Below, one piece after another: positions 1-64,000 of a DNA stretch of 64,000 nucleotides. Source of the stretch: Onthophagus taurus (Eukaryota > Arthropoda > Insecta > Coleoptera > Scarabaeidae); assembly GCF_036711975.1 (NCBI RefSeq), contig NC_091976.1:31930001-31994000 (forward strand). The letters are read 5' to 3'. The notes beneath the pieces are model-generated. The model worked only from the letters and a program-made list of their open reading frames with translations, did no database searches and was not told the origin of the DNA. A program made the position numbers and the translations under genes. The stretch's first letter is position 1. Each line of letters starts with the position of its first letter.

Positions 1-165
1 ATTTGCCTGTGAGAAATTAGTGTGAACTACATCAACTTGTCCACTACGGTCCATTGCGGCAGATACATATTGAGCAAAACTTAGTAGGTTAATGGCAGCA
101 GATTTATCTGTGTGGAAGCCATGCTGACAATTTGTTCAAATAGCTTTGTAAAGTTATTGATCCAT
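1..165 (-). mobile_element. LINE reverse transcriptase fragment (Jockey-like), degenerate
   Basis: Read on the minus strand, about 40 codons match the reverse-transcriptase segment of Jockey-type LINEs. They contain QHGF, then a degraded GRSTxTNL-like stretch (TDKSAAINLL), then DRSGQVDVVHTNFS, which corresponds to the usual DxxGxxDVVYTDFSKAFD motif. A TKLFEQIV segment just upstream lies in a different frame, so at least one frameshift separates the two. The piece runs off the window edge. It resembles the fragment at 35143-36010 (same QHGF and GQMDV/TDLSKAFD order) and is probably the same family. Not functional. Confidence 0.7.
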
Positions 166-600
166 TCTAGTAAACCGGGCAAATCCTGCTTAATTTTCAT
201 GTCTTTGGAAATTCAGAGTTTTTGATTATTAGGTTGAAAATATGTAAGAGTGCAGTCCTTGACTAAAAATATACATACGACTACTCTTTAGCAGGAATCC
301 TATCTGGGCCCGTTGTAGCCTTTGCCTTGAATTTTTTTAAAGTATCATAAACAGCGTGATCGTTACCAGTAGGTTCAATTGATGCAGGAATTATGAACTG
401 GATGCGAAACACCAATAAGAATTACAAGCAATCCTTTATATACAAAGGATTTGATCACATAACTAGAGAAATACTCTTATCACAAGTTGTGCTAAAAGAC
501 ATAAAAAGACACTTCATCATCTTGTGGATATTGAGGTTATTGAACTTCTGGACACTTCACAGCTAATGAAAAGACATACAAGATAATTTAAGATTATCTT
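166..600. other. No gene recognised
   Basis: AT-rich sequence between the LINE relic and the cuticle-gene relic. A TATATA string lies near 435, but no start codon followed by a usable splice donor was found before 626. Confidence 0.4.
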
Positions 601-625
601 CAATAATTATTTTTTTAATTTTTAG

Positions 626-928
626 TTCTTTGCCACTCTCCTTTTATTCATCGCTGGATCAAAAGGCGGTGTTATAACCACGGATCTTAGTCATGGTCTT
701 TTAGGATCAGCAACCCCATTAGCAACGTTAACGGCAGTACCAATATCTTCTCTTGGACATGGAGTTTCTTCAGTGGTATCTTCTGGAACTTTAGCACCTA
801 GCGTTACAGGATTGGGTCATTTAGGTGTAACAGCTCCAATTGCTCTTCCAGCTGTATCAACTGTCTCTGTTGGAACTTTAGGATTGTTGGGAAATACTTT
901 GGGAGGTCACGTTTTGTCGACTCATTAA
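626..928 (+). pseudogene. Cuticle-type secreted protein, exon 2 only
   Basis: After a splice-acceptor-like TTTTTAG (619-625) comes an open frame of 100 codons ending in TAA at 926-928. It opens with a hydrophobic stretch (FFATLLLFIAGS), exactly as exon 2 of the neighbouring cuticle-type genes opens inside the signal peptide. The rest is rich in Ser, Thr, Val, Leu and Gly, with repeated LGHG/LGHLG steps. The four-codon first exon seen in all neighbours was not found: no ATG followed by a GT donor lies in the ~150 bases upstream. It may be a relic that lost exon 1, or a live gene with a distant first exon. It lacks the GPSG motif of its neighbours. Confidence 0.5.
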
Positions 929-2040
929 ATCGTTATTAATTTAAAATTTGAATTTTATGAATTATTCTTGTAGTTTTCTTCTCTTAAAAAAAAATAATTA
1001 TTAAAATTTTATAATGATAAAGAAAATTGTTAAATTACAACGAAAAGCGACGATTAATAAATAATCAATGGGAAATGGGTGCGTACTCTTATTTCACAAT
1101 AACTATTTATAAATTCCGCATGTTCGTGATTGTTGCGGTTGAGCGGTATTTAATTTTTTTAGAAACCTAGTAAATGCATAGTCATGGTTTACATATTAAA
1201 TTCATTTCATATAAGAAAAGACATCGATACCTTTATAATTTACATAAATAATTTACCAGAAAACTTTAAAGTTTATGATGTTGACCTATTGCTCTACTAG
1301 GAAACGCGAGGGTCAAAGATTTGATGCATTTAAAATGGGTGTGGACTAGAACCGAGGAAATATCATCGTTGCTCTTGCACCAGATATGGAGATAAAAATT
1401 TCCATACCCTCCTTTAATTAACAAGTAATACCTTTATGACGCTATTTAGGCTTGTGTTCGAAGGATATACTCAATTAATTGTAAGGTTAAATAAAATAAG
1501 TAAACTTGTGGTAAATATTTCATGGTCGCCGTTATGGTCGATCTAACGGAATTTACCAGAAAATCGAAGTAAATTAAAAAGAAAAAAATGCAATGTTAAG
1601 GATACACGCATTCACTTTTATTATCTCGACCACTTGGACAATGGTTAAAGTGTTTGTTCTAAGTAAAAATTTCGCGTAATTACCATTTCGTGATCCTGGT
1701 CGTGACAAAGAGATTGTTGGCATTGCTGTTTGTAAGTTGAACAAGTTTCAGTGTCAGTTTAATTGCATAATGTTATGGTAATATGTAATGATATATAACC
1801 ACAACACTCGGAATTTAAAGTGCTCTAAATAAAATATTAAATCTTTAAGAATATTTTATTGTTAATATTTTTTAAGTAATATTGTTACCTTAATCTTAGG
1901 GAATAAAAAAAATGTACGGATATTGGAAAGCTAAACTATGGGCGCGGTCTCACGAGTGGCGGGGACTAAAGTCAGCCCACCGATTTTCGAACAACTAAAA
2001 AGCAAAGAGACAGATAAACGGTAGAAGCGAAGGTCAGAAA
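929..2040. other. Intergenic, no gene seen
   Basis: AT-rich spacer between the relic at 626 and the promoter at 2046. No coding pattern, tandem repeat or transposon protein was recognised. Confidence 0.4.
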
Positions 2041-2045
2041 TTACC

Positions 2046-2084
2046 TATATAAAGTTAACCCGAGCAAGTAGAAGGCACTCTCAG
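2046..2084 (+). promoter_or_regulatory. TATA box and initiator of the gene at 2119
   Basis: TATATAAA at 2046-2053 is followed about 30 bases later by an initiator-like TCAG at 2081-2084. The start codon is at 2119. The same arrangement stands before the paralogue at 4433. Confidence 0.7.
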
Positions 2085-2118
2085 AAGTTCATTTGACCTA
2101 ACGAGATCTCTTCTAATC

Positions 2119-2668
2119 ATGAACGCCTTGGTTAGTATAAAACCAACCCTTTTGTGGTAATAAATGTTACTAAAGAAATGTTTGATTCTAGTTTGTTGTC
2201 GCCCTTGCCTTTTTGGCTGCTGCCAATGCTAAACCATCTGGTCATGGTACTGGTGCTGTAATTTCTGGCCCAGCTGGTGTTGTTACTGGACATGGTGCCG
2301 TAGGACCAACTGGTCTTCCCAATGGCCATGGAGGTTGGGGTGGTGGATGGGGACATGGAGGAGGATGGGGTGCTGGTGCCTGGGGAGGACATGGTGGATG
2401 GGGAGGATATGGAGGAGATGCCGTTGTTGGTCATGGAGTAGCTGTTGTTGGACCTTCTGCTCATGGTGGAGCTTGGGCTGGAGCTGGTCATGGAGGTTGG
2501 GGTGGATGGGGAGGCGCTGGTTGGGGTGCCGGTTGGGGCGCTGGACACGGAGCCCATGGAGTAGCCGTTGTTGGACCAGCTACCGTCCCAGCTGCCGTTG
2601 TTGGACCATCCGGTAAAGTTGTTGCCGATGGATTGTACGGAGTCGGGCATGGACATGGTCATTGGTAA
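2119..2668 (+). CDS. Gly/His/Trp-rich cuticle-type secreted protein (162 aa, two exons)
   Basis: Exon 1 (2119-2130) encodes MNAL and ends at a GTTAGT donor. Exon 2 (2192-2668) follows a CTAG acceptor. The joined frame gives 162 residues. A signal peptide covers residues 1-17 (ending AAANA). After it come GHGTGAVISGPAGVVTGHG, a long block of GHGGWGG-type repeats, and a tail with VVGPSGKVV ending GHGHGHW. Low-complexity Gly/His/Trp proteins of this kind occur in insect cuticle, where His can bond to catechol quinones during sclerotisation; that role is inferred here. No chitin-binding Rebers-Riddiford motif is visible. It is the tandem paralogue of the gene at 4433, with the same exon layout, signal peptide and ends. 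A polyadenylation signal AATAAA lies at 2969-2974. Confidence 0.85.
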
Positions 2669-4350
2669 TTACAGAAAAACCAAAAACAACCCCTTTTGAT
2701 CGCAACTATACGACTTAAGCCTGTCTAATGGACTGTTCTTATGATTCTTTTTTCTTTATTATTTTCTTTTCTTGCCATCACTCGTACCAATCTTCCTATT
2801 TATATGCTGTATCAGTATGAGCACCGTATACGCGATATTTTAACATCTCTTAGTCTGGACGGGACGCTTCGTATATTGTTGATTATTAGGACGAACACAA
2901 CTGCCTCGAATTTTATATCGTTTGCCTCTGTACAATTTGTACATATTTATGTATTATTAAATGTGTTAAATAAATCGATGTGTATATACATTTTTGTTTT
3001 TTTTTATGTAATATTTACATTTATTTCAATTCTTATTACTTTATTGAGATAATAAAAACTAGAAACAATTAGCCTCACTCAATTCATTTTGAATTTTTGT
3101 CCTTACTATCCTATCTCTAATAACATTTCTGACTGAGATACTTCCTCGTCGAAGACACTTTGCAGATATTAAACCTATAAGAAATGCTCTTAATATTGTC
3201 ATAAAACTTTATTTCATTATATGATATGAGAAGAATAATGAACATCGTTGATTTCTTAATGCCATGGTTCTTTCTTCAACATCACCTGTTAACTTCTATA
3301 AATTGCTGGTCATTTAGCCACTAAAAGCCTAACTTAGAGTATTCCCTCTAACACATTTAAAGTGCACTTTATTTGTTAATGGTCAACCCAAATGTCAAAA
3401 AGATGAACCTGGGAAGAAAATAATTATGGCTAAAACTATGATTAACATGATATCATCTTAAAACTGGCCATCATATTCTTATGCATCGGTGGCAACCTCT
3501 ATCTTTTCATTAATTAAGGTCGCTTGCTGACTAATATCATATGAACCTGAAACTGGTCATCATATTGTGAGACCTCACTCGTAATTTTTTGAATAATTTC
3601 GGTGATTTTATCTTAAATCTAATTATATAGTATTAAAATTTACGCGTAAATTACAAATTATAAAATAAAAAGTAATTTTACATATTCCACATTAAATTAA
3701 TAATTCATGATGAATAAATGAATAGCATAAACTGCTATATCATTAGCGTTAAGTTCCAATCACCACAAATTTGTATTTTTAATCGATTATTATATAATTA
3801 ACGATCGGTAAATAATAGGCTGATTTCTTTAATAGATTTTTGTTGGTTACTTGGTTAAAATAAATTTATATTATTTTTATTTCAAGAGGTTGTCAACCTT
3901 GATATACATATCGTAGCCTTTAGGTCGTTATTTATTTATTTCTACGATTTTTTCTTCCACAAAGGACAAGACACCTCCAGTATTATACGTTTTGATCATT
4001 CAATATCGGCGTTGAGTTAGAACACTTTTACAATTATAACAATAAATTATCTAAATCCATTCTTAATCCTTCTGGCTATTTAGCTTTAAGCGTATAACAG
4101 TAATTTAGATATTATAAGGACGTAATTATATAGCAAAGCGTAGTTTTTTTACTAATATGCCGCATTCCTGCACAGGGACCCTGATATGCGCGCGTTCTTT
4201 GCTTGATCCGACTAATATTCATGAACAAACTAAAAAAAAATCATGTAATAATTAGAAAGCCGGGTGGGTGAGGTTACGTGGTGGGGTACACAGTTGATTT
4301 TTGAGAGTTTGGCGCAAAAAGATAAGTAACTGGAGTAAATGAAGGTCAAA
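2669..4350. other. 3' UTR of the 2119 gene and intergenic spacer
   Basis: The 3' UTR probably ends soon after AATAAA at 2969. Beyond it is AT-rich spacer. Two loosely similar ~30-base stretches near 3450 and 3540 share an 'actgg(c/t)catcatatt' core. No gene seen. Confidence 0.4.
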
Positions 4351-4356
4351 AAGGAC

Positions 4357-4389
4357 TATATAAACTATTTATGTCCATTGGGTAGTCAG
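4357..4389 (+). promoter_or_regulatory. TATA box and initiator of the gene at 4433
   Basis: TATATAAA at 4357-4364, then TCAG at 4386-4389, then the start codon at 4433. Confidence 0.7.
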
Positions 4390-4432
4390 ATTGTGAAGTC
4401 CAATTGACTCGACAAGATCTCAAGAATCTAAA

Positions 4433-5082
4433 ATGAACGCATTGGTAAGTTCATTTACTAAAAATGTTAGATAATATTATAATAAAGTATTTTTTGGATG
4501 TTTTAGATCGTCTTCGCTCTTGTCTGCTTATCAGCAGTTAACGCCAGACCTGGAGGTCATGGCTCTGGTGCTGTGGTCTCTGGACCAGCTGGAGTTGTAA
4601 CCGGCCATGGTGCTGTAGGACCTGATGGTAATGCCAATGGACATGGAGGATGGGGTGGTGGATGGGGAGGTGGATGGGGAGGACATGGAGGATGGGGAGG
4701 ATGGGGTGGAAACGGAGCTTGGGGAGGACATGGTGGATGGGGTGGAGATGGTGGATGGGATGGTGATGATGGCAGCTACCCAGGTGACACCGATGATGAT
4801 GGCAGTTGGGGTGGACACGGAGGATGGAATGGAGATGGTGGATGGGATGGTGATGATGGCAGTTGGGGAGGACATGGTGGATATGGTGGTGATGCCGTCG
4901 TTGGACACGGTGTAGCCATCGTAGGACCTGCTGCCGGAGGTGGTAGCGAACTCCAAAGCCACGGACCCGGTGTCGCCATCGTTGGACCACACACTGTACC
5001 AGCTACCGTTGTTGGACCAGCCGGTAAAGTAGCTGCTGTTGGTCTTTACGGCGTTGGACACGGTGGTCATGGTCATTGGTAA
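4433..5082 (+). CDS. Gly/His/Trp/Asp-rich cuticle-type secreted protein (195 aa, two exons)
   Basis: Exon 1 (4433-4444) encodes MNAL and ends at a GTAAGT donor. Exon 2 starts at 4507 after TTTTAG and ends with TAA at 5080-5082. The signal peptide ends at residue 17 (AVNA). The mature protein starts RPGGHGSGAVVSGPAG, then has Gly-Trp repeats as in the gene at 2119. Here they are interleaved with acidic blocks (GDDGSYPGD, DTDDDGSWGG) that the paralogue lacks. The tail has VVGPAGKVA and ends GHGHW. The acidic insert (about residues 75-125) contains a near-duplicate DGGWDGDDGS unit, so slippage or unequal exchange probably enlarged it. Cuticle or matrix role is inferred from composition. AATAAA at 5223-5228. 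Confidence 0.85.
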
Positions 5083-5630
5083 ATCTAGACGCAACTTAAT
5101 CATGTACGAGTGACTAAGATTTAACTAGCTCCTTATTGACGATTTTTTTCGTCAATTAATTTTTATTTTTTGCTTTGTGTATATATGATTATTCATATTA
5201 AATGTGACTATAAATTGTATTAAATAAAAGAACATATAAAAATGATTATTTCAGTTTTTCTTTTATAAAATCATCGATTAAATCGCATTCTTCAAAATAA
5301 TAGCGATTAAATGTTATTGTTGGGCGAGGTTCAATAGCATTACACCACAGATATGTATCTTGAACATTCTGAAAAGGTAATTGGCACAATGAAGGCCGTG
5401 CCTTTGCTATATATTTACGTTTCCTATTAGTCATGTCTTTTATAACGCAAAGTGCACCCGGCGAAATATCACACGATTAACGTGGGTGGTACACTTTCAT
5501 TAAGCACCCAAGTCTAATTTAAATTAATGTCATTAAGTTAAACAATTCAATCTAACGATTATTTCTGCAAAGATAATTTTCTTTTATAAAAATCAATAAA
5601 TTTTATTCAACTTTAATTTTGTGTATACCT
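5083..5630. other. 3' UTR and spacer
   Basis: The 3' UTR of the 4433 gene ends near 5228. A 62-codon open frame on the minus strand (5246-5434) has no recognised similarity, and no promoter or splice sites were seen. The remainder leads into the satellite array. Confidence 0.35.
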
Positions 5631-5639
5631 ATTTAAAGA

Positions 5640-8560
5640 TAATATTTGAGGCTAGACGAACTTAAAGAGTATACTTTTAGCTTTAATTCGGTATAAAAAT
5701 CATTCTTGTGTCTTAAAAAATAAAGCTCACACGATTTTTTGAAGCTAATCGATTTTTATCACAATTTGAAAATTTCACCAAAAAACTATTCTTTAATTTT
5801 TATGTTATTGCATCCGATTTATACACTTTAATTTTAGTCAGCATATATTATTTGAAAGAGCATACTTTAAGCTTTAATTCAGTATAAAAATCATTCTTGT
5901 ATCTTAAAAAATAAAGCTCATACGATTTTTTGAAATTTATCAAATTTTTTCACAATTTAAAAATTTTATCCAAAAACAGCTCTTTAATTGATATTTTTTT
6001 GAACACGAATTTAAATATTGATCGGCATATACCATCTTAAAGAGTATACTTTTAGCTTTAATTCGGTATAAAAATCATTCTTGTGTCTTAAAAAATAAAG
6101 CTCACACGATTTTTTGAAGTTAACCGATTTTTATTACAATTTGAAAATTTCACCCAAAAACTATTCTTTAATTTTTATGTTATTGCAGCCGATTTATACA
6201 CTTTAATTTTAATCAGCATATATTATTTGAAAGAGTATACTTTAAGCTTTAATTTAGTATAGAAATCATTCTAGTATCTTAAAAAATAAAGCTCATACGA
6301 TTTTTTGAAATTTCCAAATTTTTTCACAATTTAAAAATTTTATCCAAAAATTGCTCTTTAATTAATTGATATTTTTTTGAAGACGAATTTAAATATTGAT
6401 CGGCATATATCACCTTAAAGAGTATACTTTTAGCTTTAATTCGGTATAAAAATCATTCTTGTATCTTAAAAAATAAAGCTCACACGATTTTTTGAACTTA
6501 ACCGATTTTTATCACAATTTGAAAATTTCACCCAAAAACTATTCTTTAATTTTTATGTTATTGCAGCCGATTTATACACTTTAATTTTAATCAGCATATA
6601 TTATTTGAAAGAGTATACTTTAAGCTTTAATTTAGTATAGAAATCATTCTTGTATCTTAAAAAATAAAGCTCACACGATTTTTTGAAATTTATTAAATTT
6701 TTTCACAATTTAAAAATTTTATCCAAAAACAGCTCATTAATTGATATTTTTTTGAAGACGAATTTAAATATTGATCGGCATATACCATCTTAAAGAGTAT
6801 ACTTTTAGCTTTAATTCGGTATAAAAATCTTTCTTGAGTTTTAAAAAATAAAGCTCACACGAGTATTTGAAGTTAATCAATTTTTATTACAATTTTAAAA
6901 TTTCACTCAAAAACTATTCTTTAATTTTTATGTTATTGCAGCCGATTTATACACTTTAATTTTAATCAGCATATATTATTTGAAAAAGTATACTTTAAGC
7001 TTTAATTCAGTATAGAAATCATTCTAGTATCTTAAAGAATAAAGCTCACACGATTTTTTGAACTTAACCGATTTTTATCACAATTTGAAAATTCACCCAA
7101 AAACTATTCTTTAATTTTTATGTTATCGCAGCCGATTTATACACTTTAATTTTAATCAGCATATATTATTTGAAAAAGTATACTTTAAGCTTTAATTCAG
7201 TATAGAAATCATTCTTGTATCTTAAAAAATAAAGCTCACACGATTTTTTGAAGTTTATCAAATTTCTTCACAATTTGAAAATTTTATCCAAAAACAGCTC
7301 TTTAATTGATATTTTTTTAAAGACAAATTTAAATATTGATTGGCATATACCATCTTAAAGAGTATACTTTTAGCTTTAATTCGGTATAAAAATCATTCTT
7401 GTATCTTAAAAAATAAAGCTCACACGATTTTTTGAACTTAACCGATTTTTATCACAATTTGAAAATTCACCCAAAAACTATTCTTTAATTTTTATGTTAT
7501 CGCAGCCGATTTATACACTTTAATTTTAATCAGCATATATTATTTGAAAAAGTATACTTTAAGCTTTAATTCAGTATAGAAATCATTTTAATATCTTAAA
7601 AAATAAAGCTCACACGATTTTTTGAAATTTATCAAATTTCTTCACAATTTAAAAATTTTATCCAAAAACAGCTCTTTAATTGATATTTTTTTTAAGACGA
7701 ATTTAAAATTTTAATCGGCATATACCATCTTAAAGAGTATATTTTGAGTTTTAATTCGGTATAAAAATCATTCTTGTATCTTAAAAAATAAAGCTCACAC
7801 GATTTTTTGAACTTAACCGATTTTTATCACAATTTGAAAATTCACCCAAAAACTATTCTTTAATTTTTATGTTATCGCAGCCGATTTATACACTTTAATT
7901 TTAATCAGCATATATTATTTGAAAAAGTATACTTTAAGCTTTAATTCAGTATAGAAATCATTCTTGTATCTTAAAAAATAAAGCTCACACGATTTTTTGA
8001 AGTTTATCAAATTTCTTCACAATTTAAAAATTTTATCCAAAAACAGCTCTTTAATTGATATTTTTTTGAAAACGAAGTTAAATATTGATTGGCATATACC
8101 ATCTTAAAGAGTATACTTTTAGCTTTAATTCGGTATAAAAAGCATTCTTGTGGCTTAAAAAATAAAGCTCAGACGATATTTTGAAATTTATCAAATTTCT
8201 TCCCAATTTAAAAATTTTATCCAAAAACAGCTCTTCAGTTGATATTTTTTTGGAGACGAATTTAAATATTGATCGGCATATACCATCTTAAAGAGTATAT
8301 TTTGAGCTTTAATTTAATACAAAAATCATTAGTATATCTTCTAAAATAAAGCTCGCACGATTTTTTGAAGTTAGCCATTTTTATTACAATTTGAAAGCTT
8401 CACCCAAAAACAATTCTTTCATTTTTATTTTATTGAAGCCGATTTCTACACATTAATTTTAATCAGCATAAATAGTATACTTTAAGCTTTAATTCAGCAT
8501 TCACCCATTCTTCTATTTAAAAAAATAAAGCTCACACGAAACTTTGAAATTAATCAATTT
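5640..8560. repeat. AT-rich satellite, ~187 bp monomers in alternating dimers
   Basis: The string 'taaagctca' recurs near 5721, 5912, 6096, 6287, 6474, 6665, 6849, 7040, 7230, 7414, 7604, 7789, 7979, 8163, 8347 and 8526. Spacings alternate between about 190 and 184. Two monomer types alternate: one with 'ccgatttttatcacaatttg' and 'gcagccgatttatacac', the other with 'tttatccaaaaacagctc' and 'attgatcggcatatacc'. The higher-order unit is therefore about 375 bp. The last two or three units (after ~8300) are more diverged, as expected at an array edge. Confidence 0.9.
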
Positions 8561-9240
8561 TTACAGAACATTTTTTTTGTACTTTTGACTCCAATTTTAC
8601 AATATTCTTCTTGATCAGTATCTACCACCTTAAACAACAAACTTTAAGCTTTAATTTAATATAAAAATAATTCTTGCATCTTAAGAAATAAAATAATTCC
8701 AATTTTTTAACCTTAACCATACAACAATGATTGATTATTTATAAAAAGAACGGTTTGGTTTTACTACGTATTTCTTGAAAGTGTTATTTTTTCTTAGCAA
8801 TGCAATGCCGTCTGACTAACACATTCCCGTTACGATTATTTATTTGCGGACCTAATCACAGCAATAACAATATTAGAAATATGACGCATTCAGAAACCCT
8901 ATAACTATTTCATAAATTTCTACATCGATTTTGCACGTGACTTTAACAGATATGAATGGATTATCCATGTGTTCCTCACTACATCCGGAATACATATGTC
9001 AACATAGACCAGTTTTTTCTAGAAATGTGGAAAATACGCCGAACCGCGTCATTAATGCAGATATTATGCTAACTTTTGCTTTTGTGTCGCGAAGAAATAT
9101 ACTCATAGAAATGCCCTGTACCACGAAGGAAAGGCGTGGCGTTAAGCGCAAAAATTATTGCAAGGTTGCCATACGGTTATAAAACTCTGGAATATATTAG
9201 TGCCAACGCTCATACGGAGGATTGTTTAGTTGGTGACAAG
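8561..9240. other. Satellite edge and upstream region of the 9248 gene
   Basis: Decayed satellite sequence to about 8700, then unique sequence. A weak TATA-like 'aatatatt' lies near 9191 and an initiator-like TTAGTT near 9226. No gene recognised. Confidence 0.4.
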
Positions 9241-9247
9241 TGGTATC

Positions 9248-11152
9248 ATGAAGCAACTGGTAGGTGTTAAGTTCATTTCTTAATTTATTTTTTAATTAAT
9301 TAATTTCGTTTATTTTTAGATATTTTTGGCATATTTCGGTTTAGCTGTATTTGCTAAACCTAGCCATCATCATCATCATCATCACCATCCCCTTGCTGAT
9401 GTTTACCCAATACATCCAGGCGTTGGTGCTATTTATAAAGGTCCAAATTCCGAAACGATTATAAAAGGTCCCGATGGAAGTGTGATTACCGCCGAAGCTG
9501 ATGGTGGTTCTATAGGAGTAGATGGTCATAGTGAAGCGGTTAGTCACGTAGCTGTTGAAACAATAAATCATGGAGTTGGTCTTGGTCATCAAGCTGTTAG
9601 TGCGTCAGCTGGAGCTTATGTTCAAACAAATTCCATAGCACCTGCACCTGTTATCGTTGCTAAAGCTCCAGCACCTGTTGTTGTAGCCGAACCAGTTGTA
9701 CTTGTTCAAGATAACAGAGATGTTGCATCATTGGATGGCCCATCAGGATCTATTTTACGTCATGGAGAAGATGCGATTATTTCAGGACCTTCTTCAACGA
9801 CATATAAAGGGGGTAAACATGTAATTGATGTTCCTAACATTGAGGTACAAGCTAGTGTTGTTGGTGCCTCAGGTCCAGGGTATGTTCATGGTCCTGTAGT
9901 TGCCCCAACACCGATAATATCACCTGTTCATGGACCTGTTGTTTCTCCTGTTCCAGTAGTATCTCCAGTACCATCAGTTTCTCCATTCCCTATTGTTTCT
10001 TCAGGTCCTATAGTGGAAACAATAGTTAGTTCAACACCTGGTCCAATTTTAATTAACCCACCACCAAGACCATTGAGACCAAGGCCTGTTTTAGTCGACA
10101 CAACCCATCCTTTTAAACCTTTATCTTCTCCTGTACCAGTTTTGGTAGATAATACCCACCTCGCCGGATCAACTTTAGGAACATCTTCAGTATTAGTTGA
10201 TAATTCTCAAATTTTACGAAATGAAGTGGTAGTTTCAAGTCCAGGTCCAATTCTACACGACACCTCAGCTATTTCAATCCACAACGAAGTAGTTCCCCAA
10301 GTCGTTGTTTCAAGTACTCCAAGTCCGGTGTTAAGTGCTACCCCAATCGTTGTAGCCCCATCTAAAACAATTGTTGCTGCACCAACCGTTGAATTAAGTC
10401 CACCTTCTGTTGGAATTTATTCAACACCCGCATCTCATATCGTTGGACATGCAAACGAAGAAGCTCTCTCAGCCATCATTGCTAAAAACGCCGAGGCTGA
10501 ACAATCTTATTTATCCGCCCTTCGATATGCTGGATATGAAAAAGCTTTAGCTGCGGAAGCTGAAAGGAAATCGTTAGCGGCAGCTATCGCATCTGGGGCT
10601 TATTCAGGACATGGAATTGCAGAACATTCTATTAATCCGGTTGTTAGCCAAGGAAATCACATAATTACAGGAGGTATTGTATCAAGCACAGCTGCACCTG
10701 TTATTGTTTCTAGCACTCCAGCCCCAATTTTGGTGACTTCAACTCCGGCTCATGGCGAAGTTGTTGGATTAGGACATGAAATTGTTTCAGTTGGGCCCCA
10801 AGTTTATCAAGAAAATGGGATCGTTTCGGTAACTCCAAAACCAGAGGTTATTGTTTCCAGACCAACAGCGATCTTGGCTCCTCATCCACCACCAGCTCTT
10901 GGCCAAATTATTGTTCAAAATGAACGAGTCTCTTCCGCTAGTAAATCTAGTGAGCATTCATCATCAGTAAAAAGCTCTTCATCTACAATATCTGGCCCAG
11001 CAGTTTTAGGGGGACCTCACGGATATAGATTACCAGCTGGTCCACCATTGGGATATCAATCTGATTACTCACAATGGCGTCAAAGTGTATCAAAACAAGC
11101 ATACCACGAAGAAGAAAGCGGTTATTCGGTCCAAAAAGGACTTTTGCATTAA
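9248..11152 (+). CDS. Large cuticle-type secreted protein with His8 tract (614 aa, two exons)
   Basis: Exon 1 (9248-9259) encodes MKQL and ends at a GTAGGT donor. Exon 2 runs from 9320 to the TAA at 11150-11152. The signal peptide covers residues 1-16 and is followed at once by KPS and eight consecutive His. Residues ~25-100 contain GPNSETIIKGPDGSVITAEA, which shares the GPxGSV motif with the neighbours. A Pro/Val/Ser-rich middle has repeated VSSTPxPIL-like and PVLVDNT-like units. Residues ~386-435 form an Ala/Glu-rich, probably helical segment (AEAEQSYLSALRYAGYEKAL). A Ser-rich stretch at ~540-565 precedes the end. No enzyme motif is visible. It is three to six times longer than its neighbours but has the same four-codon first exon. 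Probable structural extracellular protein. AATAAA at 11243-11248. Confidence 0.85.
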
Positions 11153-11735
11153 AATTTAATTTACTAGTCTAACGATTCTTATTTTATAACTTTATTTATG
11201 CGTAATATTTTAATGATTTTGCTGTAATTTTTAATTTATATTAATAAAATTGATGAGATAAAGTATTTTATTCTTTTTAAAGTGTTTAATAAGAAGATTA
11301 ATTTAAAAAACTAATCTATGTAAATTTAATAAAAATATAATAAAGTATTAATAAATGACAATTCGAGAGATTATTTCAAGTTATTTTGCGTTCACTTAAC
11401 ATGTGCAAATCCGATTAAGAATTACTTTCACTTTTAAACACATAAATATTCTCGACATTGTCCTTGTTGTTCTAAGCTTCCTTTAAGGGAAAATTGTATC
11501 TTTCCTATTTATTAATACACAATTAAATTCTTTGGATTATTACAAAATTTTTTATTGTTGTTGGTTTCTTTTAATGAATTTCGATGAGTAATGCATGTAA
11601 TTTGCATAAAACTCTACTTACTTGTATAATTAGAATAAATTGTGTTAAAATGTCAGTGCCAACAAAGTGCGCAGTAATTAAGGTCGAAGAAAATAATTAA
11701 TGAGTGTCTTTTATTTGTGAGCAAAAGTATAAATT
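11153..11735. other. 3' UTRs of convergent genes and spacer
   Basis: The 9248 gene (plus) and the 12070 gene (minus) converge here. The plus-strand polyadenylation signal is at 11243. No further gene was seen. Confidence 0.4.
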
Positions 11736-12070
11736 TTATTTCAAATATTTTATGCCTCCTAATCCTAAACCAACTCCATTGTTTGTAGCAACAGTTCCAG
11801 ATGGTCCGGCTAAAACTGCACCACTAACAACTCCTGGTGCAATAATCGGGGTTGCAATAGGAGCAGCGATTGGAGCGGCAAGGATTGGACCTGCTGAGAG
11901 AACAGAAGCTCTTGCAATAATTCCTCCGGAGATGGGAGCACCCAATCCTAATCCCAAAGGAACGACGGAGCAGTAAGCTGTTGATACAGCAACCAAGAAG
12001 AATACAATCTGCAAAAAAGTTTCTTTTTAAGATCCCTTTATATATTTTTTTTTCTTACCATGGAGTTCAT
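11736..12070 (-). CDS. Small Gly/Ala/Ile-rich cuticle-type secreted protein (94 aa, two exons)
   Basis: On the minus strand exon 1 (12070-12059) encodes MNSM and ends at a GTAAG donor. Exon 2 (12008-11736) follows TTTGCAG. The predicted signal peptide is about 15-17 residues (…VAVSTAYC). The mature chain begins SVVPLGLGLGAPISGG, has an Ala/Pro/Ile 'IAAPIATPIIAPG' stretch, then VLAGPSGTVATNNGVGLGLGG, ending KYLK. GPSGTVATNNG is nearly the same as in the genes at 16444, 18001 and 21649. Unlike those, the tail has no His and no GHGLY end. It is head to head with the gene at 12375, 304 bp between start codons. Confidence 0.82.
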
Positions 12071-12129
12071 GTTGAATGCTTATGCTCACACAGATTATTC
12101 TGCAATGCCTAAAACTTGGACTTTGAAGA

Positions 12130-12137
12130 TATTTATA
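12130..12137 (-). promoter_or_regulatory. TATA box of the 12070 minus-strand gene
   Basis: TATAAATA on the minus strand, 60 bases upstream of the start codon. Confidence 0.65.
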
Positions 12138-12305
12138 CTAAACTTTTCATAAAGACCTTCATAAAGTTGTATGATGCAAACTTGCATCAGCTTTTCAATT
12201 AATATATTGTCTAAGGCCTAAGTAAATAAGATTTATTTATAGGCATAATGTGTTAATTAAATGATGCAATCCTTCATCATCCACTTTACGAAGGACTTAA
12301 ATTCC

Positions 12306-12313
12306 TATAAATA
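12306..12313 (+). promoter_or_regulatory. TATA box of the gene at 12375
   Basis: TATAAATA, 62 bases before the start codon. With the minus-strand box at 12130 it makes a compact divergent promoter. Confidence 0.65.
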
Positions 12314-12374
12314 GATTTTGCAAAAAGCTTTATGTATTTATAGTTAATAAAGTTATCAAACCATAAACACCACA

Positions 12375-12650
12375 ATGAAAGCTGTCGTAAGTCTTATATA
12401 TTTTAATTCCATAATTATGTAATTAATTCGTTTTTAGGGCCTCGTCTTTTTATTGGCGTTATCATCCGCCTACTCATCCGTTGTTCCACTTGGTGTTGGA
12501 GTTATTCCAGCTGGTGGAGTCATCGTGAGTCGCCCCGGAATTGCTGCAACTTCAATTATTTCCCCAGTAGCAGCAATAAGCCCATTAAGAGTTAATGTTG
12601 TGGGTGGACCCATTTTGACTAAAGGAGTTGCAAGAGGATTGATTATTTGA
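12375..12650 (+). CDS. Very small secreted cuticle-type protein (74 aa, two exons)
   Basis: Exon 1 (12375-12386) encodes MKAV and ends at a GTAAGT donor. Exon 2 runs from 12438 (after TTTTTAG) to TGA at 12648-12650. The signal peptide is about 16-17 residues (GLVFLLALSSAYS). The mature chain starts SVVPLGVGVIPAGG, as in the divergent neighbour and the genes at 16444 and 18001. It lacks the GPSG motif and the His-rich tail, ending GLII. It may be a truncated family member or a short binding or linker protein. AATAAA at 12724-12729. A LINE inserted only ~100 bp after the stop codon. Confidence 0.75.
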
Positions 12651-12756
12651 AAATGAGTGATGATTCTGATTGGTACACTTGTCTCATTGCACTGATTATA
12701 ATCAATGTAAATTTTTCGTGAATAATAAATCATTTCTATTGTTTATTATTTACATT

Positions 12757-15097
12757 ATTCAAATATTACTTTCACTCTCTACCCTCTTCCTCCATTTCCA
12801 CGCCCTCGGCTCTTCGGTCCAATCATCCCCTCACCCATCCCTTTGTCTCTTCACCCCCATCACCATTCTCATCCTTCGTTTCCCCTCTCCCCCCTCTTCT
12901 AAGATCTGCCTTCGGTCCATCTCCTCCTCCCTCAACTCACTGCACCCATTCAGCATATGTTCTAACGTTTCCCATTCCTCCCTGCACAGCCTACACCACC
13001 TCTCCTCATCGGCCATCCAGTATTTGTTGGCTCTCTCCTCGTTTCCACAACGGAACCTAGCCACCAACTTTTTCCCTTCCTCATCTCTTTCCAATAACAA
13101 GTATCTAGGCAGCCCCTCCGTAATTATGTCCCTGTATCTTTCCTTATACCTTCCCTCTTTTATTTGTGTCCTTCTTTCCTGTCTCTGCACATCTCGGTCC
13201 CTGTCTCTCAACTCCCTCCACATCTCCCTACCCACCCTTCGTCTACTATTTATCTCCGTTACCGAGTAGCCCGCTCGTCTATAACAGTTGTCTCTGTGTC
13301 CTTTCCCATATCTGACCTTTCCCTCTCTAATTTCCCTCCAACACTCCCCCAGGATACCGCAGCTTGGCCTCCCTTCTATTCTTTCTTCATATTTCACTGC
13401 CCTCCTGCCCGCCTCCACCCTGACCTTATCCACCTTTACCTCTTCCCTCACTATATACCCCGGTGTTTCTCTCGCCACCCCAAGCACCCATCTCCAATAT
13501 CTAGCCTGCACGTCCTCCAGCGGTCCCTGCTCCCTCCATCCCCATACCTCTACCCCATACATCATCACACTGCTAACCAGACCTTCTAACATAATCTTCC
13601 TCGCTGCCACATTCCTTCCAAAGACTCTCTTCCCTCAACCCCATAGAACTGTCCAGAACACGTCGCTCAGCTTATCTCCCACTTTTATCCTAGCCATCGT
13701 CTCCATGTATATTTCCTTCACTCTCGCAATTAGGTGTTCCGTTATCCCCCTTCTCCCCATCTTCTCCCACAACTTCCCCCTATCCACCTTATCAAAAGCC
13801 GCCTTCAAATCTATAAACAGGGCGTACAATTTCCCTCCCTTCTTATCCAGCTCTCTATCTGCCAAATGCTTCAACACATACACGTTGTCGATTGCTCCCC
13901 TTCCCTTTCGAAAGCCTGCCTGCCCATCCGGCAAAATTCCCCCCAACTCCATCTCCTCCTCCAATCTTCCCAGCAGTATCTTCGTGTATACCTTGTATGC
14001 CGAGTCTAGTAGATTAATTCCCCTGTACCTCTCTACACTTCCCTTATTACCCTTTTTATATACTGGGCAAATTACCCCCACTTTCCATCCCTCCGGAATC
14101 CCACCCCCTCTCCATACGATATTCATCCCCTCCAACAACTTCACTCGCACCACCCTTGATGCTTCCAACCATGCTTCGTTATGTATCCCATCTTCACCTG
14201 GCGCCTTTCCCTTCTTCAATCTCCTAAGCACCGCCTCCATCTCCTCTTCTGCTATCTCCCCATCTCCCTCATATCCTCCCAACCCCGTTAGCCTCGTTTC
14301 AACCCCTCCCAATAATCCCATAAAGTAACTCTTCCATTCTGTCATGTGTATTTCGCTGGTTATCGTCTCCCTACCCTTCATTCCTTTTTTCAGATACCTG
14401 CAGACCTCCCCTTCCCTTGTTATCCCCCTAATCTCTGCCGCCTCCTTCTCCCTCAATTCTGTTTTCTTTCTACTGCATAACTCACTGTATTCTCTCCTGG
14501 CTTCCCTATATCTATCCACCTCTATCTTCCCCCGTCTCCACAGCCTCAACCTCCTTCTCGCCTCCCTCTTCGCCTTCTTGCACTCGCCATCATACCAGTC
14601 GTTCCTCCCCACTTTGTCCCCCCTACGTACACACTCCCTTTTCAGTGTTGCCTCCCGCACTACCTGGGTAAGCTCTTCCAACCCGTTGATCTCTTGTATC
14701 CTCTGTTGCCAAGTGTCGAGGTTTCCCCTGTAGAATGCTACCTCTTCTTCCGACCAATCTGTCCTGATGAACTTGCTACCCAGTTCCGCTCGCCTTCTGT
14801 CGCCCAACCCCTTTACCTCCACCTCCAACGGTTAGTGATCCGACTCTACCGCTTTCCCACTTTAAACCTTTCCACCCTCTCCCACATTTCCTGATCCACC
14901 AATACATAATCAATCACAGATGTCCCCCTCGCCCCGATGTAAGTATACTCCCCTTCCTCTTTATTCCCATTCAGTATCTCCCATCCGTTCTCCTCCACCC
15001 ATCTCAGCATTTCTGTTCCTTCTCCATTCCGCACAGTATCCTTCGACCGCCGTCGTCCCTCCTCTCCCCATATCTCAACTATTACTTTTACTATTAC
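12757..15097 (-). mobile_element. 5'-truncated, internally deleted LINE (endonuclease/RT/zinc knuckle)
   Basis: On the minus strand the order is: the end of an AP-endonuclease domain (15034-14846, with SVIDYVLVDQE), an SDH motif cut by an in-frame TAA near 14835, then reverse transcriptase (14828-13635) with KAPGEDGIHNE, CPVYKKG, INLLDSAYKV, GFRKGRGAIDNV and FIDLKAAFDKVDR. It stops before the catalytic YADD box. The next segment (13628-12831) resumes at the thumb or C-terminal domain (SSVMMYGVEVWGWREQ) and ends with a zinc-knuckle-like CRLCxxEWETLEHMLNGC. Near-identical 13-14 bp strings, TTATTATTTACATT (12743-12756) and TTATTATTACATT (15098-15110), look like a slightly diverged target-site duplication. 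Related to the copy at 63184-64000. Confidence 0.88.
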
Positions 15098-15249
15098 TTA
15101 TTATTACATTAAAATAAATAACAAGTTAGTCAAGTTTAAAAAAAAGTGTATCGAAAGCCATATTGATTGGGGTTTTTTAAGTAGAGTTGATGCAAATAAA
15201 TAAAGCCTTTCAAAGTTACATGAAGAGCAGAAAATGCTCTTAGAAGCAC

Positions 15250-15760
15250 GTAGCATCTACAGGTATTAGTTGGATGTGATCTTTCATAAGAGTAGAATTA
15301 ACAGAATCTCAAAGGAAGCAACTACTAACTTGAGCATAGAGGTCGACGACACAACAGTAACAAGACAAGACATATCTCAGAGATCGTTAATGGCGAAATA
15401 TTGACGAGAATGATGCCAAATGTAGGAAGTCCTGTGAATAGGAGAAGACAACTATCGGCAATCTTGTACGCTTCACCAGCATGTTGTAGAGTACTAAAAT
15501 ACCAACGATCTAGGGACTTATTAGTTATATTCAAAAGGAGAGTGGCTATACCTATAGCATCCCCCTATAGAGTAATATCTGCAGCAGCTATGGAGATTAT
15601 AGCAGAAATACCATCTATGGACCTGCTGGTAAAAGAGAGAATGGAAATATTTAGGAAAAGAATTTATAAAAAATATCTGAACAACAACTAGATGCTATAA
15701 ATTGGATTACTTTTGATAAAAATATCCAAGAAAGATATATTCAGGAAGTAGGAAAAAATT
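15250..15760 (+). mobile_element. R1-like LINE C-terminal fragment
   Basis: Plus-strand sequence at 15401-15691 encodes TRMMPNVGSPVNRRRQL…LYASPACCRVL…RRVAIPIASPYRVISAAAMEIIAEIPSMDLLVKER. This fits the region after the catalytic core in R1-type LINEs (MPNxGGP…RRQLL…R.ASAYRTVSxxAxxVIAGxxPxxLL). Upstream pieces from ~15250 are in other frames with stops. It is a different family from the adjacent element and lies in the opposite orientation. Confidence 0.7.
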
Positions 15761-15884
15761 AATTAAGAAATGATCAAAATAAGCTTAAATATTTTCTTTA
15801 TTTACACAAAATGTAACATCATGGTCATTATTCCGCTCGTTTATGAATTATCACAAAATCTCCATCGTCTGATCATTTTCCCTT

Positions 15885-16444
15885 TTAATAGAGTCCATGG
15901 CCAAGTCCCAAACCTAACCCATGACCAACTCCTAATCCCAAACCGAGTCCATGTCCTAATCCGACTCCATGTCCTAAACCGAGTCCATGTCCTAAACCGA
16001 GTCCATTATTGGTAGCGACGGATCCAGATGGTCCAGCAATGACAGCTCCTCCTAATCCAACGCTGATTGAACCAGATGGAATAACTGGTTTGGCGATGAT
16101 GGGGGCAGCGAGGATGGGAGCTGGGGCAATAATGGGAGCGGCGACAACTCCTGGGGCAACAGCAGCGGCGACATGACCTCCGGGAATTGGAGCAGCAGCT
16201 AAAGCTCCAGCATCAGCAGCACCAACGATTACGCTGCCATCTGGACCATGAAGGGTGGCTTGAGCAGCTGGTCCTTTAAGAAGAGCACCTGGGTTTCCAG
16301 GACCTGCTAATCCTACTCCTAATGGGAGTACTGAAGCGTAAGCGGTGGACAAAGCCAAAAAGAAAACAATAACCTAAAATAAAAAAAATTTGATTAAATC
16401 AGCTTTTGAATTAGTTGCATTATTTTTCTTACCATGGAGTTCAT
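15885..16444 (-). CDS. Gly/Ala/Leu/His-rich cuticle-type secreted protein (166 aa, two exons)
   Basis: Minus strand: exon 1 (16444-16433) encodes MNSM with a GTAAG donor. Exon 2 (16373-15885) follows TTTTAG. The signal peptide ends near residue 17 (ALSTAYA). The mature chain begins SVLPLGVGLAGPGNPGALLKGP, then has HGPDGSVIVGAADAG, an Ala/Pro-rich middle (PIIAPAPILAAPIIAKP), VIAGPSGSVATNNG, and a tail of alternating GLGHG/GVGLGHG repeats ending GHGLY. It is very close to the gene at 18001; the upstream DNA is also duplicated. Codons in the GLGHG tail are homogenised (gg(a/t)-ct-ggt-cat type), as expected of a repeat that expands and shrinks. AATAAA (minus strand) at 15803-15798. Confidence 0.87.
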
Positions 16445-16512
16445 TTTGGTTTTGGTTGTTAATTCCTTCACTGCTAGTTCAGGTATAATACTAAAAGCTC
16501 AACTCCCCGGAA

Positions 16513-16520
16513 TATTTATA
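16513..16520 (-). promoter_or_regulatory. TATA box of the 16444 minus-strand gene
   Basis: TATAAATA on the minus strand, 69 bases before the start codon. The region between box and start codon is conserved with the 18001 gene. Confidence 0.7.
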
Positions 16521-16529
16521 CACTGACTT

Positions 16530-17340
16530 TTTCTGCCACCGACCTTCGTAATCGTCTGACGACGTATTGCATCAGAATTTTCAAGTGTTAAACGTATAAA
16601 ACTTATTAGACACACATTTTACTGGTCTGCATAGTCTCTGATATAAAAAAAATAGATCAAGGAGTGTCTTATATTTTTTTAAATTGATTTATGCAACTTT
16701 TTATAAAATTTGCATGTCTGTTTAATCATTGGTGAAAGAACTCACAATATAAAAAAATTTATAGATTACATTTGTCCTATTCTAGATCACAATTGGTTAA
16801 TTTCGCATGATTCAAGGTCGTTTGTGAAAATTTTTTTAAAGCTCCTTATCGTATTTTTTTATAAATGTGAGTTGGAAAATGATCATATCCTTCCTTAAGT
16901 CATGTTTTAGTATTAGCCACATTGGCTATTTTATTATTTTTTATAAAAAAGAAAAAAATTGATCTTTCTTGCCTTTCTCATTCAATTGTGAAAGTAAGCT
17001 TACATAGCATTAAGCACTGTTTTAAAATTTGTGAACTTCTGCTGTATCGAATCAAAGTTATAATCAATAATTGAGGATCAACTTTGTTTTTCAAGATAAC
17101 CTTTAGTAAGCTGGGACGAGTACATTTAGCAAAAGAGGTGCATTAATGACCCTTTGAACCATAAAGTGTATTCAAAACTAAACAAATTCGTTTGGCAAGT
17201 TTGAAATGATGAGTGAAAATATCATCATGAAATCTTTTTATCTTTTCGATTTCATTTATAATCGCAATGAGGTGATTTTCTTGCTAGCACATTACAAGTA
17301 CTTAACAAGTAAGTTAAAGTTTATAATAAAACGGAAAAAT
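16530..17340. other. Spacer between the two tandem paralogues
   Basis: AT-rich, no gene or tandem repeat recognised. The duplicated block includes the coding regions and about 90 bp of 5' flank, but this spacer has no obvious match after the 18001 gene. Confidence 0.4.
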
Positions 17341-17449
17341 TAATTTAAAATAATTCTTTTATTTACACATAATGCAACATCGTGGTCATTATTTACAATT
17401 TATTCGTTCGGGAATTATCACAAAATTATATATCAGTTCATTTTCCTTT

Positions 17450-18001
17450 TTAATAGAGTCCATGGCCAAGTCCCAAACCTAATCCATGTCCGTAACCTAA
17501 TCCCAAACCGACCCCATGTCCTAAACCAACTCCAAGTCCGTTATTAGTAGCAACAGACCCAGATGGTCCAGCAATGACAGCTCCTCCTAACCCAACGCTG
17601 ATTGATCCAGATGGGATTACTGGTTTGGCGATGATGGGGGCAGCAATGATGGGAGCTGGGGCAATAATTGGGGCAGCAACAATTCCAGGGGTAGCAACAA
17701 TTCCAGGAGCAACAGCAGCGGCTACATGACCTCCGGGGATTGGAGCAGCAGCTACAGCTCCAGCATCAGCAGCACCAACGATTACGCTTCCATCTGGGCC
17801 ATGAACGGTGGCTTGAGCAGCTGGTCCTTTAACGAGAGCACCTGGATTTCCAGGACCTGCTAATGCAACTCCTAATGGGAGTACTGAAGCGTAAGCGGTG
17901 GACAAAGCCACGAAGAAAACGATGACCTAGAATAGAAAAAATTTAATCTTCTCTTCTTAAAATTTAATTTAAATAATTAATCTTCTCACCATGGAGTTCA
18001 T
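17450..18001 (-). CDS. Gly/Ala/His-rich cuticle-type secreted protein (162 aa, two exons)
   Basis: Minus strand: exon 1 (18001-17990) encodes MNSM with a GTGAG donor. Exon 2 (17926-17450) follows TTCTAG. Same architecture as the 16444 gene: signal peptide to ~17, SVLPLGVALAGPGNPGALVKGP, HGPDGSVIVGAADAG, Ala/Pro-rich middle, VIAGPSGSVATNNG, GLGHG tail ending GHGLY. It differs by an extra IVATPG repeat step in the middle and a shorter tail (with GYGHG), so repeat copy number has changed since duplication. AATAAA (minus strand) at 17363-17358. Confidence 0.87.
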
Positions 18002-18069
18002 TTTGGTTTTAGATGTTAATTCCTTCACTGCTAGTTCAGGTATAATACTAAAAAGTCAACTCCTCGGAA

Positions 18070-18077
18070 TATTTATA
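18070..18077 (-). promoter_or_regulatory. TATA box of the 18001 minus-strand gene
   Basis: TATAAATA on the minus strand, 69 bases before the start codon, the same distance as in the 16444 paralogue. Confidence 0.7.
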
Positions 18078-18279
18078 CACTGTCTTTTCTGGTATTGACC
18101 TTCGTTATCGTCTGACAAGGCATTGCATCAGATTGCTAAAGACATAAAACTTATTAGAGACACATATTATAGGTTTATTCCGTGTGGTACAGATATAAAA
18201 AAAGAAGGAGTGTTTTATTTTTTTTAATACAATCTGTATGTCTTTTTAAACGTTAGGGAAAAGTATTTGTACACCAAAC

Positions 18280-20520
18280 AGATAGATAATGTGATTTTTA
18301 AGGTTATCTCAATAATTATTGGTGGAATCAAAAATTTTTTCGAATAATATTTGTTTAGAATTAAACCAACAATAATTTTTGTTTGAAAAATTTTTCAATA
18401 TTTTTGTTTGTTCGCGCTGTAATATAATAGTTAAAATCATCGTTTCATTTAAATGATATAGAAAATGTGATTTTTGAGGTTATCTCAGTAATTATTGGTG
18501 GAATCAAAAACTTTTTCGAATAATATTTGTTTAGAATTAAACCAGCAATAATTTTTGTTTGAAAAAATTTTCAATATTTTTGTTAATTGGCGTTCTTTAG
18601 TAGCTAGAATCACCGTTTCATTTAAATGATATGGAAAATGTGATTTTTGAGGTTATCTCAGTAATTATTGGTGGAATCAAAAATTTTTTCGAACAATATT
18701 TGTTTAGAATTAAACCAACAATAACTTTTATTTGAAAATTTTTTCAATATTTTTGTTTTTTAGCGCTGTATAATAGTTAAAATCATCGTTTCATTTAAAT
18801 GATATAGAAAATGTGATTTTTGAGGTTATCTCAGTAATTATTGGTGGAATCGAAAATTTTTTCGAACAATATTTGTTTAGAATTAAACCAGTAACAATTT
18901 TTGTTTGAAAAAGTTTTCAATATTTTTGTTAATTGGCGTTCTTTAGTAGCTAGAATCATCGTTTCATTCAAATGGTATAGAAAATGTGTTTTTTGAGGTT
19001 TTCTCAATAATTATTGGTGGAATCAAAATATTTTTCGAATAATATTTGTTTAGAATTAAACCAACAATAACTTTTATTTGAAAATTTTTTCAATATTTTT
19101 ATTTTTTAGCGCTGTATAATAGTTGAAATCATCGTTTCATTTAAATGATATAGAAAATGTGATTTTTGAGGTTATCTCAGTAATTATTGGTGGAATCAAA
19201 AATTTTTTCGAACAATATTTGTTTAGAATTAAAGCAATAATAACTTTTATTTGAAAAATTTTTCAATATTTTTGTTTGTTGGCTCTGTATAGTAGCTAGA
19301 ATCATCGTTTCATTTAAATAATATAGAAAATGTGATTTTTGAGGTTATCTCAGTAATTATTGGTGGAATCAAAAATTTTTTCGAATAATATTTGTTTAGA
19401 ATTAAAATACCAATAATTTTTGTTTGAAACATTTTTGAATATTTTGGTTTTTTGGCGCTGTGTAGTAGTTAGAATGATCGTTTCATTTAAATGATATAGA
19501 AAATGTGATTTTTGAGGTTATCTCAGTAATTATTGGTGGAATCAAAAATTTTTGCGAACAATATTTGTTTAGAATTAAAATAACAATAATTTTTGTTTGA
19601 AACATTTTTCAATATTTTTGTTTGTTGGCGCTGTGTAGTAGTTAGAATCATCGATTCATTTAAATGATATAGAAAATGTGATTTTTGAGGTTATCTCAGT
19701 AATTATTGGTGGAATCAAAAATTTTTTCGAACAATATTTGTTTAGAATTAAAGCAACAATAACTTTTATTTGAAAAATTTTTCAATATTTTTGTTTGTTG
19801 GCTCTGTATAGTAGCTAGAATCATCGTTTCATTTAAATGATATAGAAAATGTGATTTTTGAGGTTATCTCAGTAATTATTGGTGGAATCAAAATTTTTTT
19901 CGAATAATATTTGTTTAGAATTAAACCAACAATAACTTTTATTTCAAAATTTTTTCAATATTTTTGTTTGTTGGCTCTGTATAGTAGCTAGAATCATCGT
20001 TTCATTGAAACGATATCGAAAATGTGATTTTTGAGGTTATCTTAGTAATTATTGGTGGAATCAAAAACTTTTTCGAATAATATTTGTTTAGAATTAAACC
20101 AGTAACAATTTTTGTTTGAAAAAATTTTCAATATTTTTGTTAATTGGCGTTTTTTAGTAGCTAGAATCATCGTTTCATTCAAATGGTATAGAAAATGTGA
20201 TTTTTGAAGTTATCTCAATAATTATTGGTGGAATCAAAAATTTTTTTGAATAACATTTATTTAGAATTAAACCAACAATAACTTTTATTTGAAAATTTTT
20301 TCAATATTTTTATTTCTTAGCGCTGTATAATAGTTAAAATCATCGTTTCATTCAAATGGTATAGAAAAAGTGATTTTTGAGGTTATCTCAATAATTATTG
20401 GTGGAATCAAAAACTTTTTCGAATAATATTTGTTTAGAATTAAACCAACAATAATTTTTATTTGAAAAATTTTTCAATATTTTTGTTTGTTGGCGCTGTA
20501 TAGTAATTAGACACGTTAAT
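18280..20520. repeat. 173-bp satellite array, about 13 units
   Basis: The string 'gtgatttttgaggtta' (or close variants) starts near 18291, 18467, 18640, 18813, 18986, 19159, 19332, 19505, 19678, 19851, 20024, 20197 and 20370. After the first step (176) every spacing is exactly 173. Units share 'cagtaattattggtggaatc' and 'tttgtttagaattaaa'. A strongly diverged unit follows to about 20690. The sequence is unrelated by eye to the 5.6-8.6 kb satellite. Confidence 0.93.
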
Positions 20521-21590
20521 TTCCCTCTGAATAGTACAAAAATTGAATGCGACTTGAGACCAAATTATTATATTTATCAAAAAATGTTTCATATAATATT
20601 TATTAAGGATCAAATCAGCAATAATTTTTATTATAATCATTTTTCAATATTTTTACTAGATAAGACTCTATGCAGTTATAACAGTAATGATTTGACACCT
20701 CATTAATTATGTTAATTTCTAACCGGATATGCTTTAATTAGCTCTAATTAATGAAAATTAAAATGTAGTAACTAAAATCATACTGAATTATCGAGCGCAA
20801 AGTGTCTTTATATGTTTAATTCAATCGAGGTAAAATACAGGTGGGTGAAATATGCTAATATTTCTACTTCAATTCAATTGACATTAGATATTACTTTCAT
20901 GTCTTGCGTTAATAATTATATAAAGTATAAATGCAAATAATCGATCACGTAACGAAGAAAAAAAGTTAAAAAAGAATAGTAATAATGGCAGTACCTGCGA
21001 CCTTACACTGAAATAAATCGAATAAAATGAGAAATGAATCGAACAAAAGAAATTTTAAACTTAGATATTGAAATCTAATTGAAGGAACAAAGGTTTATCT
21101 GGTCAGGTTGTTTGTAAATGATTCATTAATTTTCTTAACAGCACCAAGGAAATGTCCATGTAAACCGATTCTGCACCCAAGATCGTAAGAAAAAACCGCA
21201 TTCCGCACGTGATATTGATCCGTAACAATTATCTATTATCCTGTGTCGCAACGTGCAAGACACCAAAGGTCTCTATATATGAAAAGAAGCCGGCACAACA
21301 AACCGTAATTTAGTTGGGCGTGTGACATCCGTTCACGTTGCTGGATAATTTAAGACGACAATAAGTGTTCGATGATATTTATTATTTAATTAAAATTGAT
21401 ATTTTTTTTTAAATAATAATTCCGATATAACGGAACGTGCTACCAATACAAGAGTCTTGTCATCGGCCAGATCCTACATCCTACATCATTAAGATTAATT
21501 ATCTTCTGCATTAATATTGCGACATTTCAGGAATCTGTATCATAGTGTTATAAAAATTTACAATAAGAGGTGTGACAAGGTTGAGGACTG
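20521..21590. other. Diverged satellite unit, then upstream region of the 21649 gene
   Basis: 20521-20690 is a decayed relative of the 173-bp satellite. The rest is unique AT-rich spacer with no recognised gene. Confidence 0.4.
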
Positions 21591-21591
21591 G

Positions 21592-21623
21592 TATAAAAAC
21601 CGGGGGAGTTTTATTCTGTCAGT
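21592..21623 (+). promoter_or_regulatory. TATA box and initiator of the gene at 21649
   Basis: TATAAAAA at 21592-21599 and the initiator TCAGT at 21619-21623, 26 bases before the start codon. Confidence 0.75.
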
Positions 21624-21648
21624 ATCATAAGTGAGTCAACACTCTACA

Positions 21649-22223
21649 ATGAAGTACTTTGTAAGTTATCTACGAAATTATGTGATTTTATCATCATTTT
21701 CTTCATTATTTTTTTTTTATAGGCAGTCTTTTTATTGGTTTTGGCCACAAGCCAAGCATCCATCATTCCAGTTGCCCATTACGTCCAACCTGTTAGTGCG
21801 ATTACTAAAGGTGCTTCGTTTAGTTCTGCATCAGCTGGATCGGATGGTGCATCTGCTTCTTTCGTCGAAGGTGCCACCATTGCTAAAATTGGAAATCATG
21901 CAGCTTTAGTTTCTCCGGGAATTGCAGCCCATGCTGTAGCTCCAGCAATTGCTCCTGCTTTTGTAGCTCCTGGTCCAGCTGTTCTTGCTGCACCAGCTGT
22001 TGTTGCTGCAGCCCCAGCCGTTGTAGCTGCAGGACCTACTGTGGTTTCTCATGGAACCGGAGCTATTATTGCTGGACCTTCTGGTACTGTTGCCACAAGC
22101 AATGGTTTGGGACTTGGTGTAGCGCCAGTTGTTGCTGCAGCACCCGCTGTAGCATCCGCAGTCATTGTCCCAGCAGTAGCCAAAGCTGCTGTTGTTGTAG
22201 GCGGACATGGACATTTATATTAA
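21649..22223 (+). CDS. Ala/Val/Pro-rich cuticle-type secreted protein (170 aa, two exons)
   Basis: Exon 1 (21649-21660) encodes MKYF with a GTAAGT donor. Exon 2 runs from 21723 (after TATAG) to TAA at 22221-22223. The signal peptide ends near residue 17 (LATSQA). The mature protein starts SIIPVAHYVQPVSAITKG, then a Ser/Ala block (ASFSSASAGSDGASASF), Ala/Pro/Val repeats (APAVVAAAPAVVAAGP), IIAGPSGTVATSNGLGLG, and a tail ending GGHGHLY. The GPSGTVAT motif and GH-L-Y ending tie it to the minus-strand genes at 16444 and 18001. Ala-Ala-Pro-like repeats are common in cuticle proteins; function is inferred from composition. AATAAA at 22346-22351. Confidence 0.87.
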
Positions 22224-22531
22224 ATTAATGGATTTTTGTTAAAAGTGTTGATTAAAGTTTATAGGAGGTTTATTTATGAATTCGCTTTTTGCTTCTTTTA
22301 TTTTGTTTTAATTTTTTTTTTATTTACCTCAATTTTCTTTTGCAAAATAAAAGAGTTATTGATACTAACATCGATTTTTATTAATAATAAATTTAAATTT
22401 CCCGGATTTATTAAAACGTTTATTTAACTCTAGAGATGTCGCCACCATAAAGAAGGTTTCGTTTGGTAACTTAACCTCAATAACTTCAAATAATAACTAT
22501 TTCGCTATTTTTTTAATAATTTTCAAAGAAT

Positions 22532-22744
22532 ATGAAGAATCCTGAGATAAATCAGATTAGTTTAAACTCAGGGTTATTATCTAAACATAAATCGACCATC
22601 TAGAACAATGCTACAAGGCACAAAATTGAAGTAAGCAAATTTGAACATAACCTATAAATAAAAATTGTGTTTTAATACATTTTAGGTAAAAAAGTCTATA
22701 TATTTAGAACGAAACACTGTTTTAAGGACTCTAATGAACTTTGC
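22532..22744 (+). pseudogene. NXF 5'-end relic, copy 1
   Basis: Exon 1 copy starts at ATG 22532 and has an in-frame TAG where the intact gene has Tyr24. The GTAAGC donor and TTTTAG acceptor are kept. The exon 2 start codes for IYLERNTVL-like sequence, then runs into the next unit. Confidence 0.85.
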
Positions 22745-22924
22745 GAGTTATTGATATTACCATTGATTTTTATTAACAATAAATTTAAATTTCCCGGATT
22801 TATTAAAACGTTTATATTTAACTCTAGAGATGTCGCCACCATAAAGAAGGTTTCGTTTGGTAACTTAACCTCAATAACTTCAAATAATAACTATTTCGCT
22901 ATTTTTTTAATAATTTTCAAATAA

Positions 22925-23138
22925 TATGAAGAATCCTGAGATAAATCAGATTAGTTTAAACTCAGGGTTATTATCTAAACATAAATCGACCATCTAGAAC
23001 AATGCTACAAGGCACAAAATTGAAGTAAGCAAATTTGAACATAACCTATAAATAAAAATTGTGTTTTAATACATTTTAGGTAGAAAAGTCTATGAATTTA
23101 GAACGAAACACCGTTTTAAGGGCTCTAATGAACTTTGT
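22925..23138 (+). pseudogene. NXF 5'-end relic, copy 2
   Basis: Same layout as copy 1, with ATG at 22925, the same exon 1 TAG, an intact short intron, and exon 2 ending MNFVSY then stop. Confidence 0.85.
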
Positions 23139-23307
23139 GAGTTATTGATATTAACATTGATTTTTATTAACAATAAATTTAAATTTAAAATCATTTAAAT
23201 TTAACTCTAGAGATGTCGCTACCGTATAGAATGTCTTTTTTGGTAACTTAACCTCAATAACTTCAAACAGTAACTATTTCGCTATTTTTTAATAATTTTC
23301 AAATAAT

Positions 23308-23520
23308 ATGAAGAATCCGTAGATAAATGAGTTTAATTTAAACTCAGGGTTATTAGCTAAACATAAATCGACCATCTACAGCAATGCTACATGGCACAAA
23401 ATTGAAGTAAGCAAATTTGAACATAACCTATAAATAAAAATTGTGTTTTAATACATTTTAGGTAGAAAAGTCTATGAATTTAGAACGAAACACCGTTTTA
23501 AGGACTCTAATGAACTTTGC
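23308..23520 (+). pseudogene. NXF 5'-end relic, copy 3
   Basis: ATG at 23308. Exon 1 has a stop at codon 5 (TAG), but the rest, including TWHKIE and the donor, is intact. Exon 2 is open to the junction and then ends in ASY-stop. Confidence 0.85.
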
Positions 23521-23689
23521 GAGTTATTAATATTAATATTGATTTTTATTAACAATAAATTTAAATTTAATAACATTTAAATTTAACTCTAGAGATGTCG
23601 CTACCATAGAGAATGTTTTATTTGGTAATTTAACCTCAATAACTTCAAAAAAAAGTTATTTCGATGTATTTTAATAATTTTCAAAGAAT

Positions 23690-23902
23690 ATGAAGAATCC
23701 TGAGATAAATCAGTTTAATTTAAACTCAGGGTTATTATCTAAACATAAATCGATCATCTACAGCAATGCTACATGACACAAAATTGAAGTAAGCAAATTT
23801 GAACATAACCTATAAATAAAAATTGTGTTTTAATACATTTTAGGTAGAAAAGTTTATGAATTTAGAACAAAACTTCGTTTTAAAGACTCTAATGAACTTT
23901 GC
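23690..23902 (+). pseudogene. NXF 5'-end relic, copy 4
   Basis: ATG at 23690. Exon 1 is open until a TGA replaces the Trp codon of TWHKIE. Splice sites remain. The exon 2 start is slightly diverged (NLEQNFVLKTLMNF). Confidence 0.85.
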
Positions 23903-24071
23903 GAGTTATTGATATTAACAGTGATTTTTATTAACAATAAATTTAAATTTACAATCATTTAAATTTAACTCTAGAGATGTCGCCACCATAGAGAATGTTT
24001 TGTTTGGTAACTTAACCTCAATAACTTCAAACAGCAACTATTTCGCTATTTTTTAATAATTTTCGAATAAT

Positions 24072-26250
24072 ATGAAGAATCCCGAGATAAATCAATTTAA
24101 TTTAAACTCAGGGTTATTAGCGAAACATAAATCGACCATCTACAGCAATGCTACATGGCACAAAATTGAAGTAAGCAATAAAATTTGAACATAACCTATA
24201 AATAAAAATTGTGTTTTGATACATTTTAGGTAGAAAACGCTATGAATTTAGAGCGAGACACCGTTTTAAGGACTCTAATGAACTTTGTACATCCTCTTGA
24301 CTTTATTCCTGTTTGTTATGAAACTAAAGGATCATGCGTTAGTTTCCTCCTAAAGAATTGTGGAGCTGCTATCGAAAGACTTTGTAGGCACAACTTGATA
24401 GTTACAAACCCACAAGATGCTTCAATGCCTGTAATTAATATTAATTTTTCTTTATATATAGATTTTTTTAAATAATTTTTATAATTTTAGTTTAAAATTA
24501 AAATTATATTAAAATTTGCTTACGCCGCTGATTTAAAAATTAATATTCAAAACAATATAATTTCTGTTTTGAATAAACGATACCATGCAGAATCAAGTGT
24601 GTTAAATTTGGAGATGTTTTATAAAGATCCTGGTAAGACTCAAATCGTTAATTTAGCTTTAATTAAACTTATTGTTTATAATTTTTTAGATCTTATTGAG
24701 TTTTGTACACTTTCCCAACCGAAACTAATGTTTTATGTGCTCCATTTAAGTCGAAGTGAAAATCGACCAAAACATCCCAAATCAATAAAACTCTCGAATA
24801 ATGAAATTGAAATTTTAAAACCTTTAGAGGCTCTTTTCGGTCTTAAATCTTTAACATCTCTAGATTTGCGAAATAATAGAATCAAAGAAATTGATGCAAG
24901 TTACTTTAAGGATTTAAACATCACCGAATTATGGCTTGATGGGAATCCAATTTGTGATGATTACGACGAATACTCTTATCCAAGAGCAATTAGGGAGATG
25001 ATCCCTACTTTAGAAAAATTAGATGGCGTTTTTATTAAGAATAAAGGGGTGTTGCCTTTTCGAAGAAACTTTTTGTGTTCATCTTCAGGTCATGATTTAG
25101 TCGATCAATTCATGGAGCATTATTTTAATTTATATGATACAACAAATAGAAATTATTTAGATGGTGTTTATCATAAAGAAGCTATGTTTTCTATGTCTGC
25201 TCATTATTTAGGTTTACAAAGTACATCTTTGACTGCAAAGTAATAATTTTTGTTGTTATATACGAAATGTTTTAATTATTATTTGTTCATTTTAGGTTAT
25301 CACCATATAAAAAAGTGACTCGAAACTTAAAAATGATGTCAGATTTTTCAAAAAATGATGAATGCTTATTTAGAGGTCGTGATTCCATCGTGAGATTAAT
25401 AACGCAACTTCCTTTAACAGAACATGATCCAAATACTTTTACTGTTGATTTGATGTCTTACACTGTAAGGAATTTAATGTTTTTGTTGAAATAAAAAAAA
25501 ATGAAGGATTTTTTTGATAGGAAACTGCTGCTGTTTTGGTTATAGCTGGCGTTTTTCGTGAAGTACCCCAAAATTTGCTTGATGCAGATCGAATTTTGGG
25601 ATTCTCAAGAGTTTTTGTGTTACTTGCAGGTGTAAATGATGAATATTCAATAGTTAACGAACAATTACATGTTTATAACGCAACATCCGCTCAAGTTATC
25701 CGCTCATTTAAGCAACCTAAAATCTCTAGACCTTCTCATATCCAAATTCCTCCGCCAAAAAATATTAAAGAACAAGTTATGTTGGCTGAAGCACTTGTGA
25801 GTCTTACCGGTCTTGATATAGAATGGGCTACAAAGTTTGTATTTTTATTAACCAATTTTTTAGTCATTAAAATTAATTTCAATTTTAGGTGTTTAGAAGA
25901 ATGCCAATTTGATTTTAAAAGAAGTTTAGAATTATTCGTGGATTTATTTAAATTGGATAAAATCCCAGCAAACGCTTTTAGGTAAATAAAAAAATAAGTA
26001 AAATTATTTTAAAAATTAATATACGAATACATGTTTTTTAAACTTAATTGATTTTTTTCTCACCCTTTTCTCTCCTCCTAGGAATTTATTAGTACAACCT
26101 AAGAATCCACAACCATTGGCAGAAAATCCTTTGCAATCATTCACCACTCCTTTACCAAATAACATAAACGAATTTTCTAATACTTTTAAGAAAAAAGAAC
26201 TCAATCGTAAACAACGTGTAAGTTTGGTTAATATCACGTTAAAGAATTAA
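24072..26250 (+). CDS. Nxf: NXF-family nuclear RNA export factor (597 aa, seven exons)
   Basis: Exons: 24072-24170, 24230-24430, 24491-25239, 25296-25464, 25521-25834, 25889-25981, 26082-26250. Joined they give an unbroken 598-codon frame. Order as in NXF1/TAP: RRM-like domain from ~29 (TWHKIE across intron 1, LDFIPVCYETKG); leucine-rich repeats ~198-280 (SLDLRNNRIKEID, ELWLDGNPICDD, LEKLDGV); NTF2-like domain ~300-470 (LVDQFMEHYFNLYDT, AVLVIAGVFREV, VNEQLHVYNAT); C-terminal UBA-like TAP-C domain ~490-550 (GLDIEWATKCLEECQFDF). NXF1 with NXT1/p15 carries mRNA through nuclear pores; the TAP-C and NTF2-like folds bind FG nucleoporins. Oddities: only ~28 residues before the RRM; a ~46-residue Asn/Lys tail after TAP-C; exon 5 uses a GTTTGT donor. 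A good donor (cgt|GTAAGT, 26219) in the last exon could allow another end. Sequence is divergent, so a paralogue such as an Nxf2-like gene is possible. Confidence 0.88.
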
Positions 26251-26279
26251 TATTCTCCCAGTTTCTAATGTTAATTAAA

Positions 26280-26660
26280 TCCTTTTTTTTTTCATACAGG
26301 GTCTTTTATATTTTGTACAATGTTTATTTATTTATTTATTACATTTGGGGTACAAACGGGGCAAGCCCAGCGAAGCATCCACTAATGGAAAATGATAATA
26401 ATTAACAAGAGAGAAACTTAATTAAAAAAACTAAATACCAATAATAAGCAACTAAATTGTATCAATAAGCAACGCAATACTCACTGCCAAGGTAGTTTAT
26501 GCACCATTTATCTGAAAGAAACCAAGGAGGCAGTGAACATGTCTAAACGGGAAAAATAGCGGTTAAAAGTGAATATAAGATGAGGAATCGCGGAGTTTGA
26601 AAACGCATTTGTATTAGTGCGTGGTACAGGAAATAAAAACAAAGTCGCGAGATGTTCGAA
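26280..26660. other. Unclassified, repeat-like sequence
   Basis: Begins with a (TTTA)n-like run near 26322 and 'ttggggtacaaacggggcaagccc', which looks like the end of a dispersed element. No protein match was recognised. It lies directly after the NXF gene and before the PLE. Confidence 0.3.
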
Positions 26661-27469
26661 CAGGAATTTTAAATTGTAACTCAGATAAGGGCCAGGTAAC
26701 CGTGGCGATGAATCGGAGAAGAGATTACATTGAGAAACCTATTTACAACAGGTTAATTTGCCACAACGGTATTATTCCTTAATATTACGGCCTTCCAAAG
26801 ATCCATAAACGAGATTGTCCCTTGAGATCTATTATTTCTTTCGTTGGCTCACCCACGTATGAATCGCCTAATTTTGTGGCTCGTATTCTGACTGAAGAAT
26901 TTAGAGCGAGAACTTCGTATAACATTAAACACACTTTCACCTTTGTTGAAGAAATGAAAAGGAGAACCTTACCTCATAATTTTGTGTTAATATCTTTGGA
27001 TGTTGTTTCTTTGTTTACTAGTGTTCCCTTATCATTAGTAAAACAAATCATAACTGATAAATGGGATACCCAAATCGACAGAGACCTTTTCATTGAGATA
27101 ATAGCCTTCCTTTTTGAATTTTCTATTTTTTCCTTTGATGGAAAGATTTATAGTCACATGGTAGTCCCTTGAGACCCATCCTCGCCACTATTGTGATGGA
27201 TTATTTGTTAAATCAATGTATCCCTTCACTTGATTTTACTTTTCCTTTCATTTTTAAGTATGTTGATGACATCATTGCTCAGTTCCGTCCGATTCTGTTG
27301 ACGCTGTAATCAGAGTTTTCAATAGCTTTGATCAACACCTTCAGTTCACTGTAGAGACAGAGGTTGGGTCATCAATCCCCTTTCTTGATACCAGGGTTAT
27401 AAGTGAACCCAACCAAAACATCATTTTGAATTGGTACACTAACCCCACTTACTCTGGGAGATACATTAA

Positions 27470-29062
27470 CCCATTTAGTCCCACTGGTGTAAAAACGCAC
27501 CAGCATTTTTAAAATTATTTTACAGCCATACATTTCCAAATTTAAAGATGTTAGCTGTTTGTACGATAACAGTATAAGGTTGTTAGGCTATACATATCAA
27601 AATATTTCATGATTCTTGCTATTTAAACCATATTTACATCAATTCTTTTCTATTGAACATTTCTGTTCAAAATATACAATAAAAATAAAACTATTTTTAG
27701 TGCATAAAATTCTTCAAAATTTTTTCATTTGCAACTTTTTAGTGCATACTTGAAAATACGACTTGAAACATGAATGGTGCAAAAACGCACCATTGGGACG
27801 ATGTATGAAGAGATATAAGGATTGTATCATCTTTCGTATTACTTGAAACCAGTTTAGACGCGTCTGTTAGGTGAATTTCCGAACGAATTTAGTTTATGGA
27901 ATACGGGAAAATCAAAATTAGGCTTGGGTGGTGAAGTAGTTATGCAATTACTCTCTGTAGTAAAAAATCCTCATGTTCATCGGATATTTTTTGACAATTT
28001 TTTTTCATCGTTTGATTTGTTTGTTGAATTGAAAAATAAAGGTTTTTTTGCTACCGGTACTGTACGCGATAACAGAACGAAAAATTGTCCGTTAGAAAAC
28101 ATAAAATGTACTTCAAAAAAGGAAAGGGGTTTTTTGATACAGCTTATGATACCTGTTCAAAAATTTCTTTAGTACGATGGAATGATAACTCCGTTGTCAC
28201 TGTAATTACTAACCATTTGAATGTGGAGCCAATACAATCAATTAAGAGGTACAACAGAAAGAAAAAAAAGAAACACTAGTTAATCAACCTTATGCGGTAT
28301 CAGAATATAATAAATTCATGGGTGGTGTAGATTTACACGATAACGGAATAGCCAACTATAGAACAAGAGTATTAGGAAAGAAGTGGTGGTGGCCACTATT
28401 TATTAATTCATTGGATAGTGTCATAATAAACGCGTGGAAATTATACAATACTGTCAATAATACTAAAATGGCACAGTTGGATTTTAAATCACATATTGCA
28501 GTTCGGCTAATGAAATATGAAAACGCAACACCTAATACTGAACGAAACACGAGGTCAAACAGAGAATTTGAATCTTCCAATGACCATTTAATAAAGAATC
28601 ACGACTCTAAAGCTTGTAGAAGATGTAAAATATGCCATAAACATACTATACATATCTGTAGTAAGTGTAATGTTCATTTACATGTAGAGTGTTTTACGGA
28701 CTATCACAATAAATCGTTATACTGTTAATCCCATTAGTGCGTTTTTGCACCAATTTTAGTTTAAATATTTTTTATATTAAACTTTATACTAAAGTTGGTA
28801 TTTGTTAGTATAATGTTGTATTAGTATTATTATTTATTTACGACTAATTTATTACTTAGTTAATAAATGATAATCAAAATTTTTGTGTGCTGTTGTTCAC
28901 TTATCTTACCAGTGGTGCATTTTTGCACCATCTCATATCTCAAAAACAATTTTTTGTTTCAAACACCTGTGTACATTTTTATACTCTTCATTCCATCTTA
29001 TCTTAAGGAAAAGTATAAAAAATCAATTTTTTTAAACATAAAGCAGCTTGGGACTAAATGGG
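27470..29062 (+). mobile_element. piggyBac-superfamily DNA transposon, internally deleted
   Basis: Perfect 14-bp terminal inverted repeats: CCCATTTAGTCCCA at 27470-27483 and its complement at 29049-29062. Each end is bounded by TTAA (27466-27469 and 29063-29066), the piggyBac target site. Length is 1593 bp, below the usual ~2.3-2.5 kb of autonomous elements, because the 5' half of the transposase gene is missing. Subterminal copies of GGTGCAAAAACGCACC-like palindromes lie at 27486, 27777, 28738 and 28914. The insertion interrupts the PLE reading frame. Confidence 0.92.
27890..28728 (+). pseudogene. piggyBac transposase remnant (C-terminal half)
   Basis: Three frame segments in order: LGLGGEVVMQLLSVV…HRIFFDNFFSSFDLF…ATGTVRDNRTKNCPL (27924-28160), KKGKGFFDTAYDTC…LVRWNDNSVVTV (28085-28279) and MGGVDLHDNGIANYR…GKKWWWPLFINSLDSVIINAWKLY (28318-28728). 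The FFDNFF and GGVDLHD Asp residues fit the second and later catalytic Asp of piggyBac transposases. The first catalytic Asp lies in the missing part. A Cys/His-rich end (CRRCKICHKH…CSKCNVHLHVECF) matches the family's C-terminal zinc-binding domain. Two frameshifts, near 28130 and 28270. Confidence 0.88.
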
Positions 29063-29600
29063 TTAATTCCAACCATTCTATTAATCAAAAAATCAATGTT
29101 GTCGTCGCAATGTGTAACAGAGTAGAGCTGATCTCTAATGAACCTTAAAGAAAACCTAAAAAGGCTTTATAATATTTTGTCAAATGGTTATCCTCATGGT
29201 CTTTTGCTTGGTATAACCAATCAAAACAATAATTTTCATTCATCTACTATTAATCTCAATAAGACAGAAACACTTAACGGTTCTCAAGAGAACCTCTTAA
29301 GTGTTCCTAATTTTAGATATATAAAGATCCCCTCTCTGTTCCTAACTTATCACCTTAGTTGATGTCTGTTCTAAAAACTGACCCTATAAAATTTGCAAAA
29401 TTCAATGGTAGATCTCTTGTTTGTTTTCGAATACTAAGGATCCTGTTCCTCTTCTAGCCCAGTCTCACCTAATTTACAGAATACCTTGTAATAATTGCAA
29501 TGGTGCATATATCGGTACCACTATACAGTATCTTTCGAATAGAATTAACCAACATAAAAGGGTTTGCGTAGCTAGAAATGAGAGAATTCTTGTCCGGTAT

Positions 29601-30100
29601 TAAAAACCGGTATTGATAACAAAATACCGGTATTTCGGTTTTTATTTAGCGCCCTCGATGGCCGATGTCTTCGAAAACGGCCGTGCTAGTTTGAAGTTGT
29701 GCTGGAAAATGACGTAGAGGATTCGTGTTTGTTATCTATTTTCTGTCCGTTCTAAGTTTACATTTTCAAGTGACATTTTTTGACGTTTCATTAAAAAAAA
29801 AGGTAGCCAGAAGCGACCGATTGAAAACGGCCGTGTTTGTTAAGCTGTGCTGGAAAATGATGTTGACCAACCAGAAATTTGTTATCTATCTTATGTCCGT
29901 ACTAACCTCATTTTTTCAAGTGACATTATTTGATCATTGTGAATACCATCTACAAGAAAAATCATTTTGCACTCTGACAGAATGTTGAAGATAACGAAGA
30001 CTCAACCTTTGATGACGACAACTTAATGTTTGTTTTCAATAAATTTGTCATACCTAGCCAACAATAAAATACTCTCTGCATACAACTATTTTTGGAGTAT
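29601..30100. repeat. Imperfect direct repeat of ~110 bp and ACCGGTAT-rich leader
   Basis: 29588-29640 has several ACCGGTAT/ATACCGGT strings. Two related segments, near 29674-29785 and 29822-29932, share 'aaaacggccgtg', 'gtgctggaaaatga', 'ttgttatcta' and 'tttcaagtgacatt'. No protein was recognised. Possibly the end of an unclassified transposon. Confidence 0.45.
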
Positions 30101-32900
30101 TTACTCCATCATGGTGTTTCAGGTCAATTTGATTCGTACTCCCACCAAGTCTAACAGTAGTATGATAAGTCTGAGAAACTACCAAGAGCCGTTATGTTAA
30201 AGTTTCTTTCTTGAATCTGCACCTTTCCAGAAAATTCCAAAGCAGGAATTCGAAAGAATTTCACAGAGCTTCAAATGATGAAGTGTAATTTCATTTTTTG
30301 ACGCGGCAGTGAAGTTGAACCTTTGGACCAAGTGAAAGACAACAAAACAATAATGGTATCCAGACCTTTAAGTTTATTGCTACTTTGTACAGATTCCTAA
30401 TATCTTTCCATTTTTTGATTATCTTCTCAGACTCTGTATCTTATGCTTTGTTGCCAATCTAAAAATATAGGGGATAATATTTTTATCGATTTAACCTTTT
30501 GTGTTTTGTATTTTTGAAAATTGTTGTGCAGCGCCTCTGTTGAATGACTGAGTGTAATTGTTCAAATCAAATTTTTGCAGGTTCTGGTTCTCAACGTTTT
30601 ACTTAGTTGTAACATTTAACTTCTTTAAAGTCACAGCCATTTTGGTTTATAAAGATTTTAACATTTTCTGTTTTACTTTGGAGTTAGAGATTAAGTTAAA
30701 GTTGGTTCATTGTTAAATAAATCCGTTTTTGACGCTTTTGAATCTGTTGCTTGAGCTGATTAAATCGTTTTCCATTTGTAAGTAGATTAGTTTATTTTTA
30801 GATCAATTATATTTTGTTGTTGATTGTTGCCTACCTCTCTGCTTTTTTCAGGAACTAATTTTCCTCAACTCTATATCAACTCTATCTTCAGCACGAATAA
30901 TAAATAATCCCTAGGTTTGATATAATTTGGCATTTTTCCAAGTTTTATTAACATCCATATTTAAAATTAAACATAACGTGTTGATTTATTGTTTAAAAAT
31001 GATTAACCGATAAATAACGTGGTGGTTTATCGATTGAATTTGAAATGATAAAACAACAAATCACAGTTTGTTAATTCGAAATTCGATTAAAAAATGATCA
31101 GTGTGCACGAAATAAACCCGATGATATCAGTGATATCAGATGGTCGTGCGTATCTCGTGTATAAATGCGATTTAATCGCGATCACAATTGCATTACAATC
31201 ATATTGGCGTATGTTTGCATTTTGGAAGGGATGCGGGGGATGAAACCATGGGGGTTTTGAACGAATTATTCAATATTTAGACAATTAATGTTTATTTCTG
31301 GCCAAATATTTGCCCGTTACTTCACATTCAATGTAATAGTCGTTCCTCGTGGACCCGTTTATACCGATTTGGGTTTGATATTATTTTAATGAATTTAATA
31401 GTAAGTTACTATGTTGAAAATATCGAATGATTCGTCTAGTTTTATATTTCACTGGATAAAAAGTAATTATTGAAAATTTAAAAGTAACGTTTTGTGACAA
31501 CCAATTTTCAGTTATTTGAAATATTAAACGATTCGTTCAATATTTTATTAGCGAATCCTAATAAACTATTTCCCTTTTTTATTTTCGATTTTGTCTCACA
31601 GACTGCATCAAGCGATTAACGAAGTTCACATAAAAAAAGTTTGCACCAATAAATTGAGTGTCGATACAACTTGTATTCGGAATTGCTACTTTAATGTCGC
31701 GCAATGTGTTTACGTGACGGAGTGTATTGATGTGAATTTTAAACATTCGGAGTTTTTCCAATACATTTTCCGATTGTACTATAAAAACTATCGATTTATC
31801 AATGTTCCAATAGTTTTATTACCCACAGTTAATCTTCCAAATACGGATTTTTTTTTGTAGAATTAACAAAAAAAATTTTAGAAAAGCTCTGCTTAGATTT
31901 GATATAAAGAAACAAACGGGTTTTGTTGAAGGAAATGGTTCAACGAGGTTCGTCTGGAAGATATCGTCCGTTTTGTTATCGTTGTTGCGGAGTGGCCGAG
32001 TTCTTCGCGTCGGGTGGTAAGTGAAGTTTAAGCTTTCAACGCCTCTGGCGAACAATTTAGGTGCACTCGCAATGGCAAACAAAGAAACGGGCGCGAGAGA
32101 CGTGTGAATCAATGTTCTTTTCCGGTCCGTCGCGGATGGATCATTGATTTTCTACGAAACGATGCCGCAAACAATACAATCAACACAAGATCCTTTTATA
32201 TATCGAATTTGCTTTCAGCAATTTATCACAACGTGTGTGCCACTTTTACTATAGAATCACGAATCTATTGTTAGTCGTTACGATAAGATTCAATTTTTTT
32301 TATTAATACAACTTTTTTTTGTTCGAGTAACTAACTAATTAAGATTGTAAGGTGAGGTCGGTAATTTTGACCAATGCGTCGAAAAATCTCACGTTGTAAG
32401 TCAGATCGTAATTTAGAAAGGAATATAACTTAGAGTCGGCGCTTTATACCTGTTATAAATCGTACCATACCGTACCGTACGAATGGATTTAGTGCGATTT
32501 TTCTCGGAAATTGCCGCCGGAACTGTTGAGTGTCCCCAACTTTTTTTCGCCGGACCCTTTTAGTTAGCTTAACGGTGATATACGCCTGAAATATAGTAGT
32601 AATAATTTAGAATTTGCGCTTTGATCTATGTAATTGCGCGATTCTGGTGCAGATTATGAACTGTTTTTCGCACATCTTGAATAGTAAAAGTTGTTATTTT
32701 TATGTATATAATTGTAGATAAAGTTAGGCAACTACCAAAATGAAATTAAAAACCACTTGTTCTACGGTATAAATTATAATTGTCCCTTTTTCAGTTATAA
32801 TTAATCGTAATTTATTATCGATCGATTCGTTTTTTGGCTAACGAACTTCGCACCGGTAACTAAACGCAATTAAAATATAATTTAATTTATTTCCGGAATA
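30101..32900. other. No gene confirmed
   Basis: AT-rich sequence. GC-richer patches at 31.1-31.4 and 31.9-32.6 kb look like unique genomic DNA rather than transposon. A possible small exon (31935-32016, ATG to a GTAAGT donor) was noted but has no supporting similarity. A short 'gatatcagtgatatc' palindrome lies near 31123. Confidence 0.35.
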
Positions 32901-32915
32901 ACTAAAGCTGACTCG

Positions 32916-33030
32916 ATGTTGTGCCGCGTTAACGATGGTCTCGCATGGTTCGCCGCGATATTGATCGTCGCATTAATAATTCAGAAAATGCTCTTAATGT
33001 ACTCGGACGTAATGTTGTCGGAAATGTGCT
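32916..33030 (+). CDS. Candidate first coding exon with signal peptide or anchor
   Basis: ATG at 32916 opens 38 codons, MLCRVNDGLAWFAAILIV… through …MLSEMC, ending one base before a strong GTAAGT donor at 33031 (phase 1). Residues ~8-22 (GLAWFAAILIVALII) are a convincing hydrophobic core for a signal peptide or membrane anchor. The local sequence is GC-richer than the surroundings. No following exon was identified in the window, so the protein cannot be named; a secreted or membrane protein with a long first intron would fit. It could be chance: support rests on the hydrophobic profile plus the donor. Confidence 0.35.
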
Positions 33031-33039
33031 GTAAGTAAT

Positions 33040-33520
33040 TAGTGAAGTCTCTTCGGCACAGTGCAGGTGCAGGCCACTGCTTCCACCATCGCCGTCGTGT
33101 TGCCGAACTTTGGTGTCGTAGATGTAAATATCTTTTCGCGTTAGAAAGTTTGATGGACTTGTGCCACCAATTACAACCGAGTTTTCACCGAGTGGCTTTT
33201 AAGGACTTTAACAAATTAATAGATTAGCCCAAATATAAGTTTCATTCGAAACATTATCATATTTCAACGTTTGTTTTAGAAGTTTAGACGTTTAGATGTT
33301 AGAAGTAAGCTTTAGGTTTTGTGATATATATTTATACCTGCAATTTTATATAACTCGCAATATATGAATGCAGTAACCATGGTTACGAAACTACTACATG
33401 CACATAGCTTGTCCTACATAAAATGTAACATAGCTTAATAGTACAGGCATTGGGTAGTTTTGAAAAATGAAAATTCAATAAAAATATACCACAATCTAAC
33501 GCTGAATAACAATTAAAATT
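33040..33520. other. No gene seen
   Basis: Unique sequence grading into AT-rich DNA before the inverted repeat. A 61-codon open frame from 33042 has no recognisable features. Confidence 0.35.
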
Positions 33521-33570
33521 AGAATTAAACAAATTTTGCACTTAAAGGTGAAATGTGTTTATTATCACTC

Positions 33571-33602
33571 TACCGGTTTCGCTCCTTTCGGAGCATCTTC
33601 AG
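33571..33602 (-). ncRNA. Hammerhead-like motif, left arm
   Basis: Minus strand: CTGAAGATG, stem GCTCC/GGAGC with a GAAA loop, then CGAAACCGGTA. It resembles the CUGANGA…GAAA core reported in Penelope-like elements. One extra base stands between CTGAAGA and the stem compared with a canonical hammerhead, so catalysis is uncertain. Confidence 0.35.
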
Positions 33603-33764
33603 GAGTTCGTCAATTTTTTGAACAACTAAACATGTATGTGATACTTTATTGAATTATTTCACTATTAAAATGTTAAGCTCTAAACATGTGCTATCATACA
33701 TCACTTTTTATTATATTTTAGGTTATGTTGAAACTGTCAATTGACATTGACAATTGACGAACTC

Positions 33765-33796
33765 CTGAAGATGCTCCGAAAGGAGCGAAACCGGTA
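33765..33796 (+). ncRNA. Hammerhead-like motif, right arm
   Basis: Exact mirror of the left-arm motif on the plus strand, with the same 5-bp GCTCC/GGAGC stem. Confidence 0.35.
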
Positions 33797-33894
33797 GAGT
33801 GATAATAAACACATTTCACCTTTAAGTGCAAAATTTGTTTAATTGAATTACCCAGGTGAAAAGAAAACAAAAATGAATATTAATTAAAATTAGA

Positions 33895-33985
33895 ACTAAC
33901 ACTAGACTTAGAACTAGAAACATTCGGATTTAGCCGCACGTCTCTCAAGACGGCTAAACCCGAATGATTCTAGTTCTTCTCGTTT
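33895..33985. repeat. Palindromic repeat, copy A
   Basis: 'cattcggatttagccg' and 'cggctaaacccgaatg' are near-perfect inverted arms around 'cacgtctctcaaga'. The outer 'agaactagaa' and 'ttctagttct' extend the palindrome. Same family as 34538-34760 and 36113-36190. Confidence 0.75.
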
Positions 33986-34296
33986 CGCTGATATGGTCAC
34001 CTTTAATCGTTAATACGTCATTTGCTTTAATTTTGCTTTAACCATCAGATTCTTTCTCGTGAGTTTAGTCTATATTTGATTGTTTGTTTTCTAACTTGTT
34101 TTTACATTAATTTTTAGATCCCTTAGTAATATTGTCATAACGCACCACGTTTTTATTACTTCGCCCATTTTAAATTTTAATAACGACGCAATTTTATATT
34201 CCAACTTTCTTTCAAAATTTAAATTTTCAACATTTTAATCCTTCTTTAATGTTACAATCTGTGGTCTTCACTTTCTGACAGTGAGTATTTCGATAT

Positions 34297-34385
34297 ATTT
34301 TTTATATTTTTATTTTTTATATATTTTTTTATATTTTTATTTTTTTATATTTTCTATATTTTCACATTTTTACATATTTTTTTAT
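34297..34385. repeat. Low-complexity TATATTTTT tract
   Basis: Irregular repeats of 'tatatttttattttt', directly before the hammerhead-like motif at 34434. Confidence 0.7.
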
Positions 34386-34433
34386 ATCCATTACATATTT
34401 TAATAATAGTTACGCTCTCTGTATAGTTTTCAG

Positions 34434-34465
34434 CTGATGATGGAGTGAAAATTTCGAAACCGGTA
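34434..34465 (+). ncRNA. Hammerhead-like motif
   Basis: CTGATGATG, a weak GGAG/TTTC (G-U containing) stem, then CGAAACCGGTA. The CTGATGA heptamer is the canonical hammerhead consensus. The stem is the weakest of the set. Confidence 0.35.
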
Positions 34466-34537
34466 CTGCTATAAATTAAATTTTATGCAAGTGTAAAGGT
34501 CACATCTGTGGTTTATTTCCATATTCAAAAATTCTAG

Positions 34538-34760
34538 TCTAGGTCTTGTGTTAGTTTTAGTAATATTGCTAGTGAAAAATTAGAATTAACACAAAACCTA
34601 GAACTAGAAACATTCGGATTTAGCCGCACGTCTTTCAAGACGGCTAAACCCGAATGATTCTAGTTCTAGGTCTTGTGTTAGTTTTAGTGATATTGCTAGT
34701 GAAAAACTAGAACTAACACAAGACCTAGAACTAGAACTCTCAAGATGGCTAAACCCGAAT
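34538..34760. repeat. Palindromic repeat, copy B (nested inverted repeats)
   Basis: Contains the cattcgg/ccgaatg hairpin as in copy A, plus a longer inverted pair built on 'tctagttctaggtcttgtg' and 'cacaagacctagaactaga' around 'ttagtgatattgctagtgaa'. Parts are repeated in direct orientation, so the unit seems to have been duplicated within itself. Confidence 0.75.
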
Positions 34761-35140
34761 TATAAAGAAAATAAAAATAAAAACCAAATAAGTGAATTTA
34801 CATGCAGGTGATCACTGACTGTCTGGAATCCTGTTGCCCACTTTACAGAGAATGTATGTTGGCGCCTGTCTCATAATGTTTGTCCTGGCATAAGGAAGGA
34901 CGAATACGCAACTATATCTTGAGTTACTCCTTGGAACAACAAACCCTAGGAACAATTAAGAGTTACATCCCCAAATATCCCTGTACTCCTCAACACGACT
35001 TAAAGTGCTGGCAGCAATATTGTAAGGATATATGCATGGTGACGAGCATCGGCTATAAGTAAGTACACAACATTTATCTATATTAAGGTTAAGTTTGTAG
35101 GTCTTACATCATTGCACTATTGTGTTTAAGTTGTGCTGCA
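34761..35140. other. No gene seen
   Basis: Spacer between the palindromic repeat and the minus-strand LINE. A 60-codon open frame from 34880 shows no recognisable domain. Confidence 0.3.
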
Positions 35141-35142
35141 GC

Positions 35143-36010
35143 TTATCTGCATCTGAGACCGATGAGACTTCGGCAAAGATCTTGATCATCAGCATACCCT
35201 AAGATCCGAGAATTAATTTTTAGAAGTAAGTCATTTATGAGAAGAACAAATAGAGGGCCCAAATTTGATCCCTGTGGAACCCCTGAGGTAAAAGTGAACT
35301 CATTAGAAAAATATCCATTATAAGCAACATAACATTTTCTATGTCCAGTAGAGGCCAGAAGTTGAATTGCTGAAGGGACAAATCCGAAAGAGCTCAATTT
35401 ATGCAAGATAATTCTATGGTCAATCAGATCAAAGGCTTTTGATAGATCAGTGTATTCAACATCCATTTGTCCACGTCTATCCAAGGTGCCACAGATAAAC
35501 TCGGAAATCGTAGCCAAGTTGGTAATTGTAGAGCGACCTAAAACAAAACCATGCTGGAAAGCTGACACAAAAGGGCGTTTGCTGGTGTACATAAAAGAAT
35601 ATGATAACTTTTCAAATAGTTTAGCAAAATTGGAAATTATCGATATTGGTCTATAGTTTGTTTCCAAAAATTCACAGGACATAATGGACAAGTTAATAAT
35701 CAATTTAAGACAGCAAGCAAATATATAACAGCAGTCTCTGACCATAAAACTTGGCAACAAATCATCTCCAGCAGTATGCTGAAAAGAGTATGGTAACGGA
35801 TTGAAATCAGATTCATTGAAAGTTCGGTCAGTAGATACACTATGAACAGCAGAAAACATGTTAGCCAAGTATTTACAATATCTTGAGGATCAGCAAGAAC
35901 ATTGCTCTCATTATCAATCAGATTACAGGATATTCTTGTAGGTCTTCTTAGCTCGGAGAAAATTTCATATACTGGATGAATTTGATGGTATCTTGTATGT
36001 TCTTAAGATA
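35143..36010 (-). mobile_element. Jockey-like LINE reverse-transcriptase fragment
   Basis: Minus strand, main frame 35868-35143: YRPISIISNFAKLFEKL, QHGFVLGRSTITNL, GQMDVEYTDLSKAFDLIDH, SGVPQGSNLGPLF and the catalytic LGYADD near its end. The piece just upstream (to ~36010: RRPTRISCNLIDNE…ADPQDIVNT) continues the element in another frame. Both ends are missing. It has the full RT core, including YADD, but is cut off right after it. Likely the same family as 1-165. Confidence 0.88.
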
Positions 36011-36112
36011 CTCCTTAGTCGCTTAAATTCGTTATACAATACAAATTTTTTTGTTTTGATCCATTTCTTGTGATTTAGAACTTCTTATTATTTTTAATAT
36101 CAATGTCTCTTT

Positions 36113-36190
36113 ATAGTGATATTGCTAGTGCAAAACTAGAACTAACACTAGACCTAGAACTAGTATCCTTCGGGTTTAGTGTGCGTCTGA
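36113..36190. repeat. Palindromic repeat, copy C (partial)
   Basis: Shares 'agtgatattgctagtg', 'aaaactagaactaacac', 'agacctagaactag' and 'ttcgggtttag' with copies A and B. Only one arm is present. Confidence 0.65.
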
Positions 36191-36199
36191 AGATTGAAA

Positions 36200-38250
36200 G
36201 AAAAAATTCCCTGTATTTATTTATTTTATTAGGTTATTTGTTTTTATATCATAATCGATTTAAAATTTACTACGAAGATGCCTCGGTCGTATAGTACTGC
36301 TAATGTAGGATATTATCCGATACGTGACCGAAATTCCCAATTTCCAAGTGCGCTTGAGATCGACTGAGGGAGGAAGGGACGCTTAACTATCGCCGCACTA
36401 TTTGTAATTGTTATTGTTATTGGTTCCTTCACGTCTGGATTTTCACGATGCGACGTAAGCCCATTGATTGTTATGTTAATGAAACCGTAAAAGCGGTGGT
36501 GTAGGAGGACGTTGGTCCTCTGGTTCGGAGCTTTCGCAAAGACAAACTTTCATGGGGCGCACTTTTGCCGGCACGGAATTGTAAAATGGAAATTATCCCG
36601 ACCCGGTTTAACATTAGCCGGGAATTGTCGGATAAATTTAATTCCTGCGTTATTTTCGTTTCTAAACGAAGAATATTGTTCCCGTTCGGATAATATCTGT
36701 CTTATATTGGTCGCATCTTTGGCGTTAAGTAAGATCACGTTTCACCTGTAAACATTCGGCCTCCAGGAAGCCGCTTGAGGATAAGACCGTCCCGCCGTAT
36801 ATTTTATAGTTAATAACGTCATTTATATTCAGTACAAATAATATTGGACCCGATACTGTTTCCCGGTGTCGCCTTCTTCCTCTATTTTTAAACTTCCTAA
36901 TACAGTTGTTCTCTCATGGATGGCGTAAGGTTATAACCGTACATAACTTTTGATTAAATTTAAAACTGTTTTGTTCACTCGTTCGCGTTTCGTATACTTT
37001 ACCTAATATTAATATCAAGAGTGCATTAAATTTTTTTATGAAGTAAAGCAGCTTTTTTTTCTTAATATCTTAATTATAATTTATAAAAGCTTAAAAGGTT
37101 TAAAAAGGCTCCTTGATGTCGGGGTTTATACCAAAACTTAACCTGCATTTTCATGATAATATTAATGTATTCGCCGGATTAGGTGAATAGGAGAAAAATC
37201 GCACGCGATCGATCTATAATCGCAAAAGTTAGATTTACATTGAGAATAATCCTTATTAACCTTTTTTATACCATGAGGTCATTGGAAATTCGAAATTTAA
37301 AATTTTTGTTGCCTCACTTATTATTTTATAGACTGGAACTAATAAGTGACTTATAATTTTGTTGTCTATAATTTGCAGACTGCTCACAGGAGGCGAAACT
37401 TTTCTAAAAAGAACCAACAGGAAGAACGGATGAAATCTCGGATCGACCACAACAACACATATTTTTCCATCCGTGAAGCACTACGCATTATTAATGTATA
37501 TATAACTAATAATATAATGGATAATAAATAAAATTGGAAAACTAAAAAAAGTTACAAAGGACGAGAATTTCTGAAGCAGTTAGGAAAAGAATCGATTGGT
37601 ACTAGAAAAGGTGGAGAAGAAGATTCGATGTCGCAAGAGTGCTCTCATAAAAACGGAAGCTTTAAAGGAAAAAGATGTGAGAATTGCCAATTTTGTAAGT
37701 ATTTGTGAATAGCTGTAAATTAAATATTCATTAAAATTCAATATTATTTACAGAATAATATGGAGTTGGATTATTGGTTAAAAAAATTTGGTGTTAAAGG
37801 ATAAAAAAAATTGAAATAATTTTAAAAAGTAAGTAATTAAATAAAACTACACTATAACCATCTAGATTGCAGGTTTTAATGAAACCTCCATGCAATAAAC
37901 CATCCTTTACATCCTGCAGAATTACCCTATTAGCATACACTGGTAATTCCCAAGATTATATAAAGGCAACCCTTCATAGCTTCAACCCATTAAATACATT
38001 TTAAATACATAGTAGTTACTTTGTATAATTCGTTATGGACTTATATGAAATTGTGATAGTCGTATCATCTATAAAAAGCTGCAGTAGCTAAACTATACCT
38101 TTAGGTTCGTTGTGGAGGTGGGTGGGTGGTAATAAACTTGTTAAGTAATTTTTAACAGTTTTATCCGTCCTTTAAAAAGGCGTAGAACTCCTCCTGTCCC
38201 CTTTTTTATTGCATTTTTTCACGTCACGCTATTTTTTAATATTGGCCATT
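36200..38250. other. No gene confirmed
   Basis: Unique, partly GC-richer sequence (36.3-36.9 kb). Several short open frames have no recognisable domains, codon pattern or splice context. Confidence 0.35.
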
Positions 38251-38259
38251 AAAAGGCGT

Positions 38260-38657
38260 AAAAAAAGCGCTGGCGGCTCGCAAACGAGGGCGTATCAAAC
38301 GGCGACGGTAGCATCTCAGGTACGCGAGCGCCACCCGTTCGGCGACGCTTCGAACTTCGCCCCGGCTTCAGTAAGCGCTCAGTAGCTGCGTGCAGCCTGC
38401 AGAGGGCGCTTCGACTAGGACCTTCGTCGCCGCGCCAAAAACATCAGTTCAACGCGAGTTCGTCACGACGCGAAGGACGACTACAACGCCGACCGCAAAG
38501 TTTTGTGAACTTCCGGTTCCGGGTGACTTTGGCGACCCAACGCCTCACTGTTTTTGCTACTGTAGTGCTTTTGTTTTTGGTGCTCACGAAATTTCTGTGT
38601 TTCCGCTCGAAATATTTGTGCCATCGTAATTGCGTCGGATTTTGGGGTTAGCACAAA
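38260..38657 (+). promoter_or_regulatory. GC-rich promoter-like island with possible noncoding first exon
   Basis: A CpG-rich block in AT-rich surroundings. It contains TCAGT initiator-like strings near 38367 and 38379 (GCTCAGTAGCTGCGTGC), and a good GTGAGT donor at 38658 ends the GC-rich stretch. This looks like a TATA-less promoter and 5' UTR exon of a gene with a long first intron to the right. A 79-codon frame (38390-38629) inside shows no domain. Exon and direction are inferred. Confidence 0.4.
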
Positions 38658-38659
38658 GT

Positions 38660-39540
38660 GAGTATTAAAGTTTTTTTTTTGCGGTTTTACTTTTTTCTAC
38701 TTATACAATATATTATACATTATAAATTCATTTATTTTTAATATTTTTGCATAAAATGCATTAATAATTTTTTTATTCATTAAATGTATCAGTTGTAGAC
38801 AGTTTTTAATCTATTTTAAATATTTCATGCGCTCAAATATGTATATATACATACACATACAGATATTTTTAATTCATGGAAATGTATTTTTTTGTTTCAA
38901 ATTCATTTTTTTTATCAAGCTTTACTTTTGTGTAAACAAAATTTGTTATTCATTATACATTATATATTAATTGTGAATACTCATTTATACCTATACGGGT
39001 ATTATATATATATATATATATATATGTGTTGTTGTGGTAGATCCGAGATTTCATACGTTCTTCCTGTTGGTTCCCTTTATAAAGGAGCACACGTTTCGTC
39101 AAGATCTCACCTAACATCTTCAACAATTATAATAATATATATATAATTGTATAGATTATTTTATATTCTCGTTTTTACTGTTACAAATCATAAAATATTA
39201 TAATTTCAAACAAGTATAGAAGTAATTGTTTGGTACAATGACCCGTTAAACGGAGTTGCGGGTCGTTTTTCACACGCGTTTGCCACCAATTAGTTGGAGT
39301 CGCCGTCGTGTCCGGCCGTTCACCATTCGCGACTATTAAATTATATTTAGCGATGAACAACAACCATCTGGAGCTGGTGGCCGGCGCAACACTCGTTGTC
39401 CGCTAGTTGTCATCATCGAATATTTACAGTTATGCCTCGTAAATTTCAATTTGCCCTCTTGTCGGCTACTCGCGTTTCTAGTTGGATTAAACAGACTGGG
39501 TGGTAAAGTAGCTGTTGGCTACCGCGTATGTTTCGCCGCT
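38660..39540. other. AT-rich spacer with (TA)n microsatellite
   Basis: A TA run at about 39004-39025 and a GC-richer patch at 39.24-39.5 kb. No gene recognised. Confidence 0.4.
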
Positions 39541-40710
39541 ACTTCTATTCTCTACTAGCACCCAATGGGCTATAAATTTTACTTACTCTTCACACAAGAG
39601 ACAGTAATGTCAGCTGAATATTATCAAATCTTGTGGAAAGTATGTTCCTTGCAAAGTGGTGCTTTCATCATATATATCGATCTTATAAATCTATTTAATC
39701 TCCCATCTTGTATATATTAATACTTACCATCTTTGATGCAGATAAATTTTATCACAGCATTCTTCGAGATGTATTGAACCATCGATCAATGATTACCGCA
39801 GTACTAATACAAACTAAATTGAGAGTGCTATTTTCGTAGCGGGAAATAATACTGGTGTCAGTAAAAAATTCTTCAAATAACATCAATAAATATACAGTTA
39901 CTCATTATGAGATCAACTTACTCTTCACACAAGAAGTCATTTGAATATTACCAAATCTTGTGGAAAGTATGTTCATTGCAAAGCATACCGATCATATAAA
40001 ACTGTTTAATCTCCCTTCTTGTATTTATTAACACCAACTATCTTTGATGCAGATAAATTGTATCATATAGAATTCTTCGTGATGTATTGAACCATCGATC
40101 AATGATTACCGCAGTACTAATACAAACTAAATTGAGAGTGCTATTTTCGTAGCGGGAAATAATACTGGTGTCAGTAAAAAATTCTTCAAATAGCATCAAT
40201 AATCATACAGTTACTCATTATGAGATCAACTTACTCTTCACACAAGAAGTAGTGCTTATCATTTGAATATTACCAAATGTTGTGGGCAGTATGTTAATTG
40301 CAAAGTATACCCATCATATAAAACTATTTAATCTCACATCTTGTATTTATTAATACCAACCATCTTTGATGCAATTAAATTTTGTCATATAGAATTCTTC
40401 GAGATGTATTGAACCATCGTTCAATGATTACCGCAATACTAATACAAACAAAATTGAGAGTACTATTTTCGTAGCGGGAAATAATACTGGTGTCAGTAAA
40501 AAAATTTTCAAATAGCATCAATAATCATACAGTTACTCATTATAAAATCAACTTACTCTTCACACAAGAAGCTGTGCTTGTCATTTTAATATTACCAAAT
40601 CTTCTGGAAAGTATATTCATTGCAACAAAGCATACCGATCATATAAAACTATTTAATCTCCCTCTTTGTATTTATTTGAAAGATCGATCAATGTTTGCCG
40701 CAGAACTAAT
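39541..40710. repeat. Tandem repeat, ~313-335 bp, about 3.5 units
   Basis: 'cttactcttcacacaag' recurs near 39582, 39917, 40230 and 40552. Units share 'gtagcgggaaataatactgg' and 'gaaccatcgatcaatgatt'. The final unit is partial. The array ends ~270 bp before the PLE at 40975. Confidence 0.9.
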
Positions 40711-40974
40711 ATACTTATTGAAAAACAAAATGGTCTTTTTATATCTAATTAAATGTTTAAAATTATATTTGGTTGTTTGCAAAGAGAGATGTTATATTCC
40801 ATTCAGGTCAATTTCATCGTGTTGAATACCTCGTTTAACTAGAATTGCCGCTCTACAAGCAGCTGTTGCAGAAATTTAATCTTTTCTGTATGCATTGTAT
40901 CCTGCAATATTACATCTTTCCACTTGTTTTAAATGAGTTTCAATAATACAAGGAATTTGAAATAGAAATATGTT

Positions 40975-41800
40975 ATTTGTTACCCTTATCTGGAATTTTG
41001 GCAGAAATTTACCTTGATTATATCGAAAATAATTATATAATATCTAATAATAATCGTTACAACAATAATATCATAAAATGGAAAAGATATGTAGATGACA
41101 TCTTTATAATATGGGAAATTAACAATGCATAATAATATTCATAAAAATTTAAAGTTCACGGTGGAAAAAGAAATCAATAAGGAACTACACTTTTTAGACC
41201 TACCTAATGAAGATGATAAATTGAAATATGATATATTTAGAAAACAAACAACAGTTCCTACAATTATTTTTGAAGATTCTGCATATCTTTTTTCTCAAAA
41301 AATAGCAAGTTTCCGTTATTTAATTAATAGAGCCCCATTGTGAAAAGAAAATCGTGTTAAAGAACTCAATTATATCTATTGCTTAGCTAAACAAAATGGT
41401 TTTTCAAACAATATAATTAACAACCTTTTAAATAAGATTACAATAACCAAGGATGTTTTATATACTAAACCCTTAAAGAATAACATTTACAAACCTATTT
41501 CTTTTAACGAAATTTAATGCTAAATCTTTTCTAAACTTGTTATCAAATCGTCATTTAAAAAATAATAAAAATAATCTCCAAGATTCTGGAGTTTATAAAG
41601 TTAATTGTAAAGAATGCAATAGTTTATATATTGGGCAAGTTTTTATATCAATTAACTGGTCATATTATCGACTTCGATAACACGAAATGGGAACGAGAAA
41701 GGGTTTAAACTTGATTTTTTGGAAATATTTGAAATCGATAAACATAGGAGAAATAAAAGAATAAATCTTCTCAACGATCAAGTTTCGGGTTTTGCCGTGC
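40975..41800 (+). mobile_element. Penelope-like element, 5'-truncated
   Basis: PLSGILAEIYLDYIENN, then KWKRYVDDIFIIWE (RT catalytic box), a short break, KFTVEKEINKELHFLDL, FRKQTTVPTII, KIASFRYLINRAPL, NYIYCLAKQNGF, then a GIY-YIG-type segment (SGVYKVNCKECNSLYIGQ) near 41590-41640, and a C-terminal LEIFEIDKHRRNKRINLLNDQ (to ~41780). Frameshifts and stops throughout. Hammerhead-like motifs follow at 41820 and 41980, where a PLE terminal repeat would be expected. Confidence 0.85.
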
Positions 41801-41819
41801 GTCTTTTAAGAGAAGGTTT

Positions 41820-41853
41820 GACGTTTCGGAAGCCATGTTGCAACCTTCTTCAG
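41820..41853 (-). ncRNA. Hammerhead-like variant motif
   Basis: Minus strand: CTGAAGAAG…CTTCCGAAACGTC with a GAAG/CTTC stem. It differs from the others (GAAACGTC instead of GAAACCGGT). It overlaps the end of the PLE frame. Confidence 0.25.
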
Positions 41854-41979
41854 AAACTGGTTCGAAGTCTTCTTTCTGAAGAATTTTTCTTCATTTATGA
41901 CGTAAGTTATAAAATTTTTATAACGTACTTAGATTTTGATGTGATTTTCTTTTTTATTTTTCGCTTGCAAAGATTTTGG

Positions 41980-42012
41980 CTGATGATGACCTTTATGTGT
42001 CGAAACCGGTTC
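41980..42012 (+). ncRNA. Hammerhead-like motif behind PLE
   Basis: CTGATGATG, short GAC/GTC stem, CGAAACCGGTTC. It lies ~200 bp after the PLE coding end, in the same orientation. Confidence 0.38.
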
Positions 42013-42226
42013 CAATAAATATTTAAAATATAAGCAAGTAATAAGTTTTTTATATTTTTATATGTATATATGTTACAGTCAAAGTAATGAATCCAGATAT
42101 TATATATACTATCCAGCCATTATTTATAATAGTTGGAGTTGTGTATTTTTCTTATCATCGTGTGAATTAAATAAATTAAAAAACGGCACTTGAACGATGA
42201 CATTTATTGTAAAAAGTTTAGTTTTC

Positions 42227-42259
42227 TACCGGTTTCGACTGTGCAACAGTCATCCTCAG
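42227..42259 (-). ncRNA. Hammerhead-like motif
   Basis: Minus strand: CTGAGGATG, perfect 6-bp GACTGT/ACAGTC stem with a TGC loop, CGAAACCGGTA. Opposite orientation to the one at 41980, so the two face each other like the arms at 33.5-33.8 kb. Confidence 0.38.
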
Positions 42260-42277
42260 GAAATTCATCACTTTGCG

Positions 42278-42560
42278 TTATATTTGAGAGATCTCCTTAT
42301 TAGGTTTTCCTGTTAGCTTATCTACAATTTCATTTTGCAAATCAGCGTTTGAAATTATAGTATCGCTTGCGATTTCTTCCTCTTCATTAATCACAGGGTC
42401 GGTAATATTGGGCTCGGCTTCCCTCTCCTCATGCAACTGGTTTTGGTCTTTATTTAATATAGATTCTAGCTCTTCTTCTGTTGATAGTTCAACTAGCACC
42501 TCTTTAGGAAGACTATTTAATCCGACTTTAGCTGATGTACTAACTGATGTAACTTTGAAC
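42278..42560 (-). pseudogene. Acidic coding fragment of unknown origin
   Basis: The minus-strand open frame reads …FKVTSVSTSAKVGLNSLPKEVLVELSTEEELESIL…ending KPNKEISQI-stop. It is Glu/Asn-rich with normal-looking codon use, and lies directly upstream of the hammerhead-like motif at 42227 on the same strand, so it may be the end of a retroelement ORF. No family recognised. Confidence 0.3.
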
Positions 42561-45500
42561 AGCTGTTATGAATAATGTCTGGATAAAGTGATTAATTTAT
42601 CACATTGTTTAGACAATTTCGTTATTATATATAATGACCAGTCATTATGTATAATAGCAATTTAATCACAATGACTGTAACATATATACATATACATTTT
42701 CCCATATATAACTTGCAACATGGATTCATACAATCAAAGAAATATGTTAGTTTCAATTCAATTAGCTTAAAACAAAATTTTAAAATTGACGCGTTTTCAT
42801 ATCGTTTAAAATAAAGTGGAACATGTATAGAATTTATATTTTAATATTAAAAAAAAGCTTGTTTAGAATTCTATGCGTCAGAGTATATAACTGAACATTT
42901 GTACTCTTCACATACCCCGATGTGGGTGAGAGTTCCATTTTGCAGCTCACGTCACGACATAAAAGTTATGGAAATTTGACATTCATGTATTCCATGCGTA
43001 CAGGAATCATTTGCAAAGTATATTACTCGCATATTCCGAGTATTCCGGAGGGGCATCGATCTTTGTCTGTTGGATGAAGACTCGGTTGCGACAGATGCGT
43101 CCCCGTTAATAGTAACATTAGGCCACCGCGATGAGATACCCACACAAACACGTATACAGGGCAGGTTGTCTCTAAAAGAGATCAATCATCTTTGATCTCT
43201 GGGACGTACTTTTATTTGCGGCCTGAGGTTTCGCTGGGTCGATGAATTTTTCATAATGCTGGCCCACATAGCAGAGCTATGGAATATAGAGAGAAAAGGG
43301 CTGCGGCGGGCGCGTTAGCGTTCAAGGGATATGATTTATTGGAAATCGGGCACGCTTCTCAAAATCGTTCAATTTGCAGCGAGCGGTTTTTGCGGATATC
43401 AATCTCCCTGTAATATTTACAACCGCAACGCGGTTTTTAATGTTTCCATTTTTACCCTGCGGTGTTTATTTTCACCGGTTACGATTTGTTTTTAAACCAC
43501 TATCTCGCAAGAAAAATGATATTATTTTGAAAATATCGATGCACGAACAAAACTATGAATAACAATGCGATGTACATTAATATATCGGTACGCATGAATT
43601 CGTGTATTGTTATTTTAAAACGGGCTTTGTTTTTTTTGTGTTTTATTTGATGGATTTGCGCCGTATCTCAGTTGGGAACAATGTCGACAGTGAGTAATCT
43701 ACCATAACCGCCGTGTTACACGGGTATGAACTAAAACTAATATCAATTATTTACGGACAACATGTAACGTACGGCTTCGGTTGGTGCTCCTTAATTATAG
43801 CAGCTCGTTTGTATTGCTGTTGGAGTCGTTGCATATCCCCCATCTCTCCACTAAAGTACATAGAGCGCTAATTGAAACTTGGGGGTTTTTTACGTAACTT
43901 TAAAGTTTCCGAAACTAGAAACTGCTTGCATAACTAATGGTTTTTCGTTAACTAATTAAAAAAGCATGTGTTTGTGTCAGTTGGTGATGAACTAGTTTAA
44001 TAGATAAAGTTTTGACTTTTCTCAAATCCCAAAAGTATTGATTCTCTATGAAGGGAACAAATAAATCATCATGGAATCTTTATCCTCGGGCATTTTCTTT
44101 CTGGAGACTTTGGCACCATTTCAAATGATGTCCATTCATATCTATCCCTTTTAAGATAATACTTCTTTAAGTAAGTATCAAAATTTATTTTTTATTTTGA
44201 ACTTTTATTTCTATCAAATTTTTTTTAGTTCTTAATGGAGAAGATGGAAACTTTCGTTAGAAATTAGTAGTACCCATTAACCTAATAGATTGGCCCCGCG
44301 TTGAGCAAATTCCTTAGTCGAGGTTCGTCCTATAACGAGCCTTATGAAAAATGCATTGGCTAGAGAACACCTTGAACTGCGCCGGGGGGAAAAGTGCGCT
44401 ATTTTCGGAGATCAAAGCTGATTGATCTCTTACAGGGACACCGCATCAATTTCAAGTAGATAGCGGATAGTCCCTAATACACCTATTAATACTCCGGAAT
44501 TTGTCAGACCGTATCTTTCAGACAAAGATCAATATCCTTTCGTTGGAAAATATACTCTTCACCAAATGACTTGGATGTATCAGACGGAATATATGAATAT
44601 AATCTATCGAGAAGGATTCGCATATTGCGAGATGAAAAATGAATCCAACATCCGAGTAGTATTTTTAAAATATAAATAAAGCTTTGAACGCAAAGAACTG
44701 CATTGCATTGAAGCCGAATGGGTCTTTTATATTTTATTTTAGATATTCTTATTACTTTATTCATTATAAATATTAAAATTGATTCTAGATTTAATCGTAT
44801 AATGTGTATTTTGAAAATATCACATAGTTTGTTGCATAAACAGGAAAAAGAAAATATTTACAATAGCCCTACAATAAACATATTCGAAGCACAGCACACC
44901 ATGTAAACGTTAGATAAACCTAACTCATTGTGTAAACTACTCGTTATTATTTTTTCCAATTTATCTATTATTAATAGACTACCGAACAAAGGGTTTTAAA
45001 TATTTTATCCGAAAAATTTTATTTTTCACGTGCAAACATCAATACTCAACAGAATAAATGAACAATTATTGTTTATTATTCATGCTAAAGTGCACTCAAG
45101 TTTTTTTTCGACTGATCGCTCGTATAAATACATAATTCGTTTGTTCGGTAAATTTATGATACAGAATTCGCCACCAACATACAAATTTATTTCAACTTTT
45201 GTTATTAAATATTTTCGACCACGATACGTATTGTTGATAAATCAGTTTGGTTAAAAACACTATACGGTCGTATTGTTCGGATATAAATGGGGACCGAGTC
45301 ATTTCGGAATAACCAGGGTCCCTATTATACCGATTCTATGTGATTTTCCGGATCAAACAGATTTTACTTTAAAACAGAATTTTTATTACGAATAGTGGCG
45401 GTACGATCGGAAACAAAACTCCACGAGCACAAAACAAAATGCTCTCTCTCCAAACCGAACGGTTATTTCCATTACAGTTGAATTATTTTATATTGATATA

Positions 45501-45830
45501 GGGTTTTTGATTTACTTAGTTTTAGTTTTTTTTGTGTGAGTTAGAATATTATTTTCGTTTAGTATATAAATTTATTTTGCTTGTTAAGCTTTTTTTATTT
45601 TTATTAAAAATATTTATATTTAGTTAATGGAACTATTGATTAAGATCGATTTTATTGTTACTTGTTGTTACGTATCGACAAATCTTCCAACTTGGGATAC
45701 CCCCAACGTATCTTTGGCTCAGAGTTCAAACGTTCGAGCATCTTACGAGAGTGCTAACAAATAATGAAGCATTTAAGACCTACTTTTAACTCTAAGAACA
45801 TCTTTATTCCAAGCGCGCAGAGATAGAAAC
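42561..45830. other. Unique islands, no gene confirmed
   Basis: Includes GC-richer unique patches (43.0-43.5, 44.2-44.5 kb) within AT-rich DNA. 'acttgcaacatggat' at 42711 is shared with 51280, hinting at a common PLE-linked end. Open frames of 60-86 codons here show no domain. Confidence 0.35.
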
Positions 45831-45839
45831 GTTTCAAGC

Positions 45840-48800
45840 AACTTTTGAAAATCTTGAAGAATCATTGCAAATCTATGAGAATCCTTCAAATATCAGAAAT
45901 TAGTTGTAAAATCTTTAATAAATTCTTGATGTATTTAGAAAGTCTTAAAAATCTGTGAAGGACGTCAGAAAATGCTTTAGGAACATATGAAAGTTACAAG
46001 CATCTTAAAAATCTAAATCAATCCTTGATAATCATGCAAGAAAATGTAAGTGTATTGAAGATTTTCTGGAAATTATCGTGTATTCTTCAGATGTTGTCAA
46101 AATTCTTAAGAATATTAGGGATCTGAGACAACATTTGGAAATCGGTAAAAATCTGAAAAATTCGTGGAAATTTGTTGGAAATCTTTTAAAAATCTTGGAA
46201 ATCCTTTAGCATATATTGCCTAAAATACGGTGAGGTTTTGCAAATCCAAATCCATCAGCATTTACTGCCTAGAAACTTTTAGGCAGTCTTTAAAAACCTA
46301 AAAAATGCTTGGAAATACCTCAATTCCTCAGAAAATACATAGATAACTACTTTTGCTATTAACTTACATTTAAGGTAGAACCCAGAAATGATAAGATATT
46401 TTAGACAACTTTTGAAATTGGTGAGAATTTGCGGAAGATGTATGGAATTATACTGTAAATTTTTTAAAAAACTTGGGAATCCTCTGGAAGTTCTTTTTTA
46501 TACACGCAAAGTTTTTGTAAATCCAAATTCGTTACCAATAAACTTCAGAATCTCTTAGGTAGCCCTTAAAACCTTCAAAATGCTTGAAAATATCTTAATT
46601 CCTCAGGAAATGCTTAGAAATCTGTTAGAAATTCTTAGACAGCTGTTACAATATTCTTCTGAACGCTTGAAAATATCTTAATTTCTTAGATAATGTTTTG
46701 GTATCTATTGGCAATCTTCCAGAAATTCTAGGAAACACACTTACTTATCATGTGGATCCAAGAAGTAATAAAATATCTTAGACAGCTGTTAGAAATCAGT
46801 TAGAATCCGCGGAAAATGCATGGAATTCTGTTGGAAATCTTTTAAAAAACTAGGATACTGTCCAGATGTTCTTTTTAATACACGCAAAGTTTTTGTAAAA
46901 CCAAATTCGTTACTAATAAAGTCCAAAACCTCTTAGGCAGTTCTTAAAACCTTTAAAACCCATCAAAATGCTTCAAAATATCTCAATTCCTCAGGAAATA
47001 AGATATTTATGGAGATAAAATCCATAAATAATAAGATATCTTAGCTTTGGAAATCAGTCAAAATCTGCAGGATGCATAGAAATCTGTTGGAAATCTTTTA
47101 GGAGACTTGGAAGTTCTCGAGAATTTATTTTTTAATACGTAGAAAGTTTTTGGCAATGCAGAGCCGTCACCAACAAATTCCAGAAATTCTTAGGCAACCT
47201 TTACAAACTTTAAATATTCTTCTGAATGCTTGAAAATATCTTAATTTCTTAGATAATGTTTTGGTATTTATTGGCAATCTTCTAGAAATGCTAGGAAACA
47301 CACTTATTTATCATGTGGATCCAAGAAGTAATAAGATATCTTAGACAGCTGTTAGAAATCAGTTAGAATCCGCGGAAATGCATGGAATTCTGTTGGAAAT
47401 CTTTTAAAAAACTTGGATACTCTCCAGATGTTCTTTTTAATACACGCAAAGTTTTTGTAAATCCAAATTCGTTACTAATAAACTCCAGAAACTCTTATGC
47501 AGCCCTTAAAACCTTCAAAATCCATCAAAATGCTTCAAAATATCTCAATTCCTCAGGAAATAATATATTTATGGAGATAAAATCCATAAATAATAAGATA
47601 TCTTAGCTTTGGCAATCAGTCAAAATCTGCTGGGTGCATGGAAATCTGTTGGAAATCTTTTAGGAGACTTGGAAGTTCTCGAGAATTTATTTTTTAATAT
47701 GTAGAAAGTTTTTGGCAATGCAAATCCGTCACCAACAAATTCCAGAAATTAATAAGCAGCCTTTACAAACCTTAAATATTCTTCTGAATGCTTGAAAATA
47801 TCTTAATTTCATACATAATGTTTTGGTATGTATTGGAAATTTTTCAGAAATTCTTGGAAACACACTTACATCTAAGTAGAACGCAGAAATGATCAGATAT
47901 CTTAGATAACTGTTAGAAATCAGCGAGAATCTGTGGAAAATGTATGGAATTCTGTTGTAAATCTTTAAAAAAACTTGGATATCCTTCAGATGTTCTTTTT
48001 CATACAAGCAAAGTTTTTGTAAATCTAAATTCGTTACTAATAAACTCCAGAAACTCTTAGGCAGTTCTTAAAACCTTCAAAATCCATCAAAATGCTTGAA
48101 AATATCTCGATTCCTCAGAAAATACTTATAAATCGAATGGTAATCTTCTAAAAATTCTTGGAAACACACATTTCAGATAAAATCCAGAAATAATAAGATA
48201 TCTTAGGTAAGCTATGGAAATCAGTCAAAATCTGCTGGATGCATGGAAATCTGTTGGAAATCTTTTAGGGGACTTGGAAGTTCTCGAGAATTTATTTTTT
48301 AATACGCAGAAAGTTTTTGGCAATGCAGATTCGTCATCAACAAATTCCAGAAATTCTTAGGCAGTCTTTACAAACTTTAAATATTCCTCTAAACGCCTGA
48401 AAATATCTTAATTTATTAAATAATATTTTGGTATGTATTGGAAATTTTTCCAGAAATTCTTGGAAACACACTTACATCTAAGTAGAACGCTGAAATGATC
48501 AGCTATCTTAGATAACTGTTAGAAATCAGCGAGAATCTGCGGAAAATGTATTGAATTCTGTTGGAAATCTTTAAAAAAACTTGGAAACCCTTCAGACGTT
48601 CTTTTTCAGGCACGCAAAGTTTTTGTAAATCCAAATCTGTTACTAATAAATTCCAGAAATTTTTATGCAGCCCTTTATACCTTCAAAATCCATCAAACTG
48701 CTTGAAAATATCTCAATTCCTCAGGAAATACTTAGAAATCTGTTGCTAATCTTCTAAAAATTCAGGGAAACAGACATTTCAGATAAAACCCATAAATAAT

Positions 48801-49560
48801 AAGACATCTTAGATAAGCTTTGCAAATCAGTCAACATCTGCGGGGTGCATGGAAATCTGTTGGAAATCTTTTAGGGGACTTGGATGTTCTCGAGAATTTG
48901 TTTTTTAATACACAGAAAGTTTTTGGCAATCCAGATCCATCATCAACAAATTCCAAAAATTCTTGGAAACACACTTACAGCTAAATAGAACGCTGAAATG
49001 ATCAGATATCTGAGATAACTGTTAGAAATCACCGAAAATCTGCGGGAAATGTATGGAATTCTGTTGGACATCTTTTAAAAAACTTGGAAATCCTCCAGCT
49101 GTTCTTTTTTAGACACGCAAAGTTTTTGTAAATCCAAATTCGTTACTAATAAACTCCAGAAACTCTTAGGCAGTTCCTAAAACCATCAAAACCTATCAAA
49201 ATGCTTGAAAATATCTCAATTCCTCAGGAAATGCTTAGAATTTCAGATAAAATCCAGAAATAATAAGACCTCTTAGATAAGCTTTGGAAATCAGTCAAAA
49301 TCTGCTGGATGCATGGAAATCTGTTGGAAATCTTTTAGGGGACTTGGAAGTTCTCGAGAGTTTATTTTTTAATACACAGAAAGTTTTTGGCAATCCAGAT
49401 CCGTCACCAACAAATTCCAGAAATTCATAGGCAGCATTTACAAACCTTCAATATTCTTCCGAATGCTTGAAAATATCTTAATTCCTTATAATAATATTTT
49501 TATATGCATTTGAAATTTTCCAGAAATTCTTAGGCAACACTTAAAACGTTCAAAATCCTC
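45840..49560. repeat. Complex tandem array, ~562-606 bp dimeric units
   Basis: Two monomer types alternate. Type A has 'cgcaaagtttttgtaaatcc' near 46511, 46889, 47451, 48013, 48619 and 49122. Type B has 'gaaagtttttggcaat' near 47146, 47708, 48313, 48919 and 49383. Spacing A to A and B to B is mainly 562 or ~606. Inside each, short AAATCTxxGGAA-like strings recur. 45840-46260 has only that short irregular periodicity, as if it were older array sequence. Confidence 0.88.
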
Positions 49561-51070
49561 CAAAAATTTAGATAGTTTTTTGTAAAAGTTAATATTTAAT
49601 GTATATTTAGTTATTTGTACTCGAAGGTCGTTAAGTGAACTCTGTAATTTCTTATAAAATGATAAGGCAACAAAACAATTTCCTATACGCTCCTGTTGAA
49701 TTGCATAATTTCCTCAAGAAACTTTATTCTTCGGTTCAACTTCGGTAGAGGGACGTACAAATTTCGCATTTTCACAAAAGAACATCAAACTGCTGCAATT
49801 TCCATCAACTCAAACTTCCTTTTTCCGCCTTTGCGAGTTCATATTTATTTTCGGGGTCCAAACGGCATAGTTGGAATTCGGAAGTTGAAAGTTCGCCGCC
49901 CGACAGACGAACATTTTCGGCGTCGCGGCCGAAACTTCCGGACGCAAAGCGAACGGAAACTTCGTCCTGAACTTACGTTTAATTACACAATCAATAGCTA
50001 TGAGGGGTCTCGAAAGTCCTCCTTCGGACGGTAACGACGTTCTGTCCCTTAATTAAGCTGACCTGCACACCAACGTCGACGTTCAACTTTGCTTATGGTT
50101 TTCTAACCCGCTTTTTGTGTTGACAAAACCAACTTTAGTGTACGCAGGTTTGGAACAATATCTGATGGGGCAAAAACTACCTCGAAACTTTGAGAAATTG
50201 AAACAATAACGTTTTATCCAACCGCTGAAAGCTTTTTTGCTTAGTTACCTGTACTAAATACGAGAGGGTTTTGCGGGTTTAGTAAACTTTATCATCTATT
50301 TTTTGAATCCTGAAAATGCGCTGTTTTGATATGCCCTTAAGCGTATTAAACGTGGGGGTATTTATTTTTATCAAAAAAGTATTATTAAAAAAAATTTGTT
50401 TCGCGAATTTAAAACATCTCTTTATTAAAAATTTAAATAAAAAGTTATACGGTTTATAAAAAAAATCGAGTAACATCAAACGGTTGTTTTATTTAAATTG
50501 TATCTTTTTACCCTTGGCTGTCTACTCAAAATCAAATACAAGGGGCTCCTCCCAAGGGAAAATTTAATAACTGACTTCTTCATTCTTTATTGCCTCGGGA
50601 AATAAGTTTTCCAAGTTTAAGTATTCCGTTCCTAGGTAACTTTGTTGTCTTATACCTCAAAATGTGATGTTATGTAACAAAAAATTACGTCTTTGTTGAT
50701 GAAATAAAAAAAATTCTAATCAATTGAATGAATTTTGAACATTTGCATACGTCACGTTTTCACACGAAAATGTCGGTTTTATTTCCTGCCGCGGGATGAT
50801 AAACACGTCGCTCAAACATCCAAATATTGGGAAAGCACTTCCGATGTACCTTCGACATGTCGGGTATCACATTGACCGTAACTTGGTTGCGTCGAATATA
50901 AATAGGTTACACCTGTGTGTATGCGTGTAGCCTTTGTTGTATGTGAGTTAAAATAAATAGGTTTTGTTACAAAGATAAACATACTATAATTATTGTAATT
51001 AACAGCAATTTTATTTTGGTAATTAACGATTAAATTGGCGATTTGTAATAAATGCCAATAAATAAATGAT
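49561..51070. other. Unique island, no gene confirmed
   Basis: 49.70-50.06 kb is GC-richer with a 112-codon plus-strand open frame, but it has no recognised domain and the Arg/Phe bias follows base composition. The rest is AT-rich. Confidence 0.35.
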
Positions 51071-51075
51071 TCATC

Positions 51076-51140
51076 ATTAATTTTGTGGTTATCAAAAATG
51101 AAAAAATTAGGACTTAATTAATTGAAATTGACTCGAAACT
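51076..51140 (+). repeat. Left flanking repeat of the 176-bp array
   Basis: 'attaattttgtggttatcaa…ttaattaattgaaatt…ctcgaaac' recurs as a diverged direct copy at 55617-55688, on the other side of the array. Confidence 0.7.
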
Positions 51141-51170
51141 AAATATAACTTCTTCTAATTGTAGATTCGG

Positions 51171-51205
51171 CTGAAGATGACTAACTAAAACTAGTCGAAA
51201 CCGGT
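51171..51205 (+). ncRNA. Hammerhead-like motif before the 176-bp array
   Basis: CTGAAGATG, 5-bp GACTA/TAGTC stem, CGAAACCGGTTC. About 100 bp before the first satellite unit. Confidence 0.38.
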
Positions 51206-51299
51206 TCCGTTAAAATAAGTTGAATTTTGCAAGATAAGAAGTTATATTTATTTGTTTATTATTTTAATATTTAAACGAAACTTGCAACATGGATATCAA

Positions 51300-54200
51300 C
51301 AGTTATAATTTTAAAAAAATCGTGTAAAATCGAATTCTTAAGATATCTTAATGAAACATTCAGCATTGATAGAAGAAAGTACGTGCTTTCGTACCATCAA
51401 AACCGTAATTGAGTATCTATATTCGTTCTTGAGATAAAAATCTTTGACCTCAACCCCAAATTTTATGACATTTTGAGGTTAACAATTTTAAAAAATCGTG
51501 TAAAATCGAATTCTTAAGATATCTTGATGAAACATTCGACATTTATAGAAGAAAGTGTGTGCTTTCGTATGATAAAAACCGTACTTGACTATTTTTACTC
51601 GTACTTGAGATAAACATTTCTGAACTCAACCCCAAATTTTATGGCATTAGAGGTTAACAATTTTTAAAAAATCGTGTAAAATCGAATTCTTAAGATATCT
51701 TGATGAAACATTCAACATTTATAGAAGAGAGTATGTACTTTAGCTTGAACAGAACTGAACTTGAAAATCTTTATTCGTTCTTGAGATAAAAATATTTCAA
51801 CTCAACCCAAATTTTATGATATTGTGAGGTTAACAATTTTTAAAAAATCGTGTAAAATCGAATTCTTTAGATATCTTGATGAAACATTCTACATTTATAG
51901 AAGAAAGTACGTGCTTTCGTATCATCAAAACCGTACTTGAGTATCTTTGTTCATCTTTGAGATAAAAATATTTGAACTCAACCCCAAATTTTATGACATT
52001 TTGAGATTAACAATTTTTAAAAAATCGTGTAAAATCGAATTCTTAAGATATCTTGATGAAACATTCCACATTTATAGAAGAAAGTACATGCTTTCGCATC
52101 ATCAAAACCGTACTTGAGTATCTTTATTCGTTTTTGAGATAAAAATATTTCAACTCAACCCAAACTTTATGACATTTTGAGATTAACAATTTTTAAAAAA
52201 TCGTGTAAAATCGAATTCTTAAGATATCTTGATGAAACATCCACCATTTATAGTAGAGAGTATGTACTTTTGCATCAACAGAACCGTACTTGAAAATCTT
52301 TATTCGTTCTTGAGATAAATATATTTCAACTCAACCCAAATTTTATGACATTTTGAGATTAACAATTTTTAAAAAATCGTGTAAAATCGAATTCTTAAGA
52401 TATCTTGATGAAACTTTCGACATTTATAAAAGAAAGTGTGTGCTTTCGTATGACCAAAACCGTACTTGACTATCTTTATTCGTACTTGAGATAAACATTT
52501 TTGAACTCAACCCAAAATTTTATGACATTATGAGGTTAATAATTTTTAAAAAATCGTGTAAATTCGAATTCTTAAGATATCTTGATGAAACATTCGACAT
52601 TTATAGAAGAAAGTACGTGCTTTCGTATCATCAAAACCGTACTGAAGTATCTTTGTTCGTTTTTGAGATAAAAATATTTGAACTCAACCCCAAATTTTAT
52701 GACATTGTGAAGTTAGCAATATTAAAAAAATCGTGTAAAATCGAATTCTTAAGATATCTTGATGAAACATTCCACATTTATAGAAGAAAGTACATGCTTT
52801 CGCATCATCCAAACCGTACTTGAGTATCTTTATTCGTTTTTGAGATAAAAATATTTGAACTCACCCAAGATTTTATGATTATGAGGTTGCCAATTTTTTA
52901 CAATCATTTCCAAAAAATCGTGTAAAATCGAATTCTTAAGATATCTTGATGAAACATTCAACATTTGTAGTAGAGAGTATGTACTTTTGCATGAATAGAA
53001 CCATATTTGAAAATCTTTATTCGTTCTTGAGATAAAAATATTTCAACTCAACCCAAATTTTATGACATTATGAGGTGAACAATTTTTTAAAAATCGTATA
53101 AAATCGAATTCTTAAGATATCTTGATGAAACGTTCAACATTTATAGAAAAGAGTATGTACTTTAGCTTGAACAAAACCGAATTTGAAAATCTTTATTCGT
53201 TCTTGAGATAAAAATATTTCAACTCAACCCAAATTTTATGATATTGTGAGGTTAACAATTTTTAAAAAATCGTGTAAAATCGAATTCTTAAGATATCTTG
53301 ATGAAATATTCAACATTTATACTAGAGAGTCTGTACTTTTGCAAGATCAGAACCGTACTTGAAAATCTTTAATCGTTCTTGAGATAAAAATGTTTGAACG
53401 CAACCCCAAATTGTATGACATTATTAGGTTAACAATTTTTACTATCATTTTTAAAAAATCGTGTAAAATCGAATTCTTAAGATATCTTGATATTTATAGA
53501 AGAAAGTGTGCACTTTCGTATGATCAAAAAGGTACTTGAGTATCTTTATTTGTTTTTGAGATAAAGATTTTTGAACTCAACCCCAAATTTTATGACATTA
53601 TGAGGTTAGGAATTTTAAAAAAATCGTGTAAAATCGAATTCTTAAGATATCTTCATGAAACATCCACCATTTATAGTAGAGAGTATGTTCTTTTGCATGA
53701 ACAGAATCGTACTTGAAAATCTTTATTCGTTCTTGAGATAAAAATATTTCAATTCAACCTAAATTTTATGACATTTTGAGATTAACAATTTTTAAAAAAT
53801 CGTGTAAAATCGAATTCTTATGATATCTTGTTGAAACATTCAACATTTATAGTAGAGAGTATGTACTTTTGCATGAACAGAACCGGACTTGAAAATCTTT
53901 ATTCGTTCTTGAGATGAAAATGTTTGAACTCAACCCTAAATTATTTGACATTATGAGGTTAGCAATTTTTAAAAAATCGTGTAAAATCGAATTCTTAAGA
54001 TATCTTCATGAAACATCCACCATTTATAGTAGAGAGTATGTTCTTTTGCATGAACAGAACCGTACTTGAAAATCTTTATTCGTTCTTGAGATAAAAATAT
54101 TTCAACTCAACCCAAATTTTATGACATTTCGAGGTTAACAATTTTTTAAAAATCGTGTAAAATCGAATTCTTAAGATATCATGATGAAACATTCAACATT

Positions 54201-55617
54201 TATAGTAGAGAGTATGTACTTTTGCATGAACAGAACCGGACTTGAAAATCTTTATTCGTTCTTGAGATAAAAGTGTTTGATCGCAACCCCAAATTATATG
54301 ACATAATGAGGTTAATAATTTTTAAAAAATCGTGTAAAATCGAATTCTTAAGATATCTTCATGAAACATCCACCATTTATAGTAGAGAGTATGTACTTTT
54401 GCATGAACAGAACCGTACTTGAAAATCTTTATTCGTTCTTGAGATAAAAATATTTCATCTGAATCCAAATTTTATGACATTATGAGGTTAACAATTTTTT
54501 AAAAATCGTGTAAAATTGAATTCTTAAGATATCTTGATGAAACATTCAACATTTATAGTAGACAATATGTACTTTTGCATGAACAGAACCGTACTTGAAA
54601 ATCTTTATTCGTTCTTGAGATAAAAATGTTTGAACTCAACCCCAAATTATTTCACATTATGAGGTTAGCAATTTTTAAAAAATCGTGTAAAGTCGAATTC
54701 TTAAGATATCTTCATGAAACATCTACCATTTATAGTAAAGAGTATGTACTTTCGCATGAACAGAACCGTACTTGAAAATCTTTATTCGTTCTTGAGATAA
54801 AAATATTTCAACTCAACCCAAATTTTATGACATTTCGAGGTTAACAATAAAAATCGTATAAAATCGAATTCTTAAGATATCTTGATGAAACATCCACCAT
54901 TTATAGTAGACAGTATGTACTTTTGCATGAACATAACCGGACTTGAAAATCTTTATTCGTTCTTGAGATAAAAATGTTTGAACGCAACCCCAAATTATTT
55001 GACATAATGAGGTTAACAATTTTTAAAATATCGTGTAAAATCGAATTCTTAAGATATCTTGATGAAACATTCAACATTTATAGTAGACAATATGTACTTT
55101 TGCATGAACAGAACCGTACTTGAAAATCTTTATTCGTTCTTGAGATAAAAATGTTTGAACTCAACCCCAAATTATTTCACATTATGAGGTTAGCAATTTT
55201 TAAAAAATCGTGTAAAGTCGAATTCTTAAGATATCTTCATGAAACATCTACCATTTATAGTAGAGAGTATGTACTTTCGCATGAACAGAACCGTACTTGA
55301 AAATCTTTATTCGTTCTTGAGATAAAAATATTTCAACTCAACCCAAATTTTATGACATTTCGAGGTTAACAATAAAAATCGTATAAAATCGAATTCTTAA
55401 GATATCTTGATGAAACATCCACCATTTATAGTAGACAGTATGTACTTTTGCATGAACATAACCGGACTTGAAAATCTTTATTCGTTCTTGAGATAAAAAT
55501 GTTTGAACGCAACCCCAAATTATTTGACATAATGAGGTTAACAATTTTTAAAATATCGTGTAAAATCGAATTCTTAAGATATCTTGATGAAACATTCAAC
55601 ATTTATTGAAGAGAGTA
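51300..55617. repeat. 176-bp satellite array, about 24 units
   Basis: 'aaaatcgaattcttaagata' recurs near 51331, 51508, 51683, 51859, 52036, 52212, 52388 and onward at 175-177 bp steps to 55570. Nearly every unit has an EcoRI site (GAATTC) and the palindrome AAGATATCTT. Two consensus types exist: 'agaagaaagtacgtgctttcgtatcatcaaaacc', mostly on the left, and 'agtagagagtatgtacttttgcatgaacagaacc', mostly on the right. A three-monomer block of 525 bp is duplicated almost perfectly at the right end. Confidence 0.93.
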
Positions 55618-55688
55618 ATTAATTTTGTGGTTATCAAAAAAAAGAAAAACAATTGGTAGTTAATTAATTGAAATTATCTCGAAACGAG
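55617..55688 (+). repeat. Right flanking repeat of the 176-bp array
   Basis: Diverged direct copy of 51076-51140: 'attaattttgtggttatcaa', then 'ttaattaattgaaatt', then 'ctcgaaac'. Confidence 0.7.
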
Positions 55689-55689
55689 A

Positions 55690-57510
55690 GGTTTGATTAA
55701 AAGTTGTTTAAAGGTTTTAAATTTTACTGGGTTCCTTTTCTTTTTGTTGGTGAAGATGTCGTCTATACCCAGATAATTTAATTTAGCCGCGCCCTTTTAC
55801 GAAATAAAGTCCCGGAAAAGTGGCGACAGATTTTTTTGTCGGCTCCGGCAATAATTCGATTCAATGACGAAAATGGCCTTTCCGGGAAATATTCCCATTC
55901 GCTGGGGCCGCAAGTTTATTCGTTTTTCTCGACCTTCCAATTTTCTTAAGAACTCCGAATGTTCTCTTTTATGGGCCACCTTTTTACTGTACAATAAAAA
56001 TGGATCTATCAAAAAAGAATATCTATTTCTTTCTTTATTTTATTTTGTTATTTTTTACCATTTAACACACGATTTTATTTAGTTACTTTTTGCGCTGTAT
56101 CAATTTTAAAGGAAATGTGATCCCCAAGTTTCCCAAGAGCTCAACTTAAACCATTCGTTTTATTATTCAATAGAGATGTGACGCTTCTCGTAGCCACTTC
56201 ACGTCTTTTGAAGGACGATCGGAGACACTTTCAAACAGCGGAACCTCGAAATGGTTTTTCGAAAGTTTATCCTAGTTAGCTTAAGAGTTGCTTTTGGGAT
56301 ACGAGTGCGAATATATCGTTAAAATTAATATGAACTGCGTTTTGTATGAAGAAAGGGAGTGTCGCATGTTTGCCGAGAGCTTAATAAATTACTATTTTAG
56401 TTAAAACCCCCCTCGTGAAGAACGAAGTTTTGAACTTTAAGCTTATTCGGCGGGATTAATATTCAAATGGCCAAAGTTGAAAATAATTATATAATGTTCC
56501 TCTGTGCTGGATTTATATTTGAATTAATATTTTAATTTATTTTAAAAAAATACCTTTTTTTTACAATGAAGTGTTTGTTTTTTCTCGTTATATAGATTTT
56601 AATCGAGATTTGCAATAGAATGGGATTTAAATTTTGTTCGATGGGACAATGGAAAATGGGAAAAATTTTGGCAATCTGCGTGCCGGACACAAATTTTATT
56701 GTTGATTTTTGTTTACAGCATTAGAGTGAGCGTTTCGTCAGAACTTTCGAATTTATAACCGCCGGCCAAAATCCATTTCGCGTTCGTGCATTTTCGATCC
56801 TTTTTTCGTTCGTCAAATACAAAAGATTGATTTATCAGGAAGGAGAATTTCAACAAAAGCCACCCGGCGCGATTTTTACGTGATTTTCGAACGGGAAATG
56901 GTCGTTTCCGACAATTTTGCCTATAACGGCGTAATGGTTTATGGCGACCAATGCGGGGTCCATCAAACCATTCACCATAAATCGATAACGGTTCGATCTC
57001 CCGTTCAGCCGTGAGCAATGCATTGCCGATTGATATCACTAAACACCCCGACGCTATACTCGCTAATCTCGTACTGATTAACCTGAATTAACTGAACGTT
57101 CGTGTCCTGTGTATTCACTACCTATCAGTAGTTCTGGTGATGTTTACTCAAGCTAAAGGTATAATTGTTCTAATGAATCCATAATCGCAGAGGATTCTGC
57201 AGAAAGGCTACCTTTATTCATACATTTATTTATTTATTTAGTAATTGATGATGAACTCGATTGTGCCAAGATAATTATATAGATTTATCAGATTGTTAGA
57301 GGTTTCAAATCGCAGTAGAAATCAATAGATTCGCATTGCTGTGAGTTTAGGTGATTCCGTGTGAGTTTTCGGGATGAGTTTCTGGTAAAGACCATTCACG
57401 ACATCCTTGACTCCATCTTTGAGCAAGATATCCTGGGTGTCTTACTTCATACTCCTAATTGATTCTACAAAATGTATGAAATCTCTGACATATAATTCTC
57501 TTTTACCTGT
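55690..57510. other. Unique island, no gene confirmed
   Basis: GC-richer unique patches at 55.75-56.0 and 56.7-57.05 kb. A 108-codon minus-strand frame (57039-56713) and a 71-codon frame (56012-55797) have no recognisable domain and could be chance in this composition. Confidence 0.35.
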
Positions 57511-57514
57511 AAAA

Positions 57515-60500
57515 GGAATATTTCAAAATTGACGTTTTTGGACATCAAAATCGATGATAACTCAAAAACTAAGAATGATGAGATAAAACTTTATTAACAA
57601 AAATTGCTGATAATTAACTCTAGAAGTTATGATCCTTAATCGATTTTATCTCAACACTCTTAGTTTTTACATTATAAAGCATGCCTGTTTATAATTTCAG
57701 AATTGATGTTTTTGGACATCAAAATCGATATAACTCAAAAACTAAGCATGTTGAGATAAAACTTTATTAACAAAAATTGCTGGTAATGAACTCTAGAAGT
57801 TATGTTCCTTAACCGGTTTTACCTCAACACTGTTAGTTTTTACATTATAAAGCATGCATGTTTATAATTTCAGAATTGATGCTTTTGGACACCAAAATCG
57901 ATGATAACTCAAAAACTAAGCATGATGAGATAAAACTTTATTAACAAAAATTGCTGATAATTAACTCTAGAAGTTATGATCCTTAATCGATTTTATCTCA
58001 ACACTCTTAGTTTTTACATTATAAAGCATAGATGTTCATAATTTCAGAATTGATGTTTTTGGACACCAAAATCGATGATAACTCAAAAACTAAGAATGAT
58101 GAGATAAAACTTTATTAACAAAAATTGTTGGTGATGAACTCTAGAAGTTATGATCCTTACTTGGTTTTATCTTAACACTCTTAGTTTTTACATTATAAAG
58201 CATAGATGTTCATAATTTCAGAATTGATTGTTTTGGACATCAAAATCGATGATAACTCAAAAACAAAGAATGATGAGATAAAACTTTATTAACAAAAATT
58301 GCTGGTAATGATCTCTAGTAGTTATGATCCTTAACCGGTTTTATCTCAACACTGTTAGTTTTTACATTATAAAGCATGCATGTTTATAATTTCAGAATTG
58401 ATGTTTTTGGACAACAAAATCGATGATAACTCAAAAATTAAGAATGATGAGATAAAACTTTATTAACAAAAATTGCTGGTAATGAACTTTAGAAGTTATG
58501 ATCCTTAATCGGTTTTATCTCAACACTGTTAGTTTTTACATTATAAAGCATGGATGTTTGTAATTTCAGAATTGATGGTTTTGAACAACAAAATCGATGA
58601 TAACTCAAAAATTAAGAATGATGAGATAAAACTTTATTAACAAAAATTGTTGGTAATGAACTCTAGAAGTTATGATCCTTAATCAGTTTTATCTCAACAC
58701 TCTTAGTTTGCACATTATAAAGCATAGATGTTTTTAATTTCAGAATTGATGTTTTTGGACATCAAAATCGATGATAACTCAAAAACTAAGAATGATGAGA
58801 TGAAACTTTATTAACAAAAATTGTTGGTAATGAACTCTAGAAGTTATGATCCTTAATCGGTTTTATCTCAACACTCTTAGTTTGTACATTATAAAGCATG
58901 CATGTTTATAATTTCAGAATTGATGTTTTTGGACATCAAAATCGATATAACTCAAAAACTAAGCATGTTGAGATAAAACTTTATTAACAAAAATTGCTGG
59001 TAATGAACTCTAGAAGTTATGATCCTTAATCAGTTTTATCTCAACACTGTTAGTTTTTACATTATAAAGCATAGATGTTTATAATTTCAGAATTGATGTT
59101 TTTGGACATCAAAATCGATGATAACTCAAAAACTAAGAATGATGAGATAAAACTGTATTAACAAAAATTGTTGGTAATGAACTCTAGAAGTTATGATCCT
59201 TAATCAGTTTTATCTCAACACTGTTAGTTTTTACATTATAAAGCATGCATGTTTATAATTTCAGAATTGATGTTTTTGGACATCAAAATCGATATAACTC
59301 AAAAACTAAGCATGTTGAGATAAAACTTTATTAACAAAAAATGCTGGTAATGAACTCTAGAAGTTATGTTCCTTAACCGGTTTTATCTCAACACTCTTAG
59401 TTTTTACATTATAAAGCATGCATGTTTATAATTTCAGAATTGACGTTTTTGGGCATCAAAATCGATGATTGCTCAAAAACTAAGAATGATGAGATAAAAC
59501 TTTATTAACAAAAATTGTTCGTAATGATCTCTAGAAGTTATGATCCTTAATCGGTTTTATCTCAACACTCTTAGTTTGTACATTATAAAGCATGCATGTT
59601 TATAATTTCAGAATTGATGTTTTTGGACATCAAAATCGATATAACTCAAAAACTAAGCATGTTGAGATAAAACTTTATTAACAAAAATTGCTGGTAATGA
59701 ACTCTAGAAGTTATGTTCCTTAACCGGTTTTATCTCAACACTGTTAGTTTTTACATTATAAAGCATGCATGTTTATAATTTCAGAATTGATGTTTTTGGA
59801 CACCAAAATCGATGATAACTCAAAAACTAAGAATGATGAGATAAAACTTTATTAACAAAAATTGCTGGTAATGATCTCTAGAAGTTATGATCCTTAACCG
59901 GTTTTAGCTCAACACTGTTAGTTTTTACATTATAAAGCATGCATGTTTATAATTTCAGAATTGATGCTTTTGGACACCAAAATCGATGATAACTCAAAAA
60001 CTAAGCATGATGAGATAAAACTTTATTAACAAAAAATGCTGGTAATGAACTCTAGAAGTTATGTTCCTTAACCGGTTTTATCTCAACACTCTTAGTTTTT
60101 ACATTATAAAGCATAGATGTTTATAATTTCAGAATTGATGTTTTTGGACATCAAAATCGATGATAACTCAAAAACTAAGAATGATGAGATAAAACTTTAT
60201 TAACAAAAATTGTTGGTAATGAACTCTAGAACTTATGATCCTTAATCAATTTTATCTCGACACTCTTAGTTTGTACATTATAAAGCATAGATGTTTGTAA
60301 TTTCAGAATTGATGTTTTTGGACATCAAAATCGATGATAACTCAAAAACTAAGAATGATGAGATAAAACTTTATTGTCAAAAATTGTTGGTAATGAACTC
60401 TAGAAGTTATGATCCTTAATCAGTTTTATCTCAACACTCTTAGTTTGTACATTATAAAGCATAGATGTTTGTAATTTCAGAATTGATGTTTTTGGACATC

Positions 60501-60635
60501 AAAATCGATGATAACTCAAAAACTAAGAATGATGAGATAAAACTTTATTAACAAAAATTGTTAGTGATGAAGTCTAGAAGTTATGACCCTTAACCGATTT
60601 TATTCCAACACAATTAATTTTTACATTATGAAACA
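57515..60635. repeat. 174-bp satellite array with internal dyad, about 18 units
   Basis: 'tttttggacatcaaaatcga' recurs near 57536, 57710, 57883, 58057 and 58231, and so on to ~60490, at 173-174 bp. Each unit contains 'aaaaactaagaatgatgaga' and, ~70 bp later, its near-complement 'tctcaacactcttagttttt', so single strands can fold. Units are very alike, and variants (taagcatgttgag versus taagaatgatgag) recur in a mixed order. The last unit (60560-60635) is diverged. Confidence 0.94.
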
Positions 60636-62650
60636 TACAGTGTGTTAATTAATTATCGTACCCGACGTCATCATTGCAAGTATGCAACCAATATCACAGC
60701 ATTGGTGTTGCAATACACGATTTACGTATTTACCGTAGATGTCGGAAATTTCTAAATTGACGTTTTTGGATTATGTAGTTATTAACCAAGATAAATTAAC
60801 TATAGCTGTGATAATACTATATACATTTTTATGGATTAAGTTTTATGTAAATTTCTAATATTTATGACTTAAAGTTGAAAATGATTCTAATCGAATTTGT
60901 ACACATTAAATAGTGTTACTTCTTAGCTAGGGCAATAAAGGACTTGAAACAACTCTAAATTTGTTCTGGTCGGAGGCAAAGCTTCGGGTTCAAAATTGAA
61001 ACACCAAGGCTAAACTCGCCGAAAATTAAAGGCGCTTAGGGAGGCTGCAGCCCGAAACACCCCATCGTAAAAGTTTAAGTGCCGCAGTAAATTTAAAACT
61101 TCGTCAAGATATTGGCCCGATTCTTATCCGGAGCGGTGCGGGCCCGCGTTCAGACCGTGAAAGACCGAATAAAAGTAAGTTGAGAAGCAACGAAAATAAC
61201 CGCGCGCTGCACGATCGCGTTGTTTGGCGAGGCGCGGCGGATAGACTTGTTCGGCAAAACACTTTATTACGCAAGACGTACGCAGTAAACGGTTTTATGG
61301 GTCCTTAACTTTAATTGGCTTTCCTTGGTTCCGTATTTGGTGATGCTAGTTAACGCAAAAGCTTCGTTTTGAGGTATTTTAAAACGCAAACAGTTGTTTA
61401 CTTTTAACTAACACTTGATTAGTTAATAAACAATTCGGGGTTTCACATCAATACCATTACAGTTAACAAGTTTATTTCTTTGTTTGGAGTAGATTCGAAT
61501 GCAAATTCGTGTTTGGGAAAATGTAATTTCGTCCAGATTATTTTGGTTTTCAGCTTTGATTTTGATGTTTCTGGAATTCACCTCACAAAGTAGGTTCAAT
61601 CGATAATCTCGGTGGGTGCATTATGACATCCGGCGGGCAACGGCACAACGCGATCATCAATCAAAACTTGAAATTAATTCGGAATTCGCGCGTTGGGTAC
61701 CAAGCACGACAGATTGAACAGGGGCTATGGCCGATGTCTTCGTCTGGTTGCATCTGTCCGGCGATCTCCAGTCTTGGGCACCAAGGGACGTGGCCCAGAA
61801 TTAGCAATCGGATTCAATTAAGGAATGCCAGCACTAGGTCACGAGCCGTCCAACGTAGCCGACGCCCAAATAGCGGTCCGCACTTAATTACGAATCTCGA
61901 GGGTTGTTGATTCCGGCGCCGCCGCCGAAATTGCAAATCGAATACGTGTACGCCGTTTTATTTGCGAGAACCCCGTTCCTCTCCGCCAACGTTGCCGCCG
62001 CCGCATTACGCGAATGGCCGCTTTAATTAATGTTTATCCGCCGATTAAAACGGCCGGCCTGGCAGCGTAGCGAGTTTTACGGCTTTTTAAATTGCACTTT
62101 TATCTTGCCCGAATTATCTTCATGATTGGAGATGTGATGTGGATTTCAGGATTAAAAAATACATCACGATTCCTTTACATCCATCATTTTTGAAAGGTTA
62201 ATCAAAACATGATGTTCACTAAAACTGTTGATCTTTTTTTTTTGAAATTTCCTAATAATAGAAACATTTTTAATTGGTAGTAAAAAACTAATGTTCCATA
62301 AAAATAACTGAAACTCATCACTTATATTACCATAAAAACGAATAGAGTAGTTTGTTAACTGGCTAGATGAACTAGTTTTGCCACCGAGCTCTCCCGCGCA
62401 TTTGAATCCCAGGACGGCGGTGGAATAAAAATTGAGTTATACTTCGAGTTATGACAGGCCAACTCTGATGATAACCAAAAACCCTCCGCAACAAAAAAAA
62501 CAACAAAATAAATATACTGGAAGCCATCGAAAAGTTTAGCAATTAACAACTCGAAATGGACATTGGCCAAAAATCAAAACAAATAATTTATTACAAATAT
62601 AAAATTTATATTTATAGCTAAGTTGTTTAATTTTAAAAGTAAAAAATGGT
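60636..62650. other. GC-rich unique island, no gene confirmed
   Basis: 60.95-62.1 kb is the most GC-rich long stretch of the window. A 95-codon frame (61623-61910) lacks any recognised domain. 'aataaaagtaagttg' near 61168 contains a donor-like GTAAGT. Could be a conserved noncoding or promoter region. Confidence 0.35.
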
Positions 62651-62699
62651 TTCTAAAAATCCCATTATAAAGGAGGAAACTACAGTATATTATGCAGTC

Positions 62700-63150
62700 G
62701 ACCCATAAAAGGTTCCCAGAGAAGAAATCATTTGTGAAGTGGAAGCAGCTATTTGCAGAAGACCTGCAGTGAAAGCAGAAGAAATTAGACAAGACGTAGC
62801 GAGAGTGCTTAAAACTGCAAAGCCACCAAAATCAAATATAACAATAAACGAAAGAAACACACACATCATCGTCCTACCAGCAGATAAAGGGATTGCGACC
62901 TTTATGGTCAGAAAAGAATACGACAACGAGATGACCACCCTTTTGGACTCAACCACCTATAAAAAAACGGACTCAACGGAGAAAATAGAAAGGAAGAATT
63001 GTTAAAATCTACAAGAATCCCAGCAGAACAACAGAGAAGCTTATTTCTGCAGGCTCCAGTACCTCCAAGGATACATGGATTACCTAAAATCCATAAACTA
63101 GATGTCCCACTATACCCTATTGTCAGTGCTATAAATTCAAAATCATAGTC
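62700..63150 (+). mobile_element. Penelope-like element fragment (start of RT)
   Basis: Plus-strand frame: EAAICRRPAVKAEEIRQDVARVLK…ITINERNTHIIVLPADKGIATFMVRKEYDNEMTTLL, then in another frame HGLPKIHKLDVPLYPIVSAINS. This is the N-terminal PLE RT order (ADKGN…LPKIHK…PLRPIVS). It stops abruptly about 30 bp before the LINE. Confidence 0.82.
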
Positions 63151-63183
63151 AGAAATTCAACACATTTTATAGAATCAATCGAG

Positions 63184-64000
63184 AATGTTGGTGGTGGGAG
63201 GTAGAAAGGTGTATATGTTAGCATACGCGGATGACATCGCGGTGGAGATGAAGGATATGATAAAGCCCTATAATATGATAAAGTGAATGTGGGGTTGGGT
63301 TGGGTTGGGTCAAAAAGAACAGAAAACTGGAGATGGGAGGGAAAGGAGATCGAGCAGGTTAGGGAGTATACTTACTTGGGGTATGTGTTTAAGGAGGATA
63401 ACAGGGAGGGGTCGCATGTGATAGCTATGGCAAAAAAGGCGAATAAGGTGATGGGACAAGTACGGGGTTGGGGGAAGAGAGTCTTTGGAAGGAATGTGAC
63501 AGCGAGGAAGATTATGTTTGGAGGTCTGGTTAGCAGTGTGATGATGTATGGGGCAGAGGTATGGGGATGGAGGGAGCAGGGAATGAAGCTAGATATTGAA
63601 GATAGGTGCTTGGGGTGGCGAGAGAAACACCGGGGTGTATAGTGAGGGAAGAGGTAAAGGTGGATAAGGTCAGAGTGGAGGCGGGCAGGAGGGCAGTGAA
63701 ATATGAAGAAAGAATATGGGGGCCAAACTGCGGGATCTTGGAGGAGTGTTGGAGGGAAATTAGAGAAGGATAGGTCAGATATGGGAAAGGAGACGGAGAC
63801 AACTATTATAGACGAGCGGGCTACTCGGCAACTGAGATAAATAGTAGAAGAAGGGTGGGTAGGGAGATGTGGAGGGAGTTGAGAGATAAGGACCGAGATG
63901 TGCAGAGACAGGAAAGAAGGACACAAATAAAAGAGGGAAGGTATAACGAAAGGTACAGGGACATAATTACGGAGGGGCTGCCTAGATACTTGTTATTGGA
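63184..64000 (+). mobile_element. LINE fragment, same family as 12757-15097
   Basis: The plus strand starts inside RT: GGRKVYMLAYADDIAVEMKD (catalytic YADD), then EQVREYTYLGYVFKEDN, GWGKRVFGRNVTARKIMFGGLVSSVMMYGAEVWGWREQG. It then continues in a second frame: VREEVKVDKVRVEAGRRAVKYEER…INSRRRVGREMWRELRDKDRDVQRQERRTQIKEGRY. It matches the minus-strand copy closely and supplies the YADD block deleted there. Stops and frameshifts near 63285 and 63630. Runs off the window. Confidence 0.88.

What the first reader, a model, noticed from the sequence alone, without database searches (positions are those of the whole stretch)
22353..24288. NXF gene preceded by four tandem copies of its own promoter, first exon and intron
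Each ~382-394 bp unit carries the upstream region, ATG-containing exon 1, a 55-59 bp intron with GTAAGC donor and TTTTAG acceptor, and the start of exon 2. Only the last unit leads into the real gene. The four upstream copies keep splice sites and start codons but carry different stops in exon 1 (TAG at Tyr24, TAG at codon 5, TGA at Trp29). They could act as extra promoters, splice to the true exon 2, or act as decoys. This is amplification of a gene's 5' end rather than of a whole gene.
Basis: seen in the sequence. Interest (0 to 1): 0.82.

Follow-up and report, generated by a model that had tools for sequence, protein, structure and literature searches.

The report
Fivefold repeat of an NXF gene's start
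In an insect-like genome, the front end of a gene for an RNA-export protein is present five times in a row; only the last copy can start the full protein, and the other four look like decaying by-products of local DNA repetition, with a small chance that they tune the gene.

Summary
Five complete head-to-tail units (392, 394, 382, 382, 386 bp; 22353-24288) each hold 169-181 bp of upstream DNA, a 99-bp exon 1 with ATG, a 55/59-bp intron and 59 bp of exon 2. Only unit 5 continues into an intact NXF gene (24072-25985, 523 aa). Exon 1 is stopped in 4 of 4 upstream units. Best explanation: an illegitimate partial tandem duplication, later multiplied and shuffled by unequal exchange or conversion; the upstream copies are decaying relics. 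Kept ATG and splice sites are weak evidence of function (chance 0.12 for 15 sites). Splicing an upstream exon 1 to the true exon 2 cannot give full-length NXF. The kind of event is known: Arabis PEP1 has a duplicated promoter part and exon 1. Open: a 70-bp tract over the intron is invariant in units 1-4 (24 of 20,000 permutations), and whether the copies affect output, as rDNA spacer promoters do. No RNA data, no own genome and no relative were available.

The parts
22353..22744 (+). Unit 1: upstream DNA, exon 1 22532-22630 (TAG at codon 24, W29R), intron 22631-22685, exon-2 fragment 22686-22744
22745..23138 (+). Unit 2: exon 1 22926-23024 (TAG at codon 24, W29R), intron 23025-23079, exon-2 fragment 23080-23138; core like unit 1, ends closer to unit 3 (mosaic)
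23139..23520 (+). Unit 3: exon 1 23308-23406 (TAG at codon 5), intron 23407-23461, exon-2 fragment 23462-23520
23521..23902 (+). Unit 4: exon 1 23690-23788 (TGA at codon 29), intron 23789-23843, exon-2 fragment 23844-23902
23903..24288 (+). Unit 5, the only open 5' end: exon 1 24072-24170, intron 24171-24229 (4-bp insertion and one substitution relative to units 1-4), exon 2 from 24230
24072..25985 (+). NXF gene, 523 aa, exons 24072-24170, 24230-24430, 24491-24632, 24690-25239, 25296-25464, 25521-25834, 25889-25985 (stop TAA 25983-25985; AATAAA at 25985)
   Evidence: gene model, splice sites set by eye; PDB 6e5u NXF1 E 6.4e-51; Pfam NXF_NTF2, LRR_NXF1-5, TAP_C above cut-off
21723..22223 (+). 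Last open frame of the upstream neighbour, an Ala/Val-rich cuticle-type protein (label recalled, not searched); 129 bp lie between its stop and the array

Best explanation
A segment running from just behind the upstream neighbour gene to 59 bp inside exon 2 of an NXF gene was duplicated head to tail by a non-homologous join. The array then grew to five units and was reshuffled by unequal crossing-over or gene conversion. Extra copies end up upstream of the 3'-most unit, so the gene always kept an intact 5' end made by the last unit. That unit carries its own copy of whatever promoter lies in the segment, and NXF is made from it (inferred). The four upstream copies cannot give full-length NXF and are drifting (inferred). 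Any RNA they make would probably be short and non-coding: the exon-2 fragment runs into a stop three codons past the joint, and an AATAAA lies about 34 bases into each following unit. Shown: anatomy, stops, joint, mosaic pattern, open gene. Inferred: order of events, use of the unit-5 promoter, lack of function upstream.
For: Four of four upstream exon 1 copies are stopped, by three different stops. Coding changes: upstream branches 2 synonymous, 16 missense, 3 nonsense (2 of 21 synonymous); unit-5 branch 4 of 8 synonymous; Fisher p 0.033. u2 is a mosaic: core columns 49-268 differ from u1 at 1 and from u3 at 22 sites, while the ends differ from u1 at 10 and from u3 at 3; p 1e-5, with boundaries chosen after looking. 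The joint shows no microhomology (sequences printed). The array has no blastn match elsewhere in the window at E 1e-3, and the 752 bp before it have none in the array. Seven arrays with units of about 170-390 bp, picked from the 39 TRF rows, fill 16.8 kb, 26% of the window, so array formation is common here. Partial duplicates are frequent in nematodes and flies (passages of PMC3449122).
Against: The tract from the end of exon 1 through the intron does not vary in u1-u4 (0 of 55 intron sites against 50 of 380 overall, hypergeometric 2.2e-4; longest invariant run 70 bp, reached in 24 of 20,000 permutations), which pure drift does not predict. Exchange in that tract would explain it, but so would constraint; the tract was picked after looking. 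The coding-change contrast rests on 29 changes, a majority ancestor with one tied column and no outgroup, and partly reflects that unit 5 was chosen as the intact copy. Taken alone, the unit-5 excess of synonymous changes has p 0.05-0.14, and the upstream changes do not differ significantly from neutral.
Confidence: 0.8

Rival explanations
1. Promoter dosage: the four extra promoter copies raise or tune NXF transcription in cis, as duplicated promoters in the rDNA spacer raise Pol I transcription, without giving coding mRNA themselves.
For: Five same-strand copies of the region just upstream of the ATG, with stretches of up to 21 columns invariant in all five (alignment). [quoted passage not shown]
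Against: No promoter is shown in any unit. The upstream region is no less variable than the coding parts among u1-u4 (28/167 against 22/158 sites). Read-through RNA would cross many upstream ATGs (26 from an assumed start at 22500). The analogy is with Pol I.
Confidence: 0.1
2. Alternative first exons: upstream exon 1 copies are spliced to the true exon 2, giving NXF lacking the start of its RNA-binding domain (from Met38) or controlling it by unproductive mRNA.
For: Four of four upstream donors are intact and the donor/intron tract is invariant in u1-u4. In Arabis alpina PEP1 two copies of exon 1 are spliced to one exon 2 (passages).
Against: Every upstream exon 1 is stopped (4 of 4). Each donor has its own acceptor 55 nt downstream, the size range of the five further introns of this gene (54-60 bp), so skipping to unit 5 is unlikely.
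Confidence: 0.05
3. Small-RNA or decoy source: transcripts of the upstream copies feed small-RNA silencing of NXF or compete for factors bound by the real promoter.
For: An nxf2 fragment captured by the TART-A transposon is proposed to let it repress nxf2 through piRNAs (abstract of PMC7785250).
Against: All five copies are in the same orientation. The 11 inverted pairs found are 30-36 nt at 72-80% (shorter ones were not asked for). No Rfam match up to E 1. None of this excludes the idea.
Confidence: 0.03
4. Assembly artefact: true copy number differs, perhaps one.
For: No reads available; tandem repeats are often misassembled (general knowledge).
Against: Units differ at 2.8-10% with unit-specific stops and indels.
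Confidence: 0.02

Closest known systems
Arabis alpina PEP1 locus (partial tandem duplication with parts of the promoter, exon 1 and part of intron 1; PMC3527215, passages read)
   Same: Tandem copy of part of a gene's promoter region and exon 1 upstream of a single gene body.
   Different: There two copies of exon 1, 6.3 kb apart, both spliced to the same exon 2 and, in one accession, predicted to encode identical proteins; their upstream sequences share little homology. Here four extra copies, adjacent and alike, each with its own acceptor and exon-2 start, all stopped.
Partial (incomplete) gene duplicates, such as Makorin1-p1 with 700 bp of the 5' region (PMC3449122, passages read)
   Same: Truncated 5' copy of one source gene; such copies often carry premature stops.
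   Different: Here repeated in tandem and physically joined to the parent's 5' end.
Tandem 5' cassettes of chelicerate sDscam and vertebrate clustered protocadherins (PMC4835542, passages read)
   Same: Repeated cassettes, each with promoter and first exon(s), ahead of one constant region.
   Different: Those cassettes encode variable domains and are spliced to constant exons. These are not open and carry the exon-2 acceptor inside each cassette.
Promoter duplications in the rDNA intergenic spacer (PMC1215480, passages read)
   Same: Several copies of a promoter region upstream of the true one (same strand: recalled).
   Different: rRNA genes (Pol I, recalled), no coding exon in the repeat (recalled); effect on output shown there, unknown here.

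Membership tests
Partial tandem gene duplication | Copies come from one source gene, adjacent and head to tail, and hold only part of it | tested here: met
Partial tandem gene duplication | Ancestral single-copy state shown by an outgroup | not testable with these tools
   No genome held; no relative confirmed in viral contigs (15 pattern matches, 0 confirmed); a 20-base unit motif has no exact match in genome contigs, which are prokaryotic
Clustered 5' variable cassettes (sDscam / Pcdh type) | Each cassette has an open coding exon up to its donor | tested here: not met
   4 of 4 upstream exon 1 copies have a stop
Clustered 5' variable cassettes (sDscam / Pcdh type) | The constant-exon acceptor occurs once, downstream of all cassettes | tested here: not met
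   5 of 5 units carry a copy of the exon-2 acceptor
PEP1-type duplicated first exon | Each copy of exon 1 can code for the start of the protein | tested here: not met
   4 of 4 upstream copies fail when joined to the true exon 2
PEP1-type duplicated first exon | All copies of exon 1 are spliced to the same exon 2 | not testable with these tools
   No RNA data
rDNA-type spacer promoters | Several same-strand copies of the region upstream of the start, ahead of the true one | tested here: met
   that the region is a promoter is assumed
rDNA-type spacer promoters | Output rises with copy number | not testable with these tools
   No expression data
Dispersed satellite DNA | Same unit found in other arrays or single copies elsewhere | tested here: inconclusive
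   No blastn match elsewhere in the 64-kb window; rest of the genome not searchable
NXF (TAP/Mex67) family | RRM, LRR, NTF2-like and TAP_C domains in order | tested here: met
   LRR_NXF1-5, NXF_NTF2 and TAP_C above cut-off; the RRM is the weak point: Tap-RNA_bind 17.4 bits, below its cut-off of 24; the match to 6e5u covers residues 29-522

The most novel reading that the evidence does not exclude
The array is a Pol II counterpart of rDNA spacer promoters: an expandable stack of promoter cassettes, each closed by its own start, small intron, early stop and polyadenylation signal, whose copy number sets the output of an RNA-export gene, with exchange in the invariant intron tract keeping the stack recombination-competent.
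Probability: 0.06. Interest if true: 0.7.

Novelty: new member of a known kind. Interest (0 to 1): 0.3.

Why it matters
It is a clean, small example of how a tandem array can grow out of a gene's own 5' end without breaking the gene, because the 3'-most unit remains joined to the gene body. If the extra copies change expression, it would be a simple natural copy-number series for promoter dosage. If they do not, it warns that intact ATGs and splice sites in young repeats are not evidence of function.

Tried and rejected
Own genome: none held, so copy number, other NXF genes and dispersed copies could not be examined. Relatives: a 183-aa NXF LRR/NTF2-like piece gave 15 pattern matches in viral contigs, 0 confirmed as relatives; a 20-base invariant motif has no exact match in genome contigs. 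By their descriptions these collections hold viral, bacterial and archaeal contigs, so these negatives say little. Rfam over 22200-24600: no match up to E 1.

Considered and dropped: function from preserved ATG and splice sites (chance 0.12 for 15 sites, 0.055 for 20). An OVO-type motif CNGTTA (motif seen in an abstract in the listing) occurs once in unit 5 and in none of units 1-4, but the window average is 0.74 per 386 bp, so it is chance-level. My first gene model added two exons after 25981; one search shows an in-frame TAA and AATAAA right after the TAP_C end, so the shorter model is preferred. A 575-aa version of the longer model was the one searched. Literature: searches used NXF words; in the titles and abstract starts listed (15 of 20 and 10 of 25 papers; the phrase 'nuclear RNA export factor' occurs in 0 of the 10 listed) I saw no report of this arrangement. 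Searches asked about satellites, duplicated promoters and first exons in general. The library holds open-licence papers only, so absence from print is not shown.

Full report
Observation. The window holds five complete tandem units at 22353-24288. Unit lengths are 392, 394, 382, 382 and 386 bp, and identities over the 10 pairs are 90.0-97.2%. Each unit contains 169-181 bp of upstream DNA, a 99-bp exon 1 starting with ATG, an intron of 55 bp (59 in unit 5) and the first 59 bp of exon 2. In units 1-4 the exon-2 fragment runs into the next unit, and its frame closes three codons past the joint. In unit 5 it runs on into the gene.

The gene. The preferred model has seven exons (24072-25985) and 523 codons, ending in TAA with an AATAAA at 25985. 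Splice sites were set by eye and checked only by the open frame and the matches. phmmer against PDB chains gives NXF1 6e5u at E 6.4e-51 over residues 29-522. Pfam gives NXF_NTF2 (8.4e-36), LRR_NXF1-5 (1.3e-16) and TAP_C (1.5e-10) above cut-off, and Tap-RNA_bind at 17.4 bits below its cut-off of 24. The match starts at Trp29, so the end of exon 1 appears to encode the first strand of the RRM and exon 1 belongs to the gene. Only 28 residues precede it, without the Arg-rich N-terminal region of NXF1 (recalled). Whether this is NXF1 or a paralogue was not settled: in its NTF2-like part two chains named NXF1 score 84-85 bits, and two named NXF2 score 70 (6mrk) and 22 (3nv0).

State of the copies. 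Units 1 and 2 share TAG at codon 24 and W29R, unit 3 has TAG at codon 5, unit 4 has TGA at codon 29. On a majority ancestor, the upstream branches carry 2 synonymous, 16 missense and 3 nonsense changes and the unit-5 branch 4 synonymous and 4 missense (Fisher p 0.033). Neutral expectation is 19-26.5% synonymous, depending on transition bias. The unit-5 excess alone has p 0.05-0.14. The upstream copies do not differ significantly from neutral (synonymous deficit p 0.06-0.21, nonsense excess p 0.06-0.13). There is no outgroup, and one column was tied.

How it arose. The bases on either side of the joint share no microhomology (printed), so the first duplication was probably a non-homologous join. 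The flank shows no older partial unit by blastn. Unit 2 is a mosaic: its core is almost unit 1 (1 difference in 218) and far from unit 3 (22 in 208), while its two ends are closer to unit 3 (3 in 174) than to unit 1 (10 in 174), p 1e-5 with boundaries chosen after looking. That is the mark expected of unequal exchange or conversion within the array. Seven arrays with units of about 170-390 bp, picked from the 39 TRF rows, fill 26% of this window, so array growth is a habit of this region, and one such array catching a gene's 5' end needs no special cause.

The odd point. Among units 1-4, 50 of 380 ungapped columns vary, but 0 of 55 in the intron. The longest invariant run is 70 bp, reached by 24 of 20,000 permutations. 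In 10 of 10 pairs the longest identical stretch includes columns 269-327, although pair by pair it is often unremarkable (20 to 1,090 of 5,000 permutations reach it). The simplest reading is that exchanges fall in this tract; constraint on the intron is the alternative. Against constraint, the open copy, unit 5, is the one with a 4-bp insertion and a substitution there. The tract also holds TATAAATA in 5 of 5 units, 33 bases before the start of exon 2, five of the ten occurrences on the window's + strand; in AT-rich DNA this is only a lead.

What the copies could do. Splicing any upstream exon 1 to the true exon 2 gives a stopped frame (4 of 4), and the next in-frame ATG is codon 38. A read-through RNA from an assumed start at 22500, with the short introns removed, would have a 1,352-nt leader with 26 upstream ATGs, 0 of 26 in an open frame joined to NXF. 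AATAAA lies about 34 bases into each of the five units and in each of the five introns, so short terminated RNAs are plausible but unshown. Kept ATG and splice sites are expected often enough by chance (0.12 for 15 sites, 0.055 for 20).

Comparison with the known. The closest case I saw is PEP1 of Arabis alpina, where part of the promoter, exon 1 and part of intron 1 are tandemly duplicated and both exon 1 copies are spliced to one exon 2 (passages). Partial duplicates are common in nematodes and flies, and truncated 5' copies such as Makorin1-p1 are known (passages). Tandem 5' cassettes of sDscam and protocadherins (passages) look similar, but fail two defining tests here. Duplicated promoters of the rDNA spacer are the best functional analogy for the boldest reading: in Drosophila, promoter activity follows their number (passage). 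In Tribolium, dispersed TCAST repeats very rarely overlap exons (abstract passage); the species of this window is not known.

Verdict. What is unusual is the copy number and that each unit carries its own splice pair, not a new kind of system.

Noticed in passing
window 5661-8563, 18282-20505, 39674-40676, 46121-49540, 51307-55617, 57520-60636: Six further tandem arrays with units of about 170-375 bp; with the NXF array the seven TRF arrays cover 26% of the window. The 301-bp family (TRF 47638-48964) extends to about 46121-49540 by blastn.
   Followed up: partly
window 24159-24232 in unit 5 coordinates, and the matching tract in units 1-4: 70 bp over the end of exon 1 and the intron do not vary in units 1-4; conversion hot spot or constraint is unresolved.
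   Followed up: partly
window 24197 and 22653, 23047, 23429, 23811: TATAAATA in the intron of every unit, 33 bases before the start of exon 2.
   Followed up: no
window 26783-27172: Open frame that looks like part of a Penelope-like reverse transcriptase (recalled motif GLPKIHK; no Pfam match up to E 0.1), behind the NXF gene.
   Followed up: partly
window 27858-28728: Two pieces of a broken piggyBac-type transposase (Pfam PF13843 in 2 of 2 pieces; piggyBac label recalled).
   Followed up: partly
window 12831-14831 (-) and 63274-63642 (+): Open frames that look like retrotransposon reverse transcriptase pieces (recalled); the two places share a stretch of protein.
   Followed up: no
window 2192-2668, 4507-5082, 9320-11152, 15885-16373, 17450-17926, 21723-22223: Cluster of Gly/His- or Ala/Val-rich secreted cuticle-type proteins on both strands (open frames; family label recalled).
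   Followed up: no
window 26020-26250: Open frame that could be spliced on to the NXF gene after 25981, lengthening its C-terminus past the TAP_C domain; an in-frame stop makes the shorter form likelier.
   Followed up: partly
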